From IMG/VR virus record IMGVR_UViG_3300015360_000087, positions 1-40,237 of that record: 40,237 nt of DNA, one strand, 5' to 3'. The notes under the pieces were generated by a model. The model was given only the letters and a program-made list of their open reading frames with translations, did not search any database and was not told the DNA's origin. Shown here piece by piece: positions 1-40,237 of this stretch. Origin of the DNA: a virus. The translations under genes and the position numbers were made by a program. Positions within the stretch are counted from its first letter, which is position 1. The number at the start of each line of letters is the position of its first letter.

Positions 1-135
1 TCACAATTTAACCCGGGCGTTATATATACTGTCGGTGAAGTAATCCGCGCAGACGAATATGATGACGATATTCGCATTGAATGCACAGGTGGTATTCATT
101 TTTTCATCACGAAAAAAGAAGCGGTTAACTATTAG
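1..135 (+). CDS. 3' part of pentapeptide-repeat/DUF5758-like gene (continues from 39581-40237)
   Basis: The first 44 codons are open from base 1 to a TAG at 133-135 and join in frame to the gene that runs off the right end of the window. They encode a non-pentapeptide tail with the stretches GVIYTVGEVI, RADEYDDD and ECTGGIHFFITKKEA. This matches the C-terminal domain (DUF5758 type) often fused to phage pentapeptide-repeat proteins, whose signature is a DD..ECxxGIHFF core. Its function is unknown. TCACAA occurs at both ends of the window, so six bases may be an assembly overlap; removing them keeps the frame. The start and repeat part are described at 39581. Confidence 0.85.
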   Translation, partial: SQFNPGVIYTVGEVIRADEYDDDIRIECTGGIHFFITKKEAVNY

Positions 136-144
136 GAGATAATC

Positions 145-717
145 ATGATTAATAATAATAATATATTTGTGATAGAAGGCGTAATAACGCGTGATACTAG
201 ATCATATGTAAGTCAGGAAATTCTGAGATATATATCAACGGGTATATCACAAGAGTGTACAGTAGTTATAAATTCTAATGGCGGCGTGCTAGTTGAAGCT
301 TTAAATATTGTTCTGTTGTTTAAAAAAATGTACAGAAAAAGTCATGCAGTTTTGATTGATGATTGCTGTTCATCTGCCGCCATTATCGCGGCAAGTTGCG
401 ATACAATTAAAGATGATCACAGTGTAGGATTATCACTACATAATCCATACTATGGTACAAGTGGTCGCCCAGTGGTTAAAGCAAATAGGGCGGATTTTGC
501 AATTGATGAAACGACTGGAGTATCTCCGCATAACGTTTATATGATTGCAAAATCTGTTATGTCTCTTTTTGAAGACATGGATAAAACTTATCAAACAGCT
601 ATACTTGATGACAATCATGATGTAATTTTGTCGACAAGTGAAGTACCTTGCATCAAAACGCAAGTTACTGACGAAATGGTTGAAAAATTTGTAAAAATGT
701 TTCATACATTTATCTAA
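145..717 (+). CDS. ClpP-like serine protease fold protein
   Basis: This 190-aa protein has the layout of a ClpP/crotonase-fold peptidase. An oxyanion-type INSNGG motif is at residues 42-47 (INSPGG in ClpP). A small-residue run DDCCSSAAIIAA holds the candidate nucleophile Ser76 or Ser77, and the LHNPYYG motif gives the candidate His99 (IHQP in ClpP). The Ser-His spacing of 22-23 residues is slightly shorter than the 25 of ClpP. The usual GxASM context is replaced by CCSSA, so activity is uncertain. AGGAGAT precedes the ATG. The gene follows the pentapeptide gene by 9 bases in the early arm. T7-like phages normally carry a ClpP-like prohead protease, if any, next to the portal; here the early position suggests a host-directed or regulatory role (inference). 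A second ClpP-like protein lies at 7942. Confidence 0.6.
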   Translation: MINNNNIFVIEGVITRDTRSYVSQEILRYISTGISQECTVVINSNGGVLVEALNIVLLFKKMYRKSHAVLIDDCCSSAAIIAASCDTIKDDHSVGLSLHNPYYGTSGRPVVKANRADFAIDETTGVSPHNVYMIAKSVMSLFEDMDKTYQTAILDDNHDVILSTSEVPCIKTQVTDEMVEKFVKMFHTFI

Positions 718-733
718 AAAAGGGGAGTGCTAT

Positions 734-937
734 ATGAGCAATCAACCAATCTATGCTAATGTTTGCGATACGTGTAATCTTGCTTTCGCACCAGAGTTGT
801 TGAAAATATACGGACGATATTGCAGTGGTAAATGCAACAGGGTGGCAATAGAGCTAGAATTGCAAATTATAGTAGAAACAGAATGTTGGGTTAAGGAATA
901 TTTAGAGCGATTTTATACTCCAGCGGGCAAATTATGA
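734..937 (+). CDS. small Cys4 zinc-finger-like protein
   Basis: This 67-aa early protein has a CxxC pair (Cys11, Cys14) and a CxxxC pair (Cys30, Cys34, in the run YCSGKC), the spacing of a small treble-clef or zinc-ribbon knuckle. The C-terminal half is acidic and helical. AGGGGAG precedes the ATG. The TGA stop overlaps the next start (ATGA at 934). No family is recognised; a nucleic-acid-binding or host-protein-binding role is only a guess from the cysteine pattern. Confidence 0.6.
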   Translation: MSNQPIYANVCDTCNLAFAPELLKIYGRYCSGKCNRVAIELELQIIVETECWVKEYLERFYTPAGKL

Positions 938-1113
938 AATACTACAACGGATTGGGCGAGTTGCTGACTGACTACAGCCCACCACCGCATCGCAACTGTG
1001 CGTATTGTGATGAAATGAAAGCAAGAAAGCAAACATTTTACCCAGCTCACACTGCTAGTATTAGCTGTAAGAGCGGGCGAAAAAATCATTGTTCTTGCGA
1101 CACGTGTTTTTAA
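934..1113 (+). CDS. 59-aa Cys-rich small protein
   Basis: The ORF begins at an ATGA overlap with the previous gene, typical of translational coupling, and encodes 59 residues. The cysteines lie at 22 and 25 (CAYC), 45, 53, 55 and 58, ending CSCDTCF, so one or two metal-binding sites are plausible. The N-terminus (MKYYNGLGELL) shows no signal peptide. There is no recognised family. It is the second of five small Cys-rich proteins within 1.8 kb. Confidence 0.5.
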   Translation: MKYYNGLGELLTDYSPPPHRNCAYCDEMKARKQTFYPAHTASISCKSGRKNHCSCDTCF

Positions 1114-1133
1114 TTGTTAAAAAGGGGAGCTAT

Positions 1134-1304
1134 ATGAAAATACTATTAATCGCGGTATTACTAACTCAAATATCTTGCACGACACTTGCGCCGAATGAAA
1201 TAATCTTAGAAAGGCGCGGCACGGGCAAGGATATGATCGTTATAATACAACATACGGACAACGTTGAAGCTACTATAAATGGTGGCAAATTAGTCATTGA
1301 ATAA
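1134..1304 (+). CDS. small exported or lipoprotein-like protein
   Basis: I chose the ATG at 1134 because AAAGGGGAGC lies just upstream; the longer frame from 1089 has no such site and overlaps the previous gene. The 56-aa product starts with a classical signal sequence (MKILLIAVLLTQISC) followed by a Thr-rich stretch. The QISC segment resembles a lipobox but has Gln instead of Leu at -3, so lipidation is uncertain and signal peptidase I cleavage is possible. The mature part is about 40 residues. It could act at the envelope, for example in superinfection exclusion or as an outer spanin, but its early position argues against a spanin. Confidence 0.5.
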   Translation: MKILLIAVLLTQISCTTLAPNEIILERRGTGKDMIVIIQHTDNVEATINGGKLVIE

Positions 1305-1315
1305 AGGAGACACTG

Positions 1316-1621
1316 ATGAAAAATACATTAGCGCAAAAAGATTGTATGAAACGCTATCTACAGACAAATAAAGGTAAGCTAGCACAGGCTCGGTCGATGC
1401 AAAAATATTTTGCAAAAAAAGTTTTAGAGTTAGAATCTATAATAGCACAGGGGCAACAAAATGAAAAAGTTGCTACCGCAGAAGGTGCTATTTCTGTTGC
1501 TGCGGCAGGAATTGTAGGAGCTGTATTTAGTAGGATAACTGGGCGCTTACTATCAAAAACAGAGAGCATAATAGTAGCGACAGCAAAAACACGGGTCGAG
1601 AGAGGTAACACCAAACTTTAA
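1316..1621 (+). CDS. early protein carrying a fragment of the internal virion protein
   Basis: The gene encodes 101 aa after a GGAGAC ribosome site. Residues 1-50 are basic and helical with no recognised family. Residues 54-84 (EGAISVAAAGIVGA followed by GRLLSKTES) are nearly identical to a hydrophobic segment of the 1365-aa internal virion protein encoded on the other strand (21271-21362). The DNA agrees at about 83 of 92 positions. The segment has alternating small and hydrophobic residues and may insert into membranes. The C-terminus (TAKTRVERGNTKL) is unrelated to the virion protein. The gene looks like a chimera made by intragenomic transfer; whether it is functional is unknown. Confidence 0.5.
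   Translation: MKNTLAQKDCMKRYLQTNKGKLAQARSMQKYFAKKVLELESIIAQGQQNEKVATAEGAISVAAAGIVGAVFSRITGRLLSKTESIIVATAKTRVERGNTKL
1476..1567. repeat. 92-bp copy of internal virion protein segment (inverted relative to 21271-21362)
   Basis: By eye, bases 1476-1567 match the reverse complement of 21271-21362 with about 9 substitutions and no gap. The reading frame is kept in both genes, and the peptide differs at only a few residues (V/I, V/A, S/G, R/G, T/A). Flanking sequence is unrelated. The two copies form a long inverted repeat across the two arms. Confidence 0.85.
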
Positions 1622-1634
1622 AAAGGGGATAATC

Positions 1635-1832
1635 ATGATGTATTGTGCTATGTGTAAAATAGTTTATCACGATGTTGGATGCTACTATATATGTGGCAGT
1701 GTTATACTACCTACATGCCGCACTTGTATGGCAATCTATAGCCCTGCACATAGCCAAGGTCAAGAGAGTAGGCATACAGTACCACCGCCGCGAGGTACAG
1801 AGACAGTTTTAGTATTAATTAAATTAGATTAA
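1635..1832 (+). CDS. small Cys-rich zinc-finger-like protein
   Basis: This 65-aa protein follows an AGGGGATAATC site; the second ATG at 1638 is an alternative start. Three cysteine pairs are visible: Cys4/Cys7 (CAMC), Cys16/Cys20 and Cys28/Cys31 (CRTC). This resembles a compact zinc-ribbon or LIM-like arrangement in residues 1-32, followed by a Pro-rich tail. The stop codon lies inside the first copy of the tandem array at 1829. The family is not recognised. Confidence 0.5.
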   Translation: MMYCAMCKIVYHDVGCYYICGSVILPTCRTCMAIYSPAHSQGQESRHTVPPPRGTETVLVLIKLD

Positions 1833-1974
1833 TTATTGATTTTACTGACAAATCTTAATTATTGATTTTACTGACAAATCTTAATTATTGATTTTACTGA
1901 CAAATCTTAATTATTGATTTTACTGACAAATCTTAATTATTGATTTTACTGACAAATTTTAATTATTGATTTTA
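1829..1974. repeat. 26-bp tandem array, 5 full copies plus a partial one
   Basis: A 26-bp unit starts at 1829, 1855, 1881, 1907 and 1933 with near-perfect identity (the fifth ends AATT instead of AATC), followed by a 16-base partial copy at 1959. Each unit contains a short dyad, GATTT-N7-AAATC (core GATTTTACTGACAAATC). Apart from the stop codon of the preceding gene it is non-coding. Arrays of short dyads at fixed spacing are typical of replication iterons or cooperative operator sites. Confidence 0.9.
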
Positions 1975-1984
1975 ACAATTTTAT

Positions 1985-2053
1985 CTAACAAACTAATTAG
2001 GGTACGACTAACAAACTAATTAGGGTACGACTAACAAACTAATTAGGGTACGA
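1985..2053. repeat. 23-bp tandem array, 3 copies, operator-like
   Basis: Three identical 23-bp units start at 1985, 2008 and 2031 with the core ACTAATTAGGGTACGA, which includes the palindrome CTAATTAG. The array ends 17 bases before the ATG at 2071, with the GAGGAC ribosome site between. A single variant core, ACTAATCAGGGTACGG, is at 37971-37986, at the predicted start of the leftward transcript. Binding by a phage regulator is inferred. Confidence 0.85.
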
Positions 2054-2070
2054 TAACAAGAGGACACTAT

Positions 2071-2232
2071 ATGCAACCAGTTCAGGACAGCGAAAGCAAA
2101 CGATATTTTTGTCAAACTAATGATTGTATTAATAAAGACAAGCCTACGTGGTACCCACAAGATCTAAATACTGCGCCAGAGTGCGAAAAATGTGACTGCA
2201 CCTGCCTAATTATGCCCAATTATTTATCATAA
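2071..2232 (+). CDS. 53-aa Cys-rich small protein
   Basis: The ATG at 2071 follows GAGGACACTAT directly after the repeat array. The 53-aa product has Cys14 and Cys19 (CQTNDC), then Cys38, 41, 43 and 45 (CEKCDCTC), giving six cysteines that could bind one or two zinc ions. There is no signal peptide and no recognised family. It is the first gene downstream of the array and so the most direct candidate for control by it. Confidence 0.5.
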   Translation: MQPVQDSESKRYFCQTNDCINKDKPTWYPQDLNTAPECEKCDCTCLIMPNYLS

Positions 2233-2237
2233 AAATA

Positions 2238-2266
2238 CTGGATAAGTACAAATTATAGTCTATAAT
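2238..2266 (+). promoter_or_regulatory. putative sigma70-like promoter
   Basis: A perfect -10 box TATAAT is at 2261-2266, with a weak -35 (CTGGAT, 2238-2243) 17 bases upstream. Transcription would start near 2273, which rules out the ATG at 2271 and supports the start at 2289. Confidence 0.45.
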
Positions 2267-2288
2267 TGATATGAAACTGGAGGCAACT

Positions 2289-2501
2289 ATGGAATATTCA
2301 TATGAAGAATTTAAAGTGCATCTAGATAACGCGGAAATGACTTGTTATTGTGAAGCATCACATAGCACAAAGTCTAGGCTTTGTGATGAAATCATACCAT
2401 ATCGACATCACGATGAGTGGGGCAGTGTTGAGGATTCTACTTGTTATAAGTGTCAAGCACACTGCTATGATGAAAACGAAAATCTAAAGGAGTCTCTTTA
2501 A
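2289..2501 (+). CDS. 70-aa Cys-rich small protein
   Basis: The ATG at 2289 is preferred over the in-frame ATG at 2271: it has a good GGAGG site 7 bases upstream (2279-2283), and the earlier ATG would fall before the predicted transcription start. The product has Cys19, Cys21, Cys32, Cys52, Cys55 and Cys59 (CYKCQAHC), separated by a His-rich acidic middle (RHHDEW), consistent with a metal-binding fold. Its stop overlaps the next start by one base (TAATG), so it is probably co-translated with the HTH protein. No family recognised. Confidence 0.5.
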   Translation: MEYSYEEFKVHLDNAEMTCYCEASHSTKSRLCDEIIPYRHHDEWGSVEDSTCYKCQAHCYDENENLKESL

Positions 2502-2743
2502 TGGCATATTTAGACAGGCACAATTCAGTATTTCACCGCAACTTATATCAATTATCTATTAGACTGGTACTAAAAGCTATGCGGCTTAAGCAGCAAAACG
2601 AATCGGCTGCAAGTAGATTGCTTGGTATTTCGCGGAGTACCCTTAGGTCAATTTTGAAAAATTATATAGAGGATAGCAAAAATGGCTACACGTTTTCGAG
2701 TAAAGTCCAAGAAGAAGTTAACCTTATCACAGAGACTATTTAA
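2501..2743 (+). CDS. Fis-type helix-turn-helix protein
   Basis: In this 80-aa protein, residues about 25-58 (LKAMRLKQQNESAASR, then LLGISRSTLRSILKNY) match the Fis/NtrC C-terminal helix-turn-helix (HTH_8 family): a helix, then AASRLLGISRSTLR as the DNA-reading unit. Fis itself is 98 aa and dimerises through its N-terminal half; a similar division is possible here. It is the only clear sequence-specific DNA-binding regulator in the window. In a phage without its own RNA polymerase it is a good candidate for the factor acting on the nearby arrays or on the late promoters (inference). The start overlaps the previous stop. Confidence 0.7.
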   Translation: MAYLDRHNSVFHRNLYQLSIRLVLKAMRLKQQNESAASRLLGISRSTLRSILKNYIEDSKNGYTFSSKVQEEVNLITETI

Positions 2744-2766
2744 TTTTATTTTTGGAAGGGGCGAAA

Positions 2767-3165
2767 ATGATTAATATAGAGTTAAAAAAAATTATCAAAC
2801 TACATAAATTGTGGCTTGGCGGTTATGCGGGCAGTTATGCGGGCGGTTATGCGGGCGGCATGCGGGCAGATTTAAGCAATATGGATTTACGCGATGCAGA
2901 TTTTCACGGCGCTGATTTACGCTATGCATACTTACTTGATACAGACTTACACGGCGCTGATTTACGCAATGCAGACTTACGCAGAGCGAACTTGAGCGGC
3001 GCTGATTTAAGAAATGCGGATTTACGCGGCGCGAATTTACTTAGCGCGGATTTACGCGGTGCTGATTTGCGCGGCGCGAACTTGTGTGGCACGGGTCTGT
3101 ACCATGCGCATTTGCAAGATGCGAAGATGCGGATTTACGCGATGTGCGTATGTAAGCAGAGTTAA
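2767..3165 (+). CDS. pentapeptide-repeat protein with tail frameshift
   Basis: The ATG at 2767 follows GGAAGGGGCGAAA; the upstream TTG at 2752 lacks a ribosome site. The 132-aa protein starts with the leader (M)INIELKKIIKLHKLWL, shared with the gene at 39581. Then comes a short repeat (YAGSYAGGYAGG, 12-bp DNA units at 2821-2856), then about 15 pentapeptides of A(D/N)LRxx type from residue 36 to 116. These form a right-handed quadrilateral beta-helix in known family members (MfpA, Qnr), some of which mimic DNA and bind gyrase. The last 15 residues leave the pattern, while another frame reads DADLRDVRM then stop, so a small indel has probably altered the 3' end. Confidence 0.75.
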   Translation: MINIELKKIIKLHKLWLGGYAGSYAGGYAGGMRADLSNMDLRDADFHGADLRYAYLLDTDLHGADLRNADLRRANLSGADLRNADLRGANLLSADLRGADLRGANLCGTGLYHAHLQDAKMRIYAMCVCKQS

Positions 3166-3189
3166 CAAACATAAAGGAGTCGCTCTAAA

Positions 3190-3531
3190 ATGACTAAAGC
3201 AGAATTAAAAATCATATTAGGTAAACATCTAGCTTATATTAATGAACACGAGGACGGCGAATTAGCCGATTTATCAAATACTGACTTACGTAATGTAAAA
3301 CTCAGTAATAAATACTTATGTCACATTGATTTTAAAGGGGCTGATCTTAGAGGGGCTAATTTATCAAAGTCTGAGTTAAAAGGGGCTGAGTTCGCTGGGG
3401 CTGATTTACGTAAGGCTAATTTAAAAGGAGCAAATTTACAAAGCGCTGGGTTAAAAGGGGCTAATTTACGAGGGGCTAATTTACGAGGGGCAAATTTAAG
3501 AGGCACTGAGTTCGAAGGTACAAAAATGTAA
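3190..3531 (+). CDS. pentapeptide-repeat protein
   Basis: The 113-aa protein starts after AAAGGAGTCGCTC. An N-terminal helical leader (MTKAELKIILGKHLAYINEH) is followed from about residue 26 by some 16 pentapeptides, increasingly regular towards the C-terminus (LRGANLRGANLRGAN). It is a paralogue of the genes at 2767 and 39581, with a more diverged leader and no DUF5758-like tail. It should form a right-handed beta-helix rod. Binding to DNA-mimic targets such as topoisomerases, or blocking of a host defence, is possible but not shown. It lies 24 bases after the previous pentapeptide gene. Confidence 0.8.
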   Translation: MTKAELKIILGKHLAYINEHEDGELADLSNTDLRNVKLSNKYLCHIDFKGADLRGANLSKSELKGAEFAGADLRKANLKGANLQSAGLKGANLRGANLRGANLRGTEFEGTKM

Positions 3532-3556
3532 TAACAAACATAAAGGGGTAAAAGCT

Positions 3557-3946
3557 ATGATAAGCAACCAACAACTTTTAGATCATTGCAAAAGTTATTT
3601 TACGAATAGACTAAACAACCATAACGGGCGCGCTGGGTCAGGCTGGGGTCACCCCGGAGACAACTCTGGGTTTACAAGATGTGCGCTAGGCTCGCTGATA
3701 AGCCCAGAACTGGTTTGCGTCAAAGAGGAAGTGGAGAATTTATTTCAAATAGGGAAATATACTACATGGCCGCCAAACGGTATCCATGTGCGCATTGTTC
3801 ATTTTAATGATTATAATATCTCTAAAGACTCATTGACTATAGATAAGATAAATCTGTTTTTGTCAAGACTGGCCATAGATTATTATTTAGACTATACTTT
3901 AATTAATCAGGCTGAGGAAGTAAAGTGTACGCAAAATATCGAATAG
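3557..3946 (+). CDS. hypothetical protein
   Basis: This 129-aa soluble protein follows AAAGGGGTAAAAGCT. It has a Gly-rich segment near residues 24-38 (GRAGSGWGHPGDNSG) and a hydrophobic, Tyr-rich C-terminal helix. No motif or family is recognised. Its 3' end overlaps the next gene by 22 bases and contains a possible internal promoter (3870-3898) for it. Confidence 0.6.
   Translation: MISNQQLLDHCKSYFTNRLNNHNGRAGSGWGHPGDNSGFTRCALGSLISPELVCVKEEVENLFQIGKYTTWPPNGIHVRIVHFNDYNISKDSLTIDKINLFLSRLAIDYYLDYTLINQAEEVKCTQNIE
3870..3898 (+). promoter_or_regulatory. possible internal promoter
   Basis: TGGCCA (3870-3875), a 17-base spacer, then TATACT (3893-3898) lie inside the end of the previous gene. The context TTAGACTATACTT is the same as at the better-placed promoter before the SSB gene (6350). 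Confidence 0.3.
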
Positions 3947-4299
3947 AGAAACTAATTAAGGCCTATGCCCCAGCTATGATTGAGGAGCTGGGCCTGTGTG
4001 CATGGAAAATAACTTGGCATATTGTTGGCCAAAGAACTAAATATGTAAAAAATAGTGATGCGCACGACACCAGAAATTTAAATGCTGTAGTTGTATATAA
4101 GTCAAATATAGCCGATGTTTATCTATTTTATAACAATATTCGGAATAGAAAAGATGCTATAGCTACTATGTTTCACGAAATGCTGCATTTATCAGTAGTA
4201 AAGCTATTGCAACCGCGCATTTCTAAGCTAGAACGTGCTAAACTAGAGGAAGAATTAGTGCTGAGACTAGAGGCACTTTATACAAAGAGGTTAAGTTAA
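3925..4299 (+). CDS. HExxH zinc-metallopeptidase-like protein
   Basis: The gene starts at GTG with GAGGAAG upstream, overlapping the previous gene by 22 bases. The 124-aa protein has the zincin motif HEMLH (His84, Glu85, His88), preceded by a hydrophobic strand and followed by an acidic helix (EEELVLRLE, about residues 108-116) that could supply a third ligand. The arrangement is typical of compact phage zincin-like proteins. It is separate from the SprT-like protein at 38809, which has a different third-ligand motif. The substrate is unknown. It ends at the ATG of the next gene (TAATG). Confidence 0.6.
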   Translation: MYAKYRIEKLIKAYAPAMIEELGLCAWKITWHIVGQRTKYVKNSDAHDTRNLNAVVVYKSNIADVYLFYNNIRNRKDAIATMFHEMLHLSVVKLLQPRISKLERAKLEEELVLRLEALYTKRLS

Positions 4300-4907
4300 T
4301 GTCAATATTCGATCAGTTTTCTAAAGCTTTAGGGACACAAGGCAATGACGCCAATACACTTATAAGATTATCACTGGGCTTAGGGTTTCCTACAACAATC
4401 AATTCAAAATCAACAGGATATGTTACGTTACAGCCAACTGCGGCTGTAAATAGCAATCAACAATTAAGCAATATTAATAGTGCTGTGTTTCCAACATCGA
4501 AACCCATAAATCCTACCGCGCCGCTATCGGCAGGACAGCAGCCCGCGCCATCTAGCACGACTGGCTGGCCAGTTGTTTACTCACAACTAAATAACGGGCA
4601 AACAGTAAGCGCGTTTGTGATGCCGGGCGAAATTGCAGCAGGACAGCTGGGCGCACTAAGCCCTGATAACCCAGAAATTTTAGCCGATCCGGGCAAAGCT
4701 ATGACCCAAGATGAATATGCTAATATAATGGCGGGTAAGCCAGAGGAAAATACAAGTGCAGTTGCTAAAGTACCCGAAACACCTACTGCAAAGTCATACA
4801 GTACACCTAAGGCACCAGACATGGCCAATTACGCTAGAATAGACGGCAAGCGCCGCCGTTCAGCACAAACACGATTTGCCACCTTTATGGGCACAACTCT
4901 AGGATAA
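4299..4907 (+). CDS. hypothetical Pro/Ala/Ser-rich protein
   Basis: The 202-aa product starts in the TAATG overlap with the metallopeptidase-like gene. Residues 1-30 may fold as helices (MSIFDQFSKALG). Residues 40-100 are low-complexity and rich in Asn, Ser, Pro and Ala. A short ordered part, WPVVYSQLNNGQTVSAFVMPGE, precedes another disordered tail that ends basic (GKRRRSAQTRF). No family is recognised. The composition resembles a linker or scaffold rather than an enzyme. Because it is coupled to the HExxH gene, it might be a partner or substrate (inference). Confidence 0.55.
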   Translation: MSIFDQFSKALGTQGNDANTLIRLSLGLGFPTTINSKSTGYVTLQPTAAVNSNQQLSNINSAVFPTSKPINPTAPLSAGQQPAPSSTTGWPVVYSQLNNGQTVSAFVMPGEIAAGQLGALSPDNPEILADPGKAMTQDEYANIMAGKPEENTSAVAKVPETPTAKSYSTPKAPDMANYARIDGKRRRSAQTRFATFMGTTLG

Positions 4908-4912
4908 ACATT

Positions 4913-5200
4913 ATGCTTGAACCAACAATGCCAGCTGTGTTACCACTTCGGTATACTATTTCTTTTCACAAGATGCCCGGTGGCTGGATGGTGAGAAGTA
5001 AAGAACTACAGTCTGGGGTAGAAGACAAGCAATACTTTTCTACAGGCGAACGTGCACTAAACATTTATAAAAATATGCTGCATAATGTTTACAAATCTCC
5101 ACTTTGGAGGATTGCAGCCACCAGTGAAATGTTTACAGTGGTTGAGTGGGCTGGCAATTTTAGTAATGTATTTGATCATGAAAAAAGTAAACATATTTAA
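4913..5200 (+). CDS. hypothetical protein
   Basis: This 95-aa protein contains YTISFHKMPGGWMVRSKEL, a beta-rich segment, followed by helices. AGGATAAAC precedes the ATG. It shows no membrane segment or signal and no recognised family. Its last 23 bases overlap the next gene. Confidence 0.55.
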   Translation: MLEPTMPAVLPLRYTISFHKMPGGWMVRSKELQSGVEDKQYFSTGERALNIYKNMLHNVYKSPLWRIAATSEMFTVVEWAGNFSNVFDHEKSKHI

Positions 5201-5471
5201 GCTGTTATTTATTTTGACTATTGCGGCGCATTACATTACTGTAGTATGTTTTGTTTTGACTGCTGTACTCTCGTGGCAGTATATGCCTTTGTATCAATAT
5301 GTTACACTACTAGGGCTAGTAATACGAGTAGGTTACTCAAGAGACCACTGTCCACTAACAAAATTAGAAAATTGCATTGGCCAAAAATTAGGCTATACTA
5401 AATCAAATGGCTTTATTGTGGACTGGATCATCAAGCCCGCACATAAACTGGGGAAATTGATATATGACTAA
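5178..5471 (+). CDS. DUF2784-like small membrane protein
   Basis: I take the ATG at 5178, which gives a 97-aa protein starting MKKVNIFKLLFILTI; the frame is open from 5085, but there the N-terminus would overlap the previous gene deeply. Two or three hydrophobic segments (about residues 6-30 and 37-55) are followed by HCPLTKLENCIGQKLGY and GFIVDWI. DUF2784 membrane proteins share the CPLTxLEN....Y..SFI pattern after their helices. Its role is unknown. No clear ribosome site is visible, so coupling to the upstream gene is likely. It overlaps the start of the phosphoesterase gene by 8 bases. Confidence 0.5.
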   Translation: MKKVNIFKLLFILTIAAHYITVVCFVLTAVLSWQYMPLYQYVTLLGLVIRVGYSRDHCPLTKLENCIGQKLGYTKSNGFIVDWIIKPAHKLGKLIYD

Positions 5472-6324
5472 AATTCTTATAATCTCGGATACACAGGCAC
5501 CAGCACATCACCCCAACACCATTGAATTTTTGAAGCATGAGGCTAAGATTTTTAAACCTGATCGCATTGTGCATATCGGTGATGAGATGGACTTTCACAA
5601 CTACTCAAAATATACACACGATCCTGATCTGCCGGGTCCACTAGCCGAACTTGAACAAGGCTTGGAGTTTATGCAAAAATTATATGACTTATTTCCGGAA
5701 GTGGATGTATGTATATCTAATCACGGAATTAGGCCGTTCTTGCGAGCCAAAGAGGCAGGACTTCCCTCGCCATTTATTCGTAGCTACAAAGAATTTATGC
5801 GCGCACCAAAAAACTGGCACTGGCACCATCAAATTCTCATTGACAATATTGCTTTTATACATGGTGAAGGTTTATCGGGTGATGGCGCTAGACTTAAAGC
5901 ATGTACACTTATGCAAAGATCTTGCGTTTTTGGGCACATACACTCAAACGCTGGGGTTTCCTATTTCTCCAACAAAGAAAGCCTTTTATTCGGGCTGAAT
6001 GTCGGCTGCTTAATCGACCTGCATAGCCCATATTTTGAGTATAATCGACACCAGATGCATAGGCCGATTATTGGTATTGGCTTAATTGACAATGGGTTAC
6101 CTATGTTTAAACCAATGCAATTAGATAAGTATGGTCTATGGGTTGGCCGCAAGAATAAAACAAAAATTATAAGACCACCACTGCCAGCGCTACAAGACGT
6201 TGCACAGTGCAAACATTGTGGCAGTCATAACGTTAGCCGCTGTGGCTGGGGTGGTAAAGACAACATGGTGCAAATGCTTAGATGCAAAGAAAAAGATTGC
6301 CGCAGAAAAACAAATTGGGTTTAG
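5464..6324 (+). CDS. calcineurin-like metallophosphoesterase with C-terminal zinc ribbon
   Basis: The 286-aa protein has the metallophosphoesterase motif series: SDTQAPAHH (Asp9), IGDEMDFH (Asp40), SNHG (Asn86, His87), IHGE (His133) and FGHIH (His158, His160), which bind two metal ions in this family. The C-terminus, about residues 249-279, adds CxxC and CxxxxC pairs (CKHCG and CKEKDC) forming a zinc ribbon like those in nucleic-acid-binding proteins. The likely activity is nuclease or phosphodiesterase action on DNA, RNA or a nucleotide; the ribbon favours a polynucleotide. It heads the DNA-metabolism block and ends 60 bases before the SSB gene, with a promoter between. Confidence 0.75.
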   Translation: MTKILIISDTQAPAHHPNTIEFLKHEAKIFKPDRIVHIGDEMDFHNYSKYTHDPDLPGPLAELEQGLEFMQKLYDLFPEVDVCISNHGIRPFLRAKEAGLPSPFIRSYKEFMRAPKNWHWHHQILIDNIAFIHGEGLSGDGARLKACTLMQRSCVFGHIHSNAGVSYFSNKESLLFGLNVGCLIDLHSPYFEYNRHQMHRPIIGIGLIDNGLPMFKPMQLDKYGLWVGRKNKTKIIRPPLPALQDVAQCKHCGSHNVSRCGWGGKDNMVQMLRCKEKDCRRKTNWV

Positions 6325-6327
6325 TGG

Positions 6328-6355
6328 TTGCAAAGTATAAATATTAGACTATACT
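6328..6355 (+). promoter_or_regulatory. putative sigma70-like promoter for SSB gene
   Basis: TTGCAA (6328-6333), a 16-base spacer and TATACT (6350-6355) lie in the 60-bp gap before the SSB gene. The TATACTTAA context matches the duplicated promoters at 38769 and 39332. Confidence 0.5.
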
Positions 6356-6384
6356 TAAATAAACTATAGAGAGGATCAATTACT

Positions 6385-6960
6385 ATGGCTACGTCTAAAA
6401 AATCCACAGCTAAAAAAGATAAGCAACAATTTGTGGTGGCCGGGGTTATCTACTGGGCACATATTAAAAAACCAAACGAAATGTCAAATAAGTATCAGGT
6501 CACTGTTAAAATTAGTGATAAAGATGCTGAGATGATTTCATCTTTAGATGTACCTGTATCAGGTGAGTTAAAAGTAGGCAAGGATGATAAAGGTGGAGAT
6601 CTTGTGTTGGAAGGCAATTTTATTACAGCCAAAAATTCATTTCGGCCTGAGATTATTGACAGCAAGAAGCGCGATCTGCCAGAAGACATGGAAATTGGCA
6701 ACGGTACTAAAGCACGTATAGTGTTATCTACATATGATTGGACGTTTAAAGCTAAATCAGGTGTGTCATTGAATCTGGATACCATACAAGTGCTAGAGCT
6801 GGTGGAATTCTCTCGCAAGTCTGGTCGCAGTCTGCTTGACGAAACTGATGGCTTTGAAGTAGATAAAAATGCACTAGATGAGTCAGATAGTGACGATGAC
6901 AGTGATGATGATGACTCAAGTGATGAGGTTCCTAAAAAGAAGAACAAAGGGCCATACTAG
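6385..6960 (+). CDS. single-stranded DNA-binding protein (T7 gp2.5-like)
   Basis: The 191-aa protein has a Lys-rich N-terminus, then an OB-fold-like region (about residues 15-150: FVVAGVIYWAHIKKPNE, KYQVTVKI, GTKARIVLSTYDWTF, GVSLNLDTIQVLELVE). It ends in a strongly acidic tail (DESDSDDDSDDDDSSDE) with a short basic end. The acidic C-terminal tail is the hallmark of phage SSBs such as T7 gp2.5 and is used to contact polymerase and helicase-primase. It coats single-stranded DNA during replication and recombination. It lies just before the exonuclease. AGAGAGGATC precedes the start. Confidence 0.85.
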   Translation: MATSKKSTAKKDKQQFVVAGVIYWAHIKKPNEMSNKYQVTVKISDKDAEMISSLDVPVSGELKVGKDDKGGDLVLEGNFITAKNSFRPEIIDSKKRDLPEDMEIGNGTKARIVLSTYDWTFKAKSGVSLNLDTIQVLELVEFSRKSGRSLLDETDGFEVDKNALDESDSDDDSDDDDSSDEVPKKKNKGPY

Positions 6961-7004
6961 TTATTCATGCGGACATGGACGCCGCGCAATTTCTGGAGGT
7001 GTTT

Positions 7005-7934
7005 ATGCTACATCTTGATGGAGATGCATTGGTCTACATTGCTGGGTTTGCAGCAGATAGCCGGAATGGCAACATTAGCCATTCATTATTTAACATCAAG
7101 CTAATGATTCATAAAGCCCTACGTGAGACAAAACAAACAGAGTTTAAAGTTTTTTTAACTAGTAAAAATCCTGCTGTTAATTTTCGCACTACGCTTTTAA
7201 AGTCTTACAAGGGCAACAGGATTAAAACTTGTCGTAAGTGCGGCGGTACTGACTTAACTAAAGAATCATACGTTGATCGTATACTAATGCCCAATGGCGA
7301 GACTATGAAGCGCAGATTCTTTCACTGCAAAAATTGTTCAGAACCCGTCCCTGACAGTAAGCCTGTCTACTACAATAAGATTCGTAAATATCTACTTACT
7401 AGATTCAAAGCTGAAGTTTGTAAGTGGGGAGAGGCAGATGACTGGTTGGGAGTAGGACTTAAGAGTAAAGATTTCATTGCCACACACGATAAAGATATTT
7501 ATCAGATTGGAAAAATGAATTTTTATAATCTTAAGTCTGGAGAGCTTTTATCTATTAAGGACAGTCTGGGGAAAATATGGGTAAAAGAAACACAAATGAA
7601 TAATCGTGCAGGTGAACCACAATTCAATAAAAATGGCACACCGAAGTTACGCAAGGAAATTAAGGGCTACGGCTTTAAATGGTTTTGTGTACAGATGATT
7701 ATGGGCGATAAAGTAGATAATATTGTCAAGCCAGTTTCTGGTGATGGACCTGTCTTTATCAATAAATTGTGGGATCCACTTATCACAATGAAAGAATCTT
7801 GGAAAATGGTTGAGTTTTACTACAATAATACTGGCAACAGTGATAAGCTGTGGGATATGGCAAAATTGCTTTGGGTGTCAAGAAAAGCAGAACAAATTTG
7901 CAGCCCCGAAGTAATTCGTAAAATGATAGACTAG
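7005..7934 (+). CDS. 5'-3' exonuclease, T7 gp6/FEN-like, with zinc-ribbon insertion
   Basis: The ATG at 7005 is chosen because GGAGG (6995-6999) sits 5 bases before it; the ATG at 6975 has no site. The 309-aa protein has the metal-binding acidic motifs of the FEN/T5-exonuclease family: LHLDGDALVY at the start, GEADDWLG, ATHDKDIYQI and MGDKVDNI. Between the first and second blocks is a cysteine cluster (CRKCGG and HCKNCS), a zinc-ribbon insert of about 40 residues. A second insert rich in Lys and Asn (NRAGEPQFNKNGTPKLRKE) precedes MGDKVDNI. It removes RNA primers and degrades 5' ends during replication. Confidence 0.85.
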   Translation: MLHLDGDALVYIAGFAADSRNGNISHSLFNIKLMIHKALRETKQTEFKVFLTSKNPAVNFRTTLLKSYKGNRIKTCRKCGGTDLTKESYVDRILMPNGETMKRRFFHCKNCSEPVPDSKPVYYNKIRKYLLTRFKAEVCKWGEADDWLGVGLKSKDFIATHDKDIYQIGKMNFYNLKSGELLSIKDSLGKIWVKETQMNNRAGEPQFNKNGTPKLRKEIKGYGFKWFCVQMIMGDKVDNIVKPVSGDGPVFINKLWDPLITMKESWKMVEFYYNNTGNSDKLWDMAKLLWVSRKAEQICSPEVIRKMID

Positions 7935-7941
7935 GAGACAT

Positions 7942-8631
7942 ATGAAGCAAATATTATTACTACTAGTGATGTTGTGGACAACTTCTGGCTTTGCTTCAAC
8001 TTTGGAAGTAATGCCTGTACAAAACCCCAATATAATGACTATAGTGCTGCCGCCCGAAATTCGATCTGGCGCGTTTGACTTGTTGATTGCCGAACTATCA
8101 ATGAATAAATATGACGAAATTCATCTTCTCATATCCGGAGATGGTGGAAGCACTAATGCAGTTCTTGCTTTGAGTACCGCTTTAAGAGGCGCTAAAGATA
8201 AAGGCACAAAAATCACTGTAGATGTAACAGGCCCAGCGATTTCAGGACATGCGTTTTTAGCATGTACTGCTAGCGTGCCGGTCAAGATGCATCCGGGGTC
8301 TTCTGTTACATTTCATAGATCCGGTATTTATAGAGTTGCTTTGTACTTTTTTTACTACCGCGAATACCCAGTTGATCAAGCAGATTTGGTGGCAGAAGCC
8401 ACAATTATAGCTAGTTGCCTTCAAGCTGGGCTAATTACCGCAGATGATGTAACTGACATATATGCAGGCAAACGAGTTACTTATAGTAAACTTAGTGATG
8501 GATCTAAGCTTCACAGAGAAGTGTTAAACGATTATGCAAACAGTCCTCTGGAATGGCTTCGAACATTAGCAGAAATAGCAGTTTTAATATGCGGCAGTAT
8601 TGTCTTGGTTGGTATATGTAAGAGGGTTTAA
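7942..8631 (+). CDS. exported, membrane-anchored ClpP-like protein
   Basis: This 229-aa protein starts with a signal peptide (residues 1-18, cut near GFA/S). A ClpP-like core follows: SGDGGS (65-70, oxyanion region), GPAISGHAFL with the candidate nucleophile Ser101 in the same place as AASMG in ClpP, and TFHRSG with His125. The Ser-His spacing of 24 is close to the 25 of ClpP. A C-terminal transmembrane helix (about 211-226, IAVLICGSIVLVGI) precedes a basic end. The protease would face the periplasm, anchored by its tail. This recalls NfeD/SppA-type serine peptidases more than a prohead protease. It sits between replication genes, so a host-envelope role is inferred. Confidence 0.7.
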   Translation: MKQILLLLVMLWTTSGFASTLEVMPVQNPNIMTIVLPPEIRSGAFDLLIAELSMNKYDEIHLLISGDGGSTNAVLALSTALRGAKDKGTKITVDVTGPAISGHAFLACTASVPVKMHPGSSVTFHRSGIYRVALYFFYYREYPVDQADLVAEATIIASCLQAGLITADDVTDIYAGKRVTYSKLSDGSKLHREVLNDYANSPLEWLRTLAEIAVLICGSIVLVGICKRV

Positions 8632-8633
8632 AC

Positions 8634-9077
8634 ATGCCAGATAAATATGTATTTCTCGATCTGCCCGGCGATATTTCATGCGAATGTCGGGAGATGGTCA
8701 CAAGATTAATTGCTTTTGATCGTAAGTATCCTACCGCACTTGAGCCGGAGTTTTTGGATTTCTTGGATGTAGTAGAATTTGGACTTATTAAACACCCAAC
8801 ACCGCCGGGCGCTAGGGCTAACTGGCTTACAGCTAATGGCAGCACAGTGTCACATACAGATATGCATGATCGTATATCGCATCATTTTGCTAGGTCATAT
8901 GCTGATCCGTACGGTCTAGATGCTGAGTTTCCCCGAGATCATTTGCTGTTTGCTATAACTAGATGCAATATGATATACACTCGCCGCAAGCGCAGAATTA
9001 CACACGACAGCGACCCTGAACAACCTATGTTACAAGACCTACATGATTTTCTTAAAAAACAGGATAAAAATATATGA
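8634..9077 (+). CDS. DUF5664-like (dATP/dGTP diphosphohydrolase-related) protein
   Basis: The centre of this 147-aa protein reads ANWLTANGSTVSHTDMHDR, ISHHFARSYADPYGLDAE, then DHLLFAITRCNMIYTRRKR. This resembles the phage DUF5664 family, in which an NW motif, a metal-binding HH pair, a D-E pair and an HL..A helix form an all-alpha NTP-pyrophosphohydrolase-like fold; some members hydrolyse dATP or dGTP. The assignment rests on pattern alone. It lies directly before a DUF1937-like gene (ATGA overlap) in the nucleotide and replication block, which agrees with a nucleotide-pool role. Confidence 0.45.
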   Translation: MPDKYVFLDLPGDISCECREMVTRLIAFDRKYPTALEPEFLDFLDVVEFGLIKHPTPPGARANWLTANGSTVSHTDMHDRISHHFARSYADPYGLDAEFPRDHLLFAITRCNMIYTRRKRRITHDSDPEQPMLQDLHDFLKKQDKNI

Positions 9078-9478
9078 TTAAGAAAATGGTTTATTTAGCC
9101 AATCCGTATACGTCTAAACTAAAAGACCCAGACGCTGTTGCATTACAGGAGTTGACGCGCCGTAATCTAGAGTCATATATAGGTGGCAAACTACGTAAAA
9201 AACACAATGTTGTTTTTATCTTACCAATTGCACTGTCTGCTGCAATGGCAGATATTTGTTCTTTTGGTACAGGGTTTGACGAATGGGCAGATGATGACTT
9301 TACATTCATTAGCCACTGCGATGAAATGTGGGTGCTGATGTCAGAAGGGTGGTCAGAATCGAAAGGTGTATTGGCTGAAATAGCATTTGCCAAAGAAAGA
9401 GGTATGCCTATTAAATATGTATGCCCAGATAAACTTGCGCTTTATAAGAATCCTTGCGCATGTGATGCAAGACTATGA
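9074..9478 (+). CDS. DUF1937-like nucleoside 2-deoxyribosyltransferase-fold protein
   Basis: The 134-aa protein starts KKMVYLANPYTSK and contains VFILPIALSAAM, CDEMWVLMSEGWSESKGVLAEIAFAKE and GMPIKYV. The YxAxPY start, the S-x-GV-x-E-x-x-x-A helix and the Rossmann-like order are typical of the DUF1937/nucleoside 2-deoxyribosyltransferase superfamily, where the Glu is catalytic. It may process nucleosides or modified nucleotides. It is coupled on both sides by 4-base overlaps, upstream to the DUF5664-like gene and downstream to the primase-helicase. Confidence 0.65.
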   Translation: MIKKMVYLANPYTSKLKDPDAVALQELTRRNLESYIGGKLRKKHNVVFILPIALSAAMADICSFGTGFDEWADDDFTFISHCDEMWVLMSEGWSESKGVLAEIAFAKERGMPIKYVCPDKLALYKNPCACDARL

Positions 9479-11229
9479 CTAAATTTGTAGACACTAAACC
9501 ACAGCCATGCCCAAAATGTCGTGCCGCAGGCAATGACCGCAAGGGCAACAATTTAACAACCTTACCTGATGGTAAAAAGTGGTGCTTCGCATGTCAAGAC
9601 CCCAAACTAATGGGTGAAGGGTTTGTTCAAGGTGACTATTATCCATTGGATGTTAATAAAGGGTGGCTTGCAAGAGGACTAAAACTAGAAACATGTCGCA
9701 AAGCAGACTTTCGAGTTGGACAATACACGGGCACTATGACAGACCCGCAGGCAGGTAAGTCTGTTAAAGTGGTTGATGAGTGGGTGCAGATAGCCACATG
9801 GCGCAATGATAAGAATGAGATCATAGCCCAGAAATTGCGCAATAGCAAAAAGTGGTTTAAGTTTTTAGGCAACGGCAAAGATTTAGATTTGTGGGGCGTA
9901 AATGACTATCAACCTACTGACAAACTTTTCATTGTCATCACCGGCGGGGAAATTGACCGGCTGTCAGTAATGCAGGCTTGCGGTCTTCAGTACCCTGTAT
10001 TATCCCCACCAACCGGTGAGGGCAGCGCATATAAAGCTATTAAGAAGAATTTAAAGTGGTTGATGGGCTGGAAATATGTAGTGCTGGCTCTTGATAATGA
10101 TGAGGCAGGCATTAAAGCAATGCAGAAGGCCGCAGAGCTGTTTGAGGTAGATAAGGTGCGAATTGCTAAATGGCCTGCCAAAGACCCTAATGAGCTTCTA
10201 CAAGAAGGCCGCAAAGAGGAGTTAGTGAGGGCTATATGGAATGCTCAGACCATTGAGCCTGATCATATAGTAACTATTAAAGACATATTGCCACAGGTGC
10301 TAGAGCAGCCCCAGTATGGCCTAGACTGGCCGTTTTCAACTATGACCAAGATAACCTATGGTATTCGTTTCAATGAGATCACAACGATTGTTGGGCCTAC
10401 AGGGGCAGGCAAGACAGAGATCATTAAAGATATTGTAAGTCATTGTTTAAATCACTTTAATGTGGCCGTATTCTCATTTGAGCAAATGCCTGCTGATACA
10501 GTGCGCCGGTATGTCGGGGCTAAACTAGGTGTTAAACTTCAAAAGCCCGGCGAGAAGTGGGATGCCAAGGCTATTGAAAAAACAGCCATGGAGTACAATG
10601 AAAAGCTGTTTCTATATGACTTTAACGGCACTGTTTCTACTGGTGACATATTTAAATGTATTAGATATCTAGCCAAAGCAAAAGGCTGTAAGCTAGTAAT
10701 TATAGATAATTTAAAATCACTTAAGATTGTGTTTAAAAAAGATGAAATTGCTGAGTTCGCTACATCTCTACGCTCACTGGTTAAAAGTCTAGGCATACAT
10801 GTAATACTAGTTTCTCATGTAAATAAAAATCAAATTAGGTCTAGTACGCATGTCGGCTTTTCATCTAAAATGCGCCAAGGCGAAAAACCCCACGAGAAAC
10901 TATCAGAGGATTTCATAAAGAAGACTATGAACAAGTTTCAAATCGACTGGGAGTCTGGTCGCATGGCAACAGAATCTGACATTGAGGGCGGTAATGATAT
11001 TGCTGCTATTAGTGATTATGTGTTCGCTATTGCTCGCAATAAGCAATCTGACAATGAGACAATAAGGCGCACTATTACTGTTAAGCCGTTAAAGTGTGGA
11101 CGTATTGATAGTGAATACAGCGCAACTAAATTTGATCTATATAGAGAAGATAGTGGTGCACTGCGAGAAGTGGAAAAAAGTGACTCCAAAGACTATACTG
11201 GGGATAAAGGCGAAGAAGGGGACTATTAA
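9475..11229 (+). CDS. primase-helicase (T7 gp4-like)
   Basis: The 584-aa bifunctional protein carries an N-terminal zinc-binding domain (Cys12, Cys15, Cys37, Cys40; CPKC and CFAC). The TOPRIM primase core follows (GGEID, Glu159; ALDNDEAG, Asp207 and Asp209). The RecA-like hexameric helicase domain has Walker A GPTGAGKT (307-314, Lys313), Walker B LVIIDN and the later VSHVNKN motif. It makes primers and unwinds DNA at the fork, loading with the family A polymerase encoded just downstream. The C-terminus is acidic (DYTGDKGEEGDY), as in T7 gp4, where it contacts the polymerase. Its length is close to that of T7 gp4 (566 aa). Confidence 0.9.
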   Translation: MTKFVDTKPQPCPKCRAAGNDRKGNNLTTLPDGKKWCFACQDPKLMGEGFVQGDYYPLDVNKGWLARGLKLETCRKADFRVGQYTGTMTDPQAGKSVKVVDEWVQIATWRNDKNEIIAQKLRNSKKWFKFLGNGKDLDLWGVNDYQPTDKLFIVITGGEIDRLSVMQACGLQYPVLSPPTGEGSAYKAIKKNLKWLMGWKYVVLALDNDEAGIKAMQKAAELFEVDKVRIAKWPAKDPNELLQEGRKEELVRAIWNAQTIEPDHIVTIKDILPQVLEQPQYGLDWPFSTMTKITYGIRFNEITTIVGPTGAGKTEIIKDIVSHCLNHFNVAVFSFEQMPADTVRRYVGAKLGVKLQKPGEKWDAKAIEKTAMEYNEKLFLYDFNGTVSTGDIFKCIRYLAKAKGCKLVIIDNLKSLKIVFKKDEIAEFATSLRSLVKSLGIHVILVSHVNKNQIRSSTHVGFSSKMRQGEKPHEKLSEDFIKKTMNKFQIDWESGRMATESDIEGGNDIAAISDYVFAIARNKQSDNETIRRTITVKPLKCGRIDSEYSATKFDLYREDSGALREVEKSDSKDYTGDKGEEGDY

Positions 11230-11375
11230 TGAATATAAAAATTCTTAAAGCAATTTGCTACGCAGGTGCATTCGGTGGCCTGTGTGCTATATGTATACCC
11301 GGCCTGATGTCTATTCCCGCATCAGCTATTGGTGGCTATCTAATAGGCATGATGATAGCTAAGGGTGAACTATGA
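11229..11375 (+). CDS. 48-aa hydrophobic mini-protein
   Basis: The gene starts in a TAATG overlap with the primase-helicase stop. The product is almost entirely hydrophobic with glycines (GAFGGLCAICIPGLM, IGGYLIGMMIA), consistent with one long or two short membrane spans. It is coupled to the next gene by ATGA. No family is recognised. A holin-like or inner-membrane effector role is possible but not supported by position. Confidence 0.5.
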   Translation: MNIKILKAICYAGAFGGLCAICIPGLMSIPASAIGGYLIGMMIAKGEL

Positions 11376-11530
11376 ACATTGGCTATTTAGTTAAACTAAA
11401 GATGCTGACTAGACTTAAACTTAATCTCAAGAAGCTTCAACATGCTGATGTAGATATGCCAAATGAGGAAATTAAGGCAGATATTGAGCTGCATAGACGC
11501 TTGATTAATTTTATGGAGAATATTATATGA
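11372..11530 (+). CDS. 52-aa hypothetical protein
   Basis: The gene starts at ATGA, overlapping the previous stop. It encodes a helical, Lys/Leu-rich protein (KLKMLTRLKLNLKKL) followed by an acidic linker and a second helix (ELHRRLINFMEN), like a helical hairpin or small coiled coil. Its TGA overlaps the next ATG. The family is unknown. Confidence 0.5.
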   Translation: MNIGYLVKLKMLTRLKLNLKKLQHADVDMPNEEIKADIELHRRLINFMENII

Positions 11531-11715
11531 TGAAGTCCTTAGTGTTACTATGTGTATATTTATTTATCTCACTCATGATCTTGGCCATTCTCCAAACCGC
11601 GCACGCACAAACATGTACTACAAATGGCAACCGCACTATTTGCACATATGATAACGGTGATAGTAAAATATGCATTCATGGCGAGTATAATACGTATTGC
11701 CAAGAGGAGTCTTAG
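11527..11715 (+). CDS. secreted four-cysteine peptide
   Basis: This 62-aa precursor has a signal peptide with a clear cleavage site (AHA/Q at 27/28). The mature part has about 35 residues with four cysteines (30, 39, 49, 58) at almost regular spacing, which suggests two disulfide bonds after export to the periplasm. There is little else than polar residues. No family recognised. It sits in a chain of overlapping mini-genes between helicase and polymerase. The second ATG at 11530 is an alternative start. Confidence 0.55.
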   Translation: MMKSLVLLCVYLFISLMILAILQTAHAQTCTTNGNRTICTYDNGDSKICIHGEYNTYCQEES

Positions 11716-11718
11716 TTT

Positions 11719-11910
11719 ATGAAGACAAAAAACAAACAGAAAAAATATAGTTCAGGCAATAAGCCATTGTTGTATAGAGGTGAACTAATTAAAATATTAA
11801 AGTCTATGCCGACTGCCGAACTTGAAACGATAGTCAAGAACAAACATGTAGATATTCCGCTAAGACGCGCCTATATACTAGCCAAACGTGAGCTACGGAG
11901 TAGACAATGA
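11719..11910 (+). CDS. 63-aa basic hypothetical protein
   Basis: A Lys-rich N-terminus (MKTKNKQKKYSSGNK) is followed by two helices (RGELIKILKSMPTAELE and PLRRAYILAKRELRS). The strong positive charge would suit nucleic-acid or polymerase binding. Its stop overlaps the polymerase start (ATGA at 11907), so it is translated just before the polymerase. No family recognised. Confidence 0.55.
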   Translation: MKTKNKQKKYSSGNKPLLYRGELIKILKSMPTAELETIVKNKHVDIPLRRAYILAKRELRSRQ

Positions 11911-13838
11911 TTTTAACCTGTCTTGATTTTGAAACTAAAGACCCCTATATTTCTCTAGAGCTAGGGGCTGGTTACCCTTTCGCGGTTAACTATGGAAGGA
12001 ATAGTCTGTTCTACCCCATTGGTTTCAGCTATTGCTTTATCAATACAGAGGATGGCTGTATTAGTAAATCAGAATATGTTGCATTAAGCACTAAACAACT
12101 TGTTGGTGCAGAAGATAATAATGCCGGATGGATTAAGCTGTCTTCTATTATGGCTCACACTGAAAATATTGTATGCCATAATGCTCAATATGATCTTGGC
12201 TGTTTGATGGCACTTGGCATTGATATAGACCATCTTAGAACTTATGACACCAAAGTTATGGCGCAGCTTAATGATTCGTCGTTGTGGTCGTACTCACTGA
12301 GCACACTATTAAAGAAGTATGATCTAGGTGAAAAAATGTCTGGTACTCTAGCAGACATTGTTAAAGAGTTCGATTTACTAAAGACGCCGGCAGGTAATAG
12401 TCCTGACACTGAAACTGCTACATATGCAAAGCGTGCGTATAAATTCGGTATCTCTAATATGGATCTGCTTCAGGAGTTGGATTTTGCTTCAGTGGCGCAC
12501 TATGCTAATCATGATACAATAGGTACGTCTCTACTTTTTAAATTCTTATTGCCTAGAGTCGGCGACAAATTAGCTCATTTCTATAGCAACATTCAAAAGA
12601 TATGCTGCAAGATACGTTGCCGAGGTGTTGTAGTAGATATGAATAATACAGATAAGGCCATTGAGATATTAACACCGGCATGTGAAGCACTGGAGCGCAG
12701 CCTCTATAAAGCCTTAGGAGATATTAATCTACAAAGCAATGACCAGCTGCCAGCCGCTCTTGTCAAACTAGGTTATAAACTACCATTAACTTCAGCAGGC
12801 AACCCATCGCTAAATAAAGAAGTGATGGAAGATATTTTGTTGACACTGCCTAATGATGAGTTAATTCAAACGATAGGCAAATGGCGCACTGTTCATATGC
12901 TGCTTCATAATTTTGCTATCAAGATTAAAAACATGCAGCAGTATAGCTGTCCTGAAGTGATGGCGGGAGGTAAATATGGTAAAGTATTCCCAGAGCTTAA
13001 GCTTCTGGAAGCAAGAACTGGAAGATTCTCAAGCAGTAATCCTAACATCCAAAATATACCAAAGCGAGATAAAGAGTTTGCAAAATTATGTCGTGCTATG
13101 TTTACTACTCATAGACGTAAGCATAAATGGTATTCACTTGATTGGTCGAACCAAGAAGGTAGGCTACAGCTTCACTATGCAACTCTTAAGAATTTCGCAG
13201 GTGCTGAGGCATGGCGCAAACGATTCATTGCAAACCCAAAAATAGATGTACACAGTATAGTAGGTGATATGATGGGCGGCGTGTCTAGAGATAAGGCCAA
13301 AGCTATTTATTTAGGTAAGTCATTCTGCATGGGTAAAGGCAAGCTAGCTAAAAGTCTAGGCCTGCCTACCACCATGATACAGACAGAGTATGGCCCGCAA
13401 CTATCCTCTGGCCCAGAAGCATCTAAACTTATTAATAAATATGAGCAGGCATTCCCTTACCTAACCCAGCTTCAAAAAGACTGTATGCAAGTCATACAAA
13501 ATAGAGGATATATCGTTACTTTAGGTGGTCGCAAATGTCAGCGCCCTCCTAGAATTAAAGGCAAGTTGTTTGATTATAAGGCAATTAGTTTACTGATTCA
13601 AGGCAGTGCGGCAGATCAGATGTATATGGCCTTAACTAAAGCTGATGAAGCTGGTATACTAATAAATTGTATCGTACATGATGAGTTCAATATCGAAGGC
13701 TCAATTGACGATGCATTGAAAATGCAAGAAATAATGGAAGTATGTGTTGATCTTAACGTTCCTTCTGTGGCTGAAGTAAAAGTCGGCACTAATTGGGGCA
13801 ACTTGGAGACAATCACTGATGAAACAAAAATTAATTGA
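11907..13838 (+). CDS. DNA polymerase, family A (T7 gp5-like)
   Basis: The 643-aa protein has a 3'-5' exonuclease domain: Exo I LDFET (Asp7, Glu9), Exo II HNAQYDLGCL and Exo III YANHD. The polymerase domain has motif A LDWSNQEGR (Asp412, Glu417), motif B RDKAKAIYLGKSF (Lys465) and motif C VHDEF (His591, Asp592, Glu593). It replicates the genome with the helicase-primase and SSB. Aligning KAIYLGKSF with E. coli KAINFGLIY puts Leu469 at the position of Phe762, where T7 has Tyr. The protein is about 60 residues shorter than T7 gp5 (704 aa). The start overlaps the previous stop by 4 bases. Confidence 0.92.
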   Translation: MILTCLDFETKDPYISLELGAGYPFAVNYGRNSLFYPIGFSYCFINTEDGCISKSEYVALSTKQLVGAEDNNAGWIKLSSIMAHTENIVCHNAQYDLGCLMALGIDIDHLRTYDTKVMAQLNDSSLWSYSLSTLLKKYDLGEKMSGTLADIVKEFDLLKTPAGNSPDTETATYAKRAYKFGISNMDLLQELDFASVAHYANHDTIGTSLLFKFLLPRVGDKLAHFYSNIQKICCKIRCRGVVVDMNNTDKAIEILTPACEALERSLYKALGDINLQSNDQLPAALVKLGYKLPLTSAGNPSLNKEVMEDILLTLPNDELIQTIGKWRTVHMLLHNFAIKIKNMQQYSCPEVMAGGKYGKVFPELKLLEARTGRFSSSNPNIQNIPKRDKEFAKLCRAMFTTHRRKHKWYSLDWSNQEGRLQLHYATLKNFAGAEAWRKRFIANPKIDVHSIVGDMMGGVSRDKAKAIYLGKSFCMGKGKLAKSLGLPTTMIQTEYGPQLSSGPEASKLINKYEQAFPYLTQLQKDCMQVIQNRGYIVTLGGRKCQRPPRIKGKLFDYKAISLLIQGSAADQMYMALTKADEAGILINCIVHDEFNIEGSIDDALKMQEIMEVCVDLNVPSVAEVKVGTNWGNLETITDETKIN

Positions 13839-14379
13839 AGTATACTCAGGGTGGATTGAAAGAGAACTGGGCGACATAATAGTGCGCACCGACCATTTTA
13901 AAAATATGGGTGATTATGGCGAGCTGGATTGGCCGCTGTCAACAACCATGGTTTACAAAGAGGATGCAGAAAATATTGCATCAGGCCTTGGCCGCCAGTT
14001 CTCAGGTGAAACTAAATGCGCATTAGCCGCCATTGACGCTAAACTTGAAATGACTACAGCAATTCTTGATAAATTCTTTTTGAGCTTGCATTGTATAGGT
14101 CATGTAATCTGTTCTGGTGTTAGTGCTACGGATATGGAAGATAACAATGATATAGCTTTAGTTGAAACTAGCTGCTTGTTGTTTGCAGCCGTGGCCTGCC
14201 ACCACTACTTTAATCTAGACCATCTCACTCCGTTCATGGCCACAGAAATAGCATGGGCACTATATGATAGGGCTGAAATTGAGTTAAAAGATGGGAAAAA
14301 GTATACGAGTGATCAGTATGTAGATTTGTGTGGAGATATACTAGAAAGCTTAAAGTTTAAAGAAATCAATCTTCATTAA
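13819..14379 (+). CDS. hypothetical all-alpha protein
   Basis: This 186-aa protein overlaps the polymerase end by 20 bases. It is acidic and mostly helical, with His/Cys-rich segments (SLHCIGHVICSG, AVACHHYFNLDH) and no recognised catalytic motif. It is the last gene of the rightward arm, and its 3' end overlaps the convergent nuclease gene by 14 bases. The position suggests a replication accessory or a nucleotide-metabolism role; this is inference only. Confidence 0.6.
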   Translation: MKQKLIEVYSGWIERELGDIIVRTDHFKNMGDYGELDWPLSTTMVYKEDAENIASGLGRQFSGETKCALAAIDAKLEMTTAILDKFFLSLHCIGHVICSGVSATDMEDNNDIALVETSCLLFAAVACHHYFNLDHLTPFMATEIAWALYDRAEIELKDGKKYTSDQYVDLCGDILESLKFKEINLH

Positions 14380-14722
14380 CTAAATTCATGGCTACAACTA
14401 ATGTTTGGATGTATTCCTCAGTAATCATTTTCGGTGTAAGGCGAAATACTCTCCAGCCCTGTGCTACAGCCATGTTAAACTTTTCACAATCTTTCTCATA
14501 ACCAATGGGATTAACATGGCGGCCACCACTCCATGTACCACCGTCTACCTCAAATGCAATTTTAGCGTCTGGGTAAGCAATGTCAAATCGCCAGCGCCGT
14601 TGCTTCTCGCCGTCTTCAGGCAGGTGAAATCGGTATTCTCGTTCTGGTTGAGTGCCATCAGAATAGTGTATAAGTAAGGCTACTAACATGTCTTCATATT
14701 TACGAGGATTGCTTATTTTCAA
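14366..14722 (-). CDS. PD-(D/E)xK endonuclease (DUF559/Vsr-like)
   Basis: The 118-aa protein holds the core of a very-short-patch-repair-like nuclease: RFDIAYPDAKIAFEVDGG (Asp47, Glu58, Asp60), then GYEKDCEKFN and GWRVFRLTP, the usual order in small phage and bacterial PD-(D/E)xK enzymes. It should nick or cut DNA; a Holliday-junction or packaging-linked role is possible. The start is TTG with GAGGG six bases upstream, inside the end of TerS; ATG at 14689 is the alternative but loses part of the N-terminus. It is the last leftward gene. Confidence 0.7.
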   Translation of the reverse strand: MKISNPRKYEDMLVALLIHYSDGTQPEREYRFHLPEDGEKQRRWRFDIAYPDAKIAFEVDGGTWSGGRHVNPIGYEKDCEKFNMAVAQGWRVFRLTPKMITEEYIQTLVVAMNLVNED

Positions 14723-15284
14723 GTTGTTCCCTCACAAGTTCACCTTCTATAGTTCTGTAGCTAACAATGTTAACGGTAGGCATAACAATAGTACGTTCGT
14801 TTACAGAGTCTTTAAGTTCTGGCACTAACTTTGGCGCAATGCGAGTAAGCATAAACTCTAATGCCTTAAGCCGAACTTTCGCAGAGTCACGCTTGTCTTT
14901 AATCTTATATGACAACATACGCATTTTAGCATCGGCTTCTTTGAGAGATAGGCCGTCAACTGATTCAGCCTGTTCTGATAGCTCAACTTCTAGCTCACCC
15001 CACTTACTGTCTAGATCACGTATCTCTTTTGACAGATCATTCATCTCATCCATCATCTTAAAGATAAGTGTTTGGTAGGCCTCATCGACAGCCTTCTTAA
15101 AATCAGGATATTTCTTTTTCCAGCGGTAAAGGGATTTTTCAATAGGTACAATGGTGCTGTATTCACGGCATACTTCAGCTAGTGTCATACCACCTTCAAT
15201 CTTATCTGTAATGAAATCTTGAAGTTTAATGCTGTACTTGGGCTGAAACAAAACTTCTTTAGTTTCTTTTTTGATTTTTGTCAT
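14700..15284 (-). CDS. terminase small subunit
   Basis: The ATG at 15284 (GTG at 15287 also in frame) begins a 194-aa protein. Its N-terminus is HTH-like (IEGGMTLAEVCREYS, then SLYRWKKKYPDFKKAVDEAY), typical of small terminase subunits that recognise the packaging site. A long coiled coil follows (about residues 75-145, MDEMNDLSKEIRDLD onwards) for ring assembly, then a short C-terminal segment that may bind TerL. As in T7, it lies after the tail fibre and a small lysis-like gene. TerL, however, is at the opposite end of the leftward arm instead of adjacent. Confidence 0.7.
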   Translation of the reverse strand: MTKIKKETKEVLFQPKYSIKLQDFITDKIEGGMTLAEVCREYSTIVPIEKSLYRWKKKYPDFKKAVDEAYQTLIFKMMDEMNDLSKEIRDLDSKWGELEVELSEQAESVDGLSLKEADAKMRMLSYKIKDKRDSAKVRLKALEFMLTRIAPKLVPELKDSVNERTIVMPTVNIVSYRTIEGELVREQLENKQSS

Positions 15285-15504
15285 CACGATTAGCCTGTAG
15301 TTGCATATGAATTAGCATATCAATTTTGGCCTCAAGACGTACAGCTGTGTCTTTAAGGTTTGTCTGTTCTGCTTTTGTAACCTTATCCATATCTTCAATC
15401 TTTTCTTTGATCTGTGAGTACATAGTACGTATTCTCCACTCTACTAAAACAGTCCAACACCCAACAATGGTAATAATAGTTATAAGATTATCTAGGTTAT
15501 TCAT
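15259..15504 (-). CDS. small membrane protein with coiled coil (holin or i-spanin candidate)
   Basis: The ATG at 15504 lies inside the stop of the upstream gene (ATGAATAA), giving 81 aa. One N-terminal membrane helix (LITIITIVGCWTVLVEW) is followed by a charged coiled coil (YSQIKEKIEDMDKVTK, LKDTAVRLEAKIDML). In T7 the gene just before TerS is the class II holin gp17.5 and the spanin gp18.5 follows it; this topology fits an inner-membrane spanin or a pinholin-like protein. It overlaps TerS by about 26 bases. An upstream in-frame ATG at 15534 has a GGTGG site and is an alternative. Confidence 0.5.
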   Translation of the reverse strand: MNNLDNLITIITIVGCWTVLVEWRIRTMYSQIKEKIEDMDKVTKAEQTNLKDTAVRLEAKIDMLIHMQLQANRDDKNQKRN

Positions 15505-15904
15505 CTTTAGGTTGCTCGTTCTTATTGATTTCATTTAACAAACCACCTAATCTAGCATACACCTTTGCAATAAAAACTGCAAATTCTTCACCGTAGGTTT
15601 CTTTGTATTTGTCTCTATACAACTGATAGTATTTAGCATAGGCATCAATAAGTTGTAGCTGATAATCTACTACTACAGGCATTTGGCAGCCGACAGCAAT
15701 ACTATCAACTTGCGTCCCTAATGTCCCAACTGGAATCATTCGATCACTGTCTGGGCCGTACTTAGCAAAAGCAGCCCTGTCGGCACCATGCAGCCTTAAT
15801 TTACACTCTGTTACTGTAAATTGTAAACATATCTTTGTAGGGCTGACGACGCATCCTTTGAAAAATTCCGGATAGTTTGCAATAGATACTGGATATCGAA
15901 TCAT
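15497..15904 (-). CDS. hypothetical virion- or lysis-associated protein
   Basis: This 135-aa protein overlaps the tail fibre stop (ATGA). The N-terminal half looks beta-rich (VCLQFTVTECKLRLHG in part); the C-terminal half has Tyr-rich helices (DAYAKYYQLYRDKYKETYGEEF). Its position directly after the tail fibre suggests a fibre chaperone or tail component, but no family is recognised. Confidence 0.55.
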   Translation of the reverse strand: MIRYPVSIANYPEFFKGCVVSPTKICLQFTVTECKLRLHGADRAAFAKYGPDSDRMIPVGTLGTQVDSIAVGCQMPVVVDYQLQLIDAYAKYYQLYRDKYKETYGEEFAVFIAKVYARLGGLLNEINKNEQPKDE

Positions 15905-17811
15905 TGGTAATGCGCCGTAATTATAATTATGCCACCTGCACCAGCACCGCCATTGTAATTAGTACCTGTTCCTGCGCTACCGCCAGCACCCACTGTATAC
16001 GAGTAGCTAGCACTTGGCGTTTCAACTGTAGTTTCCAAATAAGCGCCTGCGCTACCGCCAGATCCAGTAACGTAACTTGCATTGGAAGCTGTGCCAGCAC
16101 CAGCACCACCTGAACCATATGCAACACCTGCTGCACCAGAAGAAGATAGAGAACTGCCACCACCGCCACCAAATGCACTTGCACCACCAGAGCCACCAGC
16201 CCATTGTCCAATAGTGCCAGAGCCATTATTTTGAACACCACCACTACCAGAGCCGCCTTGTATACCAATAAGAACCGCCGCACCTGTAATGCTACCAGAC
16301 GTAGTACCACCAGCAGGGACAGTATAATTAAATGTGACAGAAACTTTACCGCCACCAGCAATACCGGAACCAAAGTTTGTATCACCGCCTACTGTTGATG
16401 TTGTAACAATAGTTCCACCAACCGAGTTTCCTTGACCTCCAGCACCAGCACCAACCATCCTCACGCGCAACCAGAGTGCGCCAGTAGGTGTAGTATATGT
16501 ACCAGTCCCGGAAGTATAGACTGTGGTAACTGGGGTTTTTTGTCTACCCCATGCACCAGTTAAGCCTAGTGGCACTTGGTTGACATCATTTGGGACTTTA
16601 GCTAGCCAGCCGTGTTTAGTTGTAGATGCATTATTCGTAGTGATATCTGATGTGGAAATGGTGGCATCTGTTGCGGCAAGTGCTATACCTGTTGCTTTAG
16701 TATAACTAGTACATCTCCAATTACCAGAGCCTTCACTTACCATGTTAGCAACATCACCTGTTGCAGTTGTAATATCAGCAGCAGTCGGCAGGATTAAACT
16801 TGTGGCGTGATGTGTTAAAAGCAGAGCACCTGAAAATCTTACAATTCTTTGTGTGCCAGCTACAACAGTGCCAAACCCTGTAATTGTAGTAGTGCCTGTT
16901 ACAACAACGTAATTGCCTGTCGCTGCCCCAATATCTGTTGAAGTAGCAGAAGCAATATCAGAACCCTTGGCATGATTAACTGCGGCGCTGAAAGTAATCA
17001 ATCCTGAATATGTTGGACTGCCAGCAATTGTTCCAGACACAGTAATGCCACTAAATGTGCCACCAGTCATAGTGCCACTAAATGTGGCATTTGCCACAGT
17101 AATGCCACTAAATGTGCCACCAGTCACAGTTTTACCTGTAAATGTCATAGCTGTTGGCAAAGCCCAAGTTGGGTTGGCAGACACACCATCACCATTTGTA
17201 ACAGTGATTTCATTAGCCGTACCAGTCATAGTTCTTACTAGAGCTGTATTACCAGACACCGACTGAACTAATATACCTGTTCCAGTACCGAAAGAGTATG
17301 CACCAATCGCTGAAAGATTAACAAACTCCCAACCAGTAGCCGCAACATTTATTCGTATAGTATAGCCAGCCAGTGGTGTACCTATGATGGTTGGGCTGAC
17401 GGTAGATATAGATGGGTCAAATTTAATAGAGCGATCAAGGGCCTCAACTTGTTGTTGACAGATCATAGTAAGCCTATCTAGAGCTGTTTCATGGTCTTCG
17501 GCAGGAAACGTATCATAAGGCGTGTAGTCAGTCTCTTGTTTCAAAGCCATATTACGTCGAATAACAATCTGCGAGCCAGCAGGCGCGTCTGTCGCAGGGT
17601 CTACAAGTGTTACATTGCCTCCTGCTTCTTCCCCAACTCCTGAAACAGTATAGTCAGTAGTTAGAATAAGATCAGTAATGACACCTGTAGCTGTTATTCG
17701 TTTCTGAACTATCAGGTCAGTTTGTGCCAACACCTTGAATGTATAGGCTAAAACAGTAGTAACGCCGTTACCGTTGTAAGTTACTTTGTTAGTTTCGCTG
17801 CTAACAGTCAT
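15901..17811 (-). CDS. tail fibre protein, T7-type N-terminus and Gly-rich tip
   Basis: Residues 1-120 of this 636-aa protein (TYNGNGVTTVLAYTFKV, GNVTLVDPATDAPAGS, FPAEDHETALDRLTM) match the virion-binding N-terminal domain common to T7-like tail fibres and tailspikes. The middle is Thr/Ser/Gly-rich with short repeats of TFSGI/TMTGGTFSG type (DNA repeats around 17041-17125). The C-terminal 200 residues are glycine-rich (GGSGGASAFGGGGGSS, YGSGGAGAG), like the polyglycine adhesin tips of phage receptor-binding proteins. It ends with a hydrophobic strand (GGIIIITAHY). It should recognise the host receptor. It lies 12 bases after the large internal virion gene. Confidence 0.85.
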   Translation of the reverse strand: MTVSSETNKVTYNGNGVTTVLAYTFKVLAQTDLIVQKRITATGVITDLILTTDYTVSGVGEEAGGNVTLVDPATDAPAGSQIVIRRNMALKQETDYTPYDTFPAEDHETALDRLTMICQQQVEALDRSIKFDPSISTVSPTIIGTPLAGYTIRINVAATGWEFVNLSAIGAYSFGTGTGILVQSVSGNTALVRTMTGTANEITVTNGDGVSANPTWALPTAMTFTGKTVTGGTFSGITVANATFSGTMTGGTFSGITVSGTIAGSPTYSGLITFSAAVNHAKGSDIASATSTDIGAATGNYVVVTGTTTITGFGTVVAGTQRIVRFSGALLLTHHATSLILPTAADITTATGDVANMVSEGSGNWRCTSYTKATGIALAATDATISTSDITTNNASTTKHGWLAKVPNDVNQVPLGLTGAWGRQKTPVTTVYTSGTGTYTTPTGALWLRVRMVGAGAGGQGNSVGGTIVTTSTVGGDTNFGSGIAGGGKVSVTFNYTVPAGGTTSGSITGAAVLIGIQGGSGSGGVQNNGSGTIGQWAGGSGGASAFGGGGGSSLSSSGAAGVAYGSGGAGAGTASNASYVTGSGGSAGAYLETTVETPSASYSYTVGAGGSAGTGTNYNGGAGAGGIIIITAHYQ

Positions 17812-17823
17812 TTAATATTACCT

Positions 17824-20800
17824 CTATTTAAAATTATTCCTAATACCTTTCTTAAGCCACCATATATTTTGATATGGAATCAGCAACTTAAGTTGGTTCC
17901 ACGTCTTTGCGTCTATAGGTTTTCCTGCCATTTTACTTACTATAGCACGATAGATCGGATTAATGATAGAGGCACTAGGGCCAAGAATATAATCAGTTGG
18001 CTCATTTATCCATGCCTGCCCGCCAAACTGCTCCTTGGAAGAAATGGCTCGCTGGACCTGAAATGCTGGATCCAACAGCATACTTCCCACCCCTGATTTG
18101 TCTAGGCCTCTAATTAGCCACTCTTTAGCTGTATAGTCTGATATACGACCTGCCGCCTTATCTTGCAGAAGCTGAACTACCATACCAGCCATTGTCATAA
18201 AAACAATACCTTGAATGGCCTGACTATCATGGCGGCTGAGAGCAGATATAGTTATCTTATTAATGGCGGCAAAAGAGAAGCCTTTGCCTAATGCCATTGA
18301 TTTACGCATTTCACTTCGTTGAAAGAAACGCGGCATGTCTAGTACCTCTGTAATGATAGGTGATTTATGTACCTCTACACGTATAGCATTGTTAAATATA
18401 TCCGCAGCCTGTCTGTCTGACCACATATGGGAGTTCGAAATATGCGTACCTCGAACTTCTACACCGTACTTTTCTTGCATCTTCAAGATGGCCTTAGCTG
18501 CATCTTCATCAATACCTATTTCTTTTAAGTATGACACTCCTCTAGGGGTTGGATTGCGAGCATAGCTTAATATATTATACTCTGCCAGACGGTGACTTGC
18601 TCTCTGCCAGATTTGATTCCACGCAGTCATGCCAGTAACCTTCATCGACAGATTGCCGCCTATTTGACCAACACGCTCTATTGGCCCTGTGCCGTGTGGG
18701 GTCAGATCAGGGTTCATCATAAAGGCTTGAAGATCATCTATTTCATTTTGTATAGCAGTTAAAGCATTGCGATAATCTTGTTGTTTTAACTTGCTAGTAC
18801 GAGTAACGAATTGCTTAACGCCACTTAGCCATCCATGCATAACAGTACGCGGCAAGCCATTTTTTATCACACTGGCCAAAGGGTCGCCTACAGCAGAAAT
18901 CACAATAGATCCATACAGTCTTATTACATTGTATTGATTGATACTACGCCAAAACCCATCTGCTACTGTTCGTTTTTTAAATTGACCAAGACTAATTGCT
19001 GCAATATCATTAAAAAGTGCTTCAGACTTTATTGCCTGCCTGCTTAACTTTTTAATCATTGCAAGTTTTTTTTCTTTAGTTATAAAAGAGGCCCGTTCAG
19101 ATTTAGGCATAGCTTTAATTTGTTCTTTTGTAGCCTCTTTGACGTCGCGTATTTTCATAATCTGCATATTGTATGTGTCTCTAATTCTCAGCCTTACGTC
19201 TTGCAAAGACGTAGCACCTAAATCATCTAACATTTTCTTATAGTTGATAGCACGACTAGCACTGGCCAGATACATATGCATAACCTTATTAAAATCTTTT
19301 ACCAAGTATGGCTTCATAATCTCATAGGCGGCATTATTCATAATGACTTTACGAGGCTGTTTAGAGTCAGTTCCTTTCGTAAATGAAAGCCTGTCAATGT
19401 CACCTAAGGCCAGATTCTTATCACCCATTTGTAAAATATTGTCAACAGACTCAGAGGCTAATTGACGGGCTTCTAGTATATCTATATTGCCTTCGACTTT
19501 AACTGAGACAAGCTTTTCTCCATCCCTAGGTTGCCAGTCAATCTGTTTAGTATTAGTATCGTATATTGCATTTGCGTTTTTCTTCTTGCCTGTATCATCA
19601 GTATAACTGACAACAGCACGCCGCATTCTTACATATATTTTTACTAAAGCATTTTCTGCCCCAATTCTATCTGCCAAGATAGCCTTCATGTCATAAACTA
19701 TCTTGAACCAGTTTTTAAAAGGTGCTTGGTCTTTGTCTATAAGGCCTACATTCTGCATGTCTTTATATACTTTGTCTACTACATTGCGTGAGTATTTAGC
19801 CATGTTCTCTACTTCACGTATAGAGTGCCTATCACCATCATTCATTGCATCCATCACATACTCATTAAATTTTTTATACCGCACACCCTCAGCATAAGTT
19901 CGTTGTACCTGTGCAGTCATATCATTTGGATCAACCTTTAGATATCGTAGATATGCGTCCCTCATATCTTTATTAAAATCTAGTCCAACCAACATATCCG
20001 CTTGCATACGTGACTCTAATGAAATAGGTGCTGTAACTTGGCGGCCGGCACTGTCCTCAAGTCCTATATGCATATAGCCAACACGAGTAGTAAAATCACG
20101 AACAATAGGGCTAGCATCAACTAAGCCCTCTATGCTGACATTGCTTACATGTGGAATAGTCATATATTTTACAACCCAAGTCGGCAATCCTTTAATACGT
20201 GCGTCATAAGTCACATAGCCCGCATTTGCATTTTGTGTATTAACATCTAGCAATTTAGCATCTATTCCACTAGGTGCAAGAGCCTCTGCTAGTTCTTCTT
20301 CACTGACCATATTTACTTCATTTGGATTAATTGGATCTTTAATTTCACTACCATCAGCCATCACATTATCACTAGCTGCTATTCGTTCTTCCATAGATAC
20401 ATAACTATCTGGATCTTTTCGGGCTGCCAACTCTTTAGAAGTTGGTGGTGGCGTATGTTCATTTGTAATATCAAGTATGGCTTTAACTTCTATCATTGAT
20501 TGTTTGCGCGCAACAAGGCTTGAAGCTGCATCATCTGCGGCCTCTTGTTCAGTAGAATACAGCTTTTTCAGAGCATCTACTGTGCCACCTTTATAGGATG
20601 CATCTGCGGCCTCTTGTTCAGCAGAATACAGCTTTTTCAGAGCATCTACTGTGCCACCTTTATACGATGCATCTGCGGCCTCTTGTTCAGCAGAATACAG
20701 CTTTTTCAGAGCATCTACTGTACCACCTTTACCTTTATATTTAGATGCATCTGCGGCCTCTTGTTCATGTGCAAGCTCACGTTTCAATTCTGCTATCCGT

Positions 20801-21921
20801 TCTTCACGTGCAGCTGTTGCCTTTTGTTCATGTGTAGCAGAATATGGAGATGCATTATCTATTGCGCTATTTCTATAGTTAGGTGCAGCTGCATCACTTA
20901 CAGTATCAGCCTCGCGCTTCAACATTACCGACAGTTTTTCACGTGCAGTAGGGTCGGCAACTGCATCATCTGCCACTGATTGTTTTTGTGTAGCAGGGTT
21001 GGCAACTGCATCATCTGCGGCCTTTTGTTCATGTGCAAGTTCACGTTTCAACATTGCTATCCGTTCTTCACGTGCAAACGCGCCGGCACCTGCATCATCT
21101 GCTGCCGTTTTATATGAATCTGGATCATCTATTGTTCTATCTTTATAGCTAGGTGCAGCTTTGTCGGCAACTGCATCATCTGCTGCCGTTTTATATGAAG
21201 CTGGATCATCTATTGTTCTATCTTTATAGCTAGGTGCAGCTTTGGTGGCAACTGCATCATCTGCAAGTCTGCTCTCTGTTTTTGATAGTAGGCGCCCAGC
21301 TATCCCGCCAAATGCAGCTCCTACAATTCCTGCTGCTGCAATAGAAATAGCACCTTCTGCGGCAGTACGTTCTGGGTTGCCTGCCTGCAATATTGTTTCA
21401 GATACAGCAACTGCGCCTGCCGACATTGCGCCTGCCTGAATAGCAGTTCTAGCAGTGCTGACAGTTTTGGCCATTCTAGCAATCTTAACAGTACCTACTC
21501 CGGGAATAGCCAACATAGGATCAATTCCGCCCCATGCCATAGCAGACCAAAAAGCTGTTGATGGTGCACGTGCCGCAAGCTGGCCGTATTCTTCATCTTC
21601 ATTAAATTGCTTCATGCCAGCTTGAATTTCTTCTTCATTATCTGAGTTTACAAAATACTCTGGCTTGGATATATATTTAGTGCCCTCTAGTCGCGTAGCA
21701 ACATTAAAATCAGGATCAGTCTTAGTCCAGTCACCAATGCCATTATGAAATGCAGAAATATACCATGCATTGTTCTCGGCAGTGCGCTTCTGTAACAACG
21801 CACCTTCTTGAACAGATAAATCTTTAGGTTCGTCATATGCGGGCAGCTGGTCAGGTGCACCTTGATCGTGCTCTAATTGATTTAGGTTTTTTTGCTCGTC
21901 TTCTGGATTATATAGACCCAT
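17824..21921 (-). CDS. internal virion protein, T7 gp16-like, with internal repeats
   Basis: At 1365 aa this is the largest gene, in the gp16 position before the tail fibre. T7 gp16 (1318 aa) is ejected and forms part of the DNA-transfer channel. The N-terminus is polar; around residues 130-220 are hydrophobic, Ala/Gly-rich segments (AISIAAAGIVGAAFGG). Residues about 220-500 are filled with repeats: ADDAVADKAAPSYKDRTIDD units (27 aa) and YKGGTVDALKKLYSAEQEA units (23 aa), rich in Ala, Lys and Asp. The C-terminal 850 residues are non-repetitive and helical. No transglycosylase motif is apparent, so wall degradation may depend on the neighbouring M15 peptidase. Confidence 0.8.
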   Translation of the reverse strand: MGLYNPEDEQKNLNQLEHDQGAPDQLPAYDEPKDLSVQEGALLQKRTAENNAWYISAFHNGIGDWTKTDPDFNVATRLEGTKYISKPEYFVNSDNEEEIQAGMKQFNEDEEYGQLAARAPSTAFWSAMAWGGIDPMLAIPGVGTVKIARMAKTVSTARTAIQAGAMSAGAVAVSETILQAGNPERTAAEGAISIAAAGIVGAAFGGIAGRLLSKTESRLADDAVATKAAPSYKDRTIDDPASYKTAADDAVADKAAPSYKDRTIDDPDSYKTAADDAGAGAFAREERIAMLKRELAHEQKAADDAVANPATQKQSVADDAVADPTAREKLSVMLKREADTVSDAAAPNYRNSAIDNASPYSATHEQKATAAREERIAELKRELAHEQEAADASKYKGKGGTVDALKKLYSAEQEAADASYKGGTVDALKKLYSAEQEAADASYKGGTVDALKKLYSTEQEAADDAASSLVARKQSMIEVKAILDITNEHTPPPTSKELAARKDPDSYVSMEERIAASDNVMADGSEIKDPINPNEVNMVSEEELAEALAPSGIDAKLLDVNTQNANAGYVTYDARIKGLPTWVVKYMTIPHVSNVSIEGLVDASPIVRDFTTRVGYMHIGLEDSAGRQVTAPISLESRMQADMLVGLDFNKDMRDAYLRYLKVDPNDMTAQVQRTYAEGVRYKKFNEYVMDAMNDGDRHSIREVENMAKYSRNVVDKVYKDMQNVGLIDKDQAPFKNWFKIVYDMKAILADRIGAENALVKIYVRMRRAVVSYTDDTGKKKNANAIYDTNTKQIDWQPRDGEKLVSVKVEGNIDILEARQLASESVDNILQMGDKNLALGDIDRLSFTKGTDSKQPRKVIMNNAAYEIMKPYLVKDFNKVMHMYLASASRAINYKKMLDDLGATSLQDVRLRIRDTYNMQIMKIRDVKEATKEQIKAMPKSERASFITKEKKLAMIKKLSRQAIKSEALFNDIAAISLGQFKKRTVADGFWRSINQYNVIRLYGSIVISAVGDPLASVIKNGLPRTVMHGWLSGVKQFVTRTSKLKQQDYRNALTAIQNEIDDLQAFMMNPDLTPHGTGPIERVGQIGGNLSMKVTGMTAWNQIWQRASHRLAEYNILSYARNPTPRGVSYLKEIGIDEDAAKAILKMQEKYGVEVRGTHISNSHMWSDRQAADIFNNAIRVEVHKSPIITEVLDMPRFFQRSEMRKSMALGKGFSFAAINKITISALSRHDSQAIQGIVFMTMAGMVVQLLQDKAAGRISDYTAKEWLIRGLDKSGVGSMLLDPAFQVQRAISSKEQFGGQAWINEPTDYILGPSASIINPIYRAIVSKMAGKPIDAKTWNQLKLLIPYQNIWWLKKGIRNNFK
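20533..20766. repeat. 69-bp tandem repeats inside internal virion gene
   Basis: The anchor ATCTGCGGCCTCTTGTTC occurs at 20533, 20602, 20671 and 20749, giving spacings of 69, 69 and 78 bases. The copies are nearly identical and encode a 23-aa unit with the core GTVDALKKLYSAEQEA. The in-frame length and low divergence indicate recent expansion. Confidence 0.9.
21092..21264. repeat. 81-bp tandem repeats inside internal virion gene
   Basis: GCATCATCTGC anchors fall at 21092, 21173 and 21254, exactly 81 bases apart, encoding a 27-aa unit with APSYKDRTIDDP. The two full copies are almost identical. Scattered shorter relatives (GCATCATCTGC) recur down to about 20950. Confidence 0.9.
21271..21362. 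repeat. source copy of the 92-bp segment also found at 1476-1567
   Basis: The reverse complement matches 1476-1567 at about 83 of 92 bases. Here it encodes a hydrophobic segment of the internal virion protein just before its repeat block. Confidence 0.85.
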
Positions 21922-21923
21922 GT

Positions 21924-22334
21924 CTATCTCCTCAGTTCTACGTGCGCTACGTCAACAAAGTATTTAGTGCGACCAGCCAAATAGTCTACAAATCGTTGGT
22001 ATGGACTAGCCCACGTACCGCCCCAACGCAAGCCCGGATTAGATGCCTTCATACTTTCTACAACCTTGCCTTGGGCAATCCAATAAGCATGACTTAGTGG
22101 AACATTCCACATGTATCTTTTATCAACAATATCAGCAGCCATACCTGTTAAGTGATATGAGTTCATAGTGTGACTATATCCAAGACGTACCTTTTCACGT
22201 TGTTGTGATACAGTGCGCCTGCCTTCTGCGACAATAGGCTGGAACCCTTGAGCCTCTAGCTGTTTTAACACCTCTAGTACAATTGGCTTAAAGCGCGGTT
22301 CTAATGAATTAAATGCAGCATTAATTGTTGGCAT
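21924..22334 (-). CDS. M15-family peptidoglycan peptidase (endolysin)
   Basis: The ATG at 22334 has GAGAAGGG 9 bases upstream and is preferred to the GTG at 22343. The 136-aa protein has the M15 (VanY/L-Ala-D-Glu endopeptidase) pattern: EGRRTVSQQ, SYHLTGMAADIVD (zinc ligands His61 and Asp68) and DVAHVEL (His131). It should cut the peptide stems of peptidoglycan. It has no signal peptide. It sits between two internal virion genes rather than in a lysis cassette, so it could be either the endolysin or a virion-associated enzyme used during entry. It overlaps the previous gene by 14 bases. Confidence 0.75.
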   Translation of the reverse strand: MPTINAAFNSLEPRFKPIVLEVLKQLEAQGFQPIVAEGRRTVSQQREKVRLGYSHTMNSYHLTGMAADIVDKRYMWNVPLSHAYWIAQGKVVESMKASNPGLRWGGTWASPYQRFVDYLAGRTKYFVDVAHVELRR

Positions 22335-25300
22335 TGTTATCACCCTTCTCTTTTTTAGTTAGTTCAGCTAACGTAATTCGTTTTTCTAGCAAAGCTTTAA
22401 ACTTCTTCATAAACTCTTTAAATTTCGCACCCTCTGGCATTTGTCTATAGCCCTTAACATCTACCTTCATAATGCTAATAGTCTGGTCACCAACCTTAAT
22501 TTTAATCATATTAGGATTGCTACTATCTTCACCTACATAGCGACCAACTTGACCGTTGGCAACTACAACATCACCGGCTGCTGGTGAGCTAGTGGCCTTG
22601 CCGAAATTTAATCTCATCAGCAGGTCGCCTGCATCTACCTGCTGGCCATTACCTACATCTATTTGCTTACTCGCACTAGACAAAGTTGTAACAATCTTAT
22701 CAGGCGTTAAATCATCTACTTGAGATGTCTGTGATGAATCTGTACTGGCTTGTCCATTTCCTACAACTATATTGGGGTTAGTATCTTGTTTAGTTGCACT
22801 AGTAGCTTCTTTAATTTGATCCTTCATAGATGGATTAACATCCACCATTTCACCTGTCACTGGATTAATAACAGTTTTCTTGGGCTTATCATCAGCAGCT
22901 TTAAGTGGCTCATTAGTCATGTTATAAATATTAAATGATTCTTGTCCCGTACCTGCACGTGCTGCCTCTCCGGTATAAATATTAAATCTTTGCGGAGTCT
23001 GTTGAATAGATAAAGGCTTAGACTGTGATGCAAAGTTTTCTGGAGAAGGTAAAGTTCTATAGCCTTTTACATCTGAAACAGGAATAACACTAGGCACTAA
23101 TCCGTCCTTGCCATCCATTGACACTATTTGCACACCCATCTTGCCGCCCATGTTTACCATGCCTGCAAAAATACCGGCTTTATTAGCACTTACAACAATG
23201 TCACCCGCCGTTGGCTGTGTGGTGGCTTTACCATACTGCAAGTAAGTCTGTGGGTTGGAGTTATTAGTTAAAACAGAGTTGATTAATTTGACAGATTGCC
23301 CTACGCGCCATGATGATTTATCTGCACCAACCATTCTTTCAATAGCTGCCTGTACAACAGGTTTAGACTTACTGTCTCCCGGATACTGATCAGCAATTTT
23401 ACTAACATAACTTACCTTACTGACTCTATCAACAAGCTCTTGATTCATAGCAGGGTGTTCGCCATGCCCTTTAGTTGTTGTCATAGCCTTAGCAATTTCT
23501 GATGTATGAGCAACTTCCGGCTTTGCTACAATCTGTGGGTTTTCAGTATTAACCTTAGCATTGACCGCATTTACTCTAGCATTTTGAGTTCGTGCCTCTG
23601 ACGCATTGTCATACTTCCATCTGTCAGGTAGTAAAACCTCATGACCATCAGCATCCATATAATATAAGTAATAGCTAGGATTGCCTTTTTGTTTAAATTT
23701 AGCAACAGTTAAATCATCACTACCAACTAACACTTGGTCAGGTGTAACGCCATCCGGGAGTCTATCTGCTACTTCTGCATTAATAGACGCTCGTATTTCC
23801 ATGGCTGTAGCTCTGCCTGACAAAACAACCTCTGGTGGCAGAGCCATAATTGTATTGGCATCTATGCCGAAACGTGGAACAGTATTAACCTCACTATAGC
23901 CGACAAGGGTTTTGGTTTGATTTGCTACCATTTCTTTAGCAGCAGCCACATCTCCGGTTGCCATATAAGCATCTCTTAGTAAGGGCTTAATCATATCAAC
24001 AACTTGATCTGCAACTTGATCTGGGCCACGATACCAAGGATTGCCCTCTGGATAAATATCATTTGCAATAGTTGCTTTAATGTTATCATTTGAGAAATCT
24101 GATTCTTCATTAAACCCATTCCTGCGCTGCTTTTCAGTTTTTACATCAACGTTATAAACCGAATCTTTAATTCTTTGGATGTTTTCGGTGCTTAAACCTT
24201 CTGACGTATATTTATAAGAGTTAGATAGGGCTGACACATAAGCAGTAAACTTCTTGTCTTTTATACCTGATAACACTAATGGGTTTACAGACTGTAATTT
24301 GTTATATGCAAATACAGCTTCTTCAATTTTTTTAATACTGCCACCCTCAATATCAGCCTGTAGTCCACGGGCTAAAGATTGTACCGGGCCTTTGTACTCA
24401 GCAGCAAGAGCAATTCTGTCACCAATTGGCACATTAGTAGAACCATCAGGTGACAAACTTCTTAGTCTGTTTTGGTAATGATCGTCAATCTCTCCAGCAG
24501 AGAAGCTGGATAGATTTGACCCTGCCTGCATATCAGCAGATAGATTTGTACGTGTCTGCCAAGTTTTGTCTACCTTTACATTGGTTTTAGTATATTGTTC
24601 AGCAAGTTCAGAGTATTGCTTAAATGTGATCTTGCCTTTATCATATGCTTCCACAATTTGTGCAGTATGCGCTTCGCCTTTAGTTATGCTGTCAGACAAC
24701 GAAGATTTAGCTAGCTGAGATTGTGCTTGCTCTACTTCGGCCTGCGCCTTATACTGTAATTTATTTAAAGTATTTTGATCTTGTAAAGCAAACTTATTTT
24801 GCTTATTTAAGTTATCATACTCAATCGACGTTAAATTAAGTTCATCAGCAGTTTTAGAAGACAGTAACTGTGCCACAGAATTAGGGTCGCGCTGATTGGC
24901 TACCTGTAACGAGCCTAAAAATAAACCACTTCTAAGCTTATCACCCATTTTAGCAGCTTGTATAGGGTCAATAGTGCCAGCCTGCACCCCTGCTTGAATT
25001 CTATCTAAGCCTTGACTTGCATAAAAACCAATGTTGTCTGGTGAATCAATTAAACCACTCTGAATATCTGTATCAAGAGCATCTGTGAGGGCAGAGGTAG
25101 AATTATCAATTTGCATATTTCTTTCTTGTGCATTCGCCATGACTTTGTGGTTGGTATTTAATTCACCTAGTGAACGAGACATCTTTTCTTTAGCAACAGG
25201 ATCTTGTACAGCTTCTGAGTATTGTTTAACAACACCCTTTGAGATTCCATCTAACTCACCTGCTAAAGTTCCCGGCGCACTGTATCGCGCTGACTGAACA

Positions 25301-25644
25301 TACTTACCTTCTGGTTGCGATTGCCGAGAAAGAGCCTGTGATACATGTGCTGATGCTTGCTTATTATACTCTTTAACAGCATTAGACTGGGCTATATTAT
25401 ATATTGTTTCACTTACAGCCTTTATGCCTTTGTTAAAATACTCAACACCTTGTTGTGCTATCTGCGAGCCTAGTGCAGCTTCTTGTTGGCCTAGCTGTGC
25501 TCCGGAGGCTATAGCTTCTGCCCCGGCAGTCTGTTGAATTTTACCTATCTTAGCACTTGAGGCAATTTGATCAGCAACACCAGAAACGCTGATTGGTTGT
25601 GTGTTCGACGCTGTTGTTTCATTTGGCACTATTAACTTAGGCAT
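22321..25644 (-). CDS. internal virion protein, T7 gp15-like
   Basis: This 1107-aa protein occupies the gp15 position and is longer than T7 gp15 (747 aa). It is helical and Gln/Ala/Ser-rich at the N-terminus (ASGAQLGQQEAALGSQIAQQ), with a segment AAKMGDKLRSGLFLGSLQVA typical of these proteins. Two weakly similar modules near the C-terminus contain QYGKATTQPTAGDIVVSANKAG and LNFGKATSSPAAGDVVVANG, an internal duplication of a beta-rich domain. It is expected to lie in the capsid core and be ejected into the periplasm. Its start overlaps the gp14-like stop. Confidence 0.75.
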   Translation of the reverse strand: MPKLIVPNETTASNTQPISVSGVADQIASSAKIGKIQQTAGAEAIASGAQLGQQEAALGSQIAQQGVEYFNKGIKAVSETIYNIAQSNAVKEYNKQASAHVSQALSRQSQPEGKYVQSARYSAPGTLAGELDGISKGVVKQYSEAVQDPVAKEKMSRSLGELNTNHKVMANAQERNMQIDNSTSALTDALDTDIQSGLIDSPDNIGFYASQGLDRIQAGVQAGTIDPIQAAKMGDKLRSGLFLGSLQVANQRDPNSVAQLLSSKTADELNLTSIEYDNLNKQNKFALQDQNTLNKLQYKAQAEVEQAQSQLAKSSLSDSITKGEAHTAQIVEAYDKGKITFKQYSELAEQYTKTNVKVDKTWQTRTNLSADMQAGSNLSSFSAGEIDDHYQNRLRSLSPDGSTNVPIGDRIALAAEYKGPVQSLARGLQADIEGGSIKKIEEAVFAYNKLQSVNPLVLSGIKDKKFTAYVSALSNSYKYTSEGLSTENIQRIKDSVYNVDVKTEKQRRNGFNEESDFSNDNIKATIANDIYPEGNPWYRGPDQVADQVVDMIKPLLRDAYMATGDVAAAKEMVANQTKTLVGYSEVNTVPRFGIDANTIMALPPEVVLSGRATAMEIRASINAEVADRLPDGVTPDQVLVGSDDLTVAKFKQKGNPSYYLYYMDADGHEVLLPDRWKYDNASEARTQNARVNAVNAKVNTENPQIVAKPEVAHTSEIAKAMTTTKGHGEHPAMNQELVDRVSKVSYVSKIADQYPGDSKSKPVVQAAIERMVGADKSSWRVGQSVKLINSVLTNNSNPQTYLQYGKATTQPTAGDIVVSANKAGIFAGMVNMGGKMGVQIVSMDGKDGLVPSVIPVSDVKGYRTLPSPENFASQSKPLSIQQTPQRFNIYTGEAARAGTGQESFNIYNMTNEPLKAADDKPKKTVINPVTGEMVDVNPSMKDQIKEATSATKQDTNPNIVVGNGQASTDSSQTSQVDDLTPDKIVTTLSSASKQIDVGNGQQVDAGDLLMRLNFGKATSSPAAGDVVVANGQVGRYVGEDSSNPNMIKIKVGDQTISIMKVDVKGYRQMPEGAKFKEFMKKFKALLEKRITLAELTKKEKGDNNANN

Positions 25645-26372
25645 TACAAACCTCCAAATGACTTAAAGATATTACCTACTGCCCCACCTATTGCATCTGC
25701 TTGTGCTAATTTGGTTTTATATGTGTCTACCTTGCCCTGATATTCCGCTGATAATGCTTGGTTTTCAGAAGCTTGCTGTTGTACTAAACCACTGTACTCG
25801 GCAGCTCTTGCTTCGTTTTCATACTGCATAGCTACCAGCTCCCCTTGGTACTGCATTAAGCTTTGTCTCTGTTTTGTATCGTTGCGTATCTGAACAAACT
25901 GACGTTCTGCCATTGTCATAACTGTGTTTTGTACGGCCATTGAGGAACGAGAGTTTATGGAAATGCCACTAGCTCCCATTGTAGCATAGTTTGTGGATGT
26001 TATATCAGATAATTGACGACCTAAAGCATCTTCATTTCTACGTGTAGTATTTTCATCAAGAGCTATATTATAGTTAGTTAGGACGGTTGATGAAATAGCA
26101 GCTGTGCGAAATACACTGGCTTGGAATTGTGACCCTTGTACAGCTGCTTTTCCAGCTTCCCTATATATACCTGCTTGAAAGGTTGAGCCTTGTTTGATTA
26201 AGTCAAGGCCGCTATTCATCATGGTTAGACCTTGAAAGGCTGAAAATGCGCCGCCCAGCGCTGTGGCTATGCCGCTACCACCAGTATCCCCGCCACTGCC
26301 ACCATTCAAGTTTTGAAGACCTTTAACGTAGTCATCACTAGGTACATTCAAATTCTTAATATTGAAAGCCAT
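25644..26372 (-). CDS. internal virion protein, T7 gp14-like
   Basis: The 242-aa protein begins with a Gly-rich segment. A helical region follows that is typical of the gp14 channel protein: repeated QGSTFQAGIYREAGKAAVQG, a hydrophobic FSAFQGLTMMNSGLDL, and a long Gln/Glu coiled coil (EYSGLVQQQASENQALSAEY). In T7, gp14 forms the outer-membrane part of the ejection channel. Overlapping stops and starts on both sides indicate tight coupling with tail tube B and the gp15-like gene. Confidence 0.75.
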   Translation of the reverse strand: MAFNIKNLNVPSDDYVKGLQNLNGGSGGDTGGSGIATALGGAFSAFQGLTMMNSGLDLIKQGSTFQAGIYREAGKAAVQGSQFQASVFRTAAISSTVLTNYNIALDENTTRRNEDALGRQLSDITSTNYATMGASGISINSRSSMAVQNTVMTMAERQFVQIRNDTKQRQSLMQYQGELVAMQYENEARAAEYSGLVQQQASENQALSAEYQGKVDTYKTKLAQADAIGGAVGNIFKSFGGL

Positions 26373-28810
26373 TATTCTGTCCCTCCTTCAATGCTTCCAA
26401 AAATTCCCAATAAAGTCATAGGCAGCGGGCCACTAAAAGAAATAGTTAAGTTTGAATTAAATCCCTCTTTCCATGTTAGATTACCATACTTTACATCGCC
26501 TGTGAATAGCCCCAGACTACTGTTCATTTTATCCTGCGGGTCGCGCACAGGCACTTCTTCGGTGTTTACTGAAGGTAGGGCAGACTTATGAAATCTTAAA
26601 ACAGGTTTAACCCAACGAGCTTGTTGTCCTTGCTGTGACCCTACCCCAAGGCTGTACTCTCTAGGCAATGTGACAATGGTGGTGGTGTATGGCAGCCCCA
26701 CAGTGACTTCATATGCACGTCTGTCAAGAGTTATCGCACCAGAACTAACTGTTTTATTTGTATGGGTTGCGCCATCAGTTTTTACCTGAACCACCTTCCC
26801 TTCTAAGTGCGACAGTCCTGATATTGTAGTCACTAGCTTATGCACTTCCCCGCCAGTGGTATAAGTTGTATATGATGTTGTAGCAACAGCTACACCACCT
26901 TCAGTATTTAATTCAAATGTATTAGTTGTCTTATTAGCCACTTTATACACAAGGCCAATCACCTCAGTCATACCACCCACCTCAATCATCTTAACTAAAT
27001 CACCATTAGAAAAACCATGTGCAGCTGCTGTAACTACCCCTGTGCTAGCTTTAGTTATTGCAGTAACAGTTTTGGGTAAGGAGTATGATAGATAAGAGTC
27101 ACTAAAGCCATCAATATTGTCTTCACCTGTTGAATAGTCTAATCTTTCAACATATCGTTTGGTGGCTCCGTTGATTGTGCGCTTAACTATAACCCATACT
27201 TCATCATTGCCACCAGTAGAAATAGTTTGCACACTTTCAAAAAGGCCATCGGTTGTCCACTTAGTCCACGCAGTAACTTCTTGTTCGCGTATATATGTAC
27301 ATGCCAACATGTCGCCATCATTTAATACAACAAATAAGATCCTATCCGGGTCTTGCGCATAAGCAATTTCTTTAATGCCTGCCTCTGATAAATGCTCTGC
27401 AAGAAACAACAAATCTTCGCTGACGTAATTATCTATTTGAAAGTCGTATCTAAAAGCACTAATTTTTCTACCCGACCTTTGTACGTAAATTACTTGGTCA
27501 TCAAGTGCTACAGGCTGTTGTAGATTAGATCCATGGTAGCCGCGCACTTGTTGTGTTATGTTAGATGGTGTTAATGCATTTGATGAAGACCCGCCGTCAA
27601 TTGTAACCTCTGCACCTGTTGTGCCAAACACCAACTGCCCACGAATAGTGGCGGCCCATGAAATCTTATTTACTTCTGTGCCTGACAACTCGAAGCTCAA
27701 TGAATCACCGTCACGTGAGCCTATGCCCATTGAGTCAAATATTCCAGATTCAGAAGCCCATATAGTTTGTGGGTCATGACTGGTGCCTGCTGCAAATAGT
27801 CTTTGTTGATGTAATGTACCTACAGACGGGTATCCGTATACACTTGACCATATGCTTTCCTCTTGTGTCCAGTTGCTTGTTGCGGTAACAGCATCTAAAG
27901 CCTTCTGTATTTCCCCAATTGCCAGCACATTTGATACTAAAGATGTAACTAAAACTACACCATTGTGTAATAGCACATATTTACCTACATCTCTGGGTGT
28001 GCTAATCCATGTATTAGCTGCGGCAGTTAAATTTACCATAGAACCTTCACGTGATGCACTTGGTGTAATAGATACTATAGGGGATAAATCCACCTTCCAG
28101 TTGTTTTGTGCAATCGCAGCAGTGCTAGGAAATGCTTGTAGGATAGTACATACCACAATATAGTTGCTAGTAAATGAAGTGATAGATGCCTTGCCTGTGC
28201 CTGCCAGATTATGAATTTGTCTACCAACATCTGATGCTTCAAAGAAAATCCCAGACGCAGTAAAATTTATCCCTGTACCACTAACGGCAGCAGGGGTTAC
28301 TGTCCCTGTTGGTTTATATCCTTCTTCACTTGATGCAGATGGATAGAATGAAGTAGTAGTTAAAGCCCAAACTGCATCACTTGTCCACGTCAACTGTGCA
28401 GGTGCGTGTGATCCATGAAATAAATAAAGAATGCGCCCAAACTGCACATATGTAATATCTTTTACTTCTGTTTGTGTATATGTAGTAACTACAGTATATG
28501 GCACGCCTCCGCTTGATATCTGTCCACCGTCTTTGTAAAAACGAATATATAGATCACCGAACTCTAAAATATAAGCATTATCTTGATCGAACTGAAACCT
28601 AAGAAGTCTACTTACTTTAGCACTATCTTTAGTTGCTTCAATTTGCTCAAAACCATTTCTGCGGCGCAGTGGGCCGTGTGGCAAAACAATACAATTCTCA
28701 GCAGTTTTAACTGCATTCTTGTACTTTGCAATATCAACATGTGCCCACAGACGAGGTGTTATTTCACCTGCTGTAAAGTTGGATTGTATTTGCTGTATTT
28801 TATTAGTCAT
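26372..28810 (-). CDS. tail tubular protein B / nozzle (T7 gp12-like)
   Basis: The 812-aa protein opens with QSNFTAGEITPRLWAHVDIAKY, NCIVLPHGPLRRRNGFE and LRFQFDQDNAYILEFGDLYIRFY. This is the conserved N-terminus of podovirus nozzle proteins such as T7 gp12 (794 aa), which form the tail tip below the adaptor ring. The rest is beta-rich, including a Thr/Val-rich insert (YKVANKTTNTFELNTEGG). Start and stop overlap the neighbours by one base. Confidence 0.85.
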   Translation of the reverse strand: MTNKIQQIQSNFTAGEITPRLWAHVDIAKYKNAVKTAENCIVLPHGPLRRRNGFEQIEATKDSAKVSRLLRFQFDQDNAYILEFGDLYIRFYKDGGQISSGGVPYTVVTTYTQTEVKDITYVQFGRILYLFHGSHAPAQLTWTSDAVWALTTTSFYPSASSEEGYKPTGTVTPAAVSGTGINFTASGIFFEASDVGRQIHNLAGTGKASITSFTSNYIVVCTILQAFPSTAAIAQNNWKVDLSPIVSITPSASREGSMVNLTAAANTWISTPRDVGKYVLLHNGVVLVTSLVSNVLAIGEIQKALDAVTATSNWTQEESIWSSVYGYPSVGTLHQQRLFAAGTSHDPQTIWASESGIFDSMGIGSRDGDSLSFELSGTEVNKISWAATIRGQLVFGTTGAEVTIDGGSSSNALTPSNITQQVRGYHGSNLQQPVALDDQVIYVQRSGRKISAFRYDFQIDNYVSEDLLFLAEHLSEAGIKEIAYAQDPDRILFVVLNDGDMLACTYIREQEVTAWTKWTTDGLFESVQTISTGGNDEVWVIVKRTINGATKRYVERLDYSTGEDNIDGFSDSYLSYSLPKTVTAITKASTGVVTAAAHGFSNGDLVKMIEVGGMTEVIGLVYKVANKTTNTFELNTEGGVAVATTSYTTYTTGGEVHKLVTTISGLSHLEGKVVQVKTDGATHTNKTVSSGAITLDRRAYEVTVGLPYTTTIVTLPREYSLGVGSQQGQQARWVKPVLRFHKSALPSVNTEEVPVRDPQDKMNSSLGLFTGDVKYGNLTWKEGFNSNLTISFSGPLPMTLLGIFGSIEGGTE

Positions 28811-29421
28811 TATGAATCTCTTAAACGACTTTCATTAGGAAATATAGAATTTCTTGCATCAATAAATGTATCAGAATTTATATCTGATGAACTACTGGAT
28901 GCAGTACCTGCCTGAGCCAATAAGTCTTTAGCGTGATCCATAGCATAAGACAAAGCAGCTTTATATGAAGACAGCTGGCCTGTTTTTGAATAGATCAATT
29001 CCGCTGTTAGTCTATCTACCACAGCTTGTTGTAAGTATATATCATAAGCATTTACATCTGTAATTAAGGCAATATAATAAATATTTATAGTGGCCTCATC
29101 AGTAAGAAGTTGGCTACCCTCGATTACATAAGGAGTTTGACCGGCCTTAGTTTCATTGATACTAATTAGTTTTAAAAGTTTTGGATTAGTTGGCAGTGAG
29201 TAAGCATAACTAAATTCAAATGCAGGGGCAGTTGCTAGTTGTGCTAAAGCAGCCCTTCTGCGGCATGATGGCCATGCGCCTAAACTCATTACTTCCTCGG
29301 CAATTAAATCATAAATAGCAGAACAATCTTTTGCTTCTACAGTAGCATCAGTCAGTGCTGTAATGCGAGAAGCAGCAATTCTAGTAAGAGCTAAGTTACA
29401 AATCTGAACTTTAGAACTCAT
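28810..29421 (-). CDS. tail tubular protein A / adaptor (T7 gp11-like)
   Basis: The 203-aa protein (T7 gp11 is 196 aa) has the usual pattern of the adaptor family: VQICNLALTRIAASRI, YDLIAEEVMSLGAWPSCRRR, FSYAYSLPTNPKLLKL and a C-terminal helix ending in a polar tail. It forms the ring between portal and nozzle. It starts right after two tandem intrinsic terminators, so its expression relies on readthrough or on a lower-level transcript than the capsid. Confidence 0.85.
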   Translation of the reverse strand: MSSKVQICNLALTRIAASRITALTDATVEAKDCSAIYDLIAEEVMSLGAWPSCRRRAALAQLATAPAFEFSYAYSLPTNPKLLKLISINETKAGQTPYVIEGSQLLTDEATINIYYIALITDVNAYDIYLQQAVVDRLTAELIYSKTGQLSSYKAALSYAMDHAKDLLAQAGTASSSSSDINSDTFIDARNSIFPNESRLRDS

Positions 29422-29435
29422 AAAAAAGCCTCTCT

Positions 29436-29477
29436 AAAAAAATAATGGGCCATTTATAGATAACTATATTTGACCCA
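29436..29477 (-). terminator. intrinsic terminator with U-tract (second of a tandem pair)
   Basis: On the minus strand the stem TGGGTC/GGCCCA (one G-U pair) encloses an inner ATAG/CTAT stem with a TTAT loop, followed by TTATTTTTTT. It lies between the decoration-like gene and tail tube A. Confidence 0.7.
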
Positions 29478-29484
29478 CTAAAGA

Positions 29485-29507
29485 CTGGACAACAATTAGT
29501 TGTCCAG
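29485..29507 (-). terminator. hairpin terminator overlapping the stop of the decoration-like gene
   Basis: The perfect 9-bp stem CTGGACAAC/GTTGTCCAG with a 5-base loop is followed on the minus strand by TCTTTA. The stop codon lies in the loop. With the next hairpin it forms a double terminator downstream of capsid and decoration genes. Confidence 0.65.
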
Positions 29508-30020
29508 CGTACCTGTCACAACCATTGTGATTGTTCCAGCAGCACCTGTTGCAGCAGCTGCTGTAACAGTTAAAGCTATATCCAACATAACTTGCGGATC
29601 TGTTGTATATCCAGCTAACTCCCATGCAGTCTTACCAATATCTGCAATATCATGAGCTTCCATAGCTACATTTACACCAGCAGTATTAGCAGCGTTTAAG
29701 GTTGTAATAGCAGATGCCAATCCATCAGCATCTTTAACAGCCCCAGTTACAGCATTATAGAAACCAACATCTACGGCAATTAAAGGTGTGGCGTGTGTGT
29801 CTAAATCATCGTTAAAAATATCACAACGAGTAATTTTCAACCTAGATGGTATTCTAATCATTTTAATAATGTCACCAACATCATCTATATTTGTAGTAGC
29901 AACTTCAATAGTTTCTGTATATTGACGAACTTTACCGCCTTGGTTTGCACCTTGGCGTAGTGTTACAGGTACAGCATCAAAGCCTGTGATGCTAGCAGAT
30001 TTTACGGTTGCAGCGGCCAT
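29496..30020 (-). CDS. capsid decoration or head-fibre-like protein
   Basis: The 174-aa protein follows the capsid gene by 15 bases and shares its promoter and terminators, so it should be made at high level. It is beta-rich with Thr/Ala/Val (TETIEVATTNIDDVGD, TVTAAAATGAAGTITM) and lacks catalytic motifs. This fits a small structural protein that decorates the head, or a minor capsid protein. No family is assigned with certainty. Confidence 0.6.
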   Translation of the reverse strand: MAAATVKSASITGFDAVPVTLRQGANQGGKVRQYTETIEVATTNIDDVGDIIKMIRIPSRLKITRCDIFNDDLDTHATPLIAVDVGFYNAVTGAVKDADGLASAITTLNAANTAGVNVAMEAHDIADIGKTAWELAGYTTDPQVMLDIALTVTAAAATGAAGTITMVVTGTLDN

Positions 30021-30035
30021 ATGTCACCTCTTGTA

Positions 30036-30938
30036 TTATGTTCTGTAGCATTCAATTGAAACAACTTTTTCTTCTTGACGTCTTACTGCACCGATATCCA
30101 TAGCACCATAGACTTGAGTCGAGTATCGCTTATCATCACGTTCACTGACACGCACATTAATGTCACGACCAGTAGCAACCCCAACAGCAGAAGGAACAAA
30201 CACAATCGCACGAACAAAGCCAGCAGCATCTTTGTGGATGGTTTGTGCAAGTCTTTCACACCACACAAAACGAAAGCCCATAAAGGTACTAACTTCACCA
30301 GCAACCAAAGCTTTGACTGTATTATAGTCGGAGCTGGTTACAGAGGTTTCACTAAGCAGCCCATCAGTTAAAGCAGCACCGTCATGGACACATGTTGGTA
30401 CTTCAGACTGAAGGTCTACATTGTTCTGCATAAAGACTTTCTTGGCAGCACGCAATTTAGCAACAATAAGATCGCTATTAGCAGTACCAATATCTTCATC
30501 AATGATTTGTCCTGATGGCAGTACCACTGAAGATTGAGCATCAGCACTGTCAACAGCATAGGCATCACCATAAAGAGCAGCCAAGATAATATCATCTGCT
30601 TTGCGACCTAGGGCCATTGCAATAGATAATGAATATTCACTGGTTGGGTCAATAAGCATACGCACCTTATCTGAATTGTCGATTAATTCTGCGGCATCAA
30701 ATGTGCGCAAAATGCAACGACGACGAGAGTGTGCAAGGTTTAAGGGATCAGGGGTATCACCATGACGGGTTAAAACTTCAGATGCTTCACCTGAGCCTAA
30801 TCTATCAAAATGAGTATATTTACCTGTAATTTTTTCTGGTCTAACTACTGGAAGTAGCATAGAGCCTTTTTGTTGAACTAGCAATTCAAGATTAGCTTTA
30901 AATTGCTGTACAAATGCAACATTAACTGTACTAGACAT
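30036..30938 (-). CDS. major capsid protein
   Basis: The ATG at 30938 follows AGGTG by about 7 bases; the GTG at 30947 is part of that site. The 300-aa protein begins VAFVQQFKANLELLVQQKGS and contains ILRTFDAAELIDNSDKVRML, DPTSEYSLSIAMALGRKADD and GFRFVWCERL. This pattern belongs to the HK97-fold capsid family PF19821 (Phage_capsid_2), found in podoviruses and siphoviruses and distinct from T7 gp10. It lies between scaffold and decoration genes and has its own promoter, leader and terminators. Confidence 0.85.
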   Translation of the reverse strand: MSSTVNVAFVQQFKANLELLVQQKGSMLLPVVRPEKITGKYTHFDRLGSGEASEVLTRHGDTPDPLNLAHSRRRCILRTFDAAELIDNSDKVRMLIDPTSEYSLSIAMALGRKADDIILAALYGDAYAVDSADAQSSVVLPSGQIIDEDIGTANSDLIVAKLRAAKKVFMQNNVDLQSEVPTCVHDGAALTDGLLSETSVTSSDYNTVKALVAGEVSTFMGFRFVWCERLAQTIHKDAAGFVRAIVFVPSAVGVATGRDINVRVSERDDKRYSTQVYGAMDIGAVRRQEEKVVSIECYRT

Positions 30939-31106
30939 AGTATTCACCTATAAACTAATTAATATATGAAGCTAATTAGCATGTCCAGATTGCCCTTGCG
31001 GATCAGGAGTTTGCATTTGTCTATATCATGGACTCTTGCGAGCTACCCACTACTTCGACGGGAACCTAGGGTGCTTCTAACCCCTATAATTCCGTTATTA
31101 TAACCC
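30939..31106 (-). promoter_or_regulatory. structured 5' leader of the capsid mRNA
   Basis: About 160 bases without a gene separate the capsid promoter from its ATG. Pairings seen on the transcript: GUCCA/UGGAC (31029-31033 with 30983-30987) closes a domain containing a hairpin with a GCAA loop (30988-31004). A second stem pairs 31041-31048 with 31069-31075 (7 bp, one bulge), and next to it CUC-GCAA-GAG (31033-31042) gives a second GNRA tetraloop. A perfect palindrome GCTAATTAGC is at 30971-30980. Two GNRA loops and a long-range helix suggest a folded leader affecting stability or translation. Confidence 0.5.
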
Positions 31107-31135
31107 ATTCTATAGATACTTTTCTATAAAGTCAA
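31107..31135 (-). promoter_or_regulatory. strong sigma70-like promoter for the capsid gene
   Basis: On the minus strand TTGACT (31135-31130), a 17-base spacer and TAGAAT (31112-31107) each match the consensus at 5 of 6 positions. The predicted start is near 31100, inside the non-coding gap after the scaffold gene. Confidence 0.7.
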
Positions 31136-31139
31136 TAGG

Positions 31140-32075
31140 CTACTCAGATTGTTCTTTGTCTGGGTAAACATCCGAATACAAAGCATTGACTTGTTGAACT
31201 GCACTATCATGAGCCGGACTATTGAGATCATGGTAGGCATGGCCTTTATTTCCCATAATATCACTAATTTGGCTCATAGCTTGCTCTGGTGTGCGGCCTG
31301 ACCCAGTGCCTCGCCCAATGCCAATTGTACCACGTTCAGCGTAAATACCACCCAGTTCAGCTGCCATCATGACAACAACAGGGTTATTACCGGCATATCC
31401 ATTCTTTAACTCATCAACAGCTTCAGGGTACTTCTCAGCATACTTAGCCAATACACCTTTAAAGCAGGCAGTCTTTTCTTCAAAGGCATTACCCCATGTC
31501 TTTTGTAAAAAAGAACGAACATTCTCTTTTTGGGTATTAAGAGCCGCTAATGCTTCTTTACCACGGGCAACTTCAAGGTCTGACAGCACTTTTAATTGAG
31601 CATTATTAAGCCCAGCTTTGTGTGCCACTATCTTAGCTTGCTCTAAAAAGTCAGCATCGACTGGCAAATCGTTAGGAATATCAAGATCATACTTATCTGC
31701 TGATTCTGGGCGACCTAAAGCTTTATATACTCTATCCATTTTTTCTGCGGCCTTTGGGTCATTTTCAGCAGGCAGCCTAAACGTACCTGAGATTGATTCT
31801 AGTTTTGTATTAAACTCATCAATTACTTCTGGAGCAGCATCAGCACTTGGGATTGGAATTCTTCCGCCAATCATGTTCTGTGCGCTTAGGAAGCTTTTAG
31901 CAAGCCCATTGACATCCTTAATAGAGGACAGGGCTGGGTTGTCACGAATGTCTTCTGACAGCGAGCTGCGGAAGTCTACTGGGGCAACAGGGGCGGCTAC
32001 AGACGCCTCAACAGACGGTGTAGTGGTTTCAGTGGTTGTGGTGACTACAGTTTCTTCATTAGTATTATTCGTCAT
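31140..32075 (-). CDS. scaffolding protein
   Basis: This 311-aa acidic protein lies between portal and capsid genes. It has a disordered Thr/Val/Ala-rich N-terminus (TTTTETTTPSVEASV), a helical middle (AKSFLSAQNMIGGRIP, KYDLDIP, DFLEQAKIVAHKAGL, LLxDLE-like helices) and a helical tail. The NMIG+RI and YDL patterns are common in podovirus scaffolds of the T7 gp9 class. It directs procapsid assembly and is released on packaging. It ends just before the capsid promoter. Confidence 0.8.
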   Translation of the reverse strand: MTNNTNEETVVTTTTETTTPSVEASVAAPVAPVDFRSSLSEDIRDNPALSSIKDVNGLAKSFLSAQNMIGGRIPIPSADAAPEVIDEFNTKLESISGTFRLPAENDPKAAEKMDRVYKALGRPESADKYDLDIPNDLPVDADFLEQAKIVAHKAGLNNAQLKVLSDLEVARGKEALAALNTQKENVRSFLQKTWGNAFEEKTACFKGVLAKYAEKYPEAVDELKNGYAGNNPVVVMMAAELGGIYAERGTIGIGRGTGSGRTPEQAMSQISDIMGNKGHAYHDLNSPAHDSAVQQVNALYSDVYPDKEQSE

Positions 32076-32340
32076 TTTCTTTATCCTCTTTTTCCTGTTG
32101 TCTAATAAGTTTAAATTCAGTCGGGGTTAATTCTACGAACATTCTAAGACGTTGTACTAAATCATGTTGGCCATTGCGCCATATAATTCTGTTAGTGCTA
32201 GGCTCTCTGCCTGTAAGCTGTTCTTCATCTGGTGCAAAAATCGGGCGAGATACATCTTTTTCTAACTCCCTTAAAAGGCTCAATCCCGGTTCTATGCTTA
32301 ATACATCTTTTACTAGCTTTGCTAATTCAGATGTTTTCAT
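32065..32340 (-). CDS. Bbp19-like small head-associated protein
   Basis: This 91-aa protein overlaps both portal and scaffold genes. The segment RPIFAPDEEQLTGREP followed by RNGQHDLVQRLRMFVEL resembles the phage Bbp19 domain (a short helical protein with a G-x-R-x-x-V helix, encoded near portal or scaffold in several phages). The C-terminus is highly charged. Its role is unknown; location suggests head assembly. Confidence 0.5.
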   Translation of the reverse strand: MKTSELAKLVKDVLSIEPGLSLLRELEKDVSRPIFAPDEEQLTGREPSTNRIIWRNGQHDLVQRLRMFVELTPTEFKLIRQQEKEDKENDE

Positions 32341-34046
32341 TTAACTGAACCCTCCTGTGGTATGCTGCCTACATTTTTAGCCATGTTACCAATACTTTCA
32401 CCTGCCTGTAAAGCAGATTGTGCTTGTGCTGCTTGTTCTCGTTGGCCTCGTATTGCAGCTACCTCCTCATCTGTTCTTGTAAGCTGCTCTGGAATATCAC
32501 GAATGCGAGCCATTACTTCAGCAACTTCATCAGTGTCAATCAGGTCAATTGTAGGAGTTTGTGTTAATTGGCCCATTTGAGAAACCTCTTGGACATAGGC
32601 ACTAATATTGCGCAACTCAGACATCTGTTGTGAGCGTGCCAATGAATTAACAAACGCAATTTCTAAATCAATTGTTTTATTACCATATGCATCTCTAGTA
32701 GTAATTTTACTACGTACTGATTCAGGGATAGGTGGAATCTTGCCAGCTCTCATCAATATCTTTAGAGTGCGCATAATCAAAGGTTCAAAAACTTCATGGT
32801 TGGCTCTGCTTAATGGCGGCCCCAATACAACCTGCATTTGTTCCAGTCTTTGCTGAATTTCATATGCGGTCATTTCCCCAGTTTCTGTGCGAGGCGGCAG
32901 CATTAATTTATCAACATAGAATGCAGCTTTAATAGCATCTTTTAGTTCTTTAGCTTGCAAGAAACCTATATCAAAACGAGATTGTGTAACACCTTCTTTG
33001 ATTCCTGCAATACTTCTTACAGACACCAGTTTGCCGGGGCGCATGTCTCCTGTAATAATATTGTTTTGTTCTTGGAATATAACTGGATCAATTGCTTTAG
33101 CCAAACCTTTAAGTAAAGTTCGTGTAAGTACATTAATCGTTAATACGTCAGGCAGTGCTACATGACTTGGCCCAAAACCATATATTTCGCCCGGCTGTGT
33201 TGACCATCTAGATACATACACAGGAAATTCATAATAGCCGTCTTCTTTAACTACTTTACTGCCTTTGGCCATTACATACATTGAAGCTACAGGCCTGTGA
33301 TTAGCAGGTGCTTCACCAAATTCATTCAGCTTAACATCTTTTTTGTCGCGCATATAAACACAATGATAAAAATCAATTTCTTCTAGTGGTGTTGCTTCCA
33401 TTTTTTTAATTAAGTCTTCACCGATTGCATCACCGAATTCTTCATATGCTTGTTTAAGAGTAAAATCAAATTTGTGATAAACACAATCAACCATACCTTT
33501 TGAATTTTCTGCATAGGCTACTTCACCTAAATGCCATGTCGCAAAATTCATTCCAGTGTATTGACCGTTCTCTCTCAGCTCATCATGTAATAAAACCATA
33601 GTGCCAAACCCAGAATGGCTTTGATATCCTATTCCTATCTGGTCGTCAAAATTAGAATCTGACAGCGCATTATGAACTTCAATAGTGGCGTTACTTGTCC
33701 ACATATTTCCATCATCATCATTATTGAGAGCAGTTTGTTTAAACCTCAACTTACTCCATTTAGTCGCTGGGTTGGTAATTGTTGAATGCATTGAGGCGGC
33801 TAAATCTCTACAAGCACTAATAGCAGTAATGTCAAAAGTACGACTGTCTTTTCTGTTGCCCTTGCTTTGTTTGCCACTATTTGTAAACTTGCTATTTTGC
33901 GAAGGCACAATAAATTCAGCAATTTCTCTCCACACTCTTTCAACATTAGTACGCTCTTGTGTTGCAAAGGCAGCATTAGCTTGACGCATAAGCTTTTGGC
34001 CTAAACCATTTGGGTCGCCACTAGTCTGTTTATAAGAGTCTGTCAT
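32337..34046 (-). CDS. portal (head-tail connector) protein
   Basis: The 569-aa protein (T7 gp8 is 536 aa) has the podovirus head-tail connector pattern: QANAAFATQERTNVERVWRE, TRTLLKGLAKAIDPV, PPRTETGEMTAYEIQQRLEQ, LGPPLSRANHEVFEPLI and a Gln/Ala-rich C-terminal helix. Twelve copies form the vertex ring through which DNA is packaged and which binds TerL and the adaptor. Overlapping start and stop codons link it to the holin-like and Bbp19-like genes. Confidence 0.9.
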   Translation of the reverse strand: MTDSYKQTSGDPNGLGQKLMRQANAAFATQERTNVERVWREIAEFIVPSQNSKFTNSGKQSKGNRKDSRTFDITAISACRDLAASMHSTITNPATKWSKLRFKQTALNNDDDGNMWTSNATIEVHNALSDSNFDDQIGIGYQSHSGFGTMVLLHDELRENGQYTGMNFATWHLGEVAYAENSKGMVDCVYHKFDFTLKQAYEEFGDAIGEDLIKKMEATPLEEIDFYHCVYMRDKKDVKLNEFGEAPANHRPVASMYVMAKGSKVVKEDGYYEFPVYVSRWSTQPGEIYGFGPSHVALPDVLTINVLTRTLLKGLAKAIDPVIFQEQNNIITGDMRPGKLVSVRSIAGIKEGVTQSRFDIGFLQAKELKDAIKAAFYVDKLMLPPRTETGEMTAYEIQQRLEQMQVVLGPPLSRANHEVFEPLIMRTLKILMRAGKIPPIPESVRSKITTRDAYGNKTIDLEIAFVNSLARSQQMSELRNISAYVQEVSQMGQLTQTPTIDLIDTDEVAEVMARIRDIPEQLTRTDEEVAAIRGQREQAAQAQSALQAGESIGNMAKNVGSIPQEGSVK

Positions 34047-34462
34047 TATTTAGATCCTGTTAGTTTTGTATTTAATGTTTGCAAAGAGTACATTAAGGTG
34101 CGGTCGCCAAATAGGTAGAAGAATACAGCAGATGCCATATTGGCCATAATAACATAAATCTGTAAGTCAACTTGTGCACCCATTAATCCAGCTATTGTCA
34201 TAATTGACCAATTGAGTAGAACTGTGTATACAACAATTGGTCGTTGCAGGGCAATAATATTAGCAACCCACCGCGAAATATTAGCTGGTACAGTGTTTGT
34301 CACTCTTAATACTTCTACATCTGCTTTACGAAGCTCAACAGCTTCACCAGCATTGGTTGGATTTGGCCCACCAGTGTTGTGGTCAACAATACGTTTTACA
34401 GCATAGCTTGCTGTAGGAATTAAAGATGTAAATATAGTTGCTAAAGATACTGGATCAAGCAT
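34046..34462 (-). CDS. holin-like membrane protein
   Basis: The ATG at 34462 has GGAGAATAAT directly upstream, giving 138 aa; the longer frame from 34504 lacks a site. The N-terminal 65 residues are soluble. Two membrane segments follow near the C-terminus (RPIVVYTVLLNWSIMTIAGLM and IYVIMANMASAVFFYLFG). The RP motif before the first helix and GDRxLMYS after the last recall the 3TM holin family of gene transfer agents and phages. It would time lysis, but another candidate is encoded at 15259. Confidence 0.5.
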   Translation of the reverse strand: MLDPVSLATIFTSLIPTASYAVKRIVDHNTGGPNPTNAGEAVELRKADVEVLRVTNTVPANISRWVANIIALQRPIVVYTVLLNWSIMTIAGLMGAQVDLQIYVIMANMASAVFFYLFGDRTLMYSLQTLNTKLTGSK

Positions 34463-34463
34463 A

Positions 34464-34763
34464 TTATTCTCCGAGTAAAGTTTTAAACCCAACCGTCGAA
34501 TCATCAGTGGTCAAAGGTAGCTTAGTTGCATCTACTGCATTGCGCCTGCGTTTAGTTTGTGAGGTTTTTGCTGATGCTGCTGAGTCCTCAGGGCTAATAG
34601 TTGGTTCTTGTTTAGGCTCAGGTGGTGGTGTCGGCACTGCTGCGGGTGCAGGTGGTGGCGGTGCAGGTGCAGGCGTAGGCGCCTTAGGCACTTTAGGCCG
34701 CATGAGTGCACTTACTGCCATACTTGCTACAAATCCTAATACTGGTATAAATACCGCTGGCAT
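34464..34763 (-). CDS. Pro/Ala-rich protein with STVGFKTLLGE C-terminus
   Basis: The 99-aa protein starts after AAAGAGGTTATAGT. A hydrophobic N-terminus (MPAVFIPVLGFVASMAVSAL) that may span the membrane precedes a Pro/Ala stretch (APTPAPAPPPPAPAAVPTPP) and a basic patch. The end, STVGFKTLLGE, is identical in the next gene upstream (34791). Small phage proteins ending in a KTLLG-type motif are common next to head genes, but their role is unknown. Confidence 0.6.
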   Translation of the reverse strand: MPAVFIPVLGFVASMAVSALMRPKVPKAPTPAPAPPPPAPAAVPTPPPEPKQEPTISPEDSAASAKTSQTKRRRNAVDATKLPLTTDDSTVGFKTLLGE

Positions 34764-34790
34764 ACTATAACCTCTTTAAAAACACAAACA

Positions 34791-35114
34791 TTATTCACCT
34801 AACAACGTTTTAAATCCAACTGTCGAGCCATCCTCGTATATTGAACCCCTTCCTTTTTTACGTACTGCTGCTTTCGGCCCTGCTTTTCCTCCCACTGTAG
34901 TGCCATCAGCCTCTATAACAGCAGCAGGTTCAGGGGCAGCCTCTGGTGCCACTACTTCCTCTGGTGCTGGCATAGCTGGCATAGCTGGCATAGCTGGCAT
35001 AGCTGGCATAGCTGGCATAGCTGGCATAGCTGGTGCAGGAGTTTTCCATGTCCTAGACGAGCTAGGTGCCCAGCTTGTTTCTGCTATAAGAAATGGCATA
35101 AATCCTGCTGGCAT
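34791..35114 (-). CDS. paralogous Pro/Ala-rich protein with MPA repeats and STVGFKTLLGE end
   Basis: The 107-aa protein resembles its neighbour at 34464: the same ribosome-site context (AAAGAGGTTATAATATGCC), an N-terminus MPAGFMPFLI, a low-complexity middle and the same C-terminal STVGFKTLLGE. The middle contains seven MPA triplets followed by Glu/Ala/Pro. The conserved ends and divergent centres indicate a tandem duplication in which only the ends are constrained. Function unknown; probably head- or membrane-associated. Confidence 0.6.
   Translation of the reverse strand: MPAGFMPFLIAETSWAPSSSRTWKTPAPAMPAMPAMPAMPAMPAMPAMPAPEEVVAPEAAPEPAAVIEADGTTVGGKAGPKAAVRKKGRGSIYEDGSTVGFKTLLGE
34966..35028. 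repeat. 9-bp microsatellite, 7 copies
   Basis: GCTGGCATA is repeated seven times without change at 34966-35028, encoding (MPA)7 on the minus strand. Such in-frame tracts change length easily by slippage. Confidence 0.95.
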
Positions 35115-35115
35115 A

Positions 35116-35610
35116 TTATAACCTCTTTAAATACATAATGGCCGATTGCCTAAATTTAAGGCAGTCAGCTAATAATTTCAAATCATTCTCAGCACTTACG
35201 CCAAGATAAAAATACTGTACACCAAATTCAGACTTAAGTATAGACTCAGCTTGTTTAAACATATCACATATTTTTCTAAATGTCTTTATACTTCTACGTC
35301 TAGGTGCAACGAAAAACCCATCTGTCTGGGCAAACTTTGTGTCAATGTGTTGATGGTGGTCATATATGACAATAGATAAATATCCTATTAATGTTTGTAC
35401 ATCATCAACTTCCTCAACCAGCCCTAGCCCTAAATGCGAGTTGGTTTCCTCAAGATGTTGATATAGTTCATCGTTTATATTAGGCCCGTTTAGCTCTGCC
35501 CCTACTACACCAACATCTTCCCAGTGCAATAATGATAACTCTTTAATTTTTTCTTTATGGTCAGAATACTTACCTCTAACTATGAGTAAATTACTGTTGG
35601 TAGTTTCCAT
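35116..35610 (-). CDS. GNAT-like acetyltransferase domain protein
   Basis: The ATG at 35610 is 5 bases after GGGAG; GTG 35616 and ATG 35613 are also in frame. The 164-aa protein has the GNAT order: an acceptor region, then LIGYLSIVIYDHHQ, a strand FFVAPRRRS resembling the Q/R-x-x-G/A acetyl-CoA loop, a helix (FRKICDMFKQAESILK) and YFYLGVSAEND. In T7-like phages a GNAT-like protein (gp13 class) lies near the virion genes and may be structural or needed for assembly. It overlaps the TerL end by 20 bases. Confidence 0.55.
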   Translation of the reverse strand: METTNSNLLIVRGKYSDHKEKIKELSLLHWEDVGVVGAELNGPNINDELYQHLEETNSHLGLGLVEEVDDVQTLIGYLSIVIYDHHQHIDTKFAQTDGFFVAPRRRSIKTFRKICDMFKQAESILKSEFGVQYFYLGVSAENDLKLLADCLKFRQSAIMYLKRL

Positions 35611-36991
35611 CATCACTCCCGTAATCTATTGGGTCAAAGTCAGTAATAATTTGCATTGGTGTGCCTGTAGTACCATAGTCGTCATTTGCATATGCTGTCA
35701 AGCCCTCAAGAGCTATTGCATCTGCTGCATGACAAGTCCAGTCATGGGCCGGGTAATCCCTAAAGGCCTTACTATTCCTATCCCACTGGCGGTGATAGAG
35801 AGAAAGTTTCTTAATGCCATCAGCGCATGTAGCCTCATTGAAATGATAGCGACTGAACCTCTCTCTGGTAAGATTAATTGGCAGTTGCTTAGTAGGAGGT
35901 CTACTTGCCACCAATACCTCACCTTTAACCCCTGCATCTTGCAGTAATCTTACAAACAATTCTTTAGTGCTAAATCTGGTTTGAATGTTGTGTTGTGCAC
36001 CATCATGAGGTAAGTTGTGGATTCTAAACTTAACCCCTGAAACTTGTTTGTCTTTAAGCAAACCGACATAATGTGCTAAGTCTTTGGTATTGTTCTCGTA
36101 ATAATCTGTCCATATGATTCTATTGCCATCTATCTGCCTAAACCATATTGCAGTGTCATCAGTTATACCAAGATCCAGATATGTGTCGGTATACTTGTGA
36201 TCATTCTGTACATATGTTCCTATACGCCCTTGACTGCGTGCACTAGTAATACAGTCCATGTAATATGCTCCTTTCTGCCCTGCCATGTAGCTAACCCCAT
36301 ACTCTGCCTCTATACGCTCCTCAGTCATCCCTGTACGACGTTCTTCATCAAGTTGGTCTTGGGATACCAGCTCATAGTAATTCGGCAAATCTGGCCAAAG
36401 GGCTTGAACCTCACTGACATACCATTCAGGTTGTCCAGTAATGGCCATTTCAAAATCATACATGTGATTCTTGCCAGCAGGCGTGCTGTTAAAGATTGCC
36501 CATCCACCATTCTCAAGAAGCATTGGTCTCATAATTTCCCACACGTCATCTCTTTGGAATGCGTACTCAGAAAAGACAATACCGCATGGGCCTGCACCAC
36601 GAAGGGCATCTACATCATCTGATCCAATAATACGAATGATAGAGCCATTAATCAGCTCAATCTTCATTTCATTACTATTGGGTTTACCTTTAATAAGTCC
36701 TTTGGGAATGAAATCAAGGTACTTAACTTGATCTTTAGTCTTACCTTCCCATAAAGCTTTCTTGCCTTGGGAGTAGGTGGGGAAGATGTAATAGTAATTA
36801 CCTACTCTCTCAAAGGCTTTCTTAATCATATAGTTCCAGCAGAATACATCTTTGCCAGAGCGTCTAGCCCATCGTAGGAAAGCTCTATCGCTGCCATTAT
36901 CCATAGCTTGAAATACAGCTAATTGATATGATCTAGGGGTGAAGTTATATGGAAGCTGAATTGATTCATTCATATGTTTCATTTGCCTCAT
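35591..36991 (-). CDS. terminase large subunit
   Basis: The 466-aa protein has the ATPase motifs RWARRSGKD (Walker A, residues 40-48), GIVFSEYAF (Walker B, Glu142) and the coupling motif FNSTPAG (167-173). The nuclease domain has YLDLGITDDTAI (Asp271), LPHDGAQ and DWTCHAADAIALEG. It translocates and cuts DNA during packaging. Three Met codons (36991, 36982, 36973) are possible starts. GAGG overlaps the first codon and the predicted transcript begins about 36998, so a start at 36982 or 36973 is plausible. It lies about 20 kb from TerS. Confidence 0.9.
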   Translation of the reverse strand: MRQMKHMNESIQLPYNFTPRSYQLAVFQAMDNGSDRAFLRWARRSGKDVFCWNYMIKKAFERVGNYYYIFPTYSQGKKALWEGKTKDQVKYLDFIPKGLIKGKPNSNEMKIELINGSIIRIIGSDDVDALRGAGPCGIVFSEYAFQRDDVWEIMRPMLLENGGWAIFNSTPAGKNHMYDFEMAITGQPEWYVSEVQALWPDLPNYYELVSQDQLDEERRTGMTEERIEAEYGVSYMAGQKGAYYMDCITSARSQGRIGTYVQNDHKYTDTYLDLGITDDTAIWFRQIDGNRIIWTDYYENNTKDLAHYVGLLKDKQVSGVKFRIHNLPHDGAQHNIQTRFSTKELFVRLLQDAGVKGEVLVASRPPTKQLPINLTRERFSRYHFNEATCADGIKKLSLYHRQWDRNSKAFRDYPAHDWTCHAADAIALEGLTAYANDDYGTTGTPMQIITDFDPIDYGSDDGNYQQ

Positions 36992-37004
36992 AGTCTATAC
37001 GCAA

Positions 37005-37033
37005 ATAATACGTTGAATAGATATTTATTGCAA
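37005..37033 (-). promoter_or_regulatory. putative sigma70-like promoter for TerL
   Basis: On the minus strand TTGCAA (37033-37028), a 17-base spacer and TATTAT (37010-37005; 5 of 6 matches to the -10 consensus) lie directly before the TerL start. Confidence 0.6.
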
Positions 37034-37384
37034 TTAGAATATAACATGTGTTACGGTATTAGTTCTTTTCTTGGATCTGGTAGGGTGAATGGAAGCAGAG
37101 CATTATTCGAAATTGTTCTTCTTCCTCCTACTCTCCATTCTTTTCTAAGTGTATCCTATTAAGAAACATGAAACACCTTCCTTATATATACCTTCCGTCA
37201 GCACAATACCAGTCTCTCTTTACCACCAACCTCCATACAGGCTCAAGGATCAATCCTTATTACCTACCCGCTACCCATGCACCACCATGGACTAGATCGT
37301 TTAGTAGTGGTGGCTACAATTAAGCCGTAGCATGGGTGGGAGGTGTATTCTATGCTGCCTATTCTTAGTCCGTTACAGAATAGG
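37034..37384 (-). other. gene-free stretch with a three-way-junction-like fold and a hairpin
   Basis: About 350 bases between the membrane-protein stop and the TerL promoter hold no credible gene. ACCCATGC (37273-37280) pairs with GCATGGGT (37330-37337). Inside it CCACCA (37282-37287) pairs with TGGTGG (37308-37313), and GGCT (37312-37315) with AGCC (37323-37326), giving a compact branched structure on either strand. A perfect 9-bp hairpin GCCTATTCT/AGAATAGGC (37357-37365, 37377-37385) begins at the last base of the upstream gene's stop codon but lacks a U-tract. It may be an untranslated leader, a transcript-processing site or a weak terminator. Confidence 0.5.
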
Positions 37385-37957
37385 CTATTTGCCGTCATAG
37401 CTATGGTATGGGCTTACTACGAATACATCTTGAACATATCCTGATACTAGTGGTTTCCTTTGGCCTATCTTCCATCCTAGGCGGAATCTAAAGCAGGTGT
37501 GCATATTGGGCCATTGATAGATATAGTAATATTCATAATACTGCCCATCTGTGCAGGATATTTCTCTTACGAATAGGCCGGGTACATCTCCTGTACCATC
37601 ACCTATTTCTTCATTTGGAGAAGATGAATACTCATACGTCACTTTTGCTTTACTATCCATGTAGAAGCCCATGTACTTGTAATTAAAGTAGTTAATGGGG
37701 TTACGCCATGCTAACCAGCAGTATCTTGCCCATTTACCTGCCGCTATTACTCTTAGGTAAGTGCTTGTATCTCTATTGAAATAGAAGTCTGCACAGTCGA
37801 ACCATCTTAGGGCTGATGGCAAGCATTTGTCTTTTCCTGCTGGATTTGAGAACGGGATGTAGGCGGCTAATGCAACTGCCCCTATAAGCTGTAAGGGTAT
37901 GGATATACACAAGAATTTAGCTATGTTGATGATTAATCTAAGTAAAAATTTGCACAT
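37385..37957 (-). CDS. DUF7338-like membrane-associated protein
   Basis: The 190-aa protein starts after AAGAGAGGTCAT. One or two N-terminal membrane helices (LIINIAKFLCISIPLQLIGAVALAAYIPF) are followed by LPSALRWFDCADFYF, RYCWLAWRNPINYFNYKYMG and a beta-rich C-terminal half. The WFDxAD and WRNPxNYF motifs recall an uncharacterised phage family (DUF7338). It is the first leftward gene and has its own promoter and an operator-like site at the transcript start, so it may be expressed earlier than the packaging genes. Function unknown. Confidence 0.55.
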   Translation of the reverse strand: MCKFLLRLIINIAKFLCISIPLQLIGAVALAAYIPFSNPAGKDKCLPSALRWFDCADFYFNRDTSTYLRVIAAGKWARYCWLAWRNPINYFNYKYMGFYMDSKAKVTYEYSSSPNEEIGDGTGDVPGLFVREISCTDGQYYEYYYIYQWPNMHTCFRFRLGWKIGQRKPLVSGYVQDVFVVSPYHSYDGK

Positions 37958-37968
37958 ATGACCTCTCT

Positions 37969-37988
37969 TAACTAATCAGGGTACGGTG
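37969..37988. promoter_or_regulatory. single copy of the early-array operator core
   Basis: ACTAATCAGGGTACGG (37971-37986) differs at two positions from the core repeated three times at 1985-2053. It covers the predicted first 16 bases of the leftward transcript, between the -10 box and the ribosome site, where a repressor would block initiation. Confidence 0.5.
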
Positions 37989-37992
37989 TTGT

Positions 37993-38020
37993 ATTATACC
38001 AGATTTTGGATCTATGGCGA
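37993..38020 (-). promoter_or_regulatory. leftward promoter with extended -10
   Basis: On the minus strand TCGCCA (38020-38015), 16 bases, then TGG-TATAAT (-10 box 37998-37993, perfect, with the extended TGn element). The start would fall near 37986. Confidence 0.6.
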
Positions 38021-38215
38021 GAGTTAACTACCATAAGATAATAAGATTCGGCCGCCTACCCTAAACCCCCTTACCGTATGTATATGATATATATAGTAAT
38101 ATATTATGGCCGTACCCCCATATGTAGCGTTTATGCCACTACAGCTATATCTAAACCCATGATTAATATAGTATTTGTATATGCACTATGCTCAATACAC
38201 ACTGGCTAACCTGTT

Positions 38216-38305
38216 GATTGTACAGGAGTTGGTATGCTGATATGTGTATGCTATGTGCATGATTGTACAGGAGTTGGTATGCTGATATGTGTATGCTATG
38301 TGCAT
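38216..38305. repeat. 45-bp direct tandem duplication
   Basis: Bases 38216-38260 and 38261-38305 are identical, starting GATTGTACAGGAGTTGG. A decayed third copy may begin at 38306 (GATTATACAT). Confidence 0.95.
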
Positions 38306-38541
38306 GATTATACATATATTATTATGTGGTATATGTGTGCTATGTGTGGTATATGTATATGATTATACACGCGTGCGATACTACTGCATTGGGATTATAT
38401 GGGTGAAATGAGCTAAATATGCGTATAATCCTAGTGTGTGCGATATATGTATAGTGTATATAGTGCTATATATAGCTCACACTCACACCACCACACTACA
38501 TGTAGTACCACAAGCCCACAATTATGCCACCAATTGCCATA

Positions 38542-38588
38542 TAATAACACTGATAACATATTGATTATATGATTGAATAGTGTTATTA
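38542..38588. repeat. perfect 10-bp inverted repeat
   Basis: TAATAACACT (38542-38551) and AGTGTTATTA (38579-38588) are exact inverted copies separated by 27 AT-rich bases, a possible protein-binding pair or cruciform. Confidence 0.85.
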
Positions 38589-38651
38589 AATGCTATATTA
38601 CATAATGATAATTATGTGTACATAATACTACATATAGTGCCATGACAGCCT

Positions 38652-38711
38652 ATTGTTTTAAATGCGACAATTGGCGGCTATAATCATCGTTATTGTCTTA
38701 AATACAACAAT
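38652..38711. promoter_or_regulatory. pair of 20-bp operator-like dyads 40 bp apart
   Basis: ATTGT-N10-ACAAT occurs at 38652-38671 and 38692-38711, with a shared TTAAAT centre and about 33 bases of surrounding similarity. The 40-bp spacing is about four helical turns, so both sites face the same side of DNA. They lie just upstream of the first rightward promoter (38746-38774). Confidence 0.55.
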
Positions 38712-38727
38712 TAACGACCATAATATT

Positions 38728-38807
38728 AAAATAGTTGCTGAAAAAGTGGCAATTTATGACACATGATCTATACTTAAGATAGAGTAAAAGTAAAAGGAGA
38801 TAGCGAT
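38728..38807 (+). promoter_or_regulatory. rightward promoter and leader cassette, copy 1
   Basis: GTGGCA (38746-38751), 17 bases, TATACT (38769-38774), then an AAAGGAGATAGCGAT ribosome site leading into the SprT-like gene. The whole 80 bases are repeated at 39291-39381. Confidence 0.65.
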
Positions 38808-38808
38808 T

Positions 38809-39297
38809 ATGATGATAAATAAAGCATTAATGATAGCAGAGTCATTAGTTAGATACCATCTGTCGAAAGAGTGGACTATTAGAATGAACGGCAGATTACT
38901 CAAAACATTCGGACAGTGCAATCATCTCACCAAAGTGATTAATTTAAGTAAAAAATTAACGATAAATGAAATTGAAGATAGCGTTATTGATACAATTTTA
39001 CATGAAATCGCTCACGCACTAGTTGGTTCAGGTCACGGACACGGCAAAGTATGGATAAATATGGCACTGAGCATTGGTTGCGCCGCGAAACGAACTAGGG
39101 TTGCAAAGTTAAATAGCTTTGGCCTTACCGAAAGTACGAAATATGTGGCAGTATACAACGGTCAAGTCTATTGCAGATATGTGAGACAGCCTAATATTGT
39201 GTCCATTGAAGCCAATGGCAGAATACGTGGTATTCCCGCGTCAAAAAGCAAAATTAAAATATATACAGTTTTGCAATGGATGCAGATTAAAAAATAG
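38809..39297 (+). CDS. SprT-like zinc metalloprotease
   Basis: In this 162-aa protein the motif LHEIAHALVG (His65, Glu66, His69), followed by GHGHGKVWINMALSIGC, is the SprT/Spartan signature, in which a downstream His in HGxxW is the third zinc ligand. The C-terminal part is basic and lacks the usual zinc ribbon. Spartan-type enzymes degrade proteins crosslinked to DNA; phage relatives are poorly known. It is the first rightward gene and has a strong promoter, which suggests an immediate-early role, perhaps against a host DNA-bound protein (inference). The second ATG at 38812 is also possible. Confidence 0.75.
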   Translation: MMINKALMIAESLVRYHLSKEWTIRMNGRLLKTFGQCNHLTKVINLSKKLTINEIEDSVIDTILHEIAHALVGSGHGHGKVWINMALSIGCAAKRTRVAKLNSFGLTESTKYVAVYNGQVYCRYVRQPNIVSIEANGRIRGIPASKSKIKIYTVLQWMQIKK

Positions 39298-39381
39298 TTG
39301 CTGAAAAAGTGGCAATTTATAACACATGATCTATACTTAAGATAGAGTAAGAGTAAGAGCAAGTTAAAAGGAGATAGCGAT
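39291..39381 (+). promoter_or_regulatory. rightward promoter and leader cassette, copy 2
   Basis: This near-exact copy of 38728-38807 has an 11-base insertion in the GAGTAAGAG region before the ribosome site. It has GTGGCA (39309-39314), 17 bases, TATACT (39332-39337) and AAAGGAGATAGCGAT. The copy begins within the stop region of the SprT-like gene. Confidence 0.65.
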
Positions 39382-39382
39382 C

Positions 39383-39550
39383 ATGAATAATATGAAAAAA
39401 TTGCAAGTTGTTGTTGTTTATCGCTATGATGGTATATGGGCGATTGCTGAAACGGTTACTGAAAAAAGTTTAGTGCGCTCGCCAGTGCGCGAGTATAGTT
39501 ACGATGAAATTATGAAGTTAATGATTGACCAAGGTAAAAGTTACGAGTAA
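39383..39550 (+). CDS. 55-aa early hypothetical protein
   Basis: The ORF starts at ATG 39383 (a second ATG is at 39392), behind the duplicated promoter and ribosome site. The 55 residues read as a beta-beta-alpha-like domain: KKLQVVVVYRYDGIWAIAE, a charged turn, then SYDEIMKLMIDQG. The family is unknown. Having a promoter of its own marks it as a likely immediate-early, abundant product. Confidence 0.6.
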   Translation: MNNMKKLQVVVVYRYDGIWAIAETVTEKSLVRSPVREYSYDEIMKLMIDQGKSYE

Positions 39551-39580
39551 TCAAACTAATCAAATTACTAGGAGATAATC

Positions 39581-40237
39581 ATGCGCACTATAACCGAAAT
39601 CGAGTTAAAAAAAATTATCGAACTACATAAGTTGTGGCTTGCTAGTGAAAATGAAGACGGCGCACAGGCAGATTTAAGTAATGCAGACTTGGGCGGCGCT
39701 GATTTGCGCGATGCAGACTTGAGCGGCGCATATTTACATGCCGCTGATTTAAAAAATGCGAGTTTATGTGATGCGGATTTATGTGATGCGCATTTGCAAA
39801 ACGCTGATTTACGTGCCGCGGTTTTGCGCCGTGCAGATTTTCGCCGTGCGAACTTGCGTCGGGCTGATTTACAAGATACAGATTTAAGTAATGCGAACCT
39901 GCGCGGCGCGGATTTACGTGGTGCGGATTTACAATATGCGTATTTACGTGATGCGCATTTGCAAAACGCTGATTTACGCGGCGCGAATTTAAATGGCGCT
40001 GATTTAAGAGATGTGAATTTAAGTGATGCTATATTGCCGGACTATGAAATAGTGCAAGATGATACAGAAATTATCGGCTACAAGAAGTCTAGCGAAGGCT
40101 ATTTAATAACTTTACGCATTGATAAAACTACAAAACGTTGCAATTCATTGGTTGGGCGCAAGTGTCGTGCAGAGAGTGCGACAGTAGTTAAAATCGAAGT
40201 TAAAGAAGGACAGACAGTGACACAAGCTAAATCACAA
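39581..40237 (+). CDS. pentapeptide-repeat protein with DUF5758-like C-terminus (5' part, continues at 1-135)
   Basis: The ATG follows AGGAGATAATC. With the 44 codons at the window start the protein is 263 aa (261 if the shared TCACAA is an overlap). Residues 1-17 (ITEIELKKIIELHKLWL) are the leader shared with the gene at 2767. From about residue 29 to 150 some 24 pentapeptides of A(D/N)L(R/S)xx type form a predicted beta-helix. Residues 150-263 carry the DUF5758-like domain. Many such rods mimic DNA or bind topoisomerases; this one may act on a host DNA enzyme early in infection (inference). Confidence 0.85.
   Translation, partial: MRTITEIELKKIIELHKLWLASENEDGAQADLSNADLGGADLRDADLSGAYLHAADLKNASLCDADLCDAHLQNADLRAAVLRRADFRRANLRRADLQDTDLSNANLRGADLRGADLQYAYLRDAHLQNADLRGANLNGADLRDVNLSDAILPDYEIVQDDTEIIGYKKSSEGYLITLRIDKTTKRCNSLVGRKCRAESATVVKIEVKEGQTVTQAKSQ

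Follow-up and report, generated by a model that had tools for sequence, protein, structure and literature searches.

Internal virion proteins of the T7 gp16 kind belong to the ejectosome (PDB 7EYB and 7K5C). In T7 gp16, residues 243-410 constitute a putative membrane region, TMH I, for which entry into the inner membrane is assumed (PMC8954989). Interference with ejection proteins of the gp16 type is possible in principle, for which P22 SieA provides a precedent: according to the abstract of PMC10883804, this inner-membrane phage protein stops the ejection proteins gp16 and gp20 from delivering DNA. However, SieA is expressed by a prophage and is not described as a gp16 fragment in that abstract.

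Phage mosaic genes, which are ascribed to illegitimate or relaxed recombination, are the other described case to which the locus studied here can be compared. Blocks in such genes usually come from other phages or prophages. The block described below was found in the linear virus record IMGVR_UViG_3300015360_000087 of IMG/VR, of metagenome source (40,237 bp; the whole stretch analysed, hereafter the window), and it shares with mosaic blocks the sharp edges, the lack of homology outside them and the presence in one genome only. In contrast to usual mosaic blocks, its nearest copy belongs to its own genome, where it forms part of an unrelated late gene of opposite strand.

Genome organisation

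The gene organisation of the window is that of a T7-like podovirus, with early and replication genes on the plus strand and structural genes on the minus strand, the plus-strand genes being presumed early from this layout. On the minus strand, the order is portal, capsid, tube A and B, a protein of 242 aa, a protein of 1107 aa, an endolysin-like protein, a gp16-like protein of 1365 aa and fibre, which is the same kind of order as in T7, with tail tubes, gp14/15/16-like proteins and a fibre. The coordinates of the main features are collected in Table 1. Moreover, two ClpP/protease-like proteins were found on the early strand (145-717 and 7942-8631), both with weak matches to PHROGs annotated as head maturation or ATP-dependent protease.

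Table 1. Features of the window relevant to the shared block.
Feature	Position	Strand	Basis or remarks
Recipient ORF, 101 aa, basic, predicted helices 5-49 and 55-99	1316..1621	+	ATG, AAGGAG-type site, tight spacing
Block captured from the gp16-like gene, small-ORF codons 55-84	1473..1568	+	blastn 89.6%, codon comparison
Helicase-primase	9475-11229	+	
Family-A DNA polymerase	11907-13838	+	
gp16-like internal virion (ejection/ejectosome) protein, 1365 aa, without fused transglycosylase domain	17824..21921	-	phrog_16310, phrog_342, T7 gp16 profile match
In-frame repeat expansion within the gp16-like gene, 69-bp x 2.9 and 81-bp x 2.2 tandem units	20489..21264	-	
Donor block (about residues 187-217 of the gp16-like protein)	21270..21365	-	Family alignment: native gp16 sequence

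A block shared by a small early-strand gene and the gp16-like gene

A sequence-only reading of the window had reported a 92-bp stretch (1476-1567) that recurs at about 90% identity as the reverse complement of 21271-21362, both copies being in frame, and had taken it for a piece of the giant internal virion protein within a small early gene. All of this was borne out: 83 of the 92 positions were identical (90.2%), codons 55-84 of the small ORF match codons 188-217 of the minus-strand ORF in the same reading frame, and the latter encodes a gp16-like protein according to both PHROGs and the T7 gp16 profile. In self-blastn, the whole block comprised 96 bp (1473-1568 on the plus strand against 21365-21270) at 89.6% identity (E 1.9e-30), and its ungapped extension reached 105 nt at 87%. 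The homology ends at the edges of the block, as anchored extensions to the left and right scored no higher than shuffled sequences. The two copies, 19.7 kb apart, form a long inverted repeat, which has no parallel among the long-range repeats of the window if the pentapeptide-repeat paralogues are set aside.

When donor and copy were compared over 30 codons, 22 were identical, 3 were synonymous and 5 were changed. The differences (A/G, C/T and A/T) run in mixed directions and eight of the nine are transitions. An origin of the pair as the repeats of a diversity-generating retroelement was ruled out, the differences not being concentrated at the adenines of one copy, and so was an ancient paralogue maintained by gene conversion, since the flanks align no better than shuffles.

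The gp16-like identity of the donor rests on its family matches, its N-terminal homology to the TMH I region and the place of its gene, behind those for the tail tube and the gp15-like protein. Its C-terminal half matches phrog_16310 (1.1e-37) and phrog_342, 'internal virion protein with endolysin domain' (6.4e-31), while a profile of its N-terminal region (A3) matches residues 316-374 of T7 gp16 (7EYB; E 8.4e-6), inside TMH I, and also a further solved chain, Gp29. Over the N-terminal region, an alignment was obtained with gp16-like proteins from nine other phages or viral contigs, namely Manatee Spring phage, TL-2011b, EC.W1-9, Microcystis phage Mwe-JY08, Alteromonas phage ZP6, Vibrio phage 1.138.O and the uncultured viral contigs L010, L011 and L070. 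In this family, an invariant core (DP...P...E..L......R) is followed by a Gly/Ala-rich hydrophobic stretch, the conserved pattern at the donor region being ...E..LQ.tQ.tRTaeEs..nIa...i...lGG. The captured block corresponds to the hydrophobic stretch directly after the invariant R184, at the end of the conserved N-terminal hydrophobic region of the donor; it lies just past the aligned part of T7 gp16 and within the alignment to Gp29. Since the block is at home there in the whole gp16-like family, the copying proceeded from gp16 to the small gene.

Two differences from T7 gp16 were found in the donor, namely the lack of a fused transglycosylase domain and a long insert, rich in repeats, that follows the TMH I-like region. 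This repeat-expanded part, for which no match was found in the aligned relatives, begins a few bases after the end of the donor block. Furthermore, a separate endolysin-like ORF (21924-22343) precedes the gp16-like gene, and the peptidoglycan-cleaving function apparently resides there instead of being fused as in T7. The AlphaFold model of the donor region (pLDDT 46) was too poor for use.

The recipient protein and what the copy kept

The recipient ORF is one of a series of small genes with tight spacing, and its codon-usage score (0.19, against a 99% value of 0.04 for random sequence) is coding-like, as is the codon usage of its N-terminal part and of the captured block taken separately. A two-helix hairpin was predicted by AlphaFold from the single sequence (mean pLDDT 81), and in this model the second helix begins at the first captured codon, so that the captured piece would make up most of it. 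No relatives of the 101-aa protein were found in the viral contigs, the 18 related records, the genome contigs, INPHARED (tblastn, E up to 1), plasmids (DNA search), Pfam, PHROGs, PADLOC or the PDB; in particular, the PADLOC models gave 0 families, with no match to a known anti-phage defence protein.

The captured piece, which the sequence-only reading had called membrane-active, originates in a hydrophobic part of the donor with homology to T7 gp16 around TMH I, and the copy is slightly less hydrophobic and less membrane-favourable than the donor. As to an integral inner-membrane protein of the SieA type, Kyte-Doolittle analysis gave a peak of 1.69, but membrane insertion was not predicted by a simple biological-scale sum, which is positive. 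Moreover, the invariant E174, L177 and R184 of the gp16 family lie outside the copy, the GG of the nearest relatives L010 and L011 and of the Manatee Spring phage reads SR in it, and its score against a family profile built without the window's own sequence was 8.7 bits, compared to 13.7 for the donor. The absence of these invariant residues, the altered GG, the lower score and the lower hydrophobicity argue against a well-preserved ejectosome decoy. The nine differences in 90 bases correspond to an N:S ratio of 5:4 (P 0.35 under neutrality) and to NG86 values of dN 0.08 and dS 0.18 for the block, on tiny numbers; purifying selection was not detected, nine substitutions being too few to measure selection.

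Rarity among relatives

Neither 85 related loci (1.18 Mb) nor 17 near-complete related genomes (648 kb) contained a similar ectopic repeat, and the chimera itself was not found among these relatives. The repeats present in those 17 genomes were only terminal overlaps, one 80-bp repeat (Escherichia phage TL-2011b) and two of about 26 bp. When motifs from three other phages were used as tblastn queries, the motif appeared at exactly one place per phage record (56/56, 54/54 and 2/2), in about 58 phage records altogether. None of 19,248 stop-to-stop ORFs was another small ORF with the motif, the weaker matches being capsid-sized ORFs, and a degenerate DNA pattern for the block had no match in the viral contigs. 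Such copies are rare in these sets, and this one appears from the sequences compared to be lineage-specific.

Protein queries with gp16, helicase, the ClpP-like protein and the phosphoesterase retrieved no close kin from the viral contigs. The only close relative is contig L003 (99% identity), which covers 28340-38013 only, with neither copy within it, and which carries an extra 158-bp tandem duplication of 34652-34809 (about 3187-3502 in L003). In the open literature searched, no precedent was found for phage early genes made from ejection-protein fragments.

Origin and possible role of the chimera

The explanation judged probable is a recent capture within the genome, specific to this lineage, through recombination of the illegitimate or annealing type in a genome prone to duplication; it would have yielded a chimeric, predicted helical early protein, probably without a dedicated function. 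About 96 bp of the phage's own gp16-like gene, or of that of a close congener, would have been copied into the small early gene in inverted genomic orientation with the sense reading frame kept; the gp16 gene of another phage could also have been the source. The copying would probably have gone through illegitimate, annealing or microhomology-based recombination, or through a switch of template in replication. An exonuclease and a gp2.5-like ssDNA-annealing protein are among the products of the phage genome, and its tendency to duplication is seen in the tandem gp16 repeats beside the donor block and in the 158-bp duplication separating L003, with all of which an annealing or template-switching copying error fits. 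The product would be a 101-aa chimera whose second helix is mostly ejection-protein sequence, and the captured stretch would most likely serve only as a generic hydrophobic or amphipathic helix, or be tolerated, with no imitation of the ejectosome. An accident of recombination, which had been the second option of the sequence-only reading, fits better than its first, superinfection exclusion by subunit mimicry.

According to the mimicry proposal, an early chimera in or near the inner membrane would poison the assembly of the ejectosome of an incoming phage of the same type. The provenance of the fragment from near TMH I, its in-frame position in a gene on the early strand and the ability of SieA to block ejection through gp16/gp20 speak for it; the E..L......R motif is absent from the copy, the GG has become SR, the membrane-favourable character is reduced, purifying selection is not detectable in the block, no similar case was found among the relatives searched, and the likeness to SieA stops short of a gp16 fragment in the abstract of PMC10883804, the copied motif of the small ORF being degraded besides. 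Mimicry is therefore very unlikely, and the chance is slighter still that a decoy peptide from the phage's own ejection-protein membrane region disturbs incoming ejectosomes of the same kind, with exclusion gained through gene-fragment capture. A low but appreciable probability is given to recruitment of the captured helix for another selected early function unrelated to ejection, such as membrane association, oligomerisation or binding of a host protein. A selected role is possible, as the reading frame runs unbroken through the block and the codon usage of the intact ORF is coding-like; the hairpin model and the Kyte-Doolittle peak point the same way, and the positive biological-scale sum weighs against membrane insertion.

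An assembly artefact, which the sequence-only reading had named among the things that would undo its finding, is unlikely. That a contig joined the gp16 fragment of a co-occurring phage into the early region might be suspected in a metagenome virus record whose junctions are found in no second genome, but it is hardly credible, as it needs two joins about 96 bp apart, both in frame and both within a single uninterrupted ORF that belongs to a tight operon and has coding-like codon usage; moreover, the copies differ by 10% (9/92 bases), far above the strain divergence of about 1% of L003. A role of the shared block as DNA or RNA, either as a recombination target or as a decoy, has a probability close to nil: the inverted repeat is able in principle to recombine, but an inversion across it would break gp16, Rfam gave no match, and antisense pairing of its transcripts is not expected because both have the same sense.

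The locus is a clean example of a familyless phage early protein assembled partly from the phage's own structural gene, and it is relevant to the origin of the numerous small, unrelated early genes of phages. Interference of the protein with ejection, if it occurred, would represent a new route to superinfection exclusion.

Other repeated sequences in the window

A 30-bp match between the gp16 repeats and 36837-36866 was dismissed, as it covers the terminase Walker-A region in a different frame. Two tandem paralogous small ORFs were found at 34464-35114 (blastp E 1e-11), one of them with a 9-bp x 7.6 repeat; the additional 158-bp duplication of L003 falls in this region. A duplicated segment (38728-38812 and 39291-39386; 69 bp at 96%) lies upstream of or at the starts of two plus-strand ORFs. 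Near both contig ends, pentapeptide-repeat sequences were detected (2767-3531 and 39599-40029) with a common 43-bp start of 93% identity. Furthermore, two adjoining near-perfect tandem arrays (26 bp x 5.6 and 23 bp x 3.3) lie between small early genes at 1829-2059; their units have no other occurrence within the window, and the arrays are possible replication-origin iterons or regulatory sites.

Follow-up and report, generated by a model that had tools for sequence, protein, structure and literature searches.

Phage T7 encodes the polymerase that it uses and has extended RNase III duplexes, and coat-protein operator hairpins of the MS2/PP7 type cover a start codon. The putL RNA of phage HK022, about 73 nt in length, forms two bulged stems just downstream of the PL promoter (PMC9378689). 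The manA, wcaG, and glnA motifs are structured RNAs of marine phage genomes (PMC2864571, PMC9004378).

The leader described here precedes the major capsid protein gene in the window, that is, the whole 40,237-nt stretch of virus contig IMGVR_UViG_3300015360_000087 that was analyzed. It resembles HK022 putRNA in following a promoter immediately, in having two bulged stem-loops, and in standing first in a long operon. This likeness is one of position and outline only, whereas put follows early promoters and has no capsid link, and no Rfam or sequence match was seen. No report of a repeated module with a wobble pair and a YAR bulge, as described below, was found for put. With the T7 gene 10 leader and its RNase III sites, the locus has in common a special 5′ leader on a podovirus's most highly expressed capsid gene, whereas its helices are short and bulged and its promoter is of the host type. 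A T7-type RNase III site (a near-perfect duplex of ~20 bp) was absent, the leader helices being 2-7 bp long and interrupted by bulges. Like the MS2/PP7-type operators, the leader offers bulged hairpins near a virion gene that are suited to local protein recognition; it differs in that its modules are repeated and end a median of 41 nt before the capsid AUG, and protein binding is putative. The manA, wcaG, and glnA motifs have other structures and precede metabolic or tmRNA genes. Neither the window nor 20 relatives gave a match in Rfam 15 at gathering or loose thresholds, and no description of the leader was found in the open-access literature, in which structured-RNA surveys and HTVC010P-group genomics were incompletely covered. 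The leader is best classed among the 5′ leader RNAs of phages, and its structural module is new as far as these searches reach.

Genomic setting and promoter

The window capsid gene is of the HTVC010P type, and the nearest isolates by capsid were HTVC010P-type pelagiphages and spring-water podoviruses (37-45% identity). The order of assembly gene followed by capsid gene is also found in HTVC010P-type phages. In the window, 201 non-coding nt on the minus strand separate the assembly gene from the capsid ATG, and the region contains the following features.

31140..32075, minus strand: capsid assembly/protease-like gene, upstream of capsid (phrog_3742 and phrog_458)
31107..31135, minus strand: sigma-70-type promoter TTGACT-17-TAGAAT, from the sequence and its retention in relatives
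31061..31093, minus strand: P0, 5′-terminal hairpin (loop GAAGC, 31073-31077)
31028..31050, minus strand: P1, 5′ module GUGG[GUAG]CUC-GCAA-GAG[U]CCAU (GUAG 31043-31046, opposite U 31032, GNRA loop 31036-31039), also in the MFE fold
30984..31008, minus strand: P4, 3′ module UCC(U)GA[U]CC-GCAA-GG[GCAA]UC(U)GGA, with strand order opposite to P1 (U 31002, GNRA loop 30996-30999, bulge strand GCAA 30990-30993)
30955..30979, minus strand: P5, A/U-rich hairpin just 5′ of the ribosome site (loop GCUUC, 30968-30972)
30945..30949, minus strand: Shine-Dalgarno-like AGGTG, from the sequence
30036..30938, minus strand: gene for the major capsid protein, with its ATG at 30938 (match to PHROG 3437, major head protein, at E 9e-72)

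The largest rightward genes of the window encode primase/helicase and DNA polymerase. Since no single-subunit RNA polymerase was found among the scanned window proteins, a host-type promoter is expected. The near-consensus promoter proposed in the first-pass annotation is indeed present at 31135..31107, and TTGAC and the 17-nt spacing were kept in L001, L002, and L003, the closest relatives in an IMG/VR capsid search (99, 76, and 70% identity, respectively). The promoter is TTGACA..TAAATT in L002 and TTGACA..TAAACT in L003. The leader length of ~160 nt given in that annotation agrees with a predicted length of ~162 nt within the 201-nt gap. Across the family, -10-like hexamers clustered 5-14 nt 5′ of the first module, with 28 in two 5-nt bins and 1-5 per 5-nt bin in most bins outside this peak, so that the transcript is predicted to start just 5′ of the first stem; the clustering fits a leader that would begin at its first module. 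Where a small upstream ORF overlaps the leader, as in one sub-group, an adjacent promoter was absent, and a 5′-terminal position is therefore not valid for all leaders. An ORF of 40-80 aa lies between the assembly and capsid genes in many relatives (L007, L051, L063, L067, L078, and others), and ends next to or within the leader's 5′ module. Alteromonas phage ZP6, whose leader is missed by model R2 (see below), carries TTGACA-17-TATAAT, and inspection of its sequence showed two modules of type A. No intrinsic terminator (G+C-rich stem and T run) was found in 29000-34000 or after the leader. A strong promoter-like sequence, TTTACA-16-TATAAT, was observed at 29051-29078 on the plus strand, antisense to the late operon.

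The repeated module and other parts of the leader

Relatives set side by side revealed a module consisting of a stem, a pyrimidine opposite a four-base RYAR strand, a short inner stem, and often a GNRA loop. The RYAR strand lies on the 5′ strand in type A and on the 3′ strand in type C, and 2-3 copies are present per leader. The window leader has one type A module (P1, GUAG/U) and one type C module (P4, GCAA/U), which places it among the leaders with at least two modules. These hold the two GCAA loops noticed in the first pass, at 31036-31039 and 30996-30999, and GNRA loops recur in many relatives. The long-range GUCCA/UGGAC helix drawn at the same time was not supported, since it competes for covarying P1 bases (U31032 and CCA) and no equivalent was found in L002; L003 offered a different 6-bp option. 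Of the pairings first drawn, the loops were thus retained and the long-range helix was not, the actual unit being a wobble-plus-bulge hairpin.

The helix bases of P1 differ from those of the window in both L002 (AUCCG[AUAA]CC-GCAA-GG[C]CGGAU) and L003 (AUGG[AUAA]UCU..AGA[C]CCAU), with pairing kept, and the P1 wobble is A·C in these two and G·U in the window. The P4 block GATCCG[CA]AAGGGCA is common to L001-L003, and its outer pairs become UUAGA/UCUAG in L003. P4 was matched by models R1 and R2; its outer helix has a U·U mismatch and the free descriptor misses it, so the assignment depends on the models and on L003. The 3′ end of P4 lies 45 nt before the capsid ATG, near the family median given above.

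P0 and P5 are extra hairpins specific to the clade of the window, L002, and L003. The P0 counterparts in L002 and L003 have the loop UGAAGC and are Y/RYAR-type modules, which are degenerate in the window. The P5 sequence is present in all three and is conserved without covariation. The P0 loop GAAGC is complementary to the P5 loop GCUUC(A), making a kissing pair possible; the contact is conserved but invariant, and is therefore offered as a suggestion only. A pairing between the P0 loop (CACCCUA) and UAGGUG, as Shine-Dalgarno and anti-Shine-Dalgarno, is present in the window and lost in L002, and was discarded.

Middle hairpins P2 and P3 followed by UAAA, a trait of a sub-group and not universal, were not evident in the window, in which the linker (31009-31027) is too short for them; the R2 alignment leaves P2 empty and P3 mostly unpaired. 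In the leaders of L030, L044, L028, and L034, an H-type pseudoknot is apparently formed by a middle hairpin (GAGUC..GACUAUAAAC), with the partners loop UGCCGC/GUGGCA in L044, CCCC/GGGG in L030, and UACCC/GGGUA in L034; the changes among these three look compensatory, as counted by eye only. In group I leaders (e.g., L066, L074, and L125), the P3 loop is often complementary over 3-4 nt to bases after the AAAA linker (GUC/GAC, GCC/GGC, UUGA/UCAA), a possible short pseudoknot. By eye, the leader upstream of position 1501 in L238 has three modules, two of type A and one of type C.

Conservation and covariation among relatives

In addition to L001-L003, a second IMG/VR capsid search yielded 80 loci at about 45% identity, and loci L235-L245 were added from a further search (L235-L237 at 50-53%). 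No capsid relatives were confirmed in cellular genome contigs, and no DNA-level similarity to the window was found among phages because the clade is too diverged. The pattern GATCCGNAAGGGCANNCTNGA occurred in 14 stretches and was relevant only in three clade members, the rest being in unrelated sequence. Nearly all capsid relatives have a leader 5′ of the capsid gene; no module was seen in Vibrio phage 1.182.O or in Alcaligenes phage Piluca, the latter being nearly without a gap.

The module descriptor was run on 83 non-redundant leaders at three thresholds. At the loosest, 58 leaders had two or more modules, compared with 0.8 in shuffles and 1.3% among 320 coding windows, and 78 had one or more (12.7 in shuffles); at the strictest, 66 leaders had at least one (2.1 in shuffles). 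When any four bases opposite any one base were allowed, the dominant strands were GUAG, AUAA, and ACAA. In a count restricted to RYAR, the first base and its opposite base formed G·U in 78 cases and A·C in 62, versus 8 A-U and 1 G-C; Fisher's test of this exchange gave 9e-32, uncorrected for kinship. The 5′ module and the 3′ module undergo the exchange separately: both L072 and L096 combine one G·U with one A·C, and the order differs between the two. Because a G·U wobble is isosteric with A+·C, a wobble pair next to a YAR bulge of three bases is the better description of the internal loop. Judged from these base counts, the switch from G·U to A·C is a signature at the RNA level. In leader modules of all groups, the fourth RYAR base tends to be G when the first is G and A when the first is A, a hint that a base triple may form with the pyrimidine across from them.

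The minimum free energy of the window leader was no better than that of shuffled sequences (z = -0.22; 82 of 200 shuffles folded equally well), and a fold with the comparative pairs enforced lay within 1.2 kcal/mol of it. As there was also no Rfam match, significance had to come from the relatives. That the structure exceeds chance is accordingly not shown by folding energy alone and is upheld by comparison. In a MAFFT alignment of 27 relatives made from sequence without structure input, on which 22 pairs were scored, 95.8% of cells were paired and 13 of the 22 pairs had changes on both sides. Double-change cells numbered 75 against 22.6 after shuffling, and the covariation score was 0.377 against 0.146 (0/500 shuffles in both cases); sliding the structures along the alignment reduced paired cells to 28-49%. 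In a 38-sequence alignment, double changes affected 20 of 22 pairs and filled 172 cells; this alignment leans toward the model since it was widened with R1. Compensatory changes, for which the first-pass annotation had recommended a search, are thus found in relatives.

The position of the leader was equally constant. A 3′-module form, GTGTCCGNAAGGGTAGCAC, was found in at least 120 stretches in IMG/VR, and 78 of 80 examined lay 43-50 nt before the capsid start. A second form, GGTTTCCC..GGATAAAAACCG, lay 27-72 nt before the capsid start in all 57 located cases, so that the two together were upstream of capsid in 135 of 137 examined cases. Among motif matches, the one in L121 was apparently coding, and the one in L178 (114-132), a phage unrelated to the others, was an exact copy of the 3′-module sequence that preceded a gene unrelated to capsid; about one chance match was expected. 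In every case the leader shared its strand with the capsid gene. Applied to 22 whole phage records, R2 gave 16 leader matches, one per genome, and one coding chance match; the matches include the isolates HTVC010P, HTVC024P, Lederberg, and Greip. The annotated isolate regions that were read list no RNA feature at the leader site. These sequence comparisons indicate that a structured leader RNA is conserved before the capsid gene in well over 100 related aquatic phages.

Model R1 covers sub-group I only and R2 covers 30 sequences, both without the window's clade. On both strands of the 40-kb window, each ranked 30986-31051 on the minus strand first, R1 with 8.7 bits and R2 with 14.1 bits (E 0.074); the next R2 match had 8.1 bits, and the leader is single-copy in the window by this model. 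The R2 match to the L003 leader had an E-value of 0.031. These E-values are weak singly, but the window match is on the expected site and strand. Low R1 matches upstream of the leader in L066 and L128 were inside the assembly gene and were set aside.

Proposed function and alternative explanations

The first-pass suggestion of a cis-acting RNA of an unrecognized class is well supported by the covarying structure, the near-exclusive site before capsid, and the lack of an Rfam match. We propose, with a probability of about 0.5, that the leader controls capsid mRNA stability or translation through protein binding at its modules. Host RNA polymerase would start at the conserved promoter, and the nascent leader would fold at once into a row of hairpins. 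Each copy of the module, P1 and P4 in the window, would probably be recognized locally by a host or phage protein, since one local motif is found repeatedly, with differing distances between copies and with its strands in either order. The leader would thereby give the capsid mRNA a folded 5′ end and a platform for protein binding, and would set, in cis, the stability and/or translation of a late transcript in high demand. Ribosome-site accessibility was predicted to equal that with shuffled leaders (p = 0.14). By nearest-neighbor folding, the start site is thus predicted to be neither hidden nor exposed by the leader, and predicted accessibility does not favor a sequestration switch.

The main rival, which we consider unlikely, is put-like antitermination or anti-pausing, in which the nascent leader binds host RNA polymerase and renders the enzyme insensitive to pausing and termination over the late operon of ~15 kb. 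The put antiterminator of HK022 binds the β′ zinc-binding domain and suppresses termination. An RNA of ~100 nt with two main bulged stem-loops, directly after a promoter whose -10 box abuts the first module and ahead of a long operon starting with the capsid gene, is what such a mechanism would use. However, in genomes with a small gene between those for assembly and capsid, the leader still keeps its fixed link to the capsid start codon, and terminator-like sites in the late operon are at chance level, so that there is no visible need for antitermination.

Next in order, and also doubtful, is a passive stabilizer whose 5′-terminal hairpins block 5′-end-dependent attack by RNase E with no specific partner. 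Stabilizing 5′-terminal hairpins occur in leaders of the ompA type, and promoter spacing here predicts few unpaired 5′ bases ahead of the first stem. Such a stabilizer, however, has no need of a constrained GUAG/AUAA/ACAA strand, of a wobble that covaries from G·U to A·C, or of modules in both strand orders, and leader energies are only modestly below those of shuffles (mean z -1.0; window -0.22).

A ligand-binding riboswitch or self-cleaving RNA would accord with the compact conserved structure and the possible kissing or pseudoknot contact, and is nevertheless improbable: no Rfam riboswitch or ribozyme was matched, no terminator follows the leader, no ribosome-site sequestration is predicted, and a structural gene would be an unusual target. 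A DNA-level element (operator, packaging site, or recombination site) that is palindromic by accident would explain the fixed genomic position, yet is very improbable given the constant capsid-sense strand and G-U compensation and G·U to A·C exchange, which are sensible in RNA and not in DNA. Equally remote is a chance resemblance of the window leader to a real broad family: the E-value of 0.074 at best and the z of -0.22 would allow it, whereas two models place their top match in the 40-kb window, both strands, at the expected site, and the clade mates L002 and L003 keep the modules with changed pairs.

Within the preferred reading of protein-mediated control, we put forward tentatively that a permutable wobble-plus-YAR-bulge module, repeated two to three times, controls capsid production in HTVC010P-type phages and their relatives via a dedicated protein, which may be the capsid protein. 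For work on RNA 3D motifs, a G·U/A·C module that is found in both strand orders makes a clean case, and cultured hosts are available for HTVC010P, HTVC024P, Greip, and Lederberg, which R2 matched, and for ZP6, which has the module in its leader. A capsid-specific RNA with a sharply defined and testable module provides an entry point for study; if the proposal is true, the permutable module would be a class of regulatory RNA without earlier description.
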